Below the pieces are notes generated by a model that saw only the letters and a program-made list of their open reading frames with translations, did not search any database and was not told where the DNA came from. A program made the translations under genes and the position numbers. Positions 1 to 64,000 of a DNA stretch of 64,000 nucleotides are shown here, piece after piece (position 1 is the first letter of the stretch; every line of letters begins with the position of its first letter). Source of the stretch: Brachycybe producta (Eukaryota; Arthropoda; Diplopoda; Playtdesmida; Andrognathidae); contig JAUPFP010000007.1 in the NCBI GenBank assembly GCA_036925085.1, forward strand, positions 563,501-627,500. Reading direction: 5' to 3'.

Positions 1-283
1 TTGTTTTCATTCGGCCGAAAGTAAATTTTTGTTTTTGCTAAACAGAAAAATTAAAACATCAAATTTAGAAGAAAACAAAATCCGAAAATCAGGGAGACAA
101 AAGTCAAGAAATGAAAGACAAAAGTGGAGACAAAGAGGAGATCAAACCAAACAAAAATAAACGAGAACTCCTCTCCCCACATTGTTATTCTGTTCTGTCG
201 TCAGATGATGATGATGCCAATGGAGAAAGTAGCAAGGAAAAAAGTGAGAGGAGAGGTCGTAGGGGCCAGTTCTAAAAACAAAC

Positions 284-1263
284 CTGTTTGACGGCCTCGA
301 TGGCACCGATCCTTTCGCAGTAAGTGATGAAAGCGTATCCTCTGTTCTGACCGGTCATCGGGTCCATCATCAGCCTCAAGTCCCATATTTTACCGCACTT
401 TTCAAACAGAGGAATTAATTCATCCTCGTACATGTCTTTCGGAATCTTTCCAACAAACACCTGAACAAAAAGACAAGGAGACGTGAAAGTACGAAGAACG
501 GAGTTACGTACGCGACTGAGAGACGCACCTCGCAGCCGCATCCGGGCTGTGAGCTAATGTCGCATCCGGGAGGAGGACCACCGTACTTCCTCTGTCCCGT
601 CGTCACATCCAAAGTGTATCCCGTCCTCTCCAGAATGAGCTGTAAACCAATCAGAACCGATCATCACGTGAGTGAACCTAACCAACTATTTTTACTCGAG
701 AGTTAAGGAATTACCTTAATCTGATCCTCGTCCGGACCCTTGACTGGAACATTGGTGGGCGTCGTCGGCGCCGACGTCGCCGGCAGTTTACTTTTTTGTC
801 TGTAAGTCTTCATCACCCCGCACAAATATGCACTCTTGTTTGAAACGTGTTCAAGGTTACTGTCCAGAAACTGCTTGAGTACAGCCAACGCACCGTCAAC
901 TTGGAATTCTTTTAGAGCATCAAGAGCCCTTTCGTCCAGATCTACGTGGGCCAATTTGCCTAAACAACACGTTTACGCAGTTAGACGAGTACTGAGACCA
1001 TTCGAACGAGAGACAACAAACAAACCCTTGATGTAGATCTCGTCCAATTTGTCGGCGACCTTCTCGTTCAATCCGTAGTCGATGAGTTTCTGGTAATCCT
1101 CTGTGTGAACGATGGGTTCCTTGGGTCCGTCGTCGTCTTCTTTGGATTCATCCTCGACCGTAGGCTGTTCGGCCGATGTCGGATCGTCTTCCTCCATCGG
1201 TTCATCTTTCGGATCCATCAACTCCGCTTCGTTGGAAACAGCCTCTCCATTACCCTCGGCCAT
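284..1263 (-). CDS. SYNCRIP: hnRNP Q/R (SYNCRIP-like) RNA-binding protein, 5' part
   Basis: Four coding exons are visible: 1026-1263, 715-959, 529-639 and 284-460. They join in phase to 257 codons, and the gene continues off the left edge. The product starts [15 protein letters not shown] with an acidic stretch, followed by the conserved N-terminal acidic domain of the hnRNP Q/R family ([17 protein letters not shown]...). RRM1 then begins at [20 protein letters not shown] (RNP2) and includes RGYAFITYC (RNP1). The family binds mRNA through three RRMs and an RGG tail and acts in mRNA stability, transport and translation; RRM2, RRM3 and the tail would lie outside the window. A splice acceptor sits directly before the ATG, so a non-coding 5' exon should lie upstream at higher coordinates. 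Bases 1-283 look like intron. The family call is firm; Q versus R is not resolved. Confidence 0.93.
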
Positions 1264-3744
1264 TCTGCATTCGATCAAAAAACAAAAGAAAACAAAATCC
1301 GATCAGTACAAGAAGCCCATAAACTTCAGATAGTTTCGGAACTGCTGAACTCGAATTATTTCGTCTTAAAATCAGAAAAGCAAAAATAAAAAAAAATTAG
1401 TAAGTGTTTTAGAAACTAGAAGACTAGCTCCATCACTTGAGGGTGTTTTCATGTAATATCTGTTTTTTTATAGAAAAAATCTTTTTATAAACAAAAGTTT
1501 AAAAATTGTTTTATTAAAGTTTGGTCTTTTACAAACTGCCATAAAAAGCTTATTTTAATCATGAAATTACTATTACGTGATTGAGCTACCTTCTAAAACA
1601 CATTCAAATTTCTCATTAATTTTTGCATCTGAAAGCCAGGATTATCAACAGTTGGAGAATCACCCATTTAAACACATTTAAAACTACTTTTAATTAAAAC
1701 ACGTTCAATTCTCTTGTCTATTTGAAAAATGGCGCTCTTGAATCGGATCAAACAGAGCTGAAAAGATCGCCATTGAATAAGATGAGAAAAAGAAACCGCT
1801 CCGATGGCGTCAAAAGTAAACAGAGCCACATCGAACCCCCCCTCCCTCCCTCCCTCTCTATCTTCCTTTTGCTTTTTTCCTCGTCTACTATAAAAAGAGA
1901 AACCGAAGCCGCCATTTTCTTCACTTTTAATTCAACAATCGAAAGCAAAGAACAGAAAGAAGTGGAAGAGGAGTAAGAAAAGGACGAAAGAAGGCAACCG
2001 TACCATATGGGGAGGATACGAAGCGTGCATGGAAACAAGAGTGCCTTAATTAAGGTTAGAAGCGTCTCCTCCTCACGGTTCCCGCCATTTCTACACCCCT
2101 TCCCCCCCCCCCTCCTTTTCGTTACTATTGCAATGAAAGAGACACAGGGGGAATGGGGGAGCATACATAATAACTAATAAGAACGAGCAGCATGGCTTCC
2201 ACGCTTTCTAAACCGCCTCATAAAATGAGCGTTTCAGTTCATTAAAAAAGGCGACGAATCGAAGGCAATCGCTTGCGGTGAGTTATAAAACACCGCACAA
2301 TGATCACACACCGATTACGACAATTCCCACTTACCTTTCTCCGTAATATCTACACAAATTTACAAATAAAAACGTCTCTCGCGCGGACACCAACACGGGG
2401 GTACAAATTCCGCTTTCTCTCTCAACCAACAACACCAACACGGTGGCGGCGCTCTCAACGGAAAGGGGTGCTTGGGGGGGGGGAAGGGGGGGAGGAGTAG
2501 GAGAGAGAACAACGTGATACGCGCTTCTACTACGGGGTTGCGTCTTCGTTTTGCAAGGAATCTAACCTCGAACCCAGCACCTTTAAAAAGCCACTCAAAT
2601 ATTTGTTTTTATTGATGAAACGCTTTTTATCGTTTAGAAAAGTAACATTTAAAATAATTTAATCATTTTATTTCTTGTAAATTTGCATATACTTAATGTG
2701 TAGTTTTATTCGGTTTAAATTACCAAATGAATTCACCTAGGTGACGCCACTTGCTTTTTTCCCGCGCTGAAGGTTGGCCCTTTTCCCGCGCAAAGTGGAC
2801 TGGTCACTGGTGTCACATAAAATATACTAAAATTGTTTGTATTCTGTGATGTCAATTTTATCACCAAATATAAAAATAAAATATAAATAGCCATAAGATT
2901 TGTTACTCGTTTTTTATTTGCAAAAATACAGATAACACGCTCTTGACTTTTATTTTTATACATTTTATTTACTAAAAAAACCAATAGTTTAATGCTGTCG
3001 AACAACAGTGAAGTTTCACGTACTATTTCGAGTCGTAGCCGTTGTACGAGCGTCTGGCGACTAGAAATTTGGAATACTTTTTTTATACTGCCATCGATCA
3101 AAAAAACTGCGAACTTGACATTGCGGTGTACCAACATGGCGCCATCTATTCAAAACGTACAATTTAGGTGCCATGATTCGTCACCCCTTCACCATTGAGG
3201 TCAATTAGCTTCGCTAGCTATACTTGGCTCTTAAAAATTTCTTTACAAGAAGATTGCTCATGCCCAATTTTACTGCAATGTCATAGAACAAATGATGGAT
3301 CGATATATCGATGCAAGCAAGTTATGAACGCCTTATGAGACCATTACGACAGATTTCTGAAGCCTGTTTCGACTGCACAATTGTCGGCGTCTCGACGGGG
3401 AAAGGAAAATGGCGTCCAGTTCGTTTGAATACAAGGCATAAAGACGCCCTATTAGTTCACCCATCATTCAATTAGGGGAAACAACAGTGTTCCTTTTGCT
3501 GTTCGGTCTGAAACGAGATAGAATCGAGTTCGTTCCTCGTAATCTCCCGACAAACCGAACCCGAGAAGACCCTGCCGAACCCGAAAAGAGTTGTATGTGA
3601 CGTCATAATACTTGAGCGATCAACTAGTTAAGCGCTCAAACGGAGCGCACAGTGTTAACATTCCGGTAGTAATTTCTAGTCGGTAGTGTCGTCGTGGTCA
3701 TGGTTGTTGCGTGGGTTAGTAACCTGAATGTTGTCATGTCTTTT
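1264..3744. other. Divergent SYNCRIP/NUDT18 intergenic region
   Basis: No supported coding exon. The stretch must hold the 5' untranslated exon and promoter of SYNCRIP (leftward) and the upstream region of NUDT18 (rightward). It contains C- and G-rich runs near 2100-2115 and 2470-2492 and a GCCGCCATTTTC motif at 1908-1919 resembling a YY1 site on the minus strand. A palindromic ATGGCGCCAT followed by CTATT lies at 3136-3150. Short open frames in here look like chance. Confidence 0.5.
1402..1610. repeat. Possible small inverted-repeat element
   Basis: AAGTGTTTTAGAAACTAGAA at 1402-1421 is partly mirrored by TTCTAAAACACATTCAAATT at 1591-1610. The same words recur around 11721-11800, where TTAGAAACTAGAA and TTCTAGTTTCTAA face each other. 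This suggests a dispersed MITE-like family. The arms are short and A/T-rich, so the call is tentative. Confidence 0.3.
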
Positions 3745-3752
3745 TATAAATA
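3745..3752 (+). promoter_or_regulatory. Candidate TATA box of NUDT18
   Basis: TATAAATA lies 79 bp upstream of the NUDT18 start codon, a spacing that would give a short 5' leader. This rests on motif and position only; A/T-rich DNA makes chance matches common. Confidence 0.35.
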
Positions 3753-3830
3753 ATAATATAATAGGGTGTGGAGGAATTTTAAGTTTTCTACTACTATTAC
3801 GAAGAAGAAAAACTATCGACCACCAGCAAC

Positions 3831-5284
3831 ATGGAAATGATTGAACACAACATCGAACTTGTAATCCACGGGAAAGCGGTCGAAGATTCGGACGATGTTT
3901 GCGATTACACCATAGAGAATCAAAACGAAGCTGTTGGTTCGTATGATAATATTACATTATGGGCCAGCGCCCCCTCCTTCGTCAAATATTCATTCATTCA
4001 TTCAACTCCTTATGGCTCTCATCGTTTCACAGTGTCGAAGGGAGTGAAGCCGTCCGTTTCTTCAGACTTTCGACCTGTCGTCATGAAGAGTGTCACCTAC
4101 ATCGTAATGGGAGTTCTAATCAACGATCAGGGGGACGTTCTCATGATGCAGGAGGCAAAGAGTTCTTGTGCTGGCACCTGGTACCTGCCAGCAGGAAGAA
4201 TGGAACCTGGGGAAGACATAGAAGTTGTTTTTGAACACTCCTAATAGGACTCTAGTGCAATTTTTCATTCTATTGTTGTTGTTTTTTGTTGTTGTTGTTG
4301 CAGGAGGCAGCGAAGAGGGAAGTTTTCGAGGAGACGGGACTGGACTTCGAACCGACTACACTTCTCATGATCGAGTGTGCAAGTGGCTCTTGGTATCGGT
4401 ACATCTTGACTGGCACCGTGTTAGGTGAAAGCGAATGAGCGTTCCCTTTGATATTTTTTTCTTAACTCGTATAATTCTCAAAATAACAGGTGGAGTGCTT
4501 AAAACGCCTGCATGTGCCGATTCTGAATCTCTTCAGGCTCTTTGGGTGAAGGATCTATCGGAACTGAGCTTGCGTTCTAGGGACATCCTTCCGATAGTGG
4601 AGAGGGCTCGAGAGTACCACGTGCAGGACGGCCTCTGGCACAAACCCATCTTACCCTCCGTCCGTCCGCATTCGTACCTTCTGCTTCGCCTAGTTGTCAT
4701 CGTCAGGAAGAGAGCAAAGTGAGTTTCCCCTTTCCGTCTCTCCACCTTGGTGTTCATCTCTTCGTTTTCATTTTGTGTTTGTTCTAGCAATCACGTCCAC
4801 GTTTTAGTCTCTGAAAGAGAAGACCCTCACATTCCTGTGTGTGCCATCAATCCTTCTCGGAGCATCTACACCACCCTCAAGAAATATATGCAGGTATATT
4901 TCAATCGATGTTCTTCTCTCTCCCTTTTGTCTTTCTTGCCGTCGAATGCCTTACGATATTTTTACTGTGGTTAATTTAGGAGGTGTTTGGAACCGAACTG
5001 CCGCCTCACAAACCTCACGGTATTTAATTCGTAAATTATCTCTCGTCCCGCCGTTTTAATGCGTTCGGTGTTTCGCAGGTATCCTGTCGATGGAGCACAG
5101 CGGCAAACCGTTGCACGAACACGATGGCATGTGCCTGACACTGTTGGTGTCGGTGCGCACGGCCCTCGAGGACGTCCGCCTAGCCGACGCCTACACGTGG
5201 CTCGAGCTGAGCACGGGGGTCGGTAACGCCATTCTGGACCGCGTGTCTAAGAATATGGTTGTGCCCCTTAACGTCATACATTGA
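3831..5284 (+). CDS. NUDT18: NUDT18-like Nudix hydrolase (8-oxo-(d)GDP phosphatase)
   Basis: Six exons: 3831-4223, 4304-4424, 4490-4718, 4788-4893, 4980-5019 and 5079-5284. All junctions keep phase and give 364 aa (human NUDT18 is about 320). The Nudix box G-x5-E-x7-REUxEExGU is complete across the first intron: [10 protein letters not shown] ends exon 1 and [13 protein letters not shown] opens exon 2, so the intron cuts the metal-binding motif. The upstream strand [20 protein letters not shown] is typical of the fold. Known family members hydrolyse oxidised guanine nucleotide diphosphates to monophosphates and so clean the nucleotide pool. The N-terminal 85 residues before the Nudix domain are longer and less conserved. 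The gene is divergent from SYNCRIP. It could be another NUDT paralogue, but the conserved C-terminal half, including [15 protein letters not shown], supports NUDT18. Confidence 0.9.
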
Positions 5285-6208
5285 GTTTCGAAGTACGGCG
5301 AAAGTCTCGTGTATGGAAAGAGAAACTTTTCTGGTTCTCACTCAGCGGAAAGTTCATAAATCGTTCATAAACGAATCCTTTGCATTTTACGTTCGAAAGT
5401 ACTTCGTTTCGAACCATCGAGGGTAAGGCGATTGTTGATTGGCTGCTTATTCTCACCCATTCTAATTATCTCTACATTTTACGTAGCAGAGACAATTGAG
5501 ATTTAGATGATTTTATGTTTTATTGACTTTCAAGAATACATTTATTTTATATTTACTCATTTAATTTAAACATTGTTTGCTCAAATTTTTATCATATCTA
5601 CCTGAATTGCAGATTTTTTTTTGAAAGATTTTTCACTAGTTGTTTTGCACAAAATCAGTTTCAAAATCTAACAATTTGTTGGTTTTTAATGGCTATTTTG
5701 AGATTATTTTTTAAACATTCCTGGCGTTTGTTAATAGTTTTTAAAATCAATTTAAAATACTCCTAATTTAATTTTTTTTAGTAATTTCATTTAAATTATT
5801 GCAAAATTAGGTGGCAATGTTTTGTTTTATTTTTCTATATAATATGTATATTTGGATTAAAAAGGAAAAGAGGGGCGTGTTTATTATATCTATGTATTTT
5901 TGAAAAGTGTTTATCTCGCCGCGCCGTGAATGCGCGTTTTTGCGCGTCAAAATGAAACGGTTCCTTGTTTATGGGGTGCGTTTTTGACATAAGGTGGTTA
6001 TGGTCAAGAAAAGCACGTGGCTAATGATTTGATCGGTGACTGACTGATAGAAACTTTGAAGCACATAAGTTTGTTAGGCCTGTGGCTATCACCCCCCCCC
6101 CCCATATACCCTTTTTCAATTCAGTCTTATATAAAAATATATATATAATATCCCAGGTCTGTGTATGTGTGTGTGTGTGGAGTAACAAAAATGTTGAACT
6201 CTTCCTTT
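5285..6208. other. NUDT18 3' flank, no gene seen
   Basis: A/T-rich DNA holding the presumed 3' UTR of NUDT18. No coding potential, tRNA or convincing canonical poly(A) signal was recognised. A run of 13 C at 6091-6103 marks the entry into the repeat cluster. Confidence 0.4.
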
Positions 6209-6314
6209 GGAAAGTGTAGAAGGGGGGAGAGAGAGAGAAAAGTGGGAGGGGGTGAGGGGAAAAGCTTGGAAAGTGTAGAAGGGGAGAGAGAGAGAAAAGA
6301 GGGAGGGGGTGACT
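6209..6314. repeat. Tandem duplication of a 59-bp purine-rich unit
   Basis: GGAAAGTGTAGAAGGGG followed by a GA tract and GGGAGGGGGTGA occurs at 6209 and again at 6268. A weaker, diverged copy of the same context, ending in ACGACGCACATGCGCACA, recurs at about 6590-6675 and pairs with ACGACGCGCATGCGCACA at 6350-6367. This suggests a local segmental duplication. Confidence 0.7.
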
Positions 6315-6362
6315 GAAATTGAAATGAAAGGAGTAAAAAAAAGGAAAAAACGACGCGCATGC

Positions 6363-6986
6363 GCACAATTGCCTGTGAATTTTGCTCTCGTCATTTATGA
6401 CGGGTTACCCCACTAGTTTAATAATATTAGCCCTGTCTTTCTTTCTGTGTATGTGTAACGCTGTACAAACAAAGAAAAACGTGTACGCACATCGGAATTT
6501 ATATAAATTTAAATGAACCGCTGTTTTTCTCAAAGTCAACATTATGTTGTGCTCCCCATCCAAGAACCCCATGATATTAAATTGGAGAGTTGGAAAGGGT
6601 GGGGGGAGAGATAAACATGGAGGGGGAAAGTGAAGTGCAAGGATTAAAAAAGGGACAAACGACGCACATGCGCACACCAGAGAAAATGATCTTTTTCTCT
6701 TTCAAATATAAAAAGGGAGGGGATAATAGTAACAAAATTAAACTAGAATTTATCACAGGCTATTGTGCCCAGCATTAGAATTTCTTTTCTCCGCCCTTTT
6801 ATGAACGTCATCAATTTTAATTGGTTTGTTGCTTAGTCTGATATCACATGCTCCGCCCTTTTCAATTTCTAATTGGTTTGTTACTTGGTCTGACGTCATA
6901 AAAAGGCGGAGGAAATAAATTCTAATGCTGGGCACAATTGCCTGTTAATTTGGCTCCCGTCATTTATGACGGGTTACCCCACTAGT
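6363..6986. repeat. Pair of 55-56-bp direct repeats, 569 bp apart
   Basis: GCACAATTGCCTGTGAATTT...GGGTTACCCCACTAGT at 6363-6418 is repeated with few changes at 6932-6986. Each copy contains the short palindrome CGTCATTTATGACG. The second copy overlaps the right end of the inverted-repeat element at 6755-6945, so the two structures belong to one element family or to a duplication of its end. Confidence 0.75.
6755..6945. mobile_element. MITE-like element with ~55-bp terminal inverted repeats
   Basis: The left arm 6755-6810 starts ACAGGCTATTGTGCCCAGCA and ends ATGAACGTCA. It is mirrored by the right arm 6891-6945, which starts TGACGTCATAAAAAGGCGGA and ends GGCACAATTGCCTGT. The core carries a diverged direct repeat (TCCGCCCTTTT, then TAATTGGTTTGTT). 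There is no ORF, so the element is non-autonomous. No clean target-site duplication was identified. It shares the core word CTCCGCCCTTTTATGA with the separate element at 11827-11960. Confidence 0.75.
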
Positions 6987-8548
6987 GTTTTATAAAATCT
7001 GAATTGCTCGGTAAACATGAATGAAAATTTAAAAAGATATTAGAAAGCACATCTACAAAGTTCAAACTTCAGCTTGAGAAGAACTTTCTGCACGCCTAGT
7101 TGTTAAACAGAAATTAAAAATCCGAGTGAGTCAACGCCACATAGGCTTAACATAAGATGTCAAAACACCAAATTATTTCATAAAAATCTTACTTCTGCGT
7201 GTAATTATTTGTAATTTTGTGTACATACTAACAGAATATAAGTTCCTAAATAGAGATAATTTGTTTATTTCGTAAATTTCAATGAAATATTGAAAACATT
7301 AGTTTTGTATTAGAGGGTAAGCAGCGCCACCAAACGACAGGCACAGTAAGCGTTTCACTTCACACCATTCTTCAAACGAGTTGGCCTTGTTTGGTCGTTG
7401 TGTATTGACTACGATTTTTGTTGCGACGCATGCGCAGAGTACATTGTAACGTCACATCGTGCCTGCTTACTATTGCGTCATAGTACTTCCGCTGCCTTGT
7501 TTCTTTTTCTTCTTCGTAGGTCATTCGTGAACTCCTGCGACATTTTCTTCTCTTTTTCTTCGTTTACTGTTAACAGAAGAAATATATTTGTATCAAAACA
7601 TTAAAGGTAAGTCGTGAATTGTTTTTCTATGGAGAATGGTTAGGCTGGGTAATAGTAATAGAGAGAGAGAGAGAGAGAAAGTACTTCTTGTGTGTCACCC
7701 CCCATTTTGGCTATTGCCCAAAAAAAAGCCTTTTGACATTCTTCTCGATGACGTTCATCGTCTGACGAGAACTCCCTTTAATTAAATTGGATCTAGTTTC
7801 GATTTCTGTTTGTGTCGTCCCACTCTCCTCCCCCTTTCTTGTCAGTATGTATTGCGCTTGAAATAAGGGTACGTTTTGTCTTGGTTCACTTTTAGTCCGT
7901 CAAGTGGCGTCACCTGTTCTTTTCATTAAGTTGACACAATGATAAATGTGTAAACAAAGAACATTTGACAAGTGGAACGTCAGGTGGTTAGGTATATAAT
8001 AAAAGCATATAATATAGTGTGGGGAAAGGATTAAAGGTGAATATGATATGATAAGGGGGTGAGGGGTGAGAGGTGAGATCCCCCAATTAGAAGGGACCTG
8101 TTCCGGGTCAAGGGGGTAGATGAGATCTATTTTCAAAGCGGAATAATTGGGGCTCATTTGTTACACAAAACAAACACTAATTACATAGTGATGATTGAAT
8201 CTTTTGGCACCGGTTTAACTCAGGTGTGTGTTGATTTCATTTTAACTGACTTGTATCCGAACATTATTATCACTTTGCGGTCAATTTCGATTTATCACTC
8301 ACCATTAAAGTCTCATTAGTTATAATTGATCGGTGCCTTGGTTGTTGGCCTGAATGACAGGAAAAGGTATTGGCTCAGACAAAAGGAAATTCAAATCTAT
8401 TTTTGTTTTATGACGTCTCAATTTACTTTGCCAATAACAAGCGGAAAAACAATTAGAATTATTGTAACCCGTTTGCCATCCTGCTATTAATTATTACCTC
8501 TCATGACATTGATTTCTTTCGAAAGGAGGATTTATTGGCTGCTTTCTA
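6987..8548. other. Region upstream of GDAP2
   Basis: No coding exon is supported. A strong splice donor follows ACATTAAAG at about 7605 (AAAG then GTAAGTCG), and a possible acceptor lies at about 8525. An untranslated first exon of GDAP2 ending near 7604 is therefore plausible. A short GA microsatellite lies at 7660-7680. The rest is unremarkable A/T-rich sequence. Confidence 0.35.
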
Positions 8549-10844
8549 ATGGATCCACTTAGAAACGGTTTGGATGCGATCGTCGACGTTGGACACCTGA
8601 AACGATGGAGCCAAATAGAACCACCCCAATGGGTCCAGTTACAAGAAGAGGACCAACAGAAACATCACTCAAAGAGCCCTTTCCAATTTGAGCCGCATTT
8701 GAACGACAAAGTAGTCCTCTGGTAAGAGAATTGTTTTTTTTTTTCTTCGCTTTTTCTGTTCTCTAATTCCCACTTTTAAAACTTTTTCTGAAGGGTGGGA
8801 GATGTATGTGCCTTGAATGCCCACGCCATCGTCAATTCAACGAATGAAGCCCTCAATGATAACAACCCTCTGAGTTGCCGAATCTTTGCCAGGGCCGGTC
8901 CTCAGTTGCAGTCCGAGATACAGCACACGGTCAAAGGTATTGATCACCTCGGTTGATTCCCCATTGTAATGTATGATGACCTCTTCGTTTTGTGTGTCGT
9001 TCAGTTTGCAAGACGGGCGATGCAAAGATGACGAAGGGCTACAACCTACCCGCCCGGTTCGTGATTCACACCGTCGGACCCAGGTACAACGTCCGCTATC
9101 AAACGGCAGCTCAAAGCGCTCTATATGGGTGCTACAGGAAGACGATGCAACTGGTCAAGTAAGTGATTCGTTTGCGGATCATCTTCTTTATATTGATGGC
9201 TTCTGTTTTTATCACTTGACGTAGGGAGAACAATTTGCCTTCTTTGGTACTTTCGACGATCAATTCGGCACGACGTGGTTATCCTCCCGAAGAAGGAGCA
9301 CACATTGCACTGCGTAAGTGAACCTCGACTTAAAGAGTAAGGGATCAAAACTGGAGTTTAATCGTGTGTTTAGGCACGGTTAGAAGGTTCCTGGAAAAGT
9401 ATGGCGACACTATAGAGACGGTCGTCTTTGCGGTCGACGAACGGGATCTTGTGAGCTCTCTTTTTTTTTTTACGACCTTCTGATTTTCTCGTTGTTCATC
9501 GGGTCCATTTGTTCCAAAAAGGGCATCTACGAGACTCTGATGCCGCTTTACTTTCCACGAAACCGTAACGAAGAAGAGGCCGCCCTCTATCGACTTCCCG
9601 AGGATATCGGCAACGAGGACGGCGAACCATTTGTGCCAGATCGTCAGATCCGCATCTCTGATAAACCGCATCAGTTGCAGGGTAGTTGAAATTCACTTGT
9701 TTTCCATAGGTCGTATTGCTATATTTCATCAAACGTCGTTGTTCTAGATGTAGAAGTGGAAGAGAACACCGAGTTGCTTGTCGGTCCCGACACTCTGATC
9801 CACGTTGGTAACACGGATTTCGCAAAGATGACAGACGACGTGGATAGGTTAAGGCCGAGTAAACGAAACTCTCCTGTTGAGAGGAACGTCGCTCTCGAAG
9901 CGCAGGGACTGAATCGTTATGAGAGGGTCTTGCGTAGGGCTAGAACGGAGGACCTTAGCGAGATATCTCAAATAGGGTGCCTCTATCAGAGTGGCGTCGA
10001 CAAAGTGGGGAGACCGGTCATCGTCCTCGTCGGCAAGTGGTTCAAATGCAACGAGATCAATTTGGAGAAGGTCTCGACGGTCACCCAATGATCGAACAAA
10101 ATAAGAAAAGAGCGAGAGTACTAACAGCGTTCTTTGCCTCTTTCTCTTTTTAGGCAATGCTTTATTTGGTCTACCTTTTGTACTCTGTTGCCAAACAGGA
10201 TTACGTCATCATCTACTTCAATACGAACACGTCTAGTGAGAATCGGCCGTCAATGGCTTGGATACGGGAAGTTTACTCCGTTTTGGAGTACAAGTACGGT
10301 CAATCGCTTCTTCATTGCGATCGAAACGTAACTTATTTCTTTTATTTTGTGTCGAATAGATATCGTAAGAATCTGAAAGCGCTCTACATCGTTCATCCTA
10401 CGTGGTGGACTAAGGTGATTTCTTAACGTTTTCTTGCTGGTTTTTTCTCGGGGGTAATTTCGAAGTAATCGTTGCAGTTGATGACGTGGGGTTTTACGAC
10501 ATTCATGGCACCGACTATCAAGAACAAAGTGCACAGTCTAGGAGGAGTGGAGTACTTATACGCTATCATGGACATGCATCAACTTCAGATTCCCACCTTC
10601 ATTCGAGAGTACGACATGTCGGTGAGTCTGGTTTTGGCTTATGTTATCCACCCGTCAAATGCAACCCTTTGTTAGCTCTTAGCTTCTTTTCAAATAATGT
10701 GCTTTAATTTCACTATTTTAATTCTACAAATTTGTGGTCGGCAGTATTCCTTCCCTATAGGTTATCCAGTTTTCTATTTTTTTTGTTGCTTAGGTTAATG
10801 GAATCCAATATTACGAGCGTGCGTCCGATGCCGAAGAACTGTGA
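8549..10844 (+). CDS. GDAP2: GDAP2: macro domain plus CRAL-TRIO (Sec14-like) protein
   Basis: Eleven exons: 8549-8721, 8794-8936, 9005-9158, 9225-9313, 9374-9450, 9522-9681, 9748-10070, 10154-10293, 10360-10414, 10478-10621 and 10794-10844. They give 502 aa (human GDAP2 is 497). The macro domain occupies roughly residues 55-215: DVCALNAHAIVNSTNEAL, then FVIHTVGPRYN and INSARRGYPPEEGAHIAL. The C-terminal third is the CRAL-TRIO-like lipid-binding fold, with YVIIYFNTNTSSENRPSMAW, ALYIVHPTWW and IYDMHQLQIPTF-type segments. This domain pair is specific to GDAP2. Its biochemical role is poorly defined; the macro domain lacks clear catalytic evidence, and stress-response roles have been proposed. 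A poly(A) signal AATAAA lies at 10943-10948. The ATG is the first in frame after upstream stops. Confidence 0.93.
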
Positions 10845-10942
10845 ATTTGCGATCGGTTAAAAGAAAGACGACGAGGAGGAGTAGGTGAAAGTGAATCGTT
10901 CAGTGTTCCTAGAGATTTTATTAGACGGCGAAAGTCTTTGAA

Positions 10943-10948
10943 AATAAA
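10943..10948 (+). terminator. Poly(A) signal of GDAP2
   Basis: AATAAA about 100 bp after the GDAP2 stop codon. Further A/T-rich signals follow (for example near 11635), so alternative 3' ends are possible. Confidence 0.6.
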
Positions 10949-11826
10949 ATGATGCTAACCCTTAGTAGCAGAGGAGGAGGGGGGGGCGGTCATGTCTAAT
11001 TTGCTAATTTTTTTGCAAAATGCACAAAAATGGGAGGTGAATTGAATGAAATGTTTTATATATTATGTAGTAAATTATAGATGCCACTTATGAAAAAAAA
11101 GGCGACCTTCAGCCCTCCCTTCCCCCCTCCGTTTCAATTCACATCTCAAAATATATTAGGCAATAATTGATGTTCGTTTGTATCTCACGGTATAAAGAAA
11201 CGATCGTTTTATCATAATTATATTTTTATAGTGGTGTCTAGTAGGATAGGATGTATTTAGACCGACCCTTACTATGCTCCGCGTACTCATACTTTAGTTT
11301 TCTCGACGTTTACCGTGTGAGTGTACGTACGTCTGTAAATATCGTTGTATGTTCTTCGTACTTATATAAACAAAAAGGTGATATTACTATGTTTCAATCC
11401 ATCATCATCATCGTCTTCATCATCATCATCATCATCAACGACAACAAGAAGAAGCTTTAATCTTTAACATGTTCTTAGGCCAGTCAAGTGTCTATCCGTG
11501 TATGTATAAATGTATTTGTAGTACTGAGTACATAGATCCTAACAGAAGTAGGGTTTTATTTTTTATTAAATTAGCAAAAACGTTGGGTTTTGGGGATTAT
11601 AGATCTGTGTAATTAATAATTATCTTTTCGAGCAAATAAAATAGCACATCCGTCCCATCTTTAACTTATTTATTGTTGGTTTTTTTATATTTGAAGGTGG
11701 TTTTAAGGTCTTAATTGAAACTGTTAGAAACTAGAATCGCGGTTTTTATCAACACGAAAATTTTGCTACACAGTTCTAGTTTCTAAAACACTTTCAAACT
11801 TCGTGCTCCAGAATTTGAACAAAAAA
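10949..11826. other. GDAP2 downstream flank
   Basis: No gene recognised. It holds a CAT/ATC-rich microsatellite at about 11400-11445 and small inverted words (TTAGAAACTAGAA / TTCTAGTTTCTAA at 11724 and 11775) of the kind also seen at 1402-1610. Confidence 0.4.
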
Positions 11827-11960
11827 AGCATTTGGGCGCAACCAGAAAAATTCTGTTAGCTCCGCCCTTTTATGAGCATCAGACCAATAATAAACAATCA
11901 AACGCCTAACAAACATAAATAACCAATCGGAACGAACTTTTCTGGCTGCGCCCAACTGCT
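11827..11960. mobile_element. Short MITE-like element, 27-bp imperfect TIRs
   Basis: Left arm 11827-11853 (AGCATTTGGGCGCAACCAGA...) mirrors right arm 11934-11960 (...TCTGGCTGCGCCCAACTGCT) with about 23 of 27 matches. The interior contains GCTCCGCCCTTTTATGAGCA, closely matching the core of the element at 6755-6945, so both probably belong to one family. No ORF is present. A target duplication is not evident. Confidence 0.65.
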
Positions 11961-12024
11961 TCAACAAAAACAGCTGATCTTTTCATGGAACAGCAACCTC
12001 GGCGCTAGATGTCGTTCATGTCGC

Positions 12025-12032
12025 TATAAATA
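12025..12032 (+). promoter_or_regulatory. Candidate TATA box for the small secreted-peptide ORF
   Basis: TATAAATA in a G/C-richer setting (GTCGC before, CGCCG after), 187 bp upstream of the ATG at 12219. The contrast with its surroundings makes it more convincing than matches in plain A/T DNA. Confidence 0.4.
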
Positions 12033-12218
12033 CGCCGAGAGATTGACGTAATGCGACGTGAACTTTAACGGGAATGAATATCGTACAGTATGACAAGCCA
12101 GCTTGGACGAGCCGTTTTACTTTTAATCCACAATTTACCAAAATTTTTAGAATTTAAATCTCTTCTGGGTGTCTATTAAAACGCAGATAAAAATAAAACT
12201 GCTTTCAACGAAAAAAAT

Positions 12219-12416
12219 ATGCTCGCCTTCATAAGTCGTCTCATAATTTTGGCCCTCTTTGCATGCAACGCCGCCCTAGTGGGAGATAGTTTAAAGCAGT
12301 TTTCTTACTCAGCTCTTTACGTCGAAGGTGACATTGAATCAATTTACGTCATACGGTTAATTACGAATTATGAGATTAAGAAAAAATGTGATTTAGACAG
12401 AAAACTGGGGGGGTGA
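12219..12416 (+). CDS. Putative small secreted peptide (65 aa), unrecognised
   Basis: I do not recognise this protein. The ORF starts MLAFISRLIILALFACNAAL, a good signal peptide with a hydrophobic core and an Ala-rich cleavage region. A 45-residue tail without a cysteine framework follows (one Cys near the end). A candidate TATA box lies at 12025 and AATAAA at 12505-12510, so a complete small transcription unit is possible. A donor-like GAAG|GTGACA inside the ORF at about 12330 means it could instead be the first exon of a spliced gene. Codon use cannot be tested on so short a frame. It may be chance. Confidence 0.35.
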   Translation: MLAFISRLIILALFACNAALVGDSLKQFSYSALYVEGDIESIYVIRLITNYEIKKKCDLDRKLGG

Positions 12417-13901
12417 GGAGTTGACTATGATGATAGGCCAACCTGTTGTTTTATTTACACGGGTTGTTCTCTGTGTACACGGCTGGCGTCTGCATTAATT
12501 TATTAATAAATATTTATAGCGCGTAAATTGTAGCGTCACCTAGCGGCGAACGTGCCTCGCCTTCATTAATGTTACCGAACTTTTTCTTCACCCCTCTACC
12601 TCCCCCCTCACCGGCGCCTCTTGCACTCTCTTCGTCCTTCCTATTCCTAATCGGGACAGTTGCCTCTTCTTTTCTCTCTCTTTTTCTGTTCCTCATCCGA
12701 TTCGCATTTGTTAAATTCTTTTCGTCGAGATGATCGCTCGCCATTTGCCCATTATGCAGGTGAGACATTACATTTTTTTTTTATTTCTAGGCCACGAAGT
12801 TTGACTTTTTTTTAAAAAAAATTTCACTTTTAATTTCTATTCGAGTAAATCCTTTTAAAGTTTCTTAATTTTGTAATTTTCACATTTTTCTGCAAAAAAA
12901 ATTAGTTTTTGGTTTGAAATCGTGATTAATTATGTAAATGCAAAAAGTTCTTCAAATTATTTGAGGTTTTCAGTAATAAATATTATTGATTGAGGGACGT
13001 TTTTTTTAGCCGTAAATTGAAAATATTTAAGAATAGTTTTTTTTTTTGGGGGGGGGGTGATTGAGAGGTTGAAATAGGTTACGCAATAATAAAACGTTCG
13101 CCAAGGTACATTTAAGACAATGTCCGCTTTGTGGCGCTGCTGGTTGTTGCAGCTGTTTTTCTTACGTCACTTATGCTAGAGCGTTGCTAGGCGATAGAGC
13201 TACAGATAGATGGATAGCGAGAGTGTGATGGATAAAGACGGGGAGATATACATGTAGAGTGAGAGATTGGGGATAGAGCGAGAGAGATCAGCTGTTGCGT
13301 AGGAGGGAGTTCACTTACTCGCTCTGTATGAATGCGCAAACAAAATAGTTCACCAATACAATTAATTTTTAGAATACATTATACGACTTTCAAACAAATA
13401 AAGCGACGATTTTGGCCTTTTAGTATCTTAGTTTGGAATTCCTCAATCAATATAAGTTGAAGGGAGTTATTTATTTGTTACAAGATGGTAGGCGTAGGAA
13501 TATTTTTTTATTAGTTGTGATTAGGTCGATGTTATTACATGTATATAGGGAAGTGTCAAGTTGAGAGCTGTACGCAGTTGACTTTTCGTTCTGCTCTTGT
13601 GTTAGTCGTCTGTTATTTCTCTCTTCGGCTCTTCTTGTTTTTATGTGAAGTCGGTTCGATCGAATTTACTAGAAAGACTATTGATTGTCATTTTCTGTGG
13701 ACGTTCTTTTTTTTTTCTATCTCTATTATACGACTATACGTTCTTGTGGCGTCGTACGTTGTAAAAATATAAGAAAAAAGTCAAAATCGTGGAATTTTTC
13801 ATTCATTAAGTTCATATCTAACAAGGAGGACTATTGGTTGTATTGATTGTTAATTCTAGTGCGGATCTCTCGTGATCCCAGCCCAAGTACAGTCCCGGTT
13901 G
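12417..13901. other. 5' region of TENT5
   Basis: No convincing coding exon. A splice-acceptor-like TTAATTCTAG ends at 13859, just before the TENT5 reading frame, so an untranslated upstream exon is likely. A 77-codon frame at 13539-13772 lies in this leader region and looks like chance. A run of G follows poly-T at about 13040. Confidence 0.35.
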
Positions 13902-15377
13902 ATGATGATGGATCAGGCGGCTCTTGTGGCCTCCATGGCGTCTAATAATAATAATAATCCTCCTTCATCAACGGAGACGTTGTCCAACGCAACCGCATCC
14001 TCCTCACCTTCGGTGGCGGTAGCAGCGGCGGCGGCGACCGGCGGTCAGCAGCGATTCGCCGTGCTCAGTTACGAACAGGTGAACAGATTGGATAAAGTGA
14101 TGGACGCTGTGGTTCCGATCCACGGCAGAGGAAACTTCCCCACTTTAGAAATCAAGCTCAAGGAACTGGTTCAAGTGGTTCGAGCCAAACTGGAAAGAGA
14201 CGGAGTGAAAGTGCGCGACATGAGAGTGAACGGTGGAGCCGCCAGTTACATTTTGGCGTCAGACGGCGCCCAACAACCGTACAATGACCTGGATTTGATT
14301 TTTGCTGTCGATCTCTCTACTCAGCGCCACTTTGAACGAGTCAAAACAGCCGTTCTCGAGTCGTTGCTCGATTTTCTGCCCGAAGGCGCCAATAAGAAAC
14401 GTATTTCCAGCTGTTCGCTGAAGGAGGCTTACGTACACAAGATGGTGAAAGTGACGACGGAAGGAGACAGATGGAGTCTGATTTCATTGAGTAATCACGG
14501 AGGACGGAATGTAGAGCTGAAATTCGTCGACACGATGAGGCGTCAGTTCGAATTCAGCGTCGATTCGTTTCAGATCGTTCTCGATTCGTTGCTTGTCTTC
14601 TACGAATGTGCCGAAATGCCGATGGCCGATAATTTCTACCCGACTGTTGTCGGAGAATCGGTTTTTGGTGATTTTCACGAATCGCTTTACCATCTGAACC
14701 AGAAATTAATCTCGACGCGTAATCCGGAAGAGATACGCGGCGGTGGTTTACTCAAGTATTGCAATCTGTTGGTGCGCGGTTACAAAGCGGTGAGCGCCGT
14801 CGAGATCAAATCGCTCGAAAGGTACATGTGTTCAAGGTTCTTCATCGATTTCAGTGATTTGCAACAACAACAACACAAGTTGGAGAATTACTTGACGAAC
14901 CATTTCGGTCTCTGGTCCGAAGTGGGTGGGGGAGAGGGACAGGGAAGTGGTGGGTCGTTGGAAAACGAGGAAGAAGAGGAGGGGGTCGGCGAAAGGTGGT
15001 GCCTCACTTACGATTACCTGATTACCCTTTATCGGGTCGTCGATGAATCCACAGTTTGTCTGATGAACCACGAAAGGAGACAGACACTGAACCTGATAGA
15101 GGAACTCGCCTGTCAAGTTTACTTCCAGGAACAACACAGATTGTATCAGAAACAACAACAACATTCTATTTCTCCTCAATCGGTGTCATCGTCCTCATCG
15201 TCTTCGTTTAATCCGATGCATCATCATTATGCAAACGCTTTCTATTACACTCCGTTCGTCCATCCTCCTCCTCCTCCCCCCCCTTCGAATCATCATCATC
15301 ATCATCATCATCACCACCCTCCTCCTCCTCCTCCTTATTCTCACCACCACCATTACGCTTGGATGCCGTGTGCGTAA
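13902..15377 (+). CDS. TENT5: TENT5/FAM46 family non-canonical poly(A) polymerase
   Basis: A single uninterrupted coding exon of 491 aa. The nucleotidyltransferase core is clear: [20 protein letters not shown], the helical-turn motif [10 protein letters not shown], and the catalytic acidic pair in [10 protein letters not shown]. Conserved blocks follow: [53 protein letters not shown] and [18 protein letters not shown]. The protein ends in ...WMPCA, as vertebrate members end in a similar W-x-P-C. TENT5 proteins extend poly(A) tails and stabilise selected mRNAs, many encoding secreted proteins. Two stretches look lineage-specific: a Gly/Glu-rich insert near residue 350, and a Ser-, Pro- and His-rich tail before the C-terminus. 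I chose the ATG at 13902 (MMMDQ); the frame stays open upstream to a GTG at 13872. A 5' exon adding residues is possible. Confidence 0.93.
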
Positions 15378-16473
15378 ATACGATATTATAATATGATGAT
15401 GGACAGACAGGCGGACTGGATAGAAAAAAGAGACGCTGGAAGCAGAAAGTATGACGTCATTCGGTTCTACCCACACAGACATTACCCTCTACCCTTCCCC
15501 CCCTCTCGTTTCATTCAACCCATTGCCATTTGGATTGGAACGGACGAGTTCATTTGATGCAACAAACAACAACAACATTGATGACGTTTTAAATCGTACC
15601 CCCTCAAATCCATTGCATTTGCGGAGGCGGTGGATTTTTCGATGATATTTCTCCACACTTGGGAATATGCGCCCGCTCGCCCGCCCGGTGTTCCTCCTGC
15701 TCCTCCTCCCGAAAAGGACAATTGTCGTATTTAGAAGATTCATGGAGGGGAAAGGAAAATGGGTGGCATTTCTTAAAGTATCGATTATTTTTGGTTTTAT
15801 TGTTAATCTCTGTATTTCTTGATCTTTACGCCGGGTTTTGAAAAAGAGGGGTGGGGGGGTGAGTTGACACGTGTCCTTGTCATTCCTGTAATGACCTTCA
15901 CAATTGAAATTATAAACAGTGAGTGAAGGTTATCCTTGTGATAACTGTTATGAGCGCAGATGTAATAAGGCTCCTCCTCCTCCTCCTCCTCCTCTGAAGG
16001 AATGAGGAATGGGTGGGATAATAATTACTCACCCCCCCCCCCCTCCTCCTCCTCCCCCAATTCCTCTCATCGGTTAAATTCACCGGTTTTTGTTTTTCTG
16101 TTGAAGTTATGTGATCGTAAGGGGTGGGGTGGTGCTTCCTCCCGTTTACTTTCTCCCTCCTCCCCTCTCACTTCGATCTCAATTGATTTCAATAATTCCG
16201 ATCAATATGACAGTTTGTCGTTTGTATAGAATTCTCCCTCCCACTTTCTCTCCTTGTTACGTAGTTACCGTTATTAATTTCATAAGTGATTGGGGAGGAG
16301 GGGGGAGGGGAAAGGAGGGGGCGGGGCTTTAAATGGTTGGAATTTCTTTAACATTTCCACAAAAAAATTTCAATTTTTCTCGCATTTTTTTTATCGTCAT
16401 TATTTTTTGTTTTTATTTAAAATCCGTGAAACTGATTAGAAAATAACTGTGTAAAGATGATATTTAAACTTAA

Positions 16474-16516
<43 letters not shown>

Positions 16517-18272
16517 GTAGTAGTAGTAGTGCCTGTCTCTAGATTTCACTCAAAATTACCTTTCTCTCTCTCTCTCTCTTCTAATAGGAGGGGGGGGGGG
16601 GGGTTGGGGGGTCTCTCTTGTTTAGTTGTTCCAATTATTTGCATTCTATTTCGTACCTGACCTACAAAAGTGAAGTTGTTTTTTAAGCTAATTTTGAAAA
16701 ACGAGAGAGAGTAAAAAGGGGGGGGGGGGGGTGGAGTTGGTTTAACAAAAAAAAAAAAAAAAAAAGAGCGAAAGTGATTGTTTTAGTTGTGGGGTTTAGT
16801 TAATCGACAGACAAGAGATATTTTTGAAGATTATTTCCGCCGGCAGGGGGAGCAAATTTTGTTAATTTCCCATATTTTATTTATAAATGGTGTTTTTTTT
16901 TTTTTTGTCTTTCACTATCTTTTTTTCTGATTTTTCTTATTATTATGTGTCACACTTTCTCCCGTTCTTTTAAAATGGGTGGCTGAGTTGGGCCCTTATT
17001 TCTTCTAATCCCTCTAATCATCATTGAGATTTTGGGAATCTCTGCCCAATTCCCCAACTTTAATCCTTCCTTGCTGTTCTATGTTCTACAGTAAAATCAG
17101 TGCGAGTTGGTTCGGTTTCATCGAAGTTGTTGTTTCCCGAATTTTCGGTTTTTTAAGAAGCAATTTTAAAAAGTAAATTTGTTTTTTTAAATTGAAATTA
17201 ATTATTAATGTGATACATTTGTGATCTCTCTCTCTCTCTCTCTCTCTATTCAGTGAAGAGAAATGTTTTAATTGCACAATATTATTATTAGCTTGATGGT
17301 TCCTCTCCCCTCCCCCACTAGCTTAATACTGACCATTGTTTCTCCCCCTCCTCCCCTCCTCCTCCCCTCCTTCACCCCTGGTCCTTTTTTTTAATCTGGT
17401 GAACTGTGTGTTGTACAATATTAAACGATGATCCCTCACTGATTAGGGAAGATGGCGGGAGCCATTTTAATATAAATATTAAACAAGGAGACTCACTCTC
17501 ACCTATTATTGTCTTATTGTGGTTTTGTGAATGGAGAGGGTGGTGGGGAGGGGGGGGGCCCCCCTTGAGGGAACAAAACTCACAACTCGTTTATTATGTG
17601 TACAATTTTCACACTTGACAACCAAGTGAAGAGGGACCAGCAGGTGTGTGTATATTAATTAGAATATATAAAAACGAAGGTAAACTTAGTAAAATAAAAG
17701 GATCGCGATATTATGTAGAATATTAATATATTGTGGAGAGGGGTGAGTTAATGAACGGGAGGAGGAGGAGGAAAAACACCACCGTATGTGAATGAGAGAC
17801 GGAGAATTATATATATTATTATTCATAAATGATAATGATGCAGATGGGGTTTTTTATTTTTCGTTTTTTCATCGTTATCATAATGATGATTATTATTATT
17901 ATTACACACTTCGATTTGCAATTGATGATTTATTCTTGTTGTTTAATCGTTCAAAAAAAAAAGAGGGGGAGTGTGTGGGGTCCGGGAGGAAAAAAACGGG
18001 ATTTTTTTTGCGTCAATTTCTGTTTTTTTTGTTTGTTTTTTTGAGTTTATGGCGGAAATAAAAGCGTTTTTTTTTTTGCCAAAGTAAAAATATAAATGTT
18101 CTATTTTTTTTTTTTATGGTGATATTTTAAAACAATTGTTTTTATAGAATTTGGTTTTGTTTTTCGGTTGGAATTTGTTCCTGGAACTCGAAACGGCGGA
18201 GGAAGTGCAGGACTGGAATGGATGGATTTATTGGAAGCCTTCATCAGGGAAATTTGGACGTTGATGTAAAAG
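15378..18272. other. TENT5 downstream region, low complexity
   Basis: No coding exon recognised on either strand. The sequence is dominated by microsatellites and homopolymers: CCT runs, poly-C at 16030, poly-G at about 16588-16602 and 16719-16732, and poly-A at 16747-16765. Part may be a long TENT5 3' UTR. No splice or protein signal supports another gene. Confidence 0.5.
16473..16531. repeat. Compound (ATT)n / (AGT)n microsatellite
   Basis: About 14 ATT units from 16473, then five AGT units. One of several trinucleotide repeats in this gene-free stretch. Confidence 0.9.
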
Positions 18273-18411
18273 TATAGTTGCTGCAGCGTAAGATGAAGCG
18301 TGTGACGTCAGAGAAAGGGCGGGGGGGGATGATAGCAAATGTTTCAAAACAGTTTTGGTATTAAACACCCTCTGACGTCACAAGCTTATATCTTACGCGG
18401 AGACAACTATA
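18273..18411. mobile_element. 139-bp MITE with 41-42-bp TIRs and TA-like ends
   Basis: Left arm 18273-18313 begins TATAGTTGCTGCAGCGTAAG and ends TGTGACGTCAGAG. Right arm 18370-18411 is its imperfect mirror: CTCTGACGTCACAAGC at the start, CGCGGAGACAACTATA at the end. TA at both edges fits a Tc1/mariner-type target site. The interior of about 56 bp has a poly-G run and no ORF. Both arms carry the perfect 8-bp palindrome TGACGTCA, which is the CREB/ATF site. Confidence 0.8.
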
Positions 18412-19900
18412 ATAGTTAGTTGCATTTTGGTTAATAAAGCAACTACACCTGTGCAGATTAAACAGGTGCAAGAAAGGGACAAAAACTAATGAGTCCGAAA
18501 ACCTCTTCTTTCTGGCTGTGTTGTTCGGTAAGAAAATTACAATTGCTAATTAATTAACCATTCGTTTGTGTGTGTGCACGCGACAATGCCAACCTCGGCG
18601 TAAAAATGAAAATCGTTTTTGTTTTAATTACATAATGGTTAATAGGTATCGATAACGATTTCTACAGTGATCCCGTTTTCAAAACTTCTTTTTTTTTTGG
18701 GCGAAAAGGGGGGGGGGGGGGGTGCGAGCGTTGTCCGTCCAGAGAGGGATGTTTTTATAAGGGAATTTAGGGGCGAGTTAAGAACACTTTTCTGACCCAA
18801 ATATAATAAGAGAGAAAAACACTTTCATTGCGTTTGGTGGTAATGATTACGTAAACTTGTTATTTCTCCCTCTCCTCGGCAGGAGGGGGCTACAAAGACC
18901 CACTTGTGTATCTCTTTCAAGTGTTGAACTAAATTCAACTTTTGAATGTTTTTATGTTGTTTTTAGTTACGCAAATGGAATCTACCCTGAGATTCAGGTG
19001 TTTAAATGGGGGGAGGGAGGGGACGGGGGGTGGTCCTAATTCCAGTCCGATCTATTATGGAGGGCTTTTATTTTTGTTCTAACAAAAAAGGGGATTGAGT
19101 TTAATAAATATGAAATGTATGTCAGCTCCAAAAAAACACACAAAAAACAACCGTTTCTTATGTAACATTTTAGCCGCTAGGATATTTCAAACTTTTAATC
19201 AGTTTTTTTTCGTCTTATCAACTTATCAATTATTCAGTTGTTTTTAAATAGATATTTAAAAAGACAAATAACCCCACCCACTCTTCCTTCTCCACACTTA
19301 TATCGTTGTTTAGTGAGTGGGTGGATGTGAATTTTGTCTTCTATTTGGAATTCAGGACCAACTTGAAGGACATTCTTTTAATTTTATTTCGGAGGTTCAA
19401 GATCAAGGATTTCATCTTACTATTCTTGATCCTTAGTTGATTAAAATGGGACAAATAAGCTTTTTTTATTACAATTAAAATAGTAATAAAGTAGGGATCG
19501 CTTTCGGTAATTTGGGTCTCTTATGATAGTTGGCGTGTCACCACCACCACCACCTCTCTTCTATGGGACTTCCTCCCCCCCCCCCCCCCCAATTCAACGT
19601 GACAAGAAAGATGAGATTTTATTTGTATATTGTAATTATGAGCCTCGTTATATATTTGTACCTTGATTTATTTGTATATTACATTTTATAACGTCATAAC
19701 AATAGTCTCATGTTTGATAACTTGCGGGTAAACACAAGTTGAATATAGAAAAATAGGATGCAAAAACAGCTGTTGTTGAAGTCAGTGGGACTTAGAAAGT
19801 CGAATTTCAACATTTTTTGTGAAGGGGTGGGGATTGTCAATTCGTTCTCCCCTCTCACTCTCATCCTTCCTCCCCCGCACACTGATAAGTGAAAGTGGGC

Positions 19901-19933
<33 letters not shown>

Positions 19934-22900
19934 TGTGTATGTGTATATCAATGGGGTGGAATATGATATTGTTGTGTGTGTATGTGACGCACATTACGGT
20001 TGTCGTCATTGTGACGTCAGAAGAACGACACATTATTACCATTATATGTTTTATTATGGCGGCCATTGTCATTGCCACTTGATACAATTTAATCCCTCCC
20101 ACTCCAACCCCCCCCCCTCCCCTCCAGACATTATACAGGTTGAATCAAATATAAATTGACACAAATTAGATTTTGAATTTTCTATACATTTTTCTAAGAA
20201 AATAATTTTTTCTTCTTCTCCTAAATCCTGTTTTGTCTGTTAGTTATGTATCTCATTAAAAATTGAAATAATTTTTCTACATTTTTTTTTAAAAATTTGT
20301 CCTCATTTTATCAACCTTAATGTGGTTATAAAAGTAAGGGGAATTTCGGAGGGGGGGGGGGGGAGGGCCGGGCCCCTGATGTGTTGGATGATCGGTATTT
20401 AAAACAAGGAAAACGATTGTGGTGGGTTTATTGGGAAATTCCGTGAATTGGCTTGATTAGCAATATTTATTATTTGTTTATTGATCGTTGGTTGTTTTTT
20501 CCCCCCTATTTATTAAAATAATATTCTCTCTCTCTCTCTCCTCCCCTCCCTCAGTTGTTTTTCTCTCGTTAATTTAAGTTAGCAATTCTGAATGTGACCT
20601 AATTTAGTACGTTTATTATTTACGGCCATTCTTTCTTTTCACTAATTACTTATTTAATACTAGAAGAATGTAATTTTAATTTTTTCAATAAATTTATTTT
20701 TGAGACCAAATTGAAGTTGTTTACGAGAAAGACACAAAACTAGCTGTCTGTTATCCCCTCCCCCTTAATTAATTAATAATCTCCCCTAATTAACAATCTC
20801 TCCTCTAAATCTCCTCATCTTTTACAAAATTAATGTATTTTTTTCTTTCTTCTCTACATTCTATTTGCGGTTGATCGAAATTGTACAAAATGTAATTTTT
20901 CGGAAGTGTGATTTGGGAAAAGTTTTGAATAAATAATAATAATAATAATGATAATGAATTTCCTCTTTGATTTTTTTGTAATGGACCTTGACCTTGCTCA
21001 AAGTCGCTCCTCTTTGAAATAGGAACCTATGGACAGGTGTGTAATAATGGGAGTGAATGCGGTTAGGAATGATGGGACGCCCGGCCGGCGGGGGGGGGGG
21101 AGGGGTGGCTTTATACAGCTCTTACTACTCATTTGTGACAGTTTTTTGATTTGCTTGAAATTCACGGAAGAGAGAAGCGAGCGACTGACTGACTGAGGGA
21201 GGGAGGAAGGGAGACAGAGGTACAAACTCCAATTCGGGTGGATTGGGGGTCGTCGTTTCAATTTTGTTGTTGCTACCCGACGATTACAATTTGTCTCTTC
21301 TTTTTTGAGCCAATCTAAAATTTCGTTTTATTTGAAATTTGGGCCACAGAATTCCAATTTTTTAAAGTGGTTTCCAAATGACTCAAAAGCAAAAAAATAC
21401 AACCCCCCCCCTTATGTCTTAACAATAAAATAAATGTGCAAAGGGCGCGAGTTGAAAGTGATCATCATTATGTGTCACAATTTGAAAAGCCATCTATGTC
21501 CCCTCCACTCGGCCCTGATCCCCCTCTTGAAATGGATGCAGTTAATAAACCATATTTTACATTGTTTACATGTGCGAAATAAGTAGCTAATATCTTATAT
21601 AGCAACATGAAATTAAAATTAGTAATTCTTGAAGCGTCGTTCTACGTGAACAACTAATTTAGAATGACCTTCAGACATTGATAAAGATTCGGCTCTTGTT
21701 TTAGATCGCCTTTTTTTTTGGTTAAAAAACCCTCACTATCTTTGATTTAATAGTTATATTATTACACTTATATTTAGTTACTAATTTTGCACATGTAAAT
21801 GTGGTATCTCAAATTTGTTTTTACCATTCGATAATTAAATTATTACTCCATATGGGACGATTGAGGGGAGGATTTTTGGTTGGAGGTCCATCTATTTTTC
21901 TACATTTATTATTTTCTCAAGGTTAAAACAAAATTGAATATTTGTTCTTTTTCACCAAATTTACGTTTTGTGAGAAATCGATGGAAAAGTGACATATTAT
22001 TCGTGAAAAACAATGTTTTCAGAGAAAGGAATAATTTTATTTAAAATATTGAAAAGATAGAAGAAATTAAAAGAAGGTCCGTTTATATTTTGTTGGCTTT
22101 TTTTTTGTTAACGTGGTTCACCTTCGAATTTTGACCAAAAGATCTTCTCTTTTGTATCTTGTCTAAATTCTTCTTCAGTTTTTACCACACAGACTAATCT
22201 TAAACCACTAAAAAGGGAACTTCCCAAATGGTCAAACAACAGAACGAATATAAAAAAAAGTGGACGTCCTTCTATAATATTAATTTATTGTTATTATGGG
22301 ATTTGTAGAACACAAGAAAATAAAACTGAATTTAAATGAAATCAAGGTGATATAAATTGATGTTTGCCAATAAGAGAACATCGTCATCATCAGAATCCTC
22401 CCAAAATTTAAAATTTACTATTTTATGTCACCTTTTTTTGACTTTGTTGTTCAAGTCTGTGTTTACCTAAAAATCGACGTTTACCTAAATATTTTTGATG
22501 AAAAAAAAAAAGTTGTCATCTCATAACCCGGATGTTTTTTTTTAAAGTGTGGAAAAATCCTTGGTTTTGAGAATTTATACTTATTGTGGTGCAAAAATAA
22601 AAGAAAGTGGCCTAGATTTTACATTTTGAAAAATAAAAAAATGGGCATACGTAATAATAAGCAATATGTTTTCAACCTTATTTATGCTAATTGAGATTGG
22701 TCATTATTATTAAAATAATAATATAAAAACGATTGTGTTCTAAATTTGAATGAGTCCTTTTTTTTTCTCTCTCTCTCTCTTCTAAATCATCACATGTTTA
22801 TTTTTAATTTTAATGGAGTCCAATGGGCTGAGGATAAATAAATTTAAGAGCACAAAAAAAAATGACAAGGCAAAAAAAAAGTGACCAACTTTAAAATTGG

Positions 22901-24312
22901 CCCATTTTCATCACTGATGAGAATGGGACACACACACACACACCTGGCCCCCAGTCAAGTTCCCCTTTTTTAAAATCCCAAATGTTCCAACCAGGTGATT
23001 TACGGACCAGCAACAACATTTTTTTCTTCTTTTAATAATATTTTTGCTTAGAAATTTGTAAATTGCCACCGCTAAAAAGCGTCATCCTTGACACAGTTTG
23101 CATTCCGATTTCGAACGGGATTCATATCAACATTTTTTTTTAAAACATTATTATTACTATTATTATTTTAAGATAGAATTTCTGATTGTCTGCATATTTA
23201 CAATCAATATGAATGGACTCCTTAAGAATTTGTGTAATTAAACTTTGTAATTACACAACAACATTTCAGTTGCCTAATTCTCAATGTCTTTAATATGAAA
23301 TGAATAAAAAGCAACACCCAAAAGTTAGAAGAAATTATAATGATTGACATTTGAACACGGATCCAAGTGTCACCTGTGTGTATCCAAGGGGCGGCTAATA
23401 TTATATTGTAATTATTATTTTGGTGGTGGGAGTGAATGGGGAGATATTTGATTTGCCTTCTTGTTTTTCACGCTCCTTATTTTTCTTATTTATTGTGTCA
23501 TGAAAGTAACAAAAAAAAAAACGCACCAAAGTGTTTATGGGGAAACGTCCTTCGAAGGACGTTTGAGCTTTTGTACTTAAAAGTAGGTAATTTGGGGGGG
23601 AGAGATTGATGGGGGGAGGGCCGTAACCAGAGGAGAATTAAGATGAAGAAGAAGAAAAAGTTAGGAAAAAAAAAACTTAAAATTGTTGTATTCTGGTACG
23701 AACAGACTCGGCCTACAAACCAAAAATGTGAAAATAGTTTTTTTTTTGAAAAATGAGAGAGTAAAAATTCCTTTTTGGCGTGAATTGTGTCGAAGTGATT
23801 AGGACTGTTGAGCATGACAATGCATTCATTTCAATTCATTATATAGTATTATTAGTAGGCCCACATTCATTATTATTATTATCATTATGTTCCAAATTGT
23901 AAACACCCAACCTCTTTCCTTCCACCCCCTCATCATTTTCGCCTCTCTTTCATTGCCCTTTATGTGTTATTGTTTTCATAAAGGGAGGCGAAAGGGGGGG
24001 GGGGGGAAGTGAATTATTATTTTGTCATTCACCAAAAAAAAAAACACTTGTCAAAATATTATTCATTAATTCATAACGAAACGTTTCATTTCATTTGATC
24101 AGTTCACTCCACACAAATTGGAATTTGTGTCTTCTTTTTAATATAATACATTTACATAAAATTAAACAATAACATATTTATTAATATTATTAATTTATTA
24201 AGCACCAGATTCCCCATTTTAAAAAAATCTCTTTTTACTCATCAATACAAAAATAAAAGCGAAAAAAGTGAGAAATTTTAATCATATTAGGATGATATAT
24301 GGATGATTTAGT
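18412..24312. other. Long gene-free, repeat-rich stretch between TENT5 and BCKDHB
   Basis: About 5.9 kb without a supported exon on either strand. It holds many poly-G or poly-C runs of 10-19 (near 18709, 19573, 20350, 21090 and 23996), poly-T and poly-A runs, TA/ATT tracts and small CT repeats. The right end should contain the BCKDHB 3' UTR. Frames such as those near 19800-20100 are reading frames through microsatellites. Confidence 0.5.
19901..19933. repeat. (TGTC)n tetranucleotide microsatellite
   Basis: About eight TGTC units in a row. It gives false open frames on both strands. Confidence 0.9.
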
Positions 24313-26054
24313 TTAGTAATTAATCAACTTCTTGATGGCTTCGAGGCATCTCCATTTATCCGGCATGTAGAACGGTTCGTAGACGTGTGCGAACGCCGTG
24401 TCATGGCCGGTTACCCTCTGGATCGGAGCTTCCAAGTGCAAGAAACACTCTTTCTGTCACCATAATCATCACGACGAAAGGAAAGACGTATTAATCGAAT
24501 TATATCTTTAAAACTACACCTCCTTCCCTTTTATTTAATTAATACCTGAATGGTGGCTGCTATTTCGGCTCCGAATCCTCCCGTGAGTGGCGCCTCGTGT
24601 GCGATCAGCAACCGACCCGTCTTGTTCACAGACTAAAAAAAACAATAAATAGTATCCATGTGTTTGTGTTTAAATAGTTGGTGGTTTGCTCACGTTGACG
24701 ACCGTCTCCCTGTCCCATGGAAGAATGGTCACCAGATCGATGAGTTCACATGACACATTTAGTTTGTCCTGAGCTATTTGACACACCTCCCTCAAAACGT
24801 GCACTTGGGTGCCCCATCCGAGGAGGGTCACGTCGTCACCTGCGACGGCCACAAAAAAGGTAGAGAGGGGCTCATGAGAGAAACTACTCGCTATAGGGGA
24901 GGGTGGGGGTGTTAGTGGAGAGTGGTCTTCTCTTCTCACCTTCGACAAGCACGTCTGCTTTCGACAGAGGAAGTTCGTAGTCCTTGATTGGTACTTGCTC
25001 CACGGCCGAACGGTACAAGATCTTCGGTTCGAAGAAGATGCAAGGGTTTTTATCTCTGATGCAACTGAGGAGTAGACCCTTGGCTTTGACTGGTCCTCTC
25101 GGAATTACGATCTGTCGGTCACACGATTAAGAAAAGAGGTTCGGTTTTGAAACTGTATCCATTAAAATATCCACCTTGATGCCAGAGACGTGGGCAAAGA
25201 ACGCCTCGGGACTCTGCGAGTGATACAGTGCCCCATGACCGACGGCCGAACAGGGAGCCCTGATGGTCAAACCGCCACAGTTGAACTCATTTCCAGAGCG
25301 ATACCTCATCTTGGCCGCTTCGTTTGTGATCTAGAAGCAAGATCCTGATTATAGAACGGCAGAGTAGAAAATATTTAAATGGTTATCAACGACATCACCT
25401 GATCGAATGCGGGGAAGATGTAGTCTGCAAATTGGATTTCGGCAATAGCCGTCGCTCCCGCCACGGCCAGTCCAATTCCAAAACCGACGATTCCTTGTTC
25501 ACAGAGGGGTGTGTTGAAAACCCTGTCCTTACCAAACTTCTCTTGTAGGCCGACGGTACACCTGAAAACCCCTCCGAACGCCACGTCCTCTCCGAACGTC
25601 ACTTCGCATCGACGATTCCATCAAAAATAATAAGAAACGTCACTGTGATGACATACCCGTAGAGCGGATGCAGCGGATGTCGATGGCCGCCACCCCACAC
25701 ATACCTGCCGTCGGATCAGTGGTCAGTGCAATGTCCAATGCATTCGTAATGGACTGGAAGAGATTCATCCGAGTCACCTCACCTGTCACATTGTCAGATT
25801 CTATTATAGTTGCACTTCATCCCACTCACTGCAATGGATACGAACTTACCTTCAGAGGCGGGCACAGTGTCAGGTACGAAGTTGAAATGGGAACTGTTGT
25901 AAGGAGTGGTCGAAAGGCATCGAAATGGAACTCCACCTGAACCCCATCTTAATCGCAGTCCGAGTTCATCTCGTCTTCTACTACAGCGTCCTCCTCCTCC
26001 TCGAAAACGTCCACATGACACCAACAGTAAAGGTCTCAATGCCAATGTCTTCAT
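24313..26054 (-). CDS. BCKDHB: Branched-chain 2-oxoacid dehydrogenase E1 subunit beta, mitochondrial
   Basis: Eight exons: 25850-26054, 25705-25782, 25399-25601, 25175-25330, 24940-25111, 24694-24839, 24546-24632 and 24313-24453. They give 395 aa in unbroken phase. The N-terminus ([20 protein letters not shown], Arg-rich) is a mitochondrial targeting sequence. The body matches the E1-beta transketolase fold: [68 protein letters not shown] and the C-terminal [10 protein letters not shown]-type block (here [14 protein letters not shown]). With E1-alpha and thiamine diphosphate it decarboxylates the keto acids of Leu, Ile and Val. The motifs distinguish it from pyruvate dehydrogenase E1-beta. 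The 5' end faces ALS2, 694 bp away. Exon 3 begins TGACGTTC after a weak acceptor (GCGAAG), chosen because it restores the conserved [12 protein letters not shown]. Confidence 0.95.
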
Positions 26055-26748
26055 TTATATCTAACGATTAAATAACATCATTTAGAAAGGAAATCAAGTC
26101 TTCAAGTGTAAAAGAGATCATCGTAATGACAATAAAATATATATATATATTAGAAGGCCAATCCTAATTTCTAAAGAAAAAAGTTCGACTGGAAACCCAT
26201 CAAGGTCAAAAGGGAGTAATGTTTTAAGTGGACGCTAGGGGGCATTACAAGACGGACTTAGATGAGTCCGCGTTGGACTAGGATGTTTACATGCAGGTAA
26301 CTCAACTACATGATAAGAAAAACGTCGTGGGCGAGTGTGTTTTAATAGTAAAGTCTCTCTTCAAAGTTATTTTACTTCTCGTACTTTTTTATTTTTTTAT
26401 TTTAAATACTTTGAGGAGCTTTTTTTTTTTTACAAAGGATTGCACTGTAAGTTTCAAGATTTTTTTTTGAATTTATAGTTTTTAAAAAAGAGAACCTTGG
26501 TTAGCTTTAAGTGGCAGTTGTGCCATCTATTGGCCACACTCAGCTGTGGCATGAAATTGCTCATTGGGAAGAGCTCTCAAACCTCTGTGTGTATTTCTAT
26601 GTATTTGCTTCAGGCGGTCGGACCACTTAAAGATAAATCTTCAAAAAAAAAAAATCCTGGATCAAGTTTAGTGTCAAAGGTCAAATGCAGGGTGATTGGA
26701 ATTGGAATCTGAGGGTCATCTGGTTTTAAGTGATGGTCAGTCATAGCC
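26055..26748. promoter_or_regulatory. Shared divergent promoter region of BCKDHB and ALS2
   Basis: The 694 bp between the two start codons must hold both promoters and leaders. Two motifs resembling CTCF cores are present: GACGCTAGGGGGCATT at 26231-26246, and GTGCCATCTATTGG at about 26520-26533 (minus-strand AGATGGCAC). A short TA repeat lies at about 26136-26150. No TATA box was assigned. Confidence 0.5.
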
Positions 26749-29700
26749 ATGGACAGAGACAGGTAAAAGAAAAGCGTCGGATCTTTTAATTCATTCAAAC
26801 GTTGACACACGGTGAGCATAACGAGTAAACGTCGTGGGGGGTTTAATTGTTTTGTGTTTGTTTTTAGTGAAGTTGTAGGTGGAAATGGATCATCGAAGAC
26901 GGTCCCTCGTCGTGGTGTCATCGAGATCTGGAGAGGGTTCGGACCGTCCACCGTCCGCAATGTGTTCACTCGCTACGAAGTGCTTGCACTGGCCATTGGC
27001 CATTCGTGTGGACTGTTGCTCACTGAAGACCACCGAGTTTACTCCTTTGAACCAGGAAACGAAGGCCCGTATTCTAATTAATTGAAGCGTACTATCGGTT
27101 TGATATCAATTTGAAGTTCTCTTGTTTCCGATTCGCAGGAACCTCATTAGGTTGTTCCGGTCTGTCTGCCCTCGACGTCACTCTTGTCTCTTGTCTGACT
27201 GACAAAGGTGTCATTGACGTTTCCTGTGGATTCGGTCACTCGGCTGTCGTTTGTCGTAATGGAGACCTTTACGTGTGGGGAGAGAACTCCTCGGGGCAGT
27301 GCGCTGTGGATTCGACCACGGCCTTCGTGGAATCACCCTCATTAGTCGAACCAAAAGACTTTTTGCATTCCTGCCCCATCAGGGAATCGTTGGTGTGGTC
27401 GCGTCCCAAAGTGAGAGAGGTTTCATGTGGAACGGACCACACTCTCGCAGTGACCGTCGATGGGCGGTTGTGGACTTGGGGAAAGGGCATCACTGATGAA
27501 GACGTGGCAGGGAGACACGTACCACGGAAAGTGCTTCTTCCTAAGGGCGTGCGAGCCTGTCACGTAGCGTGTGGTTCCGATTTCAGCTTGGCCGTTGTTT
27601 GCAAGGAGGCAACACCTACTGTGGACCTCCCTTTGGCGAACGAGACGACCGTTGGTTGCGCGTCTTGTCAACGCATCTCATCCGAAGCCGCGCAGGACGT
27701 GGTGTGTAGCTCGCCCGATCACTGCCCATTCGGGCTTCCCGTACAAGACCCATCTCTCGAAACCTCGTCAGCCACCACCAGTCCTTCTAGATACAAAGAC
27801 AAGAGTGTCAAAGATGAAGAAAACGCGGCGAGGCTTTCTTCGGACTGTTTCGAGGACTGTGCACCCTCTGAATCGAACAGTCGCTTGGTGGAACTAGTCA
27901 CGAATGACGCTCATAGTTCGGATGCAACAAAACGAGTGTCGTCCGAAAACTCGGAAGAGACTTATCCCGAAGTTCTGTCGAAAGAGACTGATTCAATAGG
28001 ATTGGATTCGGGAGACAAGTGCTCTTATGCTCTGGTTTCGACCGAGCGTGAACCGACCGATGTGGAAGAAGAAGAAGACAGTTATGTCGTTCTAAGGCAC
28101 AAGGATGCCGTCGAAACGATGGCTGCCACTACCACGGAGGAGTCGCCCTCAAAGCAGCACCAACAATCGACCAAATTGTCGTTGACCGACTCTTTACGAC
28201 AGAGCGTCGGATTACTCGACGTCCAATCTGTGACAAGTTTCTTGAGCAGACAGCTGACTAATGTGTCGGAATCTCTTTATTATGCAAAAGGGGTCGTGGC
28301 TCCAATCAAAGACATGAGGACCTCACCGAAACCACCTTCTCTTGCCCAGGCGACCAACGACTGCGTGGAGAAGTTCAGTTTCGTTTCCAAATTGAATTGG
28401 GCGGCAGAGTCGAGTTCGAGCGAGACGCTTCACGTAAACATCGATTCAAAAAAATGTTTCTTTTTATCTTTTTTTTCTCCCAAATTATTGTTTTCTCTTT
28501 TGTTTGATTTATATAAGGATGTGGAGTTATCTTCTTTCGACAGTCATAGTGCCGACCATTTTGATCATAAAGAATTCGGAACCAGTGGGCATCTCTCTTT
28601 CGATTCGTGTTCGTTAAAACTCCACAGAAGGAAGTCTTTGATGAACAAATCAAATAAAGTGTGCAGCATGGATGGTGTCGATCGATTGGCCGGCGGCGGC
28701 GGTGGTGGCGGCATCGAGTCGTGTCCTTCTTTTTCTCCTTCTTCTCCACCGCATCCTTCGTTTCTGGGAGTCGATTTGTTTAGGGACAATTCCGAAGTTG
28801 GGTTCTTCTGGGATTCCGAGGTTTGGAGTTGGGGTCGTGGAAATGCAGGACAGTTGGGACTAGGAGACTGTCTGGACAGGTGAAAAAGAAGCTTTTAATT
28901 TCCTCTCCTTTTTCGGTTAAGTTCTGTTTTGTTCTTCAGATCGAAACCGACGTGCATCAGTTTGCTAAATGGTCTTGGGGTGGTGAAAGTGGCCGCTGGT
29001 CATTCACACTGTTTGGCTCTCACTGCTACGGGTCGCGTATTCGCTTGGGGCTCTGATTCTCACGGCCAACTCGGTCTTTCCACAAAGGGCGACGTTGTCT
29101 ATTCTCCGACTCTCATAAATGTTTGTTTAGATAGTTTCCTATAATTTTGAAGGGTTTGCTCTTTTACCGTTTGTAAATTTGTTGTAATTTTGCAGCTTTC
29201 TAACAACGTTCTGGTCCAAGATGTTGCAGTTGGTCGCAAACATTCGACATTCCTTGTAAATGGTTGCGGAGGGCAATGCATTTACGTTGTTGGCAAGCAA
29301 GAGGGGTAACATCTTTCTGTTTTATTCGTCCTCCGCACTTCAAAGTCTTTTTGTTTCACTCATAGGCCGATGGAAAAGGCCGAATGTATGAAGACTTCTG
29401 ATCCCATTCCGCACAAACTTGGATTCAAGGTTTTCTTTTTTGTTCAATTTTAATTTTTTTATATATATATTTATTTTTATTTATTTTAATAATTTGAGGA
29501 CATGAAAATCCGAGGCATTTGTGCCGGTGGATCGTGTTGTGGCTGTCTAATCGATTCTTCGGTTCCTGCCAATCTGGGCATCTTATACGAATTGGCCAAC
29601 ACTGAATTACAATTTTTTGTTCATTTGAATAAATTGAGAGAAGCCGCAGTTCAGCCTTTAATGAACGAGGGTAACAAATTAAGAGAGTCTGTCGCCGTAT

Positions 29701-30744
29701 CACCGCCACCTCTCACCATTTTGTGTTTTATTCTTGATTGTGTTTTATTTTTTCAGGGTCGTTTGCCACCAACTGCGGTTCTTGTATTCTACTTTTATTT
29801 CAGTCGTTTACGGAGCTCGAAAAGAACGCTGCCGAGAACGCTTATCGACTTTGGCACTTGATTAGACACCGATGCGAAAATGGGGCAACGACGATGCCTC
29901 TCCTTCAAGACGTCAAACATCAGTTGGAGTTGAACAGAAAATACTGCAACTGTTTCTGCGACGTTTTAGCTATCAATGGATTTGCACTTTGTATGAAGGT
30001 CACCAGGTAAGTTTGGGCTTTTGGGGCCGTGGCTCTTGGGGCCCCTCTCTCTCTTTCTCTCTGCACAAAGCCCCGCTTTATTTCCATGTTAAGGCATGTG
30101 GTTAATTTAATTGCTAGGTTTTTAATTTACCATTTAAAAAGTAGAATTTTCTTTTTAGGGTTATCGTTGTAGAAAGTCATTCTATTGTTGTTTAAAATGT
30201 TACAGAGCTGTTTATTCTTTAGAAAATATTTCGTGTTTCGATCTTATGGAGGAAACGAATCTCCTTATGTTTCTCTTCATTTCCCTAGTTCGCTATGGAA
30301 GCAAGTGAGCCAGAAAGTGAAAGAAATGATGGGCGACGGAAAAGGGGGCGGGATCGGGGGTAGTAGTACGAAAGGGACGTTGTCGGCCGAGAGATTTCAA
30401 CACCTAATGGAGGAACCCATAAGAAGAATGACTCAATATAAAAAGCTGTTTGCTAATTTAGCACAACAGAATAAACAGGTATCGGTGCATTTGAAAGTCG
30501 ATCTCTTCTGCTTATGTGTGTTTTTATGTTTTATTTCTCGTTGCTGAAGAGGGATCGACCATTTCGATGCGAACAGGAAGTGGCGGGAAAGTGGGCCGCA
30601 CTCTTGTCCGAATTCTCACTGAATAAGGAGGTGGCCGAGAGGACCCGTGCTTTCTGGGACACGTGCTCGCCGAAGATAGCGGTCTGTTTTCTTCGATCTA
30701 TTCACCTGATCAAATTATCATCATTATTATTATTATTGTTATTA

Positions 30745-30792
<48 letters not shown>

Positions 30793-33700
30793 TTATTAAC
30801 GCTTTGATCTGTTCAGGATCAGTTGAAAACCCCGGCACGGAGAGTTCTGAGGGACAGCAAGTCTTACCATGTGTCGCTTGTTAATGCTGGACGTTTTGCT
30901 TCTCACTGGTTCATTCTCTTCAATGATATCTTTGTGCATTCTCAGGTTTGCTCGATGATCGTGTCTGTTTCGACATCGAAATCCAATTCTATTCTTTTTC
31001 TAAATAGTACTCTGGTTTGAACGGTTATGACCTGTCATTGGTCTGGGTAGATCCCGTTGTCGATTTGGAAGGGGATGGGTAAATACACACACCGTTTTTT
31101 GGCACGTTTCTTCCTTTTGATCTCGTTGGATTCTCTTTTTTCTAGAACTGCGTTTGCGTTGACCTTTCCCGAGGAAGCGCCTTTGACTCTTGTTTGTTGC
31201 AATGCACACGATAAGGTGTGTCATATTTTGTTTTTTTTAAAATAAGTACAAACCGAGGATATTGAATTAATTCTGTGGAATTTACAGACGGATTGGGTGA
31301 AGTTTTTGAACGACGCCATCAACGCGCATTTGGGTGAATTGTCATGTTTAGCCGACCAAAGCAGCAGAATATTGGCCACGTCGACGAGGAGAACGCCGCC
31401 ACTCGTTCGCCACGCGTCGTACACGTTCACTAAATTGACGAGCCTAAAGGATGCTTTGTACACCGGAAGTTGGCTGTGTGGCAAGGTGCAAGGACGGTGA
31501 GTTTGCTTATCACTTTTGGTGGTGCTTTTTCAGTCGAGTGAGTTTTGATTTTTAGTGGGGAACTCGTTTGGCCGGACGGTGACAAATATGTCGGGAACTT
31601 CAAGCAGAATTTGCGACATGGGTCTGTTGTCGAAGTTTCGTTTTTGTCACGTTGCTATGTCTTCTTCACGGTTTTCCTTTTATCTTATAGTCAGGGTACT
31701 TACACCGTGCGAAAGGGTGACGGAGAAACGATTTACGATGGAACTTGGAAAAACGGAAAGTTAAATGGCCTCGGAAGCATCAGGTGGTCTTCTTTTAACC
31801 CAAGTTTTTCTGTTGAGTCAGTAATATTTAAGAAATATTTCCTAATTGAGTAGATTCCCAAATGGAGACACGTACGACGGTTATTTTAAGAACGGCGTTA
31901 GACATGGGCACGGGGTTTTCAAGCATGGCCAGTTCTTGTCCACCGCAGCGAGCGTTTACATCGGTCAGTGGGCAAACGACTTGAGACAGGGTTACGGTGT
32001 CACAGACGACATTTCGAGAGGTTATTAAGAGTTTATCCGGTCCCGTTCATAAATTGTTTATATATTAATCGATCTGTTCGTTGTGAAGGCGAAAAATACA
32101 TGGGTATGTGGCACGAAGGATGTCGGCAAGGAAAAGGGTCTCTTGTCACTCTTGATGGTATTTACTACGAAGGCACCTTTGTACAAGACAAGATGACAGT
32201 TCGGTTTTTTTGCTGACAGTTTTACATCGAATAGAAATTAACCGAAGAAATACTTTTTTATAGGGGTTCGGTCTAGTTTACGAGGACGGTTCTTGGTACG
32301 AAGGGGAATTAGCGTATGATGGAACTTTCAGTGGCAAGGTTAGAAGGCTCGGGGTATAACACGTAGTGGCGGCGACACGTAGCCTTAAAACAAACACATT
32401 GTATTCAATGTGTTGTGGCGTTGCTCGAGTCCATGCTCGGCTATATTTTAAAACGCTGCTTGGTGAGAAATTCCTTTTTTTAGGGTTTGCTAACATTGTC
32501 TTCTGGGGACACTATTGATGGAACATTCACTGGTTCTTGGAGCACCGGTATTAAAGTGAACGGCACTTATATAAAGTCACCTCTGAAGAGGATCGGGCAC
32601 GAGCCATTTTATCCTAAGTAAAACCATTTACACCAAGAAGCACATTTACATTTAGAATGCAAACGTTTAAATGATAAACTGTTTGTTAGGATATTTGGCA
32701 GCCTTTGTGTTCCTTCGGATCACAAATGGGTGGACATTTTTCAACATTGTCATGAAATGCTTTGTATCGGTGATTCACCGATCGACAGACAGAAGGTCTG
32801 GGAGGCGATCGCTGTCACGATCACAGCTTGGAAGAAAACTGTTAAGCAGAACCGATCTAAGCAGCTCCATTTAGCACAAGATCTAAATGTACTGGAACGG
32901 ATCCCACATCAGGAATCGGGCCCTTTAACCCTGGAGAAATACACAGAGATTAAAAACTACCTTTCAAAGGTGAACACGTGTAATTAAAGTTGATAAATAT
33001 AAATATATATGTTAAAATTGTCTTCCGTGCGAACGAAATCAAAGGCATTTGAATCTCCGTATCATCCACTTGGAAAACTTATGAGTGGTTTGGTAGATGT
33101 CTATCGAGCAACTTACGTCGGAATTGGAGCTCATTCGTGTCTTCTCTCGTACGCCGTTTCGGAGGTTCACTCTTTTGTGTCTCGGATATACGACATCGTC
33201 AGGTTACTTTTTCGTAACGGTCGCGTTTCTCTCCTATTTTTTAATTGCATTTTTGTCCTATTTTAGGGTTTTGTTTCCTAATCTACCGACCAATGATGAG
33301 GAGCTTTTGATTGAACCAGAAAATATCCAGGGTGATGACCTTGTAGCAGATGATTGGTGAAGCCACCGACCTATATTTCATAATAAATAACTGGAAGAGG
33401 GTTTTTTCTCTCTAAAATTGTTCTGCTGTGTTTGTAGTGAAACGGTGACGGCGTCGGGTCTCATTCTCCCGATCCTCCTGCCAAAGATTTACCCACCACT
33501 ATTTACCCTTTATGCTCTACACAACATTAAAGACGACGAGATGTACTGGGAAACGCTGCTCAAATGGAACAAACAGCCGGATGTTTCTCTGATGGCCTTT
33601 CTCCAAGTCGACCAGTCAGTCAATCAAACCCCCCCCCTTTCCCTTTCGCTTCCTTATCGTCGTTTTCAATAAGTAGTTCTTCTTTAATAAATAAGGAAAT

Positions 33701-34363
33701 TCTGGATGCCAGTCGCAACTACGAGAACAACTTGTGAAGACAACGGCTCTCCTCAAAGTTCTGTTAGTTTGACTCTTTTCTGGTGTTTACATTTGGTAGT
33801 AGTCTTGTTAGTGTGTCATAGTAAGTTAGTCTCTTTGTCTTTTGGAGCAGAGGCTATCTTACGTTCGAGAAGTTTGTTACGCCAAAGCCGTCGACACCTT
33901 ACAACATATCAGCACCACATTCAGCCCTCAAGATAAGCTGAGAATCTTACAGTGTGCCTTCGAGGAGATCAACAACGTATGACTTTGTGGAAATTGATCC
34001 CAACTTATTACACGTTGATAATTTCTTCCCGTTTGTTTTTCTCCTTTTTTAAAGGAAGCTCAGAGTGTTTTAGGTTTAAACTACACTTGGACGATGGATG
34101 ATCTGTTTCCTGTATTCCAATACGTCGTTGTAAGGGCTCGAATCAGACACCTCGGATCGGAGGTGCACCTGATAGACGATCTCATGGAGGCCAGGTTACA
34201 AAATGGAGAACTGGGAATCATGTTCACCATGCTAAGGGTGAGGAGACACGACTTGCGATCTTCCTATTTTGACGCATTTCTTCTTTAAATATTTATGTCG
34301 TGTATTTTCACTTTGTAGGCGTGTTATTTCCAAGTGAAGAACGAACGATCGCTCACTATTTAA
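26749..34363 (+). CDS. ALS2: Alsin (ALS2): RCC1-like, DH/PH, MORN, VPS9 protein
   Basis: I join 29 exons into 1,749 aa (human alsin is 1,657): 26749-26762, 26868-27064, 27139-28433, 28518-28879, 28940-29120, 29196-29305, 29366-29429, 29499-29670, 29757-30006, 30223-30478, 30577-30681, 30817-30945, 31008-31078, 31146-31215, 31288-31496, 31556-31621, 31691-31783, 31854-32020, 32089-32198, 32264-32338, 32484-32617, 32690-32969, 33045-33202, 33267-33356, 33438-33614, 33696-33758, 33853-33976, 34055-34237, 34319-34363. Order: RCC1 repeats (YVWGENSSGQCAVD, VWSWGRGNAGQLGLGD, VFAWGSDSHGQLGL) interrupted by a Ser/Glu-rich insert of some 300 residues; DH domain (exons 9-11); PH-like segment (DSKSYHVSLVNAGRFASHWF, LVWVDPVVD); MORN repeats (YVGNFKQNLRHG, YDGTWKNGKLNG, YMGMWHEGCRQGKG); VPS9 domain (exons 22-28). 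Alsin is a Rab5 GEF (VPS9) that also engages Rac1 on endosomes. The first coding exon is only 14 nt and intron 2 needs a GC donor, so the 5' end is least certain. Intron 3 is stop-free and in frame. Confidence 0.92.
30719..30791. repeat. (ATT)n microsatellite in an ALS2 intron
   Basis: About 24 mostly perfect ATT units fill most of the intron between the exons ending at 30681 and starting at 30817. The expansion makes this one of the longer introns of the gene. Confidence 0.9.
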
Positions 34364-34374
34364 TTTATTTTATT
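34364..34374 (-). terminator. Poly(A) signal of PITRM1, immediately beyond the ALS2 stop
   Basis: The plus strand reads TTTATTTTATT, giving two overlapping AATAAA hexamers on the minus strand, 20-30 nt after the PITRM1 stop. Cleavage 10-30 nt further on would fall inside the last coding exon of ALS2 (34319-34363), making the two mRNAs antisense-overlapping. Confidence 0.6.
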
Positions 34375-34393
34375 ACGAACAACTACAGATAAT

Positions 34394-37300
34394 TTAAAAG
34401 TCGTCTTTCACAGCCTCCCAGTCTCCCATAAGACTGTTATTCTCGGGACCCAGAATCACTTGACTACACAGTTGTTTCCCAACGAGATACCTGATAAAAA
34501 CGGTACAAAGTTAACTTAATAATCGGGCTGATTTTTCTACAGAGAAGATCCATCAGTCGGTTGCCTTACGTAGCGGCCACGTGGTGCAAGTTTTCTCGCG
34601 AAACCTGCTGCAGTCTGTCTCGATGTCTCTGTTTCATCTCGTCTGTGATTCCGTGTAGAAACTGTGTCGATCCCTTGTCACCTGCTGCGACCGGTCGGTC
34701 GACCTACAGATCGTGCGATCGTTTACAAAATGAGCCGTAAGAGACGACCAGACGGTCCGTTAAACACTTGCCTCCGAGAAAACTGACAACTTTGCCTCTT
34801 CGATATCTCGGTCGCTGAAAGTGCCTTCTGTCGTCGCCCACGTTTCGGCCAAATCGAACGTCTCCAATGTTTCCAGACTTCTCGGATCCCTGCGTGTCGA
34901 CACAGTGACATTACGAATAATCCAGCATATCGTTCAAATAAGGTTCGACAGTTGCGTTACCTGTACGAATAGAACGTGAAGAGTCCTGAGGAATTGGCCG
35001 TTGCTCCGCCGCCGTAAGCTCCACCCTTTTCTCTGTCGGTTTGAACGTAAACAAAGTGTTATAAAAGAAGACCACGAGGTAAGAAGGTGATGTTGGACTA
35101 TACGTGCCGTATTTCACGATGTAGGAACTTAGTGGTCATCAACCGCGATAGAATCCGAAGGCTGTGCAATAAAACGATGAAATAGAATTTTGTCGATTCT
35201 GTTACGATTGTAGAAAATACCTAGCAAAATCTTCGTGGTTAAATCTGACGGCAGGAATCGAACGACTGACGAAATTCACGGGTAAGGGCAGAACAATGTG
35301 CTGCTTACGGCCGACACTTATGAAAGTTTCATCCTGAAACCGATTTGTGTGAGTGGAGAAATTGAAGGTCGTTGGTGTGATTTTGAAACCTTATACAGAC
35401 CTGTGATTTGAGAACCGATCCGGAAGGAGTTCCTCGAATGGACGAGACAAAGTCGGAAAGATGTTGTTGGGCTATTGGCATGTAATCGTGCGTCGCATTT
35501 ATCGAAAGACTGTTAAGAAATATAAAAGGAGGAGAAGCAACAGTAGTGAGAGAGGTTTCAAACGTAAAAGTGGAGGTAGAAGAAACCGACCGTAAGTGAT
35601 TCTTAGTCATCAAGTGCTTGGAAATCGCTCGTAACTGTTCAACTAAATGATCCAGTTTATCCATTTGTGCTAATAATTTCATTGTTTTGATCTTTTTTAT
35701 TGTAAATTATAAGAAAAAATGTTATCATTTGTGGAACTCTTGAAATTAACAATTTAAAAGCGTTCTTGTCACTTTCTTGTTCTACCTGTTCTAGTCCTTG
35801 AAACGTTTCTTTCAGTGCACTTAATGGATTGAGTGTGCCGGCTGCCCTGGTCATTGCGTACGAGTGGCCAGAATCGGGTAAACCGGACGCCTTCTCGACC
35901 AGAATGTCGTTGACCAACGTCCGAAGACGGTCGACATCCGACAAGTCTGAACTGTTGCAATAGTAAAAGTGACAAGTTTTATTCGCAGCTCACATGTTCG
36001 TTCAGCGCAACAGTATGACTTGCCCGTTGAATATTTCGCTCCACAAGTAAAACATGTCCTTAGAGTTTTTTTCCAGGCAGTGGGAATAAAAAGAAATCCC
36101 CTGCAAATTAAAAAAAAACGACTGTATAGTCCACTGACGAGTTTATTGTTCCTTTCGTTGGCTCAGTAATTCTTGCCTCTTCAAAGAGACCGTCGTGTGT
36201 CGTATCTTCTGCAAGAAGTGTCGATACGGAGAGACCTCCCGTCCTCATGTCTATCTTCTGAGCCAATTGTCTGTAGTCCATGTTTCCAGCGCCCATCCTA
36301 ATAAAAAAGGACAACTGGAGGAGCAGGAAGAGTGGGGGGATTGATCGTATGAAACGTACTTGGTGACCACTTGGCAGAATAGGGGTAGCAGTGGTTTCAG
36401 TTCGGCCTTTAAGTCGCGACAGTTGAGAACTCCTCTCAAGTGAGTGAGTCCGTTGGTCGGTTGCCGCGAAAACTGTATCTGGACGCCACCTCGTAATTAA
36501 TTGGAAACATAGAAAATGGTACCACGACGGTTAAGCGGTTAGATAATATTATGTATACCCATGGTGGTATGTTCGAGTGTCGTAACGGGAACGGTTCGCT
36601 CGACGTCCGAGAGTTTCAGAGTCGGTAAGGACGACAGATCATCAACTTCACTCTGTTTTGCATTCAGCTCCAGTCCTAGAATGTAAAAACGTTCAGATTT
36701 AGTTTCAAAACTAATCTGATGTAAAAAGAGAATCGCAATGCCGATACCTTGCTGGTAAATCACTTGTTTATCGCTCTCTTTCAAATTGCACAATTTTTCG
36801 TTTAAAATTCTTTCCTCGGCCGCCTTTCTTTTCGTTTCGTACTCTTCGTCTGGGTTCATAACGAGAATCAGTCGATGCCGATTGTCCTTTACAATCAATT
36901 AAAAGATATCGTTAACCAAGCAATGGATCTTCTAGTAGATTAATGTTAGTAATGCCTCACTTTCAAATACTGTCTCATTTTGTCCTGTAGAAAACGTGGA
37001 TTTTGCCTCAACTGTTGTTTGAAGTTGTCCACTTGACGATTGATCTGCAACATTTCAATTGGATCTGCTCCGTGATTCCAAGGCGAACTCAGACTCTGAA
37101 AAGGTCATTATATAAAAAAAATCAAACCTCCTTCACGGGTAGTTTAGTTTTCCAATTTACGCACCATGATTACCCCTAAACCATAGTTGGACGTCTGATG
37201 TTTAAAACCGAGTTCGATTCCATGGAGAATGGCTTCAATGCGATCGTCGGGGAATCCGTCCCTTTTGGAAAGAGGAGGATAAAACGGGGAAAGTTAAAAT

Positions 37301-39468
37301 ACTATAAGATCTAACAGAATGGGTTTCGGAAAGTGTTCATGTATCACTTGATCACGTCTTCGATAGTTCTGTCGATAATTTCCACGACTTTGTTTACGTC
37401 ATTGCTGTGAATTCCTTGTAGACCGACTGAGAAAACGGCTTCCTTCATTTGATTGTTGTATCTTTTTCATCGTATTAGAGAAAATAAAGTGAATGTCGTT
37501 TTCTAAGAATGTAATTGTATAAAAGAAGTCGGACTGACCCAGACGCCGGAGAGAAACCCGAACCAATATTGGGTTCCAACAGCGATTTGTAGAAAGGTGC
37601 ATTTGGACCTTCGACTAGGAGTGTCGATAGAACGTGAAGCGCCAGACACTCGGAGGAATTGGTGATGCTACAAATATAGCAAGCAATTCCAATTAGGGCA
37701 CACCAACACCTAGACATCCAATGGAAAATGCGTCTACTTTTCTAGCAGGTAACTGACGGCCACCGTCGTCTGTCTGTCGGGATCGGGCACGAGTGGTTCG
37801 GGACGACACGTGACACTTGCTCTCCGCTGCGAAGAAATAAAAAGAAGGTGGAATTATTGGCAGTAAACGGCACGTTGGATGATGCTGTTTAGGCCTACCG
37901 GCTGTTGCCAACGAATTTCGTCCGGAACCGAAGTGTTCGGTTCGATACGATCGAATTTCGAGAGAACTTCCTCGTCGATGGTTTTTAGGTGATCGTCCAG
38001 ATGAAAATCTCCGTAAGTGTAAAACCTATTTTTGTGGGTAGTTAATTTTCGACTTCGTTCATTTATCATTGAAAGGGATGTTTTGCGAAATAAGAGTATG
38101 CACCATGCGTTACTCGGATGATAGTGGGTCTCGTGAAACCGTTTGAGCTGTTCCCACGAGAGGTCGGGGATGTGAAGGGGATCGCCACCACTCACGTACG
38201 AGTAAGTGTGACTGGGAAGCATGTGGCTCTGAAGATGCTGGGCGAAGAGCCTTTCGCAATCGGCCTACCAATTAACACAAAGAGAAAGTAAGAGATCCCC
38301 CTCTTAAAAGGTAAGCTGAGTCTCTTGAGTACCAATGCTCCCTTCATCTCGTTGAAAACAACACCCTTAAAAACGATAGGCGATTTGGGATCGTTGACTG
38401 TCGAATGTTCCAACCTCCATCCTTCTTGGCTGCAATCGAATTGTGCGATTAGATAACAAAAAATGGAGAAATCACACGCACTTAAACAAAAGAACGTACA
38501 GGAAATCTAACGGCCTCAATAGAGGTTGGAAAACAGCGTCCAAGTAAACGTGAAGGAGGTTTTTGAAGTCCTTTGGATTTTGCGTGGAGAATGGATACAT
38601 CGTGAAGTCACTGGCTACAAAGACAACATTAAATAGATTAAGATATCAAGACGACGACAGATGGATGGATGGAGTTAGATGGGACCTGTGAATGCGTTCA
38701 TGAAGGTGGAGAGAGATCTGTTGAGCATCTTAAAGAAAGGGTCGCGACAGGGATATTTGTGAGAACCACATAGGGTCGTGTGTTCCAGAATGTGTGGCAC
38801 TCCGGTGCTGTCCAATGGAGTCGTACGAAACCCAACACTGAAATCGATACTCTGCACAATTAATTAATTATCGAATTAATCTAATTCCAACCAACGTGAT
38901 AATTACCAGAATACATTGTTGCGATCGTCACGGGCCAAATGAAGATGAGACGCTCCTGTCACATCGTGAGACAGACTCACAGCCGTCAAACACAACTCTG
39001 GCACTTCGGCCACCTATTTTGTATAGAATAATAGTGAGTGCCTTGAGTGGTATAATTCCATATCCTCACTGAAGGGCGTGGGCCCGGGGTAGTACGTATT
39101 ATGATGAGGTTATGCTCTTAATTTACCCTTTGAACAGTGAACCCGTGTAACTTTCTTCCAACAGGATACTCATCTTTGACCAATTGATGCCTCCCTGTCG
39201 TGGCTGCAATGGGCACTGTTGAAAGTGGCCTCAAATTCAAAGAAAGAAATGATAATAAAGATAATGATAATTATTATGACTTATATGGTCTAAGATTATG
39301 ATGCAATAAGAAGCAAACGGAAGGGCGGAATATACTTTCAACGTGTTTATTATACTCACAAGTTAAATGCAAGTTAAAATTGTTTGTAAATTACCTTAAT
39401 ACTTTGGGACGTAGCACGTGATCGAGGTGTCTGTTGCGAACAACGCGCAAGAACCGCAAATATTTCAT
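34394..39468 (-). CDS. PITRM1: Presequence protease PITRM1 (PreP), M16C metalloprotease
   Basis: I join 27 exons (descending) into 1,011 aa (human 1,037): 39395-39468, 39127-39229, 38907-39013, 38686-38837, 38500-38614, 38333-38429, 38104-38264, 37899-38025, 37738-37826, 37539-37667, 37348-37461, 37165-37261, 36961-37095, 36748-36886, 36559-36675, 36360-36489, 36177-36297, 36024-36100, 35773-35951, 35591-35669, 35401-35509, 35221-35333, 35104-35161, 34961-35025, 34772-34889, 34570-34703, 34394-34490. The inverted zinc motif HxxEH is present as HILEH in [20 protein letters not shown], followed by [20 protein letters not shown]. The glycine loop GGAYGGGA is in exon 24. The N-terminus [20 protein letters not shown] is a mitochondrial presequence. 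The enzyme degrades cleaved presequences and other unstructured peptides, including amyloid-beta, in the matrix. Three introns (after exons 17, 18 and 25) use GC donors (GCAAG). Intron 20 (35510-35590, 81 bp) is stop-free. The exon 23/24 joint reads IRH-GGAYG, one residue shorter than usual there. Confidence 0.92.
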
Positions 39469-39999
39469 ATTTTAAAACAAACAAATTGCAATTCGGCGTG
39501 TCTTTTTAAATATGACCAAATGTCGTCTGCTTCATTTGTTATAGTTGCACAGAAGCCAGATAGATGGCAGCACCTACCGTTGCGAAATTAGTCGCTAAAT
39601 ACTTTTTTTTTTGGCGGTGGCTTGTTGTGTTTTTAGGATATTTTTTTGACCGCTCTTGTCCGTATTCAGCAACAAAATGTATTGAATGAATTTACAAACT
39701 CCTGTATTGTTTTAACGCCAAACGAAACAAGCTATATCATTTTGTGATTGCATTTACATGGTTTTGTGAGGTAAAAAGCAAAAGACGAACTTGTTTTTTC
39801 GTCGTTTCCACCGTCTTCGCGGTAACATCGTCTTCTCACCCATCCTCCTCATCGGCGGCCGGTTCTTTGTGGTCCTTCTTGCGTTTTTACGAAACCTGCA
39901 ATGACGTTTCTCTTTCTTGTTGTGTCCCTTCTCAGTTAATATTAGTGGCGTTTTATTTTGACAGGCTCTGTTGTCTCTTTCTGGGATGAATGAACGTCT
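39469..39999. promoter_or_regulatory. Shared divergent promoter region of PITRM1 and ZUP1
   Basis: 531 bp separate the two start codons. A CTCF-like core TAGATGGCAGCACC lies at 39561-39574, close to the PITRM1 side. An acceptor-like TTTTGACAG at about 39955-39963 suggests a spliced 5' leader for ZUP1. Confidence 0.5.
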
Positions 40000-42453
40000 A
40001 TGACGATGGCTGAAAGGCTGCCCACTTTGTATTACTGTTGCGAGATCTGTGGCCAGGAAGGGTTAAGAGACGAAGAGATGAGGTCACACATGCTCCTGGC
40101 CCACATTGAAGGGGCCGTCTCGTGCCCTTTCTGCGATCTCACTGATATATCTGCTGACGATATGCTCATGCACGTCAACGGCGCCCATCTGGACTTTCTC
40201 AGTCCCGATAACGAAATGACTTCGTCGTCAATAGATCGTCAACGCGTAGTTCAAGGCCAAGAGGGAGGAGGAGGAGGTGGAGGGATGGTGGGCTCTTCCA
40301 AGGAGAACGATGTCGGGGCGTGCGGAACTTCAAGAACCAACAGAAACTATGTCTTTTTTCCATCTTCTCGTGCGCCTTCTTGTGATGACAACATCGAATC
40401 GCCGAGGAGATCAAGGTTAAGTTTAGATTTGAGGTCGGTTCCAGATGGTCGCAGCTCAACGCATAATGGAATTTCGTCGACTGAGATGAACGGACAGACG
40501 TTGGCGGCTGAGGAGGAGGAGGATCAAGTGGTAAATTGCCCGATATGTGGCCGAGAGGAGACGTCGCCGGCCAAACTCGAGGAACACGTCAACCGGCGTC
40601 ACTTTGACCTGACAAGCCCCTCCTTTCCCGCGTCTCTCTCGCCGATCGATGGAGTGGATGGCGTCTTTCGTTGTCCACTGTGTATAAGACACTTCCAATC
40701 CGGTTCTGACCTTGAGCTTCACGTTAACATGGAACACAGGGACATTCTGAGTCCGTCCAAAACGCCGAGGTCGACTCCAGGAGATGAGAACTCTAATCAG
40801 AGGTGTCCAGTATGTGATCTGGCCGGTTTCGGTAGTGCCGTCGAGATGGCCTCGCACATCGAAGAGCATTTCGAGAGGAAACCGACTCTCGCCAGTCCGG
40901 AACTTTTGACGGGTGGGCGATTGATTGTATCGCCATTGTCCGTTAAGCAAATTTAATCAAATTTAAAATTTGTTTTAGATCTGTCCGCCGATTCCCTTCT
41001 TGCTCAAGAGATCGAGAGGCAAGAACACGAAGCGCGAAAGTTGCAGGAGCAGAGAGAGTTTGAGCTGCTCAAGGTTGAAATTTTATTTTCTCTATCGCAT
41101 TTTTCGATCACTTTTACAACTATTTCGTTGGTTTCGACATCAGGCACAGTATGGAATGGATAACAACGGTAGCTTCCGGGATCAGAGCATCAAGAACATG
41201 CAAAAAGCTGTTTATTCTGGGGAGATGTCTGTGGCCGATTTCTATAACAGACAAGTTGAGTTGAGGGTGGCTGAGATGAACGGCGTGGACGACGGTCACT
41301 CTTGCTCCAAAGGTTTGGGGTGGTCGGCCATCGATAGTTCTCCTTCTTTCGTTTTATTCGTGGCATTTTCATTGCAGACCTAATTCCAAAGATCAGGGCA
41401 ATCAGTTTGAGCACCAACAACAACGTTTTAGCCGTTTGGTTGTGCACGACGGTCGATCACTACGGAGCTACGTACGGAGACAAGGGTTGGGGTTGTGGCT
41501 ACAGGAACATCCAAATGATGCTGTCTTCTCTCATGCACAACACCAAATATAACGAGAAGCTTTTCAATGGTAAATTTTCGGTGGCTGATTTTAGAAAAGT
41601 TTTTTTTTGGTCCGAATTTAGAGAAACGATTTTGAATTTTTTGGTTTGAAAGGGGAGAATTCTGTTCCCTCCATCTCTAAAATCCAGGAGCTGATCGAAT
41701 GGTCTTGGAGGAAAGGTTTTGATCCTCAGGGATGCGAACAGTTAGGAGGAAAGTTATGTAATACTCGGAAGTGGATCGGAGCCACCGAAGTGGTCACGTT
41801 ACTCTCTTCGTTCAGGATAAGGTGTTTTTCGATCGATACGTATTCGACGGCCACCTTATGTGTTTTTTTCCCCCTCGTTAATTGTTTGGGTTCGCTCCTG
41901 ATTCGTAGGTGTCAGTTAGTGGATTTCCACTGTCCGACGGGTCCGGATGGCACTCACCCGGAACTCTTTCAGTGGGTTGCAGACTATTTTAAAAAACAGG
42001 AAGATTTTAAAGCGCCTTTGTATCTTCAACATCAAGGTTTGGCTGATTGACCGATGAAATGTAAAATGATCTTTTGGAGACGATCCTTTTTGGTTGGTTA
42101 TTTCTATGAAGGGCACAGTCGGACCATCATCGGAGTGGAGCATCTGAAGGACGGCTCCTATCGGCTTCTTGTCTTTGATCCGAGTCACAACAGACTTCAG
42201 ATGGAATACTTCTCGAGCACCGTGAGTGCCGTGAACGGGATGAGACTCGTGAGGCGTCCACTGAGCGTCATGAAGGCCAGACATTATCAGGTGGTCGCGG
42301 TATCTGGTATTCTCGAAACGGAGCAAGAATTCCAGGTAACCAATTGGTTTTCTGGTTAGTTCTAAGGCATTAGATAAATCAATCTCACCTTTCGTTTCTC
42401 TCTGTTAGCGAAATAAGATACTTCGATCGATTCGAATTCCGAGAGAACCGTAG
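40000..42453 (+). CDS. ZUP1: ZUP1 (ZUFSP): zinc-finger K63-specific deubiquitinase
   Basis: Eight exons: 40000-40912, 40979-41073, 41144-41312, 41378-41569, 41653-41821, 41909-42036, 42112-42335 and 42409-42453, giving 644 aa (human 578). Exon 1 carries five C2H2-type fingers: CCEICGQEG..., CPFCDLTD..., CPICGREE..., CPLCIRHF... and CPVCDLAG.... The first four have the family's H-x(3-4)-H pattern, and the fingers are separated by Ser-rich linkers. A charged alpha-helical arm (exons 2-3, LLAQEIERQEHEARKLQEQR) precedes the C78 papain-like peptidase. The active-site Cys is in DKGWGCGYRNIQMM, the His in QGHSRTIIGVE and the Asp in LLVFDPSHN. ZUP1 cleaves long K63-linked ubiquitin chains in genome-stability pathways. 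I end exon 1 at the GG|GTGGGC donor because it restores phase; the open frame runs 13 codons further into the intron. Divergent from PITRM1. Confidence 0.93.
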
Positions 42454-43377
42454 ACAAACGGGTGTAAACGAAAGGAAAGACATTCGGATCTTTGTACGAC
42501 ATCGACTTAACGCACTCGCTAAAGTGACATCGGAGGTTGGAGTTGGGGGGGAGGAGGTTCCGGTTTATTTTTTGGATTGTGGTTTACGGTAATACAATAT
42601 ACTCGTGCAGATTAATAAGTTCAATTTGTATATAGTTGTAGGAATAATTTTTCATGCATTTGCTTAAGTAAGGAATGGTTTAATGAGGAATTAGACCTCT
42701 TAATTTAACATTCCGTTTAATGGAATTTTGCCACTAGTCAAATTATGAAAAGACGGAGGGGAACGACGGTTTCACGTTTTAGCTGCTATCAATTGTAACG
42801 TAGGCTTCGAGCTAGCTCATTCATTCTCTCTCATAGTCAAGACTTAATTTCATTCTAAAAAATCCTTTTTTCTTGTTTAAAATTATACATATTCTATAGT
42901 TAGCGAAAAATTAAAAGCGGTTCGGTTTGAAGTACTTGTGATTGCCTGAAAAGGCGTTTAGGTCGGAATTCAGAGAGAACCGTAAACTCAGACAGGGTTG
43001 TAATTAATAGATTTATGCCATTTTATTGCGTTAAAACGAGAATTAAGTAAAGTTTAATCAATGACCTGACGACCTATTGTATTTAAGGTTGTCGAAATGT
43101 TGTTTGATTGTGTGACAGAATCAGAACGAAGAAAAATTAAGTTGTTTTAATGTTTTCATTTAAAAAAAAATACGGCTGATTAAATACTCTTGTTTTATCA
43201 CATGTTAAATCCGCATTTCTTTTTATCTTCGTTTAATTTGAACATTTTAAAAGTAGGAACAATTGGAGACGCCATCTTGGTTTTGTAGCAGACGACGCCG
43301 TTATTGAATTCCACCTCCTACCCCCACCACCTTCCGGAAGTCCGCCTTGCACCGGAAGTGGAGAACATGCAACAAAA
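42454..43377. other. ZUP1 3' flank and RNF17 upstream region
   Basis: No coding exon recognised. The right part has an AACCAAGATGGCGTCTCC-type YY1-like site (about 43265-43282, minus strand) and two ETS-like CGGAAGT words at about 43335-43359. This is promoter-like sequence just before the inverted-repeat element. Confidence 0.4.
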
Positions 43378-43609
43378 ACTAGCGTCTGGAGGCTTGAGTT
43401 TTTCCATAGCGCATGCGCATTCTCGGTTGGTTTGTATAGGAAAGTGATGGCAAGTGAAAACTACGGTGGCCCTTATAAGACGTGGGCAGTTTCCATTGGT
43501 CATCAATAGATGGCGCTGCTAACGCAAATCTGCCATCACTTTCCTATACAAATCAACCGAGATGGCAATGCGCATGCGCTATGAAAAACTCTAAACTCCA
43601 AACGCTAGT
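43378..43609. mobile_element. 232-bp MITE with ~75-80-bp TIRs and 9-bp target duplication
   Basis: The element begins ACTAGCGTCTGGAGGCTTGA and ends with the mirror CCAAACGCTAGT. The arms match for about 75-80 bp, including ATAGCGCATGCGCATT and TTTGTATAGGAAAGTGATGG, with one 5-6-bp gap. The 9-mer GCAACAAAA flanks both ends directly (43369-43377 and 43610-43618), a textbook target-site duplication. Long TIRs with a 9-bp duplication fit the Mutator-like (MULE) superfamily better than hAT (8 bp) or Tc1 (TA). The interior carries TAGATGGCGC and no ORF. It lies 366 bp before the RNF17 start codon. Confidence 0.88.
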
Positions 43610-43975
43610 GCAACAAAATCGCTGAAATGGAGAAAGTTACGAAAAGTATGGAAAGCGTTAAAATCGTGAAATAAATAAAATTGTTGTAATTTAAAAAAAT
43701 TACGTAATATAGTCTGTAATTAAATAACAACTGAGGTACATGCGAATTTCTGTTCATTTAACATAAAAATGAATTTAAAGAGATGCCGTAGTAGATTGTA
43801 GAGGACGTTTCAATTGACACCATTGTAACATGATGCGCATTATAGTTCTGCGCATGTTTCTTGAACCCGTTTTGTTGCACATTTTATTCGACTGCGTCTG
43901 TTGACATTATTTTGTTGCTGTTTCTTTTTTATTTAGGAGAATATTTTATCTGTGTGAATCGTGTTCAAAGTAAGG
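43610..43975. other. RNF17 5' flank and leader
   Basis: A/T-rich, without an ORF. TTTATTTAG ending at 43936 could be an acceptor in the 5' leader. The start codon at 43976 is the first ATG of the frame that opens directly onto the RING cysteines. Confidence 0.35.
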
Positions 43976-45673
43976 ATGATTAAGAGACGTAGTTTTCAAT
44001 TTCAACCGACGTGTCTGTCGTGTAGGAGGAAGTTTGGACTAAAAGGTAAAATTAAAAGCGGCGGCGGCGATTCAGTTGAAAAATAGCCTCAAATACACCC
44101 ACTTGTGACTACGCATCCTTAGACCCTAATGTTAAATGACTCAGTGTAGCGTCTACGAGGTGCCTGATTGTATTAGAGGCTATTTTGTAATCTTCGTTTG
44201 AAACAAAAGAAGATACACGAGTTTATTCGTTGTTGTCAACCGACAGTTGAGTAACATTCGTTTGTTGGTAGATGCCAAATCTACCAACGAACGAACGTTA
44301 CTCAGCTGACATGCATGCTTCAAGGTTAGGCTAGGCTACCAGCGACCAAACCAATGGTTAAACCCACCTAGGAGAGGTAGAGCCCCCTACCACACGGCCC
44401 TGGAGCTGATTGCTCTCGTCCTGAGTTGCAATATATCTTTTTTTTTATTTAAAGAAGATCCCAGGATGTGAGGCTCACAACTTCCTCGCTGATGAACGTC
44501 TACATTCTGAGCTTTTTTGTGTGTCTTTCAGATAATATTTACCAAATAGCAGCATCTAATCCGGTACTGCTTCACTGTGGTCATTCCATTTGCTGCTCAT
44601 GTTTTGTTTCGTTCGGTCACATGCAGAAGCCCGTTTCGTGTCCATTGTGTTCGGTGCGACCTCTTTAAAACTTTCCCTTAAACGTCCTTTTTTATTTTTG
44701 GTTTTCTTTTTTTTTTGTGAGTTCAGGAAATAACACTGGTCGAGGGCGAAGGACAAATCGAACTGAATATTTACATCCTCGGTAATCTCTACGAGAGCAG
44801 GAGATACCACAAGAACTCCTGGTGACGTTTGCTCTTCTGTCTCTCTCTCTGAATTTACACGAACTAACCCTCTGTTTCTCTCGCATTATTTCTAGTTACA
44901 GTTATAATGTTCGAATGGTTCCCGCACACACTCAAGCCCGTTCCAACGGTCCTGTCGTTCCACATCCGCCCGGTTCGTCTCATGACCTGTTTTCGTTTTC
45001 TCATTCCGTTTCTGTAGGAGTGTTTATTTTTTTGCTGTATTTCTCGTTTGCAGCCATTTGCGCAAACTGTCACAAAACGGCCAACCTTGTTTGTTCTGAC
45101 TGCGGGAACAAAGCCATGTGTTCCAATTGTTTTGCGATCGTAAGTTTGAATGGTGTTTTAGAACCGAGTACAAAAGGTACAAAAGTCACAATGATATGTC
45201 GTTTTCTGTTGTTTCTCGGTGACAGTTTCACAATCAGTGTGGATTGTCTCGTCACCAGTACAAATCTATTGGAGGACAAGTGTAAGAACCATCGATTACC
45301 GCTCCGACTTTGTGGTTGCCAATTTAACCGTTTGGTCTTTTTCTCTTTCTCTCTCTCTCTCTCTCTTTGTCGCTCAGTGTTCATTCGTTGAAATGGTGCC
45401 CGAAACATAGTAACAAATTGTTGGAATATTATTGTACGGTGGACGAGGAACGTATCTGTGGTGACTGTCTTGCAGTGGGTGATCATCAGTCGCACAAAGT
45501 TGACAGATATTCAGACCAGGTTTCTTTTTTTCTTAATAACCGCGTTTAGACGTATGGAACAATTGGGAAGGCTAATTTCATTGTCATTTCAGGTTAAGAA
45601 ACTCGTAGGAGACGTTGAAGAGAAAGTGAAGACGATGCAAAAAACCAACAAATGTCTAAAACGCAGCGAACAG
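43976..45673 (+). other. RNF17: RNF17 exons 1-8: RING finger, B-box-like zinc region, start of coiled coil
   Basis: Exons: 43976-44045, 44532-44653, 44727-44821, 44896-44972, 45054-45139, 45226-45281, 45378-45519 and 45593-45673 (243 codons, all phases match). RING: CLSCRRKFGLKG, then LLHCGHSICCSCF and KPVSCPLCS; exon 1 supplies only the first Cys pair. A first B-box-like region reads ICANCHKTANLVCSDCGNKA and MCSNCF...FHNQCGLSRH. A second reads WCPKHSNKLLEYYCTVDEER, then ICGDCLAVGDHQSHKV. VKKLVGDVEEKVKTMQKTNK begins the coiled coil. Whether the RING retains E3 activity cannot be told from sequence. Intron 1 holds the hairpin at 44244-44308. Confidence 0.85.
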
Positions 45674-45750
45674 GTAGGACACAAAGCAAGAGACAACCTT
45701 CTTCTTCTTCTTCTTCTCTTTTTCAACTTTTCTTTTGTTGCCTGGATTGC

Positions 45751-45782
<32 letters not shown>

Positions 45783-48700
45783 TTCAACTTCTACGTTTGA
45801 AATTGCTTCGGTCCAAATTCAAGAGAGAAAAACTTCGCATTTGAACTTCAAGTTGAACGTCTTTTGGATCCTGGGTTCAGGAGAGTTAGAGTTGAAGTTC
45901 AAGTGCCTGGTTTCCATATTTTGAATGTCAGCCACTTGTCATTGAGAAAAAAGTAAAGATTTTTTTTAATAAAAACGTACATTTATTTATTTAAACTTAA
46001 AACAATTAGGAAAATATATTTACAAAAGGTTCGGTTAGGTTAGAAAATGTACAGAAGAATCGCTTTTCTAAAAAAAAATAGTGGCTCCACCACTAAAGGG
46101 AGCCGTCGTTTCATTTTATCATTAGATCTAGTTTGTAGAAGACGGGTTTAATTATTTTTGCTGGCTTAAGTCGTCCTTTTTGCCATTGTCGCTCCACTGT
46201 CCCATCTCCAGTAAGATACGGCTCGTGCCCGGTTTGTAAGATCCCCCTTGCGCCTGCGCCTGTTGATATGCAGGGGATACATCCACTCCAGGCGGACTAG
46301 TTGACGATCTGCTTGCGATGGGGGAGTAGGTGGTTGTCACGGGAACCGGAGATTGATACTGAATCTCGTATGTTGGGTCACTGGACGACGGATTTGTCTG
46401 CGAGAGAGAACCGCGAGGATTTCCTCTGTGTCTGGGTCTTAGTGAAGTTCCGTAGTTGCTCGTAGAAGTCTGGAAGTAGTGTGACTTTGTGATAGCCGAA
46501 ACTCTGGGTGGAGGTGCCACTGTTGTGTGAAAGGGAACCTCCGAAGATGTGACGTAGTTTGGAGCTGTCACGCTCGAAGGGTATCCTTTGTGACCCGTGT
46601 GAAAGCCTGGCGATGGGTAGCTGTCTTGGTTTGCTTGAACAGAGGATTTCCCCGTCGTTGTCTCTGCTCGGTCGTTGTGGTTTGGACTGTTTACTGTCGA
46701 GGCTCGGATCGTTGATGACATTGGTCTGTAATCCGGCAGATTCGGGTGTGTCTGTGGTAGACGATGTGAAGCAGCAGGTGACAGTTGGTGTGGGTGAGGC
46801 GTGCTACTGAATAGTCCAAAAGGCTTTGGCATGTTAATCGGGCGTGGAGAAGTGGGTCCTGGGATGCGTGGGAGACCAAAGGTGGAGGGGGGTGGTGAAG
46901 TGGTTGTTATTCTCGAGATGGGGGAATCGGTGTTCATTAAGTGATTCGATGTCAAAGAGGGAGAAGAGGTGGAGAGGACGAGGTTAGGATCAGACAGAAT
47001 TTTTGGGAAGTCTCTTGTGTAGATGAGGCTGTCATCTTTGTTTTGACTTGGAATTCCAAAGTGACTTCGGTCTAGTCCAAGATTAGGAGTAGGAGGAGGA
47101 TGAAACGGCGGTGGTCGGGCAAACGAATCAGGTCCCCCGAAGTTTCTAAAGGGAGAGATTGGGGACGGAGAGGAACCAAAATGAATAGGAGGTACATCAG
47201 GAAGGGACTGAGGATGAGAATTATGGGAAGCAGTAACAAAAGCTGGAGACTCGGACGCCGCCTGTGGCTGTTGTTGACTCTGTGAGGCCATGGGGCGGGC
47301 GGCGGGCTTCGTTTCAGGAAACTGTTGGAAGTTAGGCGGTGGTGGTCTCGGAGAAGGGGGGGCACGAACAGGAAGGACATCAATGTTTTGAGGTGGCGGA
47401 GAACTGGGATGGAAGCCTCCTCCTCCTCCTCCGTTTTGTAAGTTTGGCGCGGACAGGTGATTTTGTTGATGCATCGGTGGAGGGGGTTGGAAGGTAGGTG
47501 GTGGTGGACCTGGGGGTGGTAGGTCGTGGAGTTGTTGGGGGTTTGGTGGTTGAAAGGGGTGGTGTTGAGGTGGAAATCGTGGTCTCTCGTGAAACTGTTG
47601 TTCCCTTTCACGCTGTTCTTGGAATCTTTGCTCTTGTTGATCAATTTCAAATTTGACTGGATGGGCGCTTGGAGAAGGCGATGGACGAGGATGGAACTGG
47701 TCATTGTTATTGAAAGGCATGTTGTTGTTTGGATGTGGTGGTGGCCCTCGTTCGTTGTTGTTTGGATGTGGTGGTGGCCCTCGTTCGTTGTTGTTTGGAT
47801 GTGGTGGTGGCCCTCGTTCGTTGTTGTTTGGATGTGGTGGTGGCCCTCGTTCGTTGTTTCCATTGCGAAAGGGAACGTTTTCCATGTGGCGCCCTTGCTG
47901 GAATTGAGGATGAGGTGGCCCATTTTGATGCATTGGTGGAGGAAAATCTCTGTTGAAAGGTGGCGGTGGTGGCCGACTAGGGTCGGGGCCCTGATTATTG
48001 TGTTCCATTTGAGGTGGTTGGTTGTGAGGATGCATGAAAGGACTGTTTGGAAATCCATTGGGAGGGAGCGGTGGTAGCATGAGATGTAGGGGAGCCCGTT
48101 GGAATCCTTCTTCCGGTCGTTTGTCTCGTTGGGCTTCGTTCTGCTGCTGTTGCTGCTGCTGTTGATCTTCGTTGTTGTTCTTCGGACGATTTTTTTTGCC
48201 CCCTTTCTTTTTTCGATTTCTTTCTTTTCTTCCTCGGTTTCTGTTTCGTTTGTTGTCTTTGTCTTCCTCTTCGTGGGGTTCGTTGTGGTTGGGAAGAGGT
48301 CCACCTGTGGGGGACACTGCAAAAATGTTTGGTGTGGAAAACTGCGTGATAGGAAATGGCACGTTGTTTCCAAACGCGTTCCCTCCAAAGTTTCTTTCCA
48401 CAAAAAACGGCCTATGTGGGTGAAACGGTGGACCTCCTCCTTCTCCTCCTCCTCCGTGAGGTGGTCCCATAAACATGGGTGCTCCTTCCGAGGCCAAAGC
48501 CAGAGGTCCATTGTTGTTAGATTCTCTCGTTCCTCCCAGCTCTCCATTATTGGGGATGTTTGGCCCTCCGAGAAAAGATGCGGGAACCGGGTGCCAAAGA
48601 ATGTAACCTGCCGGTAATGGTTGGGGTTGAAGGGAGTTTCCCATCGATGGAACAGCTTCTCTTTTATTTCCTGAACTTCTTTCCGTGCGAGTTGAGTTGT

Positions 48701-51607
48701 CGCCATCCTCTTCATCCACCGCTTTAATGATGGTCACATTGAGTTCAGTCTTGTTTTCGTTGCCAATCTCTACAATTGGCGATGTCAACTCTGTTACCGT
48801 GAAATTATCAGCGGCGTCGGTATTTCCGTCATTCACGAGCGGCAAATCGGTGACGTTCACTTCCTCTTTTTTGGACATCAGCTTGCCTTTAGAGGTGGTC
48901 GCCTTCGGTGGTACGGTTGTTACAGCCTTGATGGTGGAAGGCGTTTTCTTTGATACCGCCGCATATTGACTTGCTTTAAACTGGGGAGCTGGCGTCCCTC
49001 GTCTGCCGTCGCTGTTTCCGTTCTCGCCGTCTTGGTGGTTTACGCTATAACTGGCGTCTGCCACCACAAAAGACGAAGAAGGATCGATGGACTCGTATTC
49101 GTCCGGGTAGCCAAAGAGGGCGGCCAACAGACCACGTGGTTTTCTTGCCTCAAATTCTGCGTCACCACTGACGGCCACGACTTCATCGTTGGCTGTTCGT
49201 TCTTCCGGTTGAACCTCGGCCGTGACGTCATCGTCATTTTCGAGGCGTTCGGACAGTTGTATTTTATCTGCAATCTCTTCATTGCCATTCTGTTGGGCTG
49301 ATTGAACGACGTCCTCATGGTTTTCAATCCGTTCGGACAGTTGTAGTGGAGCCGTAATCTCTTCCTTGTCATTCAGTTGAGCTGATTGAACGATGTCCTC
49401 GTCGTTTTCAATCTGTTCGACTGGTCGAACTTGAGCCACTTTATCTGTTACCTGTGATTATGGCATTTGCAAAAGATATGATTATTGATCACAAACGGGT
49501 GGTGGTGGTGGTTGTTAGAAGAAGTTAGGAAGTGACTTACGTCCTCTGCATGAATTGCTGGTACTGTCGATTGCAGAACTTGCAGTAGAAGCACGAATAA
49601 TAATAGTCCTCCTGCTAATAAATCATTAATAATGTTAGTGATCGGTAATCGATTTGTCAAGCTTAGGAAGAGAGAGAGAGAGAGGGAGAGGGAGAGAGAG
49701 AGAGAGAGAGAGAGAGGGACATTTGGATATACATACCAGCCGAGGATGAAGCTCGGCGGCGGCTTCTTCGTTCTCCGCCCATGTTTACTTTCCTTGAGGC
49801 ACCGTTCTCAGCTTTACTAAATTGGTTCCTCGTAAAACTTTTTTTCGGACGATTGCCGACGAATGTATCCACTTTATGTAAGATGACGATTACACTTAAC
49901 TTGTTTCATGTGTTTTCTTTTTTACTGTGGTGGTGCATTGTGTTTACTAAGGGTATTTATATACGGTGGGACAGAGGAGGGGAGTGGCCACCACCATCAT
50001 CATTATTCGGAGAGATCTGGGTCATATCCCAGTACATCATCATCGTCTTCCTTGATTCGCGCCCACTTCGGTGGTCGGCCGCCAAACCTAACGGCAACCA
50101 CCATCACCTAAACAAGATCCGTCTTTCTTTTTTCATGCATATTATTCTACCTGTCATCGTTTCGGTTATTGGCCGCATTTTATTAATCACAAAAGAGAGA
50201 GAAGAAAGAAGAAGAAAAAAAAAAATAAAACAGGGACGAAATAATGTTCTAAACGTGTTCGTTCGGTCGTAGCCACCGTTCTCCTTTTTCTCTCTCTCAA
50301 AGTTCGTTGTTCCGATTCTTTCTCCTTCGTCGTCTTCTCACTCTTTTTTTTTCTTACCTCACCCCCCCCCCCCCCAAACAAGAAAAACATTGACATACTT
50401 CTTATTTCTCCATGATTTACAGATGAAAAATGTCAATATGATCGCGATATCAGATTGGGATTTAGATTAAATCATCTTGAAATTCATCTTAATTCATTTC
50501 AAATTCGATTTGAGGATGTTACAAAATGCAGCATTATGATGTTCGGACCAATGAACCAATAATAGTCGTACAGTGACTACTCCAAGTCTCTCTTTGTTTC
50601 TAATGTCTCTCTTAATTATTGTTTATTGTTTTGTGCGAACTCTTTAATTTCGGGTTTGGTTGACTGTGTGTGATGTCTGCCCTTGTCCTTCAATGTGGGG
50701 GAAGTTGTTCTCCTTGACATTGACACTCGAGCAGCTCGTACCAATTTATGGCACACTGGCACACTTCGTTTTGAGGTTTCTGTCCTCTTTTCTGTCGTCG
50801 TTTTTTTTTTATTATTTGTCGTTTTTCTTCTTCAAATAATTGAATTTCTTATGAATTCCAATGATGTCCAAATCTAGTTTAGTAGTTTTTATTTTTGTTT
50901 CAAAAACAGTGTGTCTTACTTAAATCGTTCCTCATATTTTAAGGGGGTTCACTATCCTCTCTCTCTCTCTCTCTCTCAGTTGTTGTTGTTGTTGTTATTT
51001 TTGAGGTCATTTACCGGTTGTTGATTTTGAAATTTGAACTAGTTTCCTCCTCTTCAAAGGGTGTGTTTATTGTTGTCTGGCGTAATTCACTGCACTTCCC
51101 CAATATTAATCCTCCTCCTCATATTATTTCATTCGGAGGACCATCTGTAATCTTGTTTAATTCTAATTAAGTTTACTTTTATGTCTAATTGTTTTTAATT
51201 AACTGTGAAAGTAGGTGAAGGGGGAGTTTAGTAGGAGAGAGAGAGAGGAGGAGGTGGAGGTGGTTCTTCGCTTTAATCCGTTTTTTTCCCCCCCGTTCAG
51301 TTTCGTTCCGACTTTTTGGCGAATTTCATGATCTTTTTTTTTTGGTTTTATTTAAATTGAACGACCTTTAATTAAGTCATTTTCTTATTAAAAGTCTCGT
51401 GTTTTTTTTTTTTGAAAATTCACCGGAATTTTGAAATGGTTCTAATTTCCACCCGCCCTCCTCGTTGCCTTCCATTCCCCACAATTCTTCTTCTTCTTCT
51501 TCTGGTCTTGGCATTGATTTTCAGTTGCAATGTGTTTAGCCTAGAAACCTTGTTTTTTCTTCCGTAATAATAATTTTTTCATTTTCTGAACTCTAAATAG
51601 AACGTTT

Positions 51608-51641
<34 letters not shown>

Positions 51642-54600
51642 GGCTCGAATTCCAATTTTTTTAAAAAAAAATTAGCTGCACGCACCCAATACTGTCCCCT
51701 ACACCCAATACTAGCCTGTGACAGAGGGACAAAAGTCCAATTGCAGCATGTGAAATGCATTGTCAAAACTCACAGATAAAAACCTAATAAAACAATAATT
51801 GCAAGTGAGTATTATAATAAAATCCATTGAATTCAAATAAGTTAAAGAATATAAAACATTTTTATTAATCGTATTATGTACAGAAAAGTTTAAAAAATGA
51901 AATGTTTTTGAACATTTCCTGTTAAAGTGTGACTGGCCCCATTAATTTCAATTTGCCTCCGTTCTGTTTTCCCCTTCTTTGACGATGCTTCCAAAGGAAT
52001 CGTTCCCGATCGCATTGCAGTCGTCTTCATATTTCGGCTGCGTCCGAATATGAAGAGACCTCGATGTCCGAGGAGGAGGCGGAGGTGGACTGTTCCTTGT
52101 GGAGGTCACCATTGGCGCCGTAGTAATTGGGCGCCTGTCCACAGTCGACGTTGAACCACCAGTCGCAAATGAAGTATGCCTGGTTAAAGATGGTTCCTTT
52201 GGGGCACAAGAAACTGTCTTGTCGTCCGTCCACGTCGCAAACATGAAACACCTGAACACAAAATCTACAATTAAAAAAGTGGCTACGCTTATAAGTTGGT
52301 TTTTAAAGGTACCTGACATCCAGCCTCGACGTCGGCGTAATAGCCGGGATGCTGATGATTATAACAGTAAAAGGTTGTAAGTGGGACGTAAGAGTGGCTC
52401 GGATAATCCACACCTGGTGTTCCGGGGACCGTATTGTAATTGATGTGGGTCTCTAGTTGTTGATGAGAAGAAGGAGGAGGAGGAAGAAGAGGTGACGCCG
52501 ATGGTGATTTGACCTCTCTACCGTTGACCTTCTTTTCATTCTGTTCATATGCTGGTTGTTGTGGCTCCGTTGGGATGTGTTGATGTCCACTTCGTGGTTC
52601 CCTGTAACTTTCGACATCTACGACGTCATCGAATATTTCGTAATCTTGTACGTTACTCCTACTCTGGTCGGTTCCAGTCGTCATCTTGTTCACATCGTGT
52701 AAACCGTTTACTTCGTCATTACCACCACTGTTGTACTCGTACCGAGAATGATGGTTTTGGTATTCGTCAGAAGGATGGGGTCTCCTCTCGTACTCTCGAA
52801 TGGGGCGGAACTCCACCTCCTCCGCCTCCTGAAATTATCACAAACCCAAACTCTAAACATAGAGAGACAGAGAGAGGGTCTGTTGTATAATTAGAAATGG
52901 ATGTCACTTACCAGTGATGAGGATGAGAACGAGTGACATATTCGTATCGAACCAACGTAAACTGCGATAGGAATCAATGATAAACGCGGGAATTTCATAA
53001 ATGATAAAATTGAAAATATCCTTGAACTTACCGAAAATGCTGAAACAAATTTTCCATAGATTCATGTTTTGTTTGTCTTTTGTACATACATACGTGAATT
53101 CAACTGGGATGTTTTTTCGGTTGTTGTTGTTGGGATGTTTTCCTCCTGTGTTTTCTTTCTTTCTTCTCTTCGTTCCTTTTCAGGATGAGCCACAAACTTC
53201 ACTGAACTTGAAGATTCCAATTCCCATCCATTTTTATATGTGAAAAGAGGCGTTTCCACACCTTAGTCATTTTTTTTTTATTTCCAATTTTTTTTTTCCC
53301 ATGTTAACATTATATAATGTATAATGATAATAGTAAAGAATTTGTTGTACACACACGGGGTTCATCGTTGCATGGCGTTTTTTCCAATGGGTTGGGTCAT
53401 TGCTTCTTCTATGACACCCAAGTTTGCTCGAATTGATTTCTGTAGGGAGAGGGGGGGGGAATTTTGGTGGTCGTGGTTTTCACGTTACCCTTCATTTTAG
53501 GTGTTTACCCCGCTGATTTATAATATGGCATATTAATTTTAAGAGTTGCGTGTGTGTCCCAAACTGACAATTAAATTTTTAAGTAATTATTTAGTTTCTA
53601 GAACCGTTTCAGATCGGTTTTCGTCGCACGATGACGCGTGCTCGTAATCGCTGACCTTCTCTTACTGGGAGAGGCACGATGGCCAAAAAACCAATTGAAA
53701 TGACCGAAAATAAAGAGTTGAACCATTTGGCGCTCATGTTTTCATGGCTTATTTCGTTTTATTTCTTTCTAAAAGTATCTTTTGTCAACGATGAAAGAGT
53801 CGAAGGATGCAGACGATAAGTGCATTGAACAGATAAGGCAACATTTTCAATACCTTCACGGCATCTTGCAGAGAAGGTAATTGTTGAGGTTTTTTTTATT
53901 ATTGCGTGTGTGATTTTTATCCTCGGATGATGAGGAGGAGGAGGGATGTGGTTTTTTGCGTGACTTCTTCTTTTGATCTTATTATTTGTCAGAGAATCTT
54001 ATTTAATCGGTCAAGTGCAATCGAAGGCAGAACGCGTACAAAACCAGATGAACGCAGTGGCAAGTGGATTATTAAACCGCTTCAATTTGCAATTTTGTGA
54101 AGCCGAAACTCTTTCTTTCTCTTCTCGTTTTGTAGCTTCACCAAATTCAAGATAGACGGGGACAATTGTTATGCCTATTATCAGGTTTAATAAGTAATTT
54201 TTACCTCTTTTTCGATTATGTTCTCATTTTGGGTGCTCTCTTTGAATGTATTAGACGTGAAATCTCACCTGAATACGACTGGATCACATCCTGATTCCGA
54301 TTTCATCTATGAAAAAATACACGAATTTTCCGACAGCGAATGTTACTTGGACTCCAACGTGTTTGCTCTCGAGATGTTTTCCTCAAAGTTCGTTTTGCTC
54401 TCACGTATTCTTCTGTGAATTCAATTTACACTTGTTTTTTTTTTTTGAAGGTTTGATTTGTGCGAATCTGATCTCGCCGTCATTTCAAATTACGGGAACT
54501 TGGTGGTGGAACCGGAGATATCGTACGGACTTATATTTTTTTTGTATCTCTCTCTTTGGGTGGTCCTTTTGAGAGAATTTTTTTCGTGTGTAATTTGAGC

Positions 54601-57600
54601 AGTGATTTGAAGTTGCTGTCTTCGGACCAAGTGGACGATTTGCAGCTCGACGACATAAGCGACGACGAAGTGGACGAAGGCGTGCCAGGTGACGCATTAA
54701 CAATAAATTATTTACGATGATCGACTTAAAGTGGGAGTTTATAGTTTCCATTGTTATTACAGAGTTGGAGCTTTTATCGGGACATTCCAGTGACGAATCG
54801 AGCCAGTCTTTCGTGTCTACTGTGAGTCAGGTCAATGGTTTTGTTCCTAGTGTATCGAGCGCGTCTTCCGTATCGTCGGTGATTCGTCCACGCAAATCTA
54901 GACAAAAGAAACGGCGAGAGATTCCACCGCAACCTCGCCCTTTGGTGTCCAACCGTGTACCGAAGCCACGGCAATTCTCCACGAGTCAGTTGCTCAAAGT
55001 CTCGCGTCTTCTTTGTTTGTCTAAGATGAATTGCATTCTCTCTCCCCTTGTAGTGAATCAGGAATCGGTGAGAGTCAGTCACATCTGCAATCCGGGAGAA
55101 TTTTACGTCCAACGCAAACGTGACGAAACGACGTTGAGTAAACAGGAAGCCAACATTAAGGAGTGCTGCCAACGTGATAAAATTCCTAGTTGCGTGGATC
55201 CGGATCACATTCACATAGGTCAGGAGGGAGAGTTTTCTACTTTTATGCCGTCAGTTAGAGATTTTAAGATTGGTTTTCGAATGATTACGGCGATTAGGAG
55301 AGTTGTATCTTGTGTATTACGGCATCTCCAAGTTGTGGTATCGAGGAAGGTTGATGGACTTAATTCAGGACGCTAGCGACAGCCGCAGTAAGACAATGTA
55401 CCACGTCTTCTACATCGATTACGGCAACTCTGACTACGTTCCTATCGAGCTGTGAGTCGTCTCCGTTCACCCACGTGTGGTGTCTCCGCGGATTATTTTG
55501 AACCCGTTTCTTTTCTTCTTAGATTAGCCACTTTACCTCCTTACTTTGCTGATCTGCCACCTTTTGCCATCCGATGTTCTCTGGCCAGCATCGATCCCAT
55601 TGATAAGGTTCGATTTTGAATCTCTCTTATGGACATTTTTACGTTTATTGCAAGATTAATTAATTAATTATTGTTTTGTCTTCTAGGACGTTGGATGGAC
55701 GCGGGAATCGATTACAACGTTTGAAAAGTTTGTCCACAATAATTTTATCAACATGACGGTGATCAGTTTGCATATTTTCTTATGATGATGATGATGATGA
55801 TGATGATAAAGGTTGGATTTTACTCGATGGTGATTTCTTCTTAGGTATTCGACCGCAATGCGAACAATCTGCTAGTCGACCTCGGCGAAGGTAATTATAA
55901 CGTGTTAGATCCAGACAATTCGACTCCGTTGTCTGTCCGTGAGGCACTCGTGTTTTTGGAATTGGGTTGTTTCTCCCATTCGGAAGGAGCCTTGAATAAA
56001 AGCTCTTTCTCGATGCCGGTCCCGTCTTGTTGTAAATTTTATAAAAATACGTTACCTAAGATCGATACGACCACAGAGGTGTTGGTCAACTACTCTGAAA
56101 GTCCCGATTCATTCTTCATTCAAAGGGTATTGATTTACTAAACGGAGAAAGGAGCCTTTCTGTTACGATAATTGTTAATTTTCCACTTTTAAAGGTCGAA
56201 GATTTTTCGACTGTGGAAAAGATGCTGGCTGACTTGCAAACGGCTTATAAAAGTTTAAAGCGGAACGTGGGAATTTGTAATCCCATTGAAGGTATTTGCG
56301 TCGTGAGGCGTGACGATGGCCGATTATGTCGTCACTAACGGTGTCGTTTTTGTACCCAACCAAAAGGTTTACCTTGTGTTGCTAAAAACGACGATGGATT
56401 GTGGTACAGAGCTCGTGTGTTGGGTTCACCTGGACACCGTCGTATCAAAGTGTTTTACGTGGATTACGGAGACACGGACGAACTTCCGCACACAAAAGTC
56501 AAGGCAATAACTTCTAAATTTCTCAAGAATCCCGAAATGGTGTGTCTTCCCCAACCTACTGGAAAGAACGTTGTTTTGACTTTGTTTGTTATTTTTCCCT
56601 TTTAAGGGTTTTCATTGCAAGTTGGCCGATGTTCTTCCAGCGGACGGAGGGAAGAAGTGGCCGTTAGAGGTGAAGGCGAACTAAAGACGACTGTCAATCT
56701 TTATTTTCTCACTGGACATTGGGTTTTTTTATTTCTAGGTGATCGAATATTTCAATTCTTTCATAAATAGAAAGATGTTGAAGTTGCATATCGTAGGTGG
56801 GTTAAGTGTCGAGGTGAGCGTCTAATCCGACTGTAACCGGTTTGTCTGTTTGAAAACAGGACACGTGGAACAGAGTTTGCTTGTAACAGCGTATACGACC
56901 GAAGATTCGCAGAAAATGTGCTTGAATTCCGATCTAGTTCGTAAAGGCTTTGCCATAAGCAGCGGTCCATGGTTTCTCTCTTTTTCTGGTTTCTTGTCTC
57001 GCTTTCGAGTCGAATGTTTTATGAATTAGTTCTTTTATAGTTCGTCGACGACGGTGCATGTTCGCAAACAGAGTGAGAAAGAAGATTCCGACATGACACC
57101 ATTGCAACCCAATTTGAACCCGAAATGGCCGGAAAATCCTGCACCCAAAGTTACTTCGATCGTAAATCCGCCTCGTAACGCAAAAGGAGAAGCCCTTTTT
57201 CACGTCAAGGTACATGTTTCCGAGATTGTTTCTCCCGCTGCCATCTACGTCCAGTTAATTGAAAAGAACGAGGAATTTCAAAAGTACGAAAACTGAGAAT
57301 TGTGGTTGGGCGAAGAGGCCAGACGAGAACACTTAATATGTTGGGTTTTTTATCTTTTGGTTAGGTTGTGTTCGGGCATTCGGTACATCTATGAGAAGAG
57401 CAAACACGTTGAGAAAGAATGGAACGTGGACGATATGTGCGTCGTCCAATCGAACGAAGATAAACAGTGGCATCGGGCTGTTGTCAAAGAAGTTGTTTCG
57501 AGTAACGAGCTCAAGGTCGGTCTGAGCGCATAACGGATTTTTATACACAAGTCGAGGCAAGATATTTCTGAATGAAGAAACCCCTGATATCTAGAAAGTT

Positions 57601-60520
57601 CAATGAGGGAGGGGGTTTTAGTTTTCATGGGCATTTTGTCCTCGTGCCTAGAAACGCTTGCTTGATTTGAGCATAAAAATCCGCACTAGTGTCGATCTTC
57701 ATTGATTTTCGTTTGTTATTTACTGAACGCGGCTAATTGTGACAGATGTTTTTGGTCGACTCTGGACGCACTTTAACCGCTTCTTGTAATTCATTGAGAG
57801 CAATCTCCAGTAAGTTTCGAACGCCTCCATACTTTGCTTTCCGTTGCCACTTTGTGGAAGTTCTGGCTCCAGGTGGTACCGAGAAGTGGCCCTCAGTCGC
57901 CACGGAGAAACTCTCTGACATCGTTAGGAAACACGACTTTTTATATCTCACCAAATTGGAAGATTTTGAGGTTACTTCGTTTTTGTCGTTGTCATAATTT
58001 CCTCGTGTTTATAGTTTGGTTTAAACAGTTTGAAGTTCCGTCACACGACAGAGAATCGTTTCCCGTGGATCTGTTTTACGAGGAGGTAACTGTGAAAGGA
58101 GCTTTGGATCCGATGACGACTGAATATCATTCATTGACCGAGATACTGTTGGAGGAAGGATTGGCTCTGCCGTCGAAAGCGTGTGTAGTTGCAACTTCAC
58201 TTCGTTCGAATGTCCTCTGAGGGAATTTCTTTTTCACTTTTCAGTCGTCGGAGGAACCGTGTACGAAGAACTTCAGTTGCGGACGCTGAGTCGGAATCCG
58301 TTGCTTTGGGAGGATATTTCAAGTAATTTATTATTTGTCCAGAGTTGAAAGCTGTTCTGAAGTGCGGTTACTTTGTTTTTTAAATATTTGTTTCAGTTTT
58401 GAACCGGCGGCCGACGAATCCGACGACTCGATCGTTTCTATAGGATTCGTTGAAGCCAACACATCAAAAGAAGTTTCGTCTAAGTCGCCTCAGCGTTCGA
58501 CGGAAGCACCGGTCCTTCCGATTGAACAGTGGGCTCCTCCTAAAGTTCCCAATCGTGCCGGTCATAGGTTTGAAGTGTTACCGACGAACGTGACGATGGA
58601 GGGACTCATTTACATGCACGACACGCTTAGCGGTGAGTTTCCCTTCCGTTTTGTTCTACGTAAACGTTTTAACGTTGATGTTTTTAATTCGTTTGGATTT
58701 TATCGTGCAGCATCTTTGTTGCTCACCACGATCAAGAACACTTTGAATTCAAAGTACGCGAACAGTTTACATAGTGCCCGCGATCTGTATTGGGCTCCTG
58801 GTCAGGCTTGTGTGGCCCAGTTCGATTTGGATAACTGTTGGTACCGTGCCAAAGTCATCAGCGTTTCCGACAAAATCAAGGTGCTCGTCTTCGGTCCAAA
58901 TTCCACTCGAAAGCGTCCGATACTTTTAACTTGTTTTTTTTTCCCGTTAAGGTGACTTTCATCGATTACGGGAACGTAGAGGATGTTCGACCGGATCAAC
59001 TGCGTAAAGACATTTGCTTATTGCATTACCCTCAGCAAGGATACAGCTGTCAACTATTTAACGTTGCACCTGTGCGTATTTAAAAGACAAGTTGAGATCT
59101 TTGACGAGTGTAATTGATTTAATTTCGGGGGAACAGGTGGACGGCGACAAGTGGCCAGTGAGCACACTCACTTTGATCCACAAAATCATAGTGGAGCACA
59201 AATGCTACGTTACTATTGTGGTGAGACAAACAGAAAACCACTAAGGTCTTTGTAAGAAAAGAAAATGACGTCATAATTCAAACTCACCGACCCCCCCCCC
59301 CCCCCCATCTTTCCCGCACCGCCGCAATCGGCACACCTTATAATATTTTCTTTTCTTGCGAGACCTATAGTATGATGCTCAAATCTAACGATAATTTAAA
59401 TGCTGTTGTGGTTTAACTTAAAAGGTTCCTGGAATAGATGAACTTCCACCAAAAGTAACCATCGAAGTTAATGAAGGAACGTTTCTGAACGATCAGTTGG
59501 TCGAAATGGGGCTCGCTCGTTCTCTTGACGAAAGGCCCTCGTCCCTCTCCTTATCTTCGCAACATTACGTATGTATTAACATTCACCAAACGTCATACAT
59601 TTTTAAGAGAGACTCTTTTAGGATCTAGGTTTTATGGAAGCCTATGTTCCCGACGTCGGATCGATCGTTTCCATCGAAATTACAGCAGTGATGAGCCCCA
59701 CTTCGGTGAGATCACAAAAAAATGTGGTGCTTATTATAATCTACTCAATTAAAAAGCAATGCCAAATTTTAGTTTTTCGCGCAAATTGTTTGTGTGGATG
59801 AAGAGGAAACGACGGCGATGATAAAATGCCAGAACACCATGAATTCGTTAGCAAGTGAATGGCCTCGTGTTACGGAACCAAAAATCGGTACAGTCGTCTT
59901 TGTACTCTATATCGATCTCATCTTACGTGTTCTAACAACGTGTTCCTTCAGGTGGTGCTTGTTGTTCGCAGTTCACAGAGGACGATACTTGGTTCCGTGC
60001 CGTCATTGTGGACGTCGACAACGAAAAGGAGGAATCGGTGACGGTGATGTACGTGGACTATGGAAATAAGGAAACGGTGAACGTCGACAGGTGAACGTAT
60101 TGTCTCGTGTCCAGCGCCACACAAATCGACGATAATCCTTCGTTATTTACAAACAGGATCAGACAGATTCCTCCCGAACTTATGCTGATGCCCAAACGGG
60201 CGTTTCAGTGCGAGTTGTTCCAAGTTTCTCCAGTCGACACTTGGAATCCGGAGCTGGAGAACAAACTGCGTCAAGTGCTCGATGATACCGATAAACAATA
60301 TTCCATCCGAGTCGAGGCAAGTCTCTCGATCGTACGTTCGTTGTCATATTTCTTATTGCAACATTTGTTCCAATTTCTACAGGAGATGAGAATTCCAGTG
60401 CAAGTGGATCTGGTCGTTTTCCACAACAATTCTGAGGAGCCACAACTAGCGTATCAACACCTGGTAGACGAAAACCTTCTTAAACTAGTGAGAAAAAAGA
60501 CTTGGGAAGAAATTGCGTAA
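43976..60520 (+). CDS. RNF17: RNF17/Qin-like RING, B-box and multi-Tudor piRNA-pathway protein (whole gene)
   Basis: I read the RING/B-box exons 43976-45673 and the Tudor exons 53776-60520 as one gene of about 40 exons and 1,650 codons (human RNF17 is 1,623 aa). The join is supported three ways. Exon 8 ends and exon 9 starts in phase 0. The coiled coil continues smoothly across the junction (CLKRSEQ, then YLLSTMKESKDADDKCIEQI). The domain order RING, B-box, coiled coil, Tudor array is that of RNF17 and Drosophila Qin/Kumo. These proteins sit in nuage and shape heterotypic piRNA ping-pong by binding methylated Piwi proteins through Tudor domains. The connecting intron (45674-53775) hosts two complete genes on the other strand. 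The alternative is two separate genes, but the first half then has no convincing 3' end and the second no start. Confidence 0.8.
44244..44308. repeat. Near-perfect 30-bp hairpin with 5-nt loop in RNF17 intron 1
   Basis: Arm 44244-44273 (CAGTTGAGTAACATTCGTTT...) is the reverse complement of 44279-44308 (...GTTACTCAGCTG) at 27 of 30 positions. In plus-strand RNA two of the three exceptions become G:U pairs. The loop is GCCAA. No flanking duplication is apparent. Confidence 0.85.
45982..45987 (-). terminator. Poly(A) signal of the nested proline-rich gene
   Basis: TTTATT on the plus strand gives AATAAA on the minus strand, 165 nt after the stop codon at 46152. The transcript would thus end inside RNF17 intron 8. 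Confidence 0.55.
46152..49782 (-). CDS. Secreted proline/asparagine-rich repeat protein, nested in RNF17 intron 8
   Basis: I do not recognise a family. Three exons, 49737-49782, 49541-49614 and 46152-49451, give 1,139 aa. The N-terminus MGGERRSRRRASSSA plus GGLLLFVLLLQVLQSTVPAI and HAED is a basic region, a hydrophobic core and a cleavage site, so a secreted product. Then come three degenerate copies of a 24-residue acidic unit (QLSERIENHEDVVQSAQQNG...), a KR-rich patch (NKRNRNRGRKERNRKK), a polyQ run, four tandem 11-residue NNERGPPPHPN units, and a long Pro/Ser/Thr/Asn-rich tail. There are almost no cysteines. The composition suggests an extracellular matrix, cuticle or mucin-like protein; this is inference. 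It has its own candidate TATA box and poly(A) signal, and its neighbour in the same intron is a chitin-binding protein on the same strand. A 547-codon open frame in another frame comes from composition. Confidence 0.82.
47722..47853 (-). repeat. Four tandem 33-bp coding repeats
   Basis: Four units at 47722, 47755, 47788 and 47821, almost identical at the DNA level, encoding NNERGPPPHPN each. The lack of silent differences points to recent expansion or homogenisation. Confidence 0.92.
49668..49717. repeat. (GA)n microsatellite in intron 1 of the nested gene
   Basis: An AG/GGAG tract of about 50 bp between coding exons 1 and 2 of the proline-rich gene. On its sense strand it is a CT tract beside the acceptor of exon 2. 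Confidence 0.9.
49954..49963 (-). promoter_or_regulatory. TATA box of the nested proline-rich gene
   Basis: The minus strand reads TATATAAATA, about 170 bp upstream of the ATG at 49782. This supports the nested gene having its own promoter inside the RNF17 intron. Confidence 0.5.
49964..51860. other. Spacer between the two nested genes
   Basis: About 1.9 kb without a supported gene. It contains poly-C at 50362-50375, CT microsatellites at about 50958-50978 and 51610-51640, and a GTT repeat at 50980. A 64-codon plus-strand frame at 50683-50877 begins SFNVGEVVLLDIDTR; it was considered as a retroelement remnant and not accepted. Confidence 0.45.
51861..51866 (-). terminator. Poly(A) signal of the nested chitin-binding gene
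   Basis: TTTATT on the plus strand (AATAAA on the minus), about 160 nt after the stop at 52027. Confidence 0.55.
52027..53065 (-). CDS. Secreted protein with a C-terminal type-2 chitin-binding (peritrophin) domain, nested in RNF17 intron 8
   Basis: Four exons: 53032-53065, 52912-52961, 52313-52828 and 52027-52251, giving 274 aa. The start MNLWKICFSIFVYVGSI is a short signal sequence. A charged, low-complexity Tyr/Asp/Ser/Pro-rich stretch follows (EFRPIREYERRPHPSDEYQN). The chitin-binding domain is complete with six cysteines: FYCYNHQHPGYYADVEAGCQ, FHVCDVDGRQDSFLCPKGTI, FNQAYFICDWWFNVDC. The aromatic FNQ..CDWWFNVDC core is typical of arthropod peritrophins and cuticle proteins. The likely role is in cuticle or peritrophic matrix. 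The intron splits the domain after the second cysteine. I chose this two-small-exon 5' end because a start at the simpler ATG (52949) would break phase. Candidate TATA box at 53231. Confidence 0.85.
53231..53238 (-). promoter_or_regulatory. Candidate TATA box of the nested chitin-binding gene
   Basis: The minus strand reads TATAAAAA about 165 bp upstream of the ATG at 53065. Motif and spacing only. Confidence 0.4.
53776..60520 (+). other. RNF17: RNF17 exons 9-40: coiled coil, linker and five Tudor domains
   Basis: Exons: 53776-53876, 53993-54056, 54136-54184, 54255-54387, 54451-54522, 54603-54688, 54763-54984, 55054-55218, 55298-55451, 55523-55607, 55687-55758, 55845-56126, 56195-56291, 56367-56539, 56607-56669, 56739-56796, 56860-56964, about 57041-57283, 57365-57515, 57746-57970, 58029-58180, 58245-58322, 58397-58632, 58711-58880, 58952-59071, 59137-59220, 59425-59568, 59622-59705, 59773-59887, 59952-60090, 60157-60316, 60383-60520. 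Tudor cores: 1 LWYRGR...YIDYGNSDYV; 2 LWYRAR...YVDYGDTDEL; 3 QWHRAV...FLVDSGRTLT; 4 CWYRAK...FIDYGNVEDV; 5 TWFRAV...MYVDYGNKETV. The joint 56964/57041 is out of phase by one base as drawn and needs another splice site or a missed micro-exon. The exon 10 donor (GTGGCA) is weak. The last intron uses a GC donor and is stop-free. Confidence 0.88.
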
Positions 60521-61082
60521 TTGATTTCACAAGGCATTTATTCCTTTAAATATAATATTTAGAAACTTCATTTTAATTTCATTTTCAAAGTATCATTTTT
60601 TTAAGTTTGAAATTAAAAGGGGGACTGTGGATCAACAGTCCTCATTTTGTGTTTGATTTGAATTGTACTGGAGGTGAAATCGGAAGGCAAAATGAAAGTG
60701 TAAATCGTTCAGGTTATTCATTATTATTATTATTTCAGCAGTCAAAATTAGGAGAGAAACTAGAAGAGTATTTTCGTGTTGTGATATCGGTTAATGAGCA
60801 AACGATATTTTTTAATTTTTAATTACAAAAAGTTTATTTTTAAACACAGAAATGCTATTCTATTAAGTGAGTCAGTTATACCTAGTTTTCACTACAAAAA
60901 TTATCTGCAGTTAAAAACAGTTAATTTTCTTGTGGAAACAAATGTGGCTATATTAACCATGGTTAAATTCCTGAACAATTAAGTTAACTCGGTTGCATTG
61001 AAACAATGATTATCCTTGTTGATTTCCTGTGTTTAAACAAATTTCGCCTACAAACACCACGACGGACAGTGAAAATGCTCAA
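60521..61082. other. RNF17 3' flank
   Basis: A/T-rich; no gene. ATTAAA occurs about 90 bp after the stop and may serve as a poly(A) signal. Small frames here lack any protein signature. Confidence 0.4.
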
Positions 61083-61745
61083 TTATTTTGACCGAGTGAG
61101 TATTTCACAAAATGCACAATTGTTTAAGTTAAATAAATATACAGAGGTACAGTACTGTGCCCACACACTCCCTTCACTTCTGGGTCGTGGTACCACACTT
61201 TGATGACACTTTCTATCATTTTGGGTTTTCGTTGTGCAATCCATCTTATATATGCGTGTTTTAATAATGGCCCACAAATTTTCAATGGGGTTGAGATCGG
61301 GTGAATTTCCTGGCCACTCCAATACCTTCAAATGTTGCTGGATGAAGAAGCTCTTAGCAAGCTTAGAATTGTGGCATGGAGCCAGATCTTGTTGAAATAT
61401 CCAATCACCACTGGGAAACAGCTTCTGCATCGTTGCTATTGTTTGCATTTTTGCTGTCCATTTCTTCAATGGGGTGAAATGTTTGTGGCCCAGAAGCTGT
61501 GAAACATGCCCTTAGGCAATGCCGTACATGATGTCTCCACTGGTCTTCTTTGGGTCTATGACACTAATTCTTTGAATTAGACAATCATCTCTAGGGGTAG
61601 TTTTTCTTTTTCTTCCACAATGTCTTTTACGGGATGTGTTTAGGGGGCCTGTCTCTATGCAGCTTCATGAAATGCTGGATTTCCCAAGTGTTTTCACCTA
61701 AAGCAATTATTTTAGCTCATTTACGAGGTGTGATGTCCATGATGT
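61083..61745 (-). pseudogene. Decayed Tc1-like transposase
   Basis: Read on the minus strand. The N-terminus at about 61740 reads MDITPRK, stop, AKIIALGENT, resembling the start of the Tc1 helix-turn-helix region. The best block (61083-61469) has the DDE-domain signature: WIFQQDLAPCHNSKLAK, then LKVLEWPGNSPDLNPIENLW (PGNSPDLNPIENLWAIIK is the classic Tc1 C-terminal motif). Several in-frame stops and frame changes between these blocks, including a TAA in GIA-stop-GHVSQ, make it inactive. The middle third is largely lost. Terminal repeats were not defined. Confidence 0.85.
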
Positions 61746-63360
61746 ACTTAATAAACAAATTTTCCAATAAAAATTGAACTACTTATCACGTCCTCCACCT
61801 ATAAAATATCGAACTGAAGTGGGAGTATAAATAATAGAGTAACACAACAGACAATACTAAATTTGCAGATATTGCTCTGCTGCAAGTTTCAACTTGTGCA
61901 TGTCCATTGCAGGGCTTGAACTTAAGTGTTTCTTTGCTTGTCCCAACTAATTCGCACAGTACGGCAACTCTAAGCTTTTCCTATGGACCATTTTTGTATG
62001 AAAACTTGTGACCGATAGAGGGCGCAAACTGCACTTCATGCTTCAGTTACAATATGGTCTCAATGAACTAACAAAAAAAGGATGACACTTTAAGCAAGAT
62101 GTCTTCCTTCTAGCTTCAAAAAGCAGACGATTCTTCACTTTTGGTTATTTCTAACCTTTATAAATTTTATCTTGGAATTAATGAGAAGTGACAAAATCAT
62201 TTACTCAGGTGTGGAAACACACAAGTACAAATTCTATATTGTCTCTAATTAACTAATACCAGTGATTTTTGTAGTGAAAACAAGGTATTGATGATCCTGA
62301 GACCTCAACAACTAAAAACATCTTATGACATTTCAGTAAGAAAACTTTTATTAGCTTAAATTTCACCTCTTAAGGTACAGAGATTAATCAACACTCAAGT
62401 TGTTACAATAATAATCCACAGCTGCATTCTAACGAACCTAAAATGAAAATATCCGATATGAATTTTAAAGAAAAACAGAAGTCTTCATCTTTATGGGTTT
62501 CTTTTTAAAAGTAAACTGACTGCCCACAGAATTACATTAAACAACGTTCAACCAGTAATTTGAATGAAGACAAGCCATTTGGACGAAAAACACCTTCAGG
62601 GTGGCTGATTTTTTTTTTCATTTATATGAAATATTAAATTTTTTATGACGATATTTGCAAAAATGAGTAATAATAACATTGTTAATTGTTAAGTTAGTAA
62701 AATAATTGCAAAACGAAAAAATGTTAACATTCAAGCACTTTTAATTTAACATTCTAAACGTAAACACGAGCTCTGCAGCCTTTTCAGTTCCCAAAGCAAA
62801 TCAGTACCTCTCAAAGGTAAAACGGTTAAATCACGTTTTTTTTTAAAAAAACACGATTTTACATCTTTATAAGATGTAAAATTTGTGTTTTTTAAACAGC
62901 TTGTCAAATTCTATCAGCAGTAAGTCCACAGTTTTACACATTGGCTGCTAGATGGTGGTATACCATGTTAAAGTCTTATTCCTTCAAAGAGAAAACTTTC
63001 AAACTACTCCACTGTAAAATTTAGGTTTGGTGACTTAAAACAGTTTACCTCTGAAGTTCTTAAATAGAATATTACTATTACTATTCATACCTACAGTATT
63101 TGTCCCTGATTTCCACCTGTCAATTGGGGCATACTTCGTCAAGCATATCTTACGAAAAAATACTGCATTAATGAAAGGACTTCCACCGGACTATTTTATA
63201 AACATAGTGAAAAATGCTGGGAGCTATTATTTTTATTGCATAATTTTAATGTTTAAATAAATGTAAATTTTTTCTAAAAAAATCATTTGATTTAAATCAC
63301 TGCCACCATGAGTGAAACAAATGCCTTCGTTTATACTTTATATACGTTCAAAACAAAAGT
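61746..63360. other. Intergenic A/T-rich stretch
   Basis: No gene recognised. It contains two CTCF-like words (GATAGAGGGCGC at about 62014-62025, GCTAGATGGTGG at about 62945-62956) and the hairpin at 62842-62896. Confidence 0.4.
62842..62896. repeat. Imperfect 26-bp hairpin
   Basis: TTTAAAAAAACACGATTTTA (start of the left arm, 62842-62867) mirrors the right arm 62871-62896, which ends GTGTTTTTTAAA. The loop is 3 bp (TAT) with a small indel near the base. A/T richness lowers its significance. Confidence 0.6.
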
Positions 63361-64000
63361 CAAATTGAACGATTTCAGATTTTAAGTTTGTTTTCATTGT
63401 TATACATTCAAATGGTAACTTAAGTATCATCACAAATATTTTAACGACATTTATGCTATTTCAAACAAAAACAATTTACCAACAATCCTAGCCTAGCTCC
63501 GTCTAGCTCGCTCGGTGGATCCAGCCTAAAATTAAACAATAGTTTATTAATAACTCAGTTAAACTCCATACAGAAACAAAATGAGCCAAATTGAACAATT
63601 TCAGATTCTAAAATACAGCCGGAGTGTTTGTTTTCATTTTTATACAATCAAACGGTAACTCAAGTATCATCACAGATATTTTAAGGACAGTTATACGATT
63701 TCAAACAAAAGCAATTTACCTAAAATGGGGAACCAATCCCAGCCTAGCTCCGTCTAGCTCCCCACCCTCTCTCTCTCGGTGGTTACAGCCTAAAATTAAA
63801 CAATGGTTTATTAATAACTCGGTTAAACTCAGTACTGAAACACAATGAGCCAAATTGAACAATTTCAGATTCTAAAATACAGCCGGAGTGTTTGTTTTCA
63901 TTGTTATACATTCAAACGGTAACTCTAAGTATCATCACATATTTTAACGACATTTATACGATTTTAAACAAAAGCAATTTACCTAAAATGGGGAACCAAT
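63361..64000. repeat. Tandem repeat array, units of about 226-264 bp, running off the right edge
   Basis: CAAATTGAACGATTTCAGAT at 63361 recurs as CAAATTGAACAATTTCAGAT at 63587 and 63851. Each unit also holds TATCATCACA..ATATTTTAA, CAATTTACC, CCTAGCTCCGTCTAGCTC and TAAAATTAAACAAT. Units 2 and 3 are more alike than either is to unit 1, and they differ from it by inserts (AATACAGCCGGAGTGTTTG and a CT-rich segment). The third copy is cut by the window end. Confidence 0.9.

Follow-up and report, generated by a model that had tools for sequence, protein, structure and literature searches.

The locus described here raises a question of gene boundaries. On its plus strand, a coding half with a RING finger and B-boxes is separated by 8.1 kb from a half with an array of Tudor domains, and two minus-strand coding sequences lie between them. 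The halves might belong to a single gene, with the minus-strand genes nested in one of its introns, or they might be two neighbours with other genes in the space that separates them. We favor the first answer, with a probability of roughly 0.88: one RNF17/Qin-type (TDRD4) gene, whose 8.1-kb intron 7 houses two independent opposite-strand genes for secreted proteins. The initial annotation had proposed such a host with two complete minus-strand genes in one large intron, and this arrangement is well supported by the sequence. An exon-by-exon rebuild keeps the frame open. The window, i.e., the whole stretch of 64,000 nucleotides that was analyzed, is free of N and covers positions 563501-627500 of contig C7 in a 295-Mb genome of 442 contigs. 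Within it, the host gene occupies 43976-60520 (plus strand), and its intron 7 (45674-53775) encloses the minus-strand genes A and B. Provided that this intron is real, both nested coding sequences (46152-53065) lie within it. The parts of the host are as follows.

43976-45673, plus strand: 5' half of the host, exons 1-7, with the RING, two B-boxes and the start of the coiled coil (residues 1-204)
43976-44045, 44532-44653, 44727-44781 and 45054-45139, plus strand: exons 1-4, from splicing and frame
45226-45281, 45378-45519 and 45593-45673, plus strand: exons 5-7, from splicing and frame
45674-53775, plus strand: intron 7, 8,102 nt, phase 0, GT-AG
53776-60520, plus strand: 3' half of the host, exons 8-38, with the remaining coiled coil and five Tudor domains (residues 205-1640)

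Spliced both by hand and with a script, the host runs from an ATG at 43976 to a stop codon at 60518-60520 in 38 exons, and encodes 1,640 amino acids with no internal stop. This is close to the approximately 1,650 codons claimed earlier. The exons that flank 45673 and 53776 are indeed both in phase 0, as had been stated, but they are exons 7 and 8 rather than 8 and 9. Our guess is that the earlier numbering counted a candidate exon of 53 nt at 44896-44948. We rejected this exon, as it would break the frame into the exon of B-box 1, while the model that omits it stays open. The other 36 of the 37 introns measure 53 to 486 nt. All 37 acceptors are AG, and 35 of the 37 donors are GT. The two GC donors, after 54059 and 60316, both read GCAAGT, and the former might be replaced by a GT donor that lies 3 nt upstream. 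When each site was scored against the host's own remaining sites (leave-one-out), the donor of intron 7 ranked 18th of 37 and its acceptor 7th of 37. Intron 1 contains a hairpin (44244-44308) whose 30-nt arms are 90% complementary.

The translated protein has a C3HC4 RING in which all eight ligands are present (C13, C16, C39, H41, C44, C47, C60 and C63). Among known structures, this RING matches that of TRIM32 (3.7e-6), and TRIM3 is also matched (1.6e-8); the best-scoring Pfam RING models, at 0.0026 to 0.0087, all fall below their cut-offs. The zf-B_box model matches two stretches (7.2e-12, using residues 1-286), and the TUDOR model matches five (1.4e-114), with five sites of the form [VI]D[YS]G. 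Four of these sites contain DYG, and the third Tudor domain (57746-57766) has VDSG, which suggests that this domain may have lost its ligand cage. The B-boxes are followed by a coiled coil, whose assignment depends on the inferred junction of exons 7 and 8. The corresponding model, TRIM_CC, aligns to residues 204-271 below its cut-off (0.0029 with residues 1-286, and 0.015 with the whole protein), and is outscored by an unrelated model, MitMem_reg (residues 152-235, 0.0012). The claim that the order of domains is that of RNF17 thus holds: RING, two B-boxes, coiled coil and five Tudor domains are found in one frame.

A RING followed by B-boxes and a Tudor array is the layout of vertebrate RNF17/TDRD4 and of fly Qin/Kumo. 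Mouse Rnf17 is given as the counterpart of fly Qin/Kumo in one paper (PMC4269861). RNF17 is absent among the 20 matches listed for the first 691 residues of the 3' half. By analogy with these proteins, the host is probably a germline gene of the piRNA pathway.

Another Tudor-array gene, or genes, may lie in a cluster on the same contig (C7:1327591-1336326, minus strand, approximately 0.7 Mb from the window), which has long open frames and holds 9 of the 28 Tudor matches listed for the genome. Closer to the host, an inverted repeat at 43378-43609, with arms of 27 and 32 nt that are 85% and 97% complementary, ends 367 nt upstream of the host's ATG and may represent a small mobile element close to the promoter. 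Directly upstream of the host and on the same strand (39994-42359) is a gene that we take to be ZUP1/ZUFSP-like; it has C2H2 fingers and two pieces of Peptidase_C78, of which one exceeds the cut-off and the other falls just short of it. A piece of a DDE_3 transposase, presumably Tc1/mariner-like, is found just downstream of the host (61083-61511, minus strand). Elsewhere in the window, a nucleotidyltransferase is encoded in a single open frame (13860-15377, plus strand; NTP_transf_7, 4.6e-154), and is presumably of the TENT5/FAM46 type. An Rfam scan of the window gave no matches at the gathering score.

Whether the two halves form one gene depends on the junction of 45673 with 53776. The initial annotation united them mainly by comparing phases. 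The phases do agree; however, this carries less weight as proof than it might seem. Agreement in phase 0 alone is approximately a one-in-three event, and of the 101 acceptors with a pyrimidine-rich tract in 45740-53900, 10 also yield an open phase-0 exon. For that count, an exon of at least 25 codons with a donor-like site was demanded, a rule that does not recover exon 8, the frame of which is closed at that exon's donor. As 10 other acceptors do likewise, we set the phase match aside as the main proof.

Three other lines of evidence outweigh it, namely an alignment to TRIM proteins, the presence of only one 5' half in the genome, and the contents and splice sites of the intron. In the alignment, residues 136-261 of the joined protein match residues 111-235 of a TRIM3 chain (8amr_A; 126 versus 125 residues), and the match runs across the junction between residues 204 and 205. 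The total score with TRIM3 is 37.3 bits for the joined protein, 32.6 bits for the 5' half alone and 29.3 bits for a control in which the 5' half is followed by the first 82 residues of the 3' half in reverse. Over the segment of B-box and coil, the scores are 32.4 bits when joined and 24.3 bits with the 5' half alone. Five TRIM72 sequences give 23.2, 22.8, 21.8, 19.4 and 19.4 bits when joined, 22.4, 22.1, 21.5, 16.9 and 16.1 bits with the 5' half alone, and 19.3, 19.9, 18.4, 16.6 and 14.3 bits with the reversed control. It is important to note that the gain from joining is small, at approximately 5-8 bits for TRIM3, and smaller still for the TRIM72 sequences. A TRIM25 chain (4cfg_A, residues 135-271, E 0.0096) appears among the matches solely when the true join is used, while TRIM25 chains consisting of the RING alone are listed for joined, 5'-half and reversed queries alike. 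One coiled coil, PCR5 of 9ya0, favors the reversed control (19.9 bits, versus 17.8 bits joined and 12.7 bits for the 5' half alone). The continuous coiled coil that had been claimed is therefore supported by an alignment that spans the junction; however, the gain is small, TRIM_CC is sub-threshold, and PCR5 prefers the reversed sequence.

The genome offers the second line of evidence. All nine matches to residues 1-286 (E up to 0.01) are at this locus. This search was conducted exon by exon, with the 12 best candidates scored, and among these best candidates no second RING/B-box half was found in the 295-Mb genome. Consequently, neither half has another candidate partner in this search. The genome search also gave no retrocopy derived from the host's spliced mRNA, which would have been proof of splicing. 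As to the contents of intron 7, the six open stretches of at least 30 codons that score best on its plus strand all face the nested genes, in a scan that would not register shorter exons.

The following features bear on two different ways of reading the same DNA.

53791-53793, plus strand: in-frame ATG within exon 8, a rival start codon, in the context TCAACGATGA; an in-frame TAA is just upstream of exon 8
45842-45973, plus strand: possible end of a short isoform, with a stop (45842) and an AATAAA (45968) reached by reading through exon 7

The first possibility is that a RING/B-box gene ends within what we call intron 7 and a separate Tudor gene begins at the ATG at 53791, so that the secreted-protein genes lie between two neighbors and are not nested at all. 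The ATG is in frame and has a fair start context, and the read-through of exon 7 ends at a stop that is followed by a polyadenylation signal. Moreover, the coil of the 3' half alone matches no TRIM structure: with its first 82 residues as a query, none appears at E up to 10, and the best match is gasdermin-E (0.0098). However, two genes would split a TRIM-like coiled coil mid-way, the long intron has splice sites of average to good quality, and a RING and B-boxes combined with a Tudor array form the known RNF17/Qin architecture (for the pairing of Qin/Kumo with Rnf17, see PMC4269861). We therefore regard two neighboring genes as very improbable.

The second possibility is compatible with a single gene: it would encode both the full-length RNF17 and a shorter RING/B-box form polyadenylated within intron 7. 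The same read-through stop and AATAAA would serve as the end of the latter, and long introns can permit such polyadenylation. Nonetheless, AATAAA occurs approximately 0.9 times per kb on the plus strand, so that finding one within 300 nt is unremarkable, and we consider such a short form unlikely. Taking the sequence evidence together, the 5' and 3' halves very probably belong to one gene.

The first of the two genes enclosed by this RNF17/Qin-type host, gene A, is of the chitin-binding CPAP1 type.

53065-53032, 52961-52912, 52828-52313 and 52251-52027, minus strand: gene A, CPAP1-type chitin-binding, 4 exons, 274 amino acids
53233-53238, minus strand: TATA-like site of gene A, 173 nt upstream of its ATG, with another at 53316
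51861-51866, minus strand: AATAAA of gene A, 161 nt past its stop

The predicted protein contains exactly one CBM_14 (peritrophin-A) stretch (residues 187-237, E 1.6e-10), whose six cysteines, by inspection, are spaced C-x15-C-x5-C-x10-C-x12-C-x7-C. Near its N-terminus is a hydrophobic 11-mer, CFSIFVYVGSI, which begins at residue 7 and has a mean hydropathy of 2.0. In having one peritrophin-A chitin-binding domain, gene A resembles the CPAP1 family of Tribolium (PMC3504105). This CPAP1-type family would also suggest that the animal is an arthropod. Its relatives in the genome amount to 48 exon-level matches, 2 of which are gene A itself. We fetched 15 loci from the 48 matches, and dropped L009 and L017 because they are gene A, which leaves 13 paralogous loci. 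In 10 of these 13, the domain is interrupted directly after Cys-Gln, as it is in gene A, the exceptions being L010, L011 and L021. Apart from gene A, the top-scoring locus is L010, with 53% identity to it. Because 10 of the 13 loci are interrupted at the same place, gene A appears to be an ordinary multi-exon member of the CPAP1 type, and the common position of the interruption rules it out as a retrocopy.

The second enclosed gene, gene B, encodes a proline-rich protein.

49782-49737, 49614-49541 and 49451-46152, minus strand: gene B, proline-rich, secreted, 3 exons, 1,139 amino acids
49956-49963, minus strand: TATA-like site of gene B, 179-181 nt upstream of its ATG
45986-45991, minus strand: AATAAA of gene B, 161 nt past its stop

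Proline makes up 15.6% of this protein, and cysteine is absent. A 33-nt unit within the gene (47721-47858) is present in 4.2 copies that are 100% identical; by its sequence, this repeat would have expanded recently, and it is perhaps polymorphic. Nested genes of a cuticle or matrix type had been proposed. This description is supported for gene A alone, which has the CBM_14 match; the long exon of gene B has no Pfam match at E 0.01.

Given these properties, it could be asked whether gene B is a gene at all, or instead a long frame that stays open by chance on a strand of biased composition. A chance frame would explain why the long exon matches no Pfam family, why no second match to residues 16-340 was found in the genome, and why there are low-complexity repeats. 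Its mean coding score is 0.11 bits per codon, which is lower than that of some short plus-strand stretches opposite it (0.39 and 0.32). (An earlier mean of 0.27 was partly circular, as the training set included part of gene B and all of gene A.) However, the open frame of 1,101 codons totals 119.7 bits, the highest value among the intron's 158 open stretches, using codon scores trained only on the host gene. In addition, its N-terminal segment is strongly hydrophobic and is joined to the rest through phase-compatible introns, and both a TATA-like site and an AATAAA are present. We thus judge a chance frame to be rather improbable, and genes A and B both look real from their sequences. We also disfavored the combination of A and B into a single minus-strand gene, since both possess a separate ATG, a hydrophobic stretch at the N-terminus, a stop and an AATAAA.

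A candidate TATA box and poly(A) signal had been claimed for each nested gene, and we recovered them at 53238 and 51866 for gene A and at 49961-49963 and 45991 for gene B; no TATA-like site occurs in the interval 49784-49900, which is nearer to gene B. Because the minus strand of the window has 1.2 TATAWA and 1.7 AATAAA motifs per kb, these sites are only suggestive, and each on its own is weak.

The setting had also been thought to be one for transcriptional interference or antisense pairing, both of which are hypothetical. The stop of gene B is 478 nt from exon 7 and the ATG of gene A is 710 nt from exon 8, and no nested coding exon overlaps an exon of the host. The predicted TATA and AATAAA sites would also keep the nested transcripts off the host exons. 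With no overlap of exons, the mature mRNAs are expected to have no stretches complementary to one another, and any pairing would be limited to the pre-mRNA. We envision that the host would be transcribed in the germline, with the entire 8.1 kb removed as one intron, such that splicing would join the RING/B-box half to the coiled-coil/Tudor half. The nested genes would run from their own promoters in cuticle-forming, epidermal or other secretory tissue. Transcriptional collision would be possible only if the host and nested genes were transcribed in the same cells. We infer the splicing of intron 7, the separation of tissues and the absence of interference.

Nesting on the opposite strand is a known and common arrangement of genes, of which the present locus is a clean example. 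The textbook case is Gart-Pcp in Drosophila, where a gene for a cuticle protein is nested antisense within an intron of a host to which it is unrelated; this host and the cuticle family differ from those studied here. Approximately 6% of Drosophila genes are nested, often on the opposite strand (PMC3786989). The same source describes the pair tim2-2mit of Drosophila and honey bee, in which, as in our locus, a protein gene on the opposite strand of an intron seems functionally unrelated to its host (PMC3786989). The nesting of that pair occurs in both fly and bee and is not kept in four lepidopteran species, and its genes are unrelated to the present ones.

A closer parallel might be Drosophila qin/kumo itself. 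We take CG14306 to be the other half of qin, besides CG14303, in which case CG14304 and CG14305 would sit in a qin intron. In published tables, CG14303 is equated with qin, with TDRD5 given as the human counterpart (PMC10864285), and is called TDRD4-like (PMC3654919). Other papers place CG14304 among genes for chitin metabolic process (PMC6053765), label one tardigrade sequence a homolog of CG14304-PA (PMC2835947), and describe CG14305 as a testis-specific kinase (PMC10164148). The fly and the present locus are therefore alike in their RNF17-type host and in that the chitin-related CG14304 is numbered between the halves CG14303 and CG14306. The kinase CG14305 is also numbered between them, which may be a point of difference. 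In the literature covered, we found no statement that places CG14304 or CG14305 within qin, an absence that says little given the limited coverage, and no paper linking CG14303 with CG14306.

If this structure of qin is right, a chitin-binding gene is found in a corresponding intron of the fly and of the present animal. Common descent would be the natural guess, because it would be strange for two such genes to have entered the same host independently. The counterweight is that genes of the CPAP1 type are numerous. By this analogy, it is conceivable, at somewhat less than even odds, that the nesting of a CPAP1 gene, antisense to RNF17/Qin within its coiled-coil intron, goes back to an early arthropod (or panarthropod) ancestor and has survived in distant lineages. 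If the arrangement is ancient, something would have maintained the pairing, e.g., regulatory DNA of the cuticle gene that is inseparable from the host intron. Alternatively, the germline and epidermal programs might have to exclude each other at this locus.

A practical consequence is that gene finders are likely to split an RNF17/Qin-type host in two. Drosophila qin was, we believe, likewise split in two by annotation. Beyond annotation, if qin hosts the same cuticle gene across several arthropod classes, these loci would provide a natural test of chance versus constraint in the persistence of nested pairs, and also of how germline and epidermal genes share one stretch of DNA.
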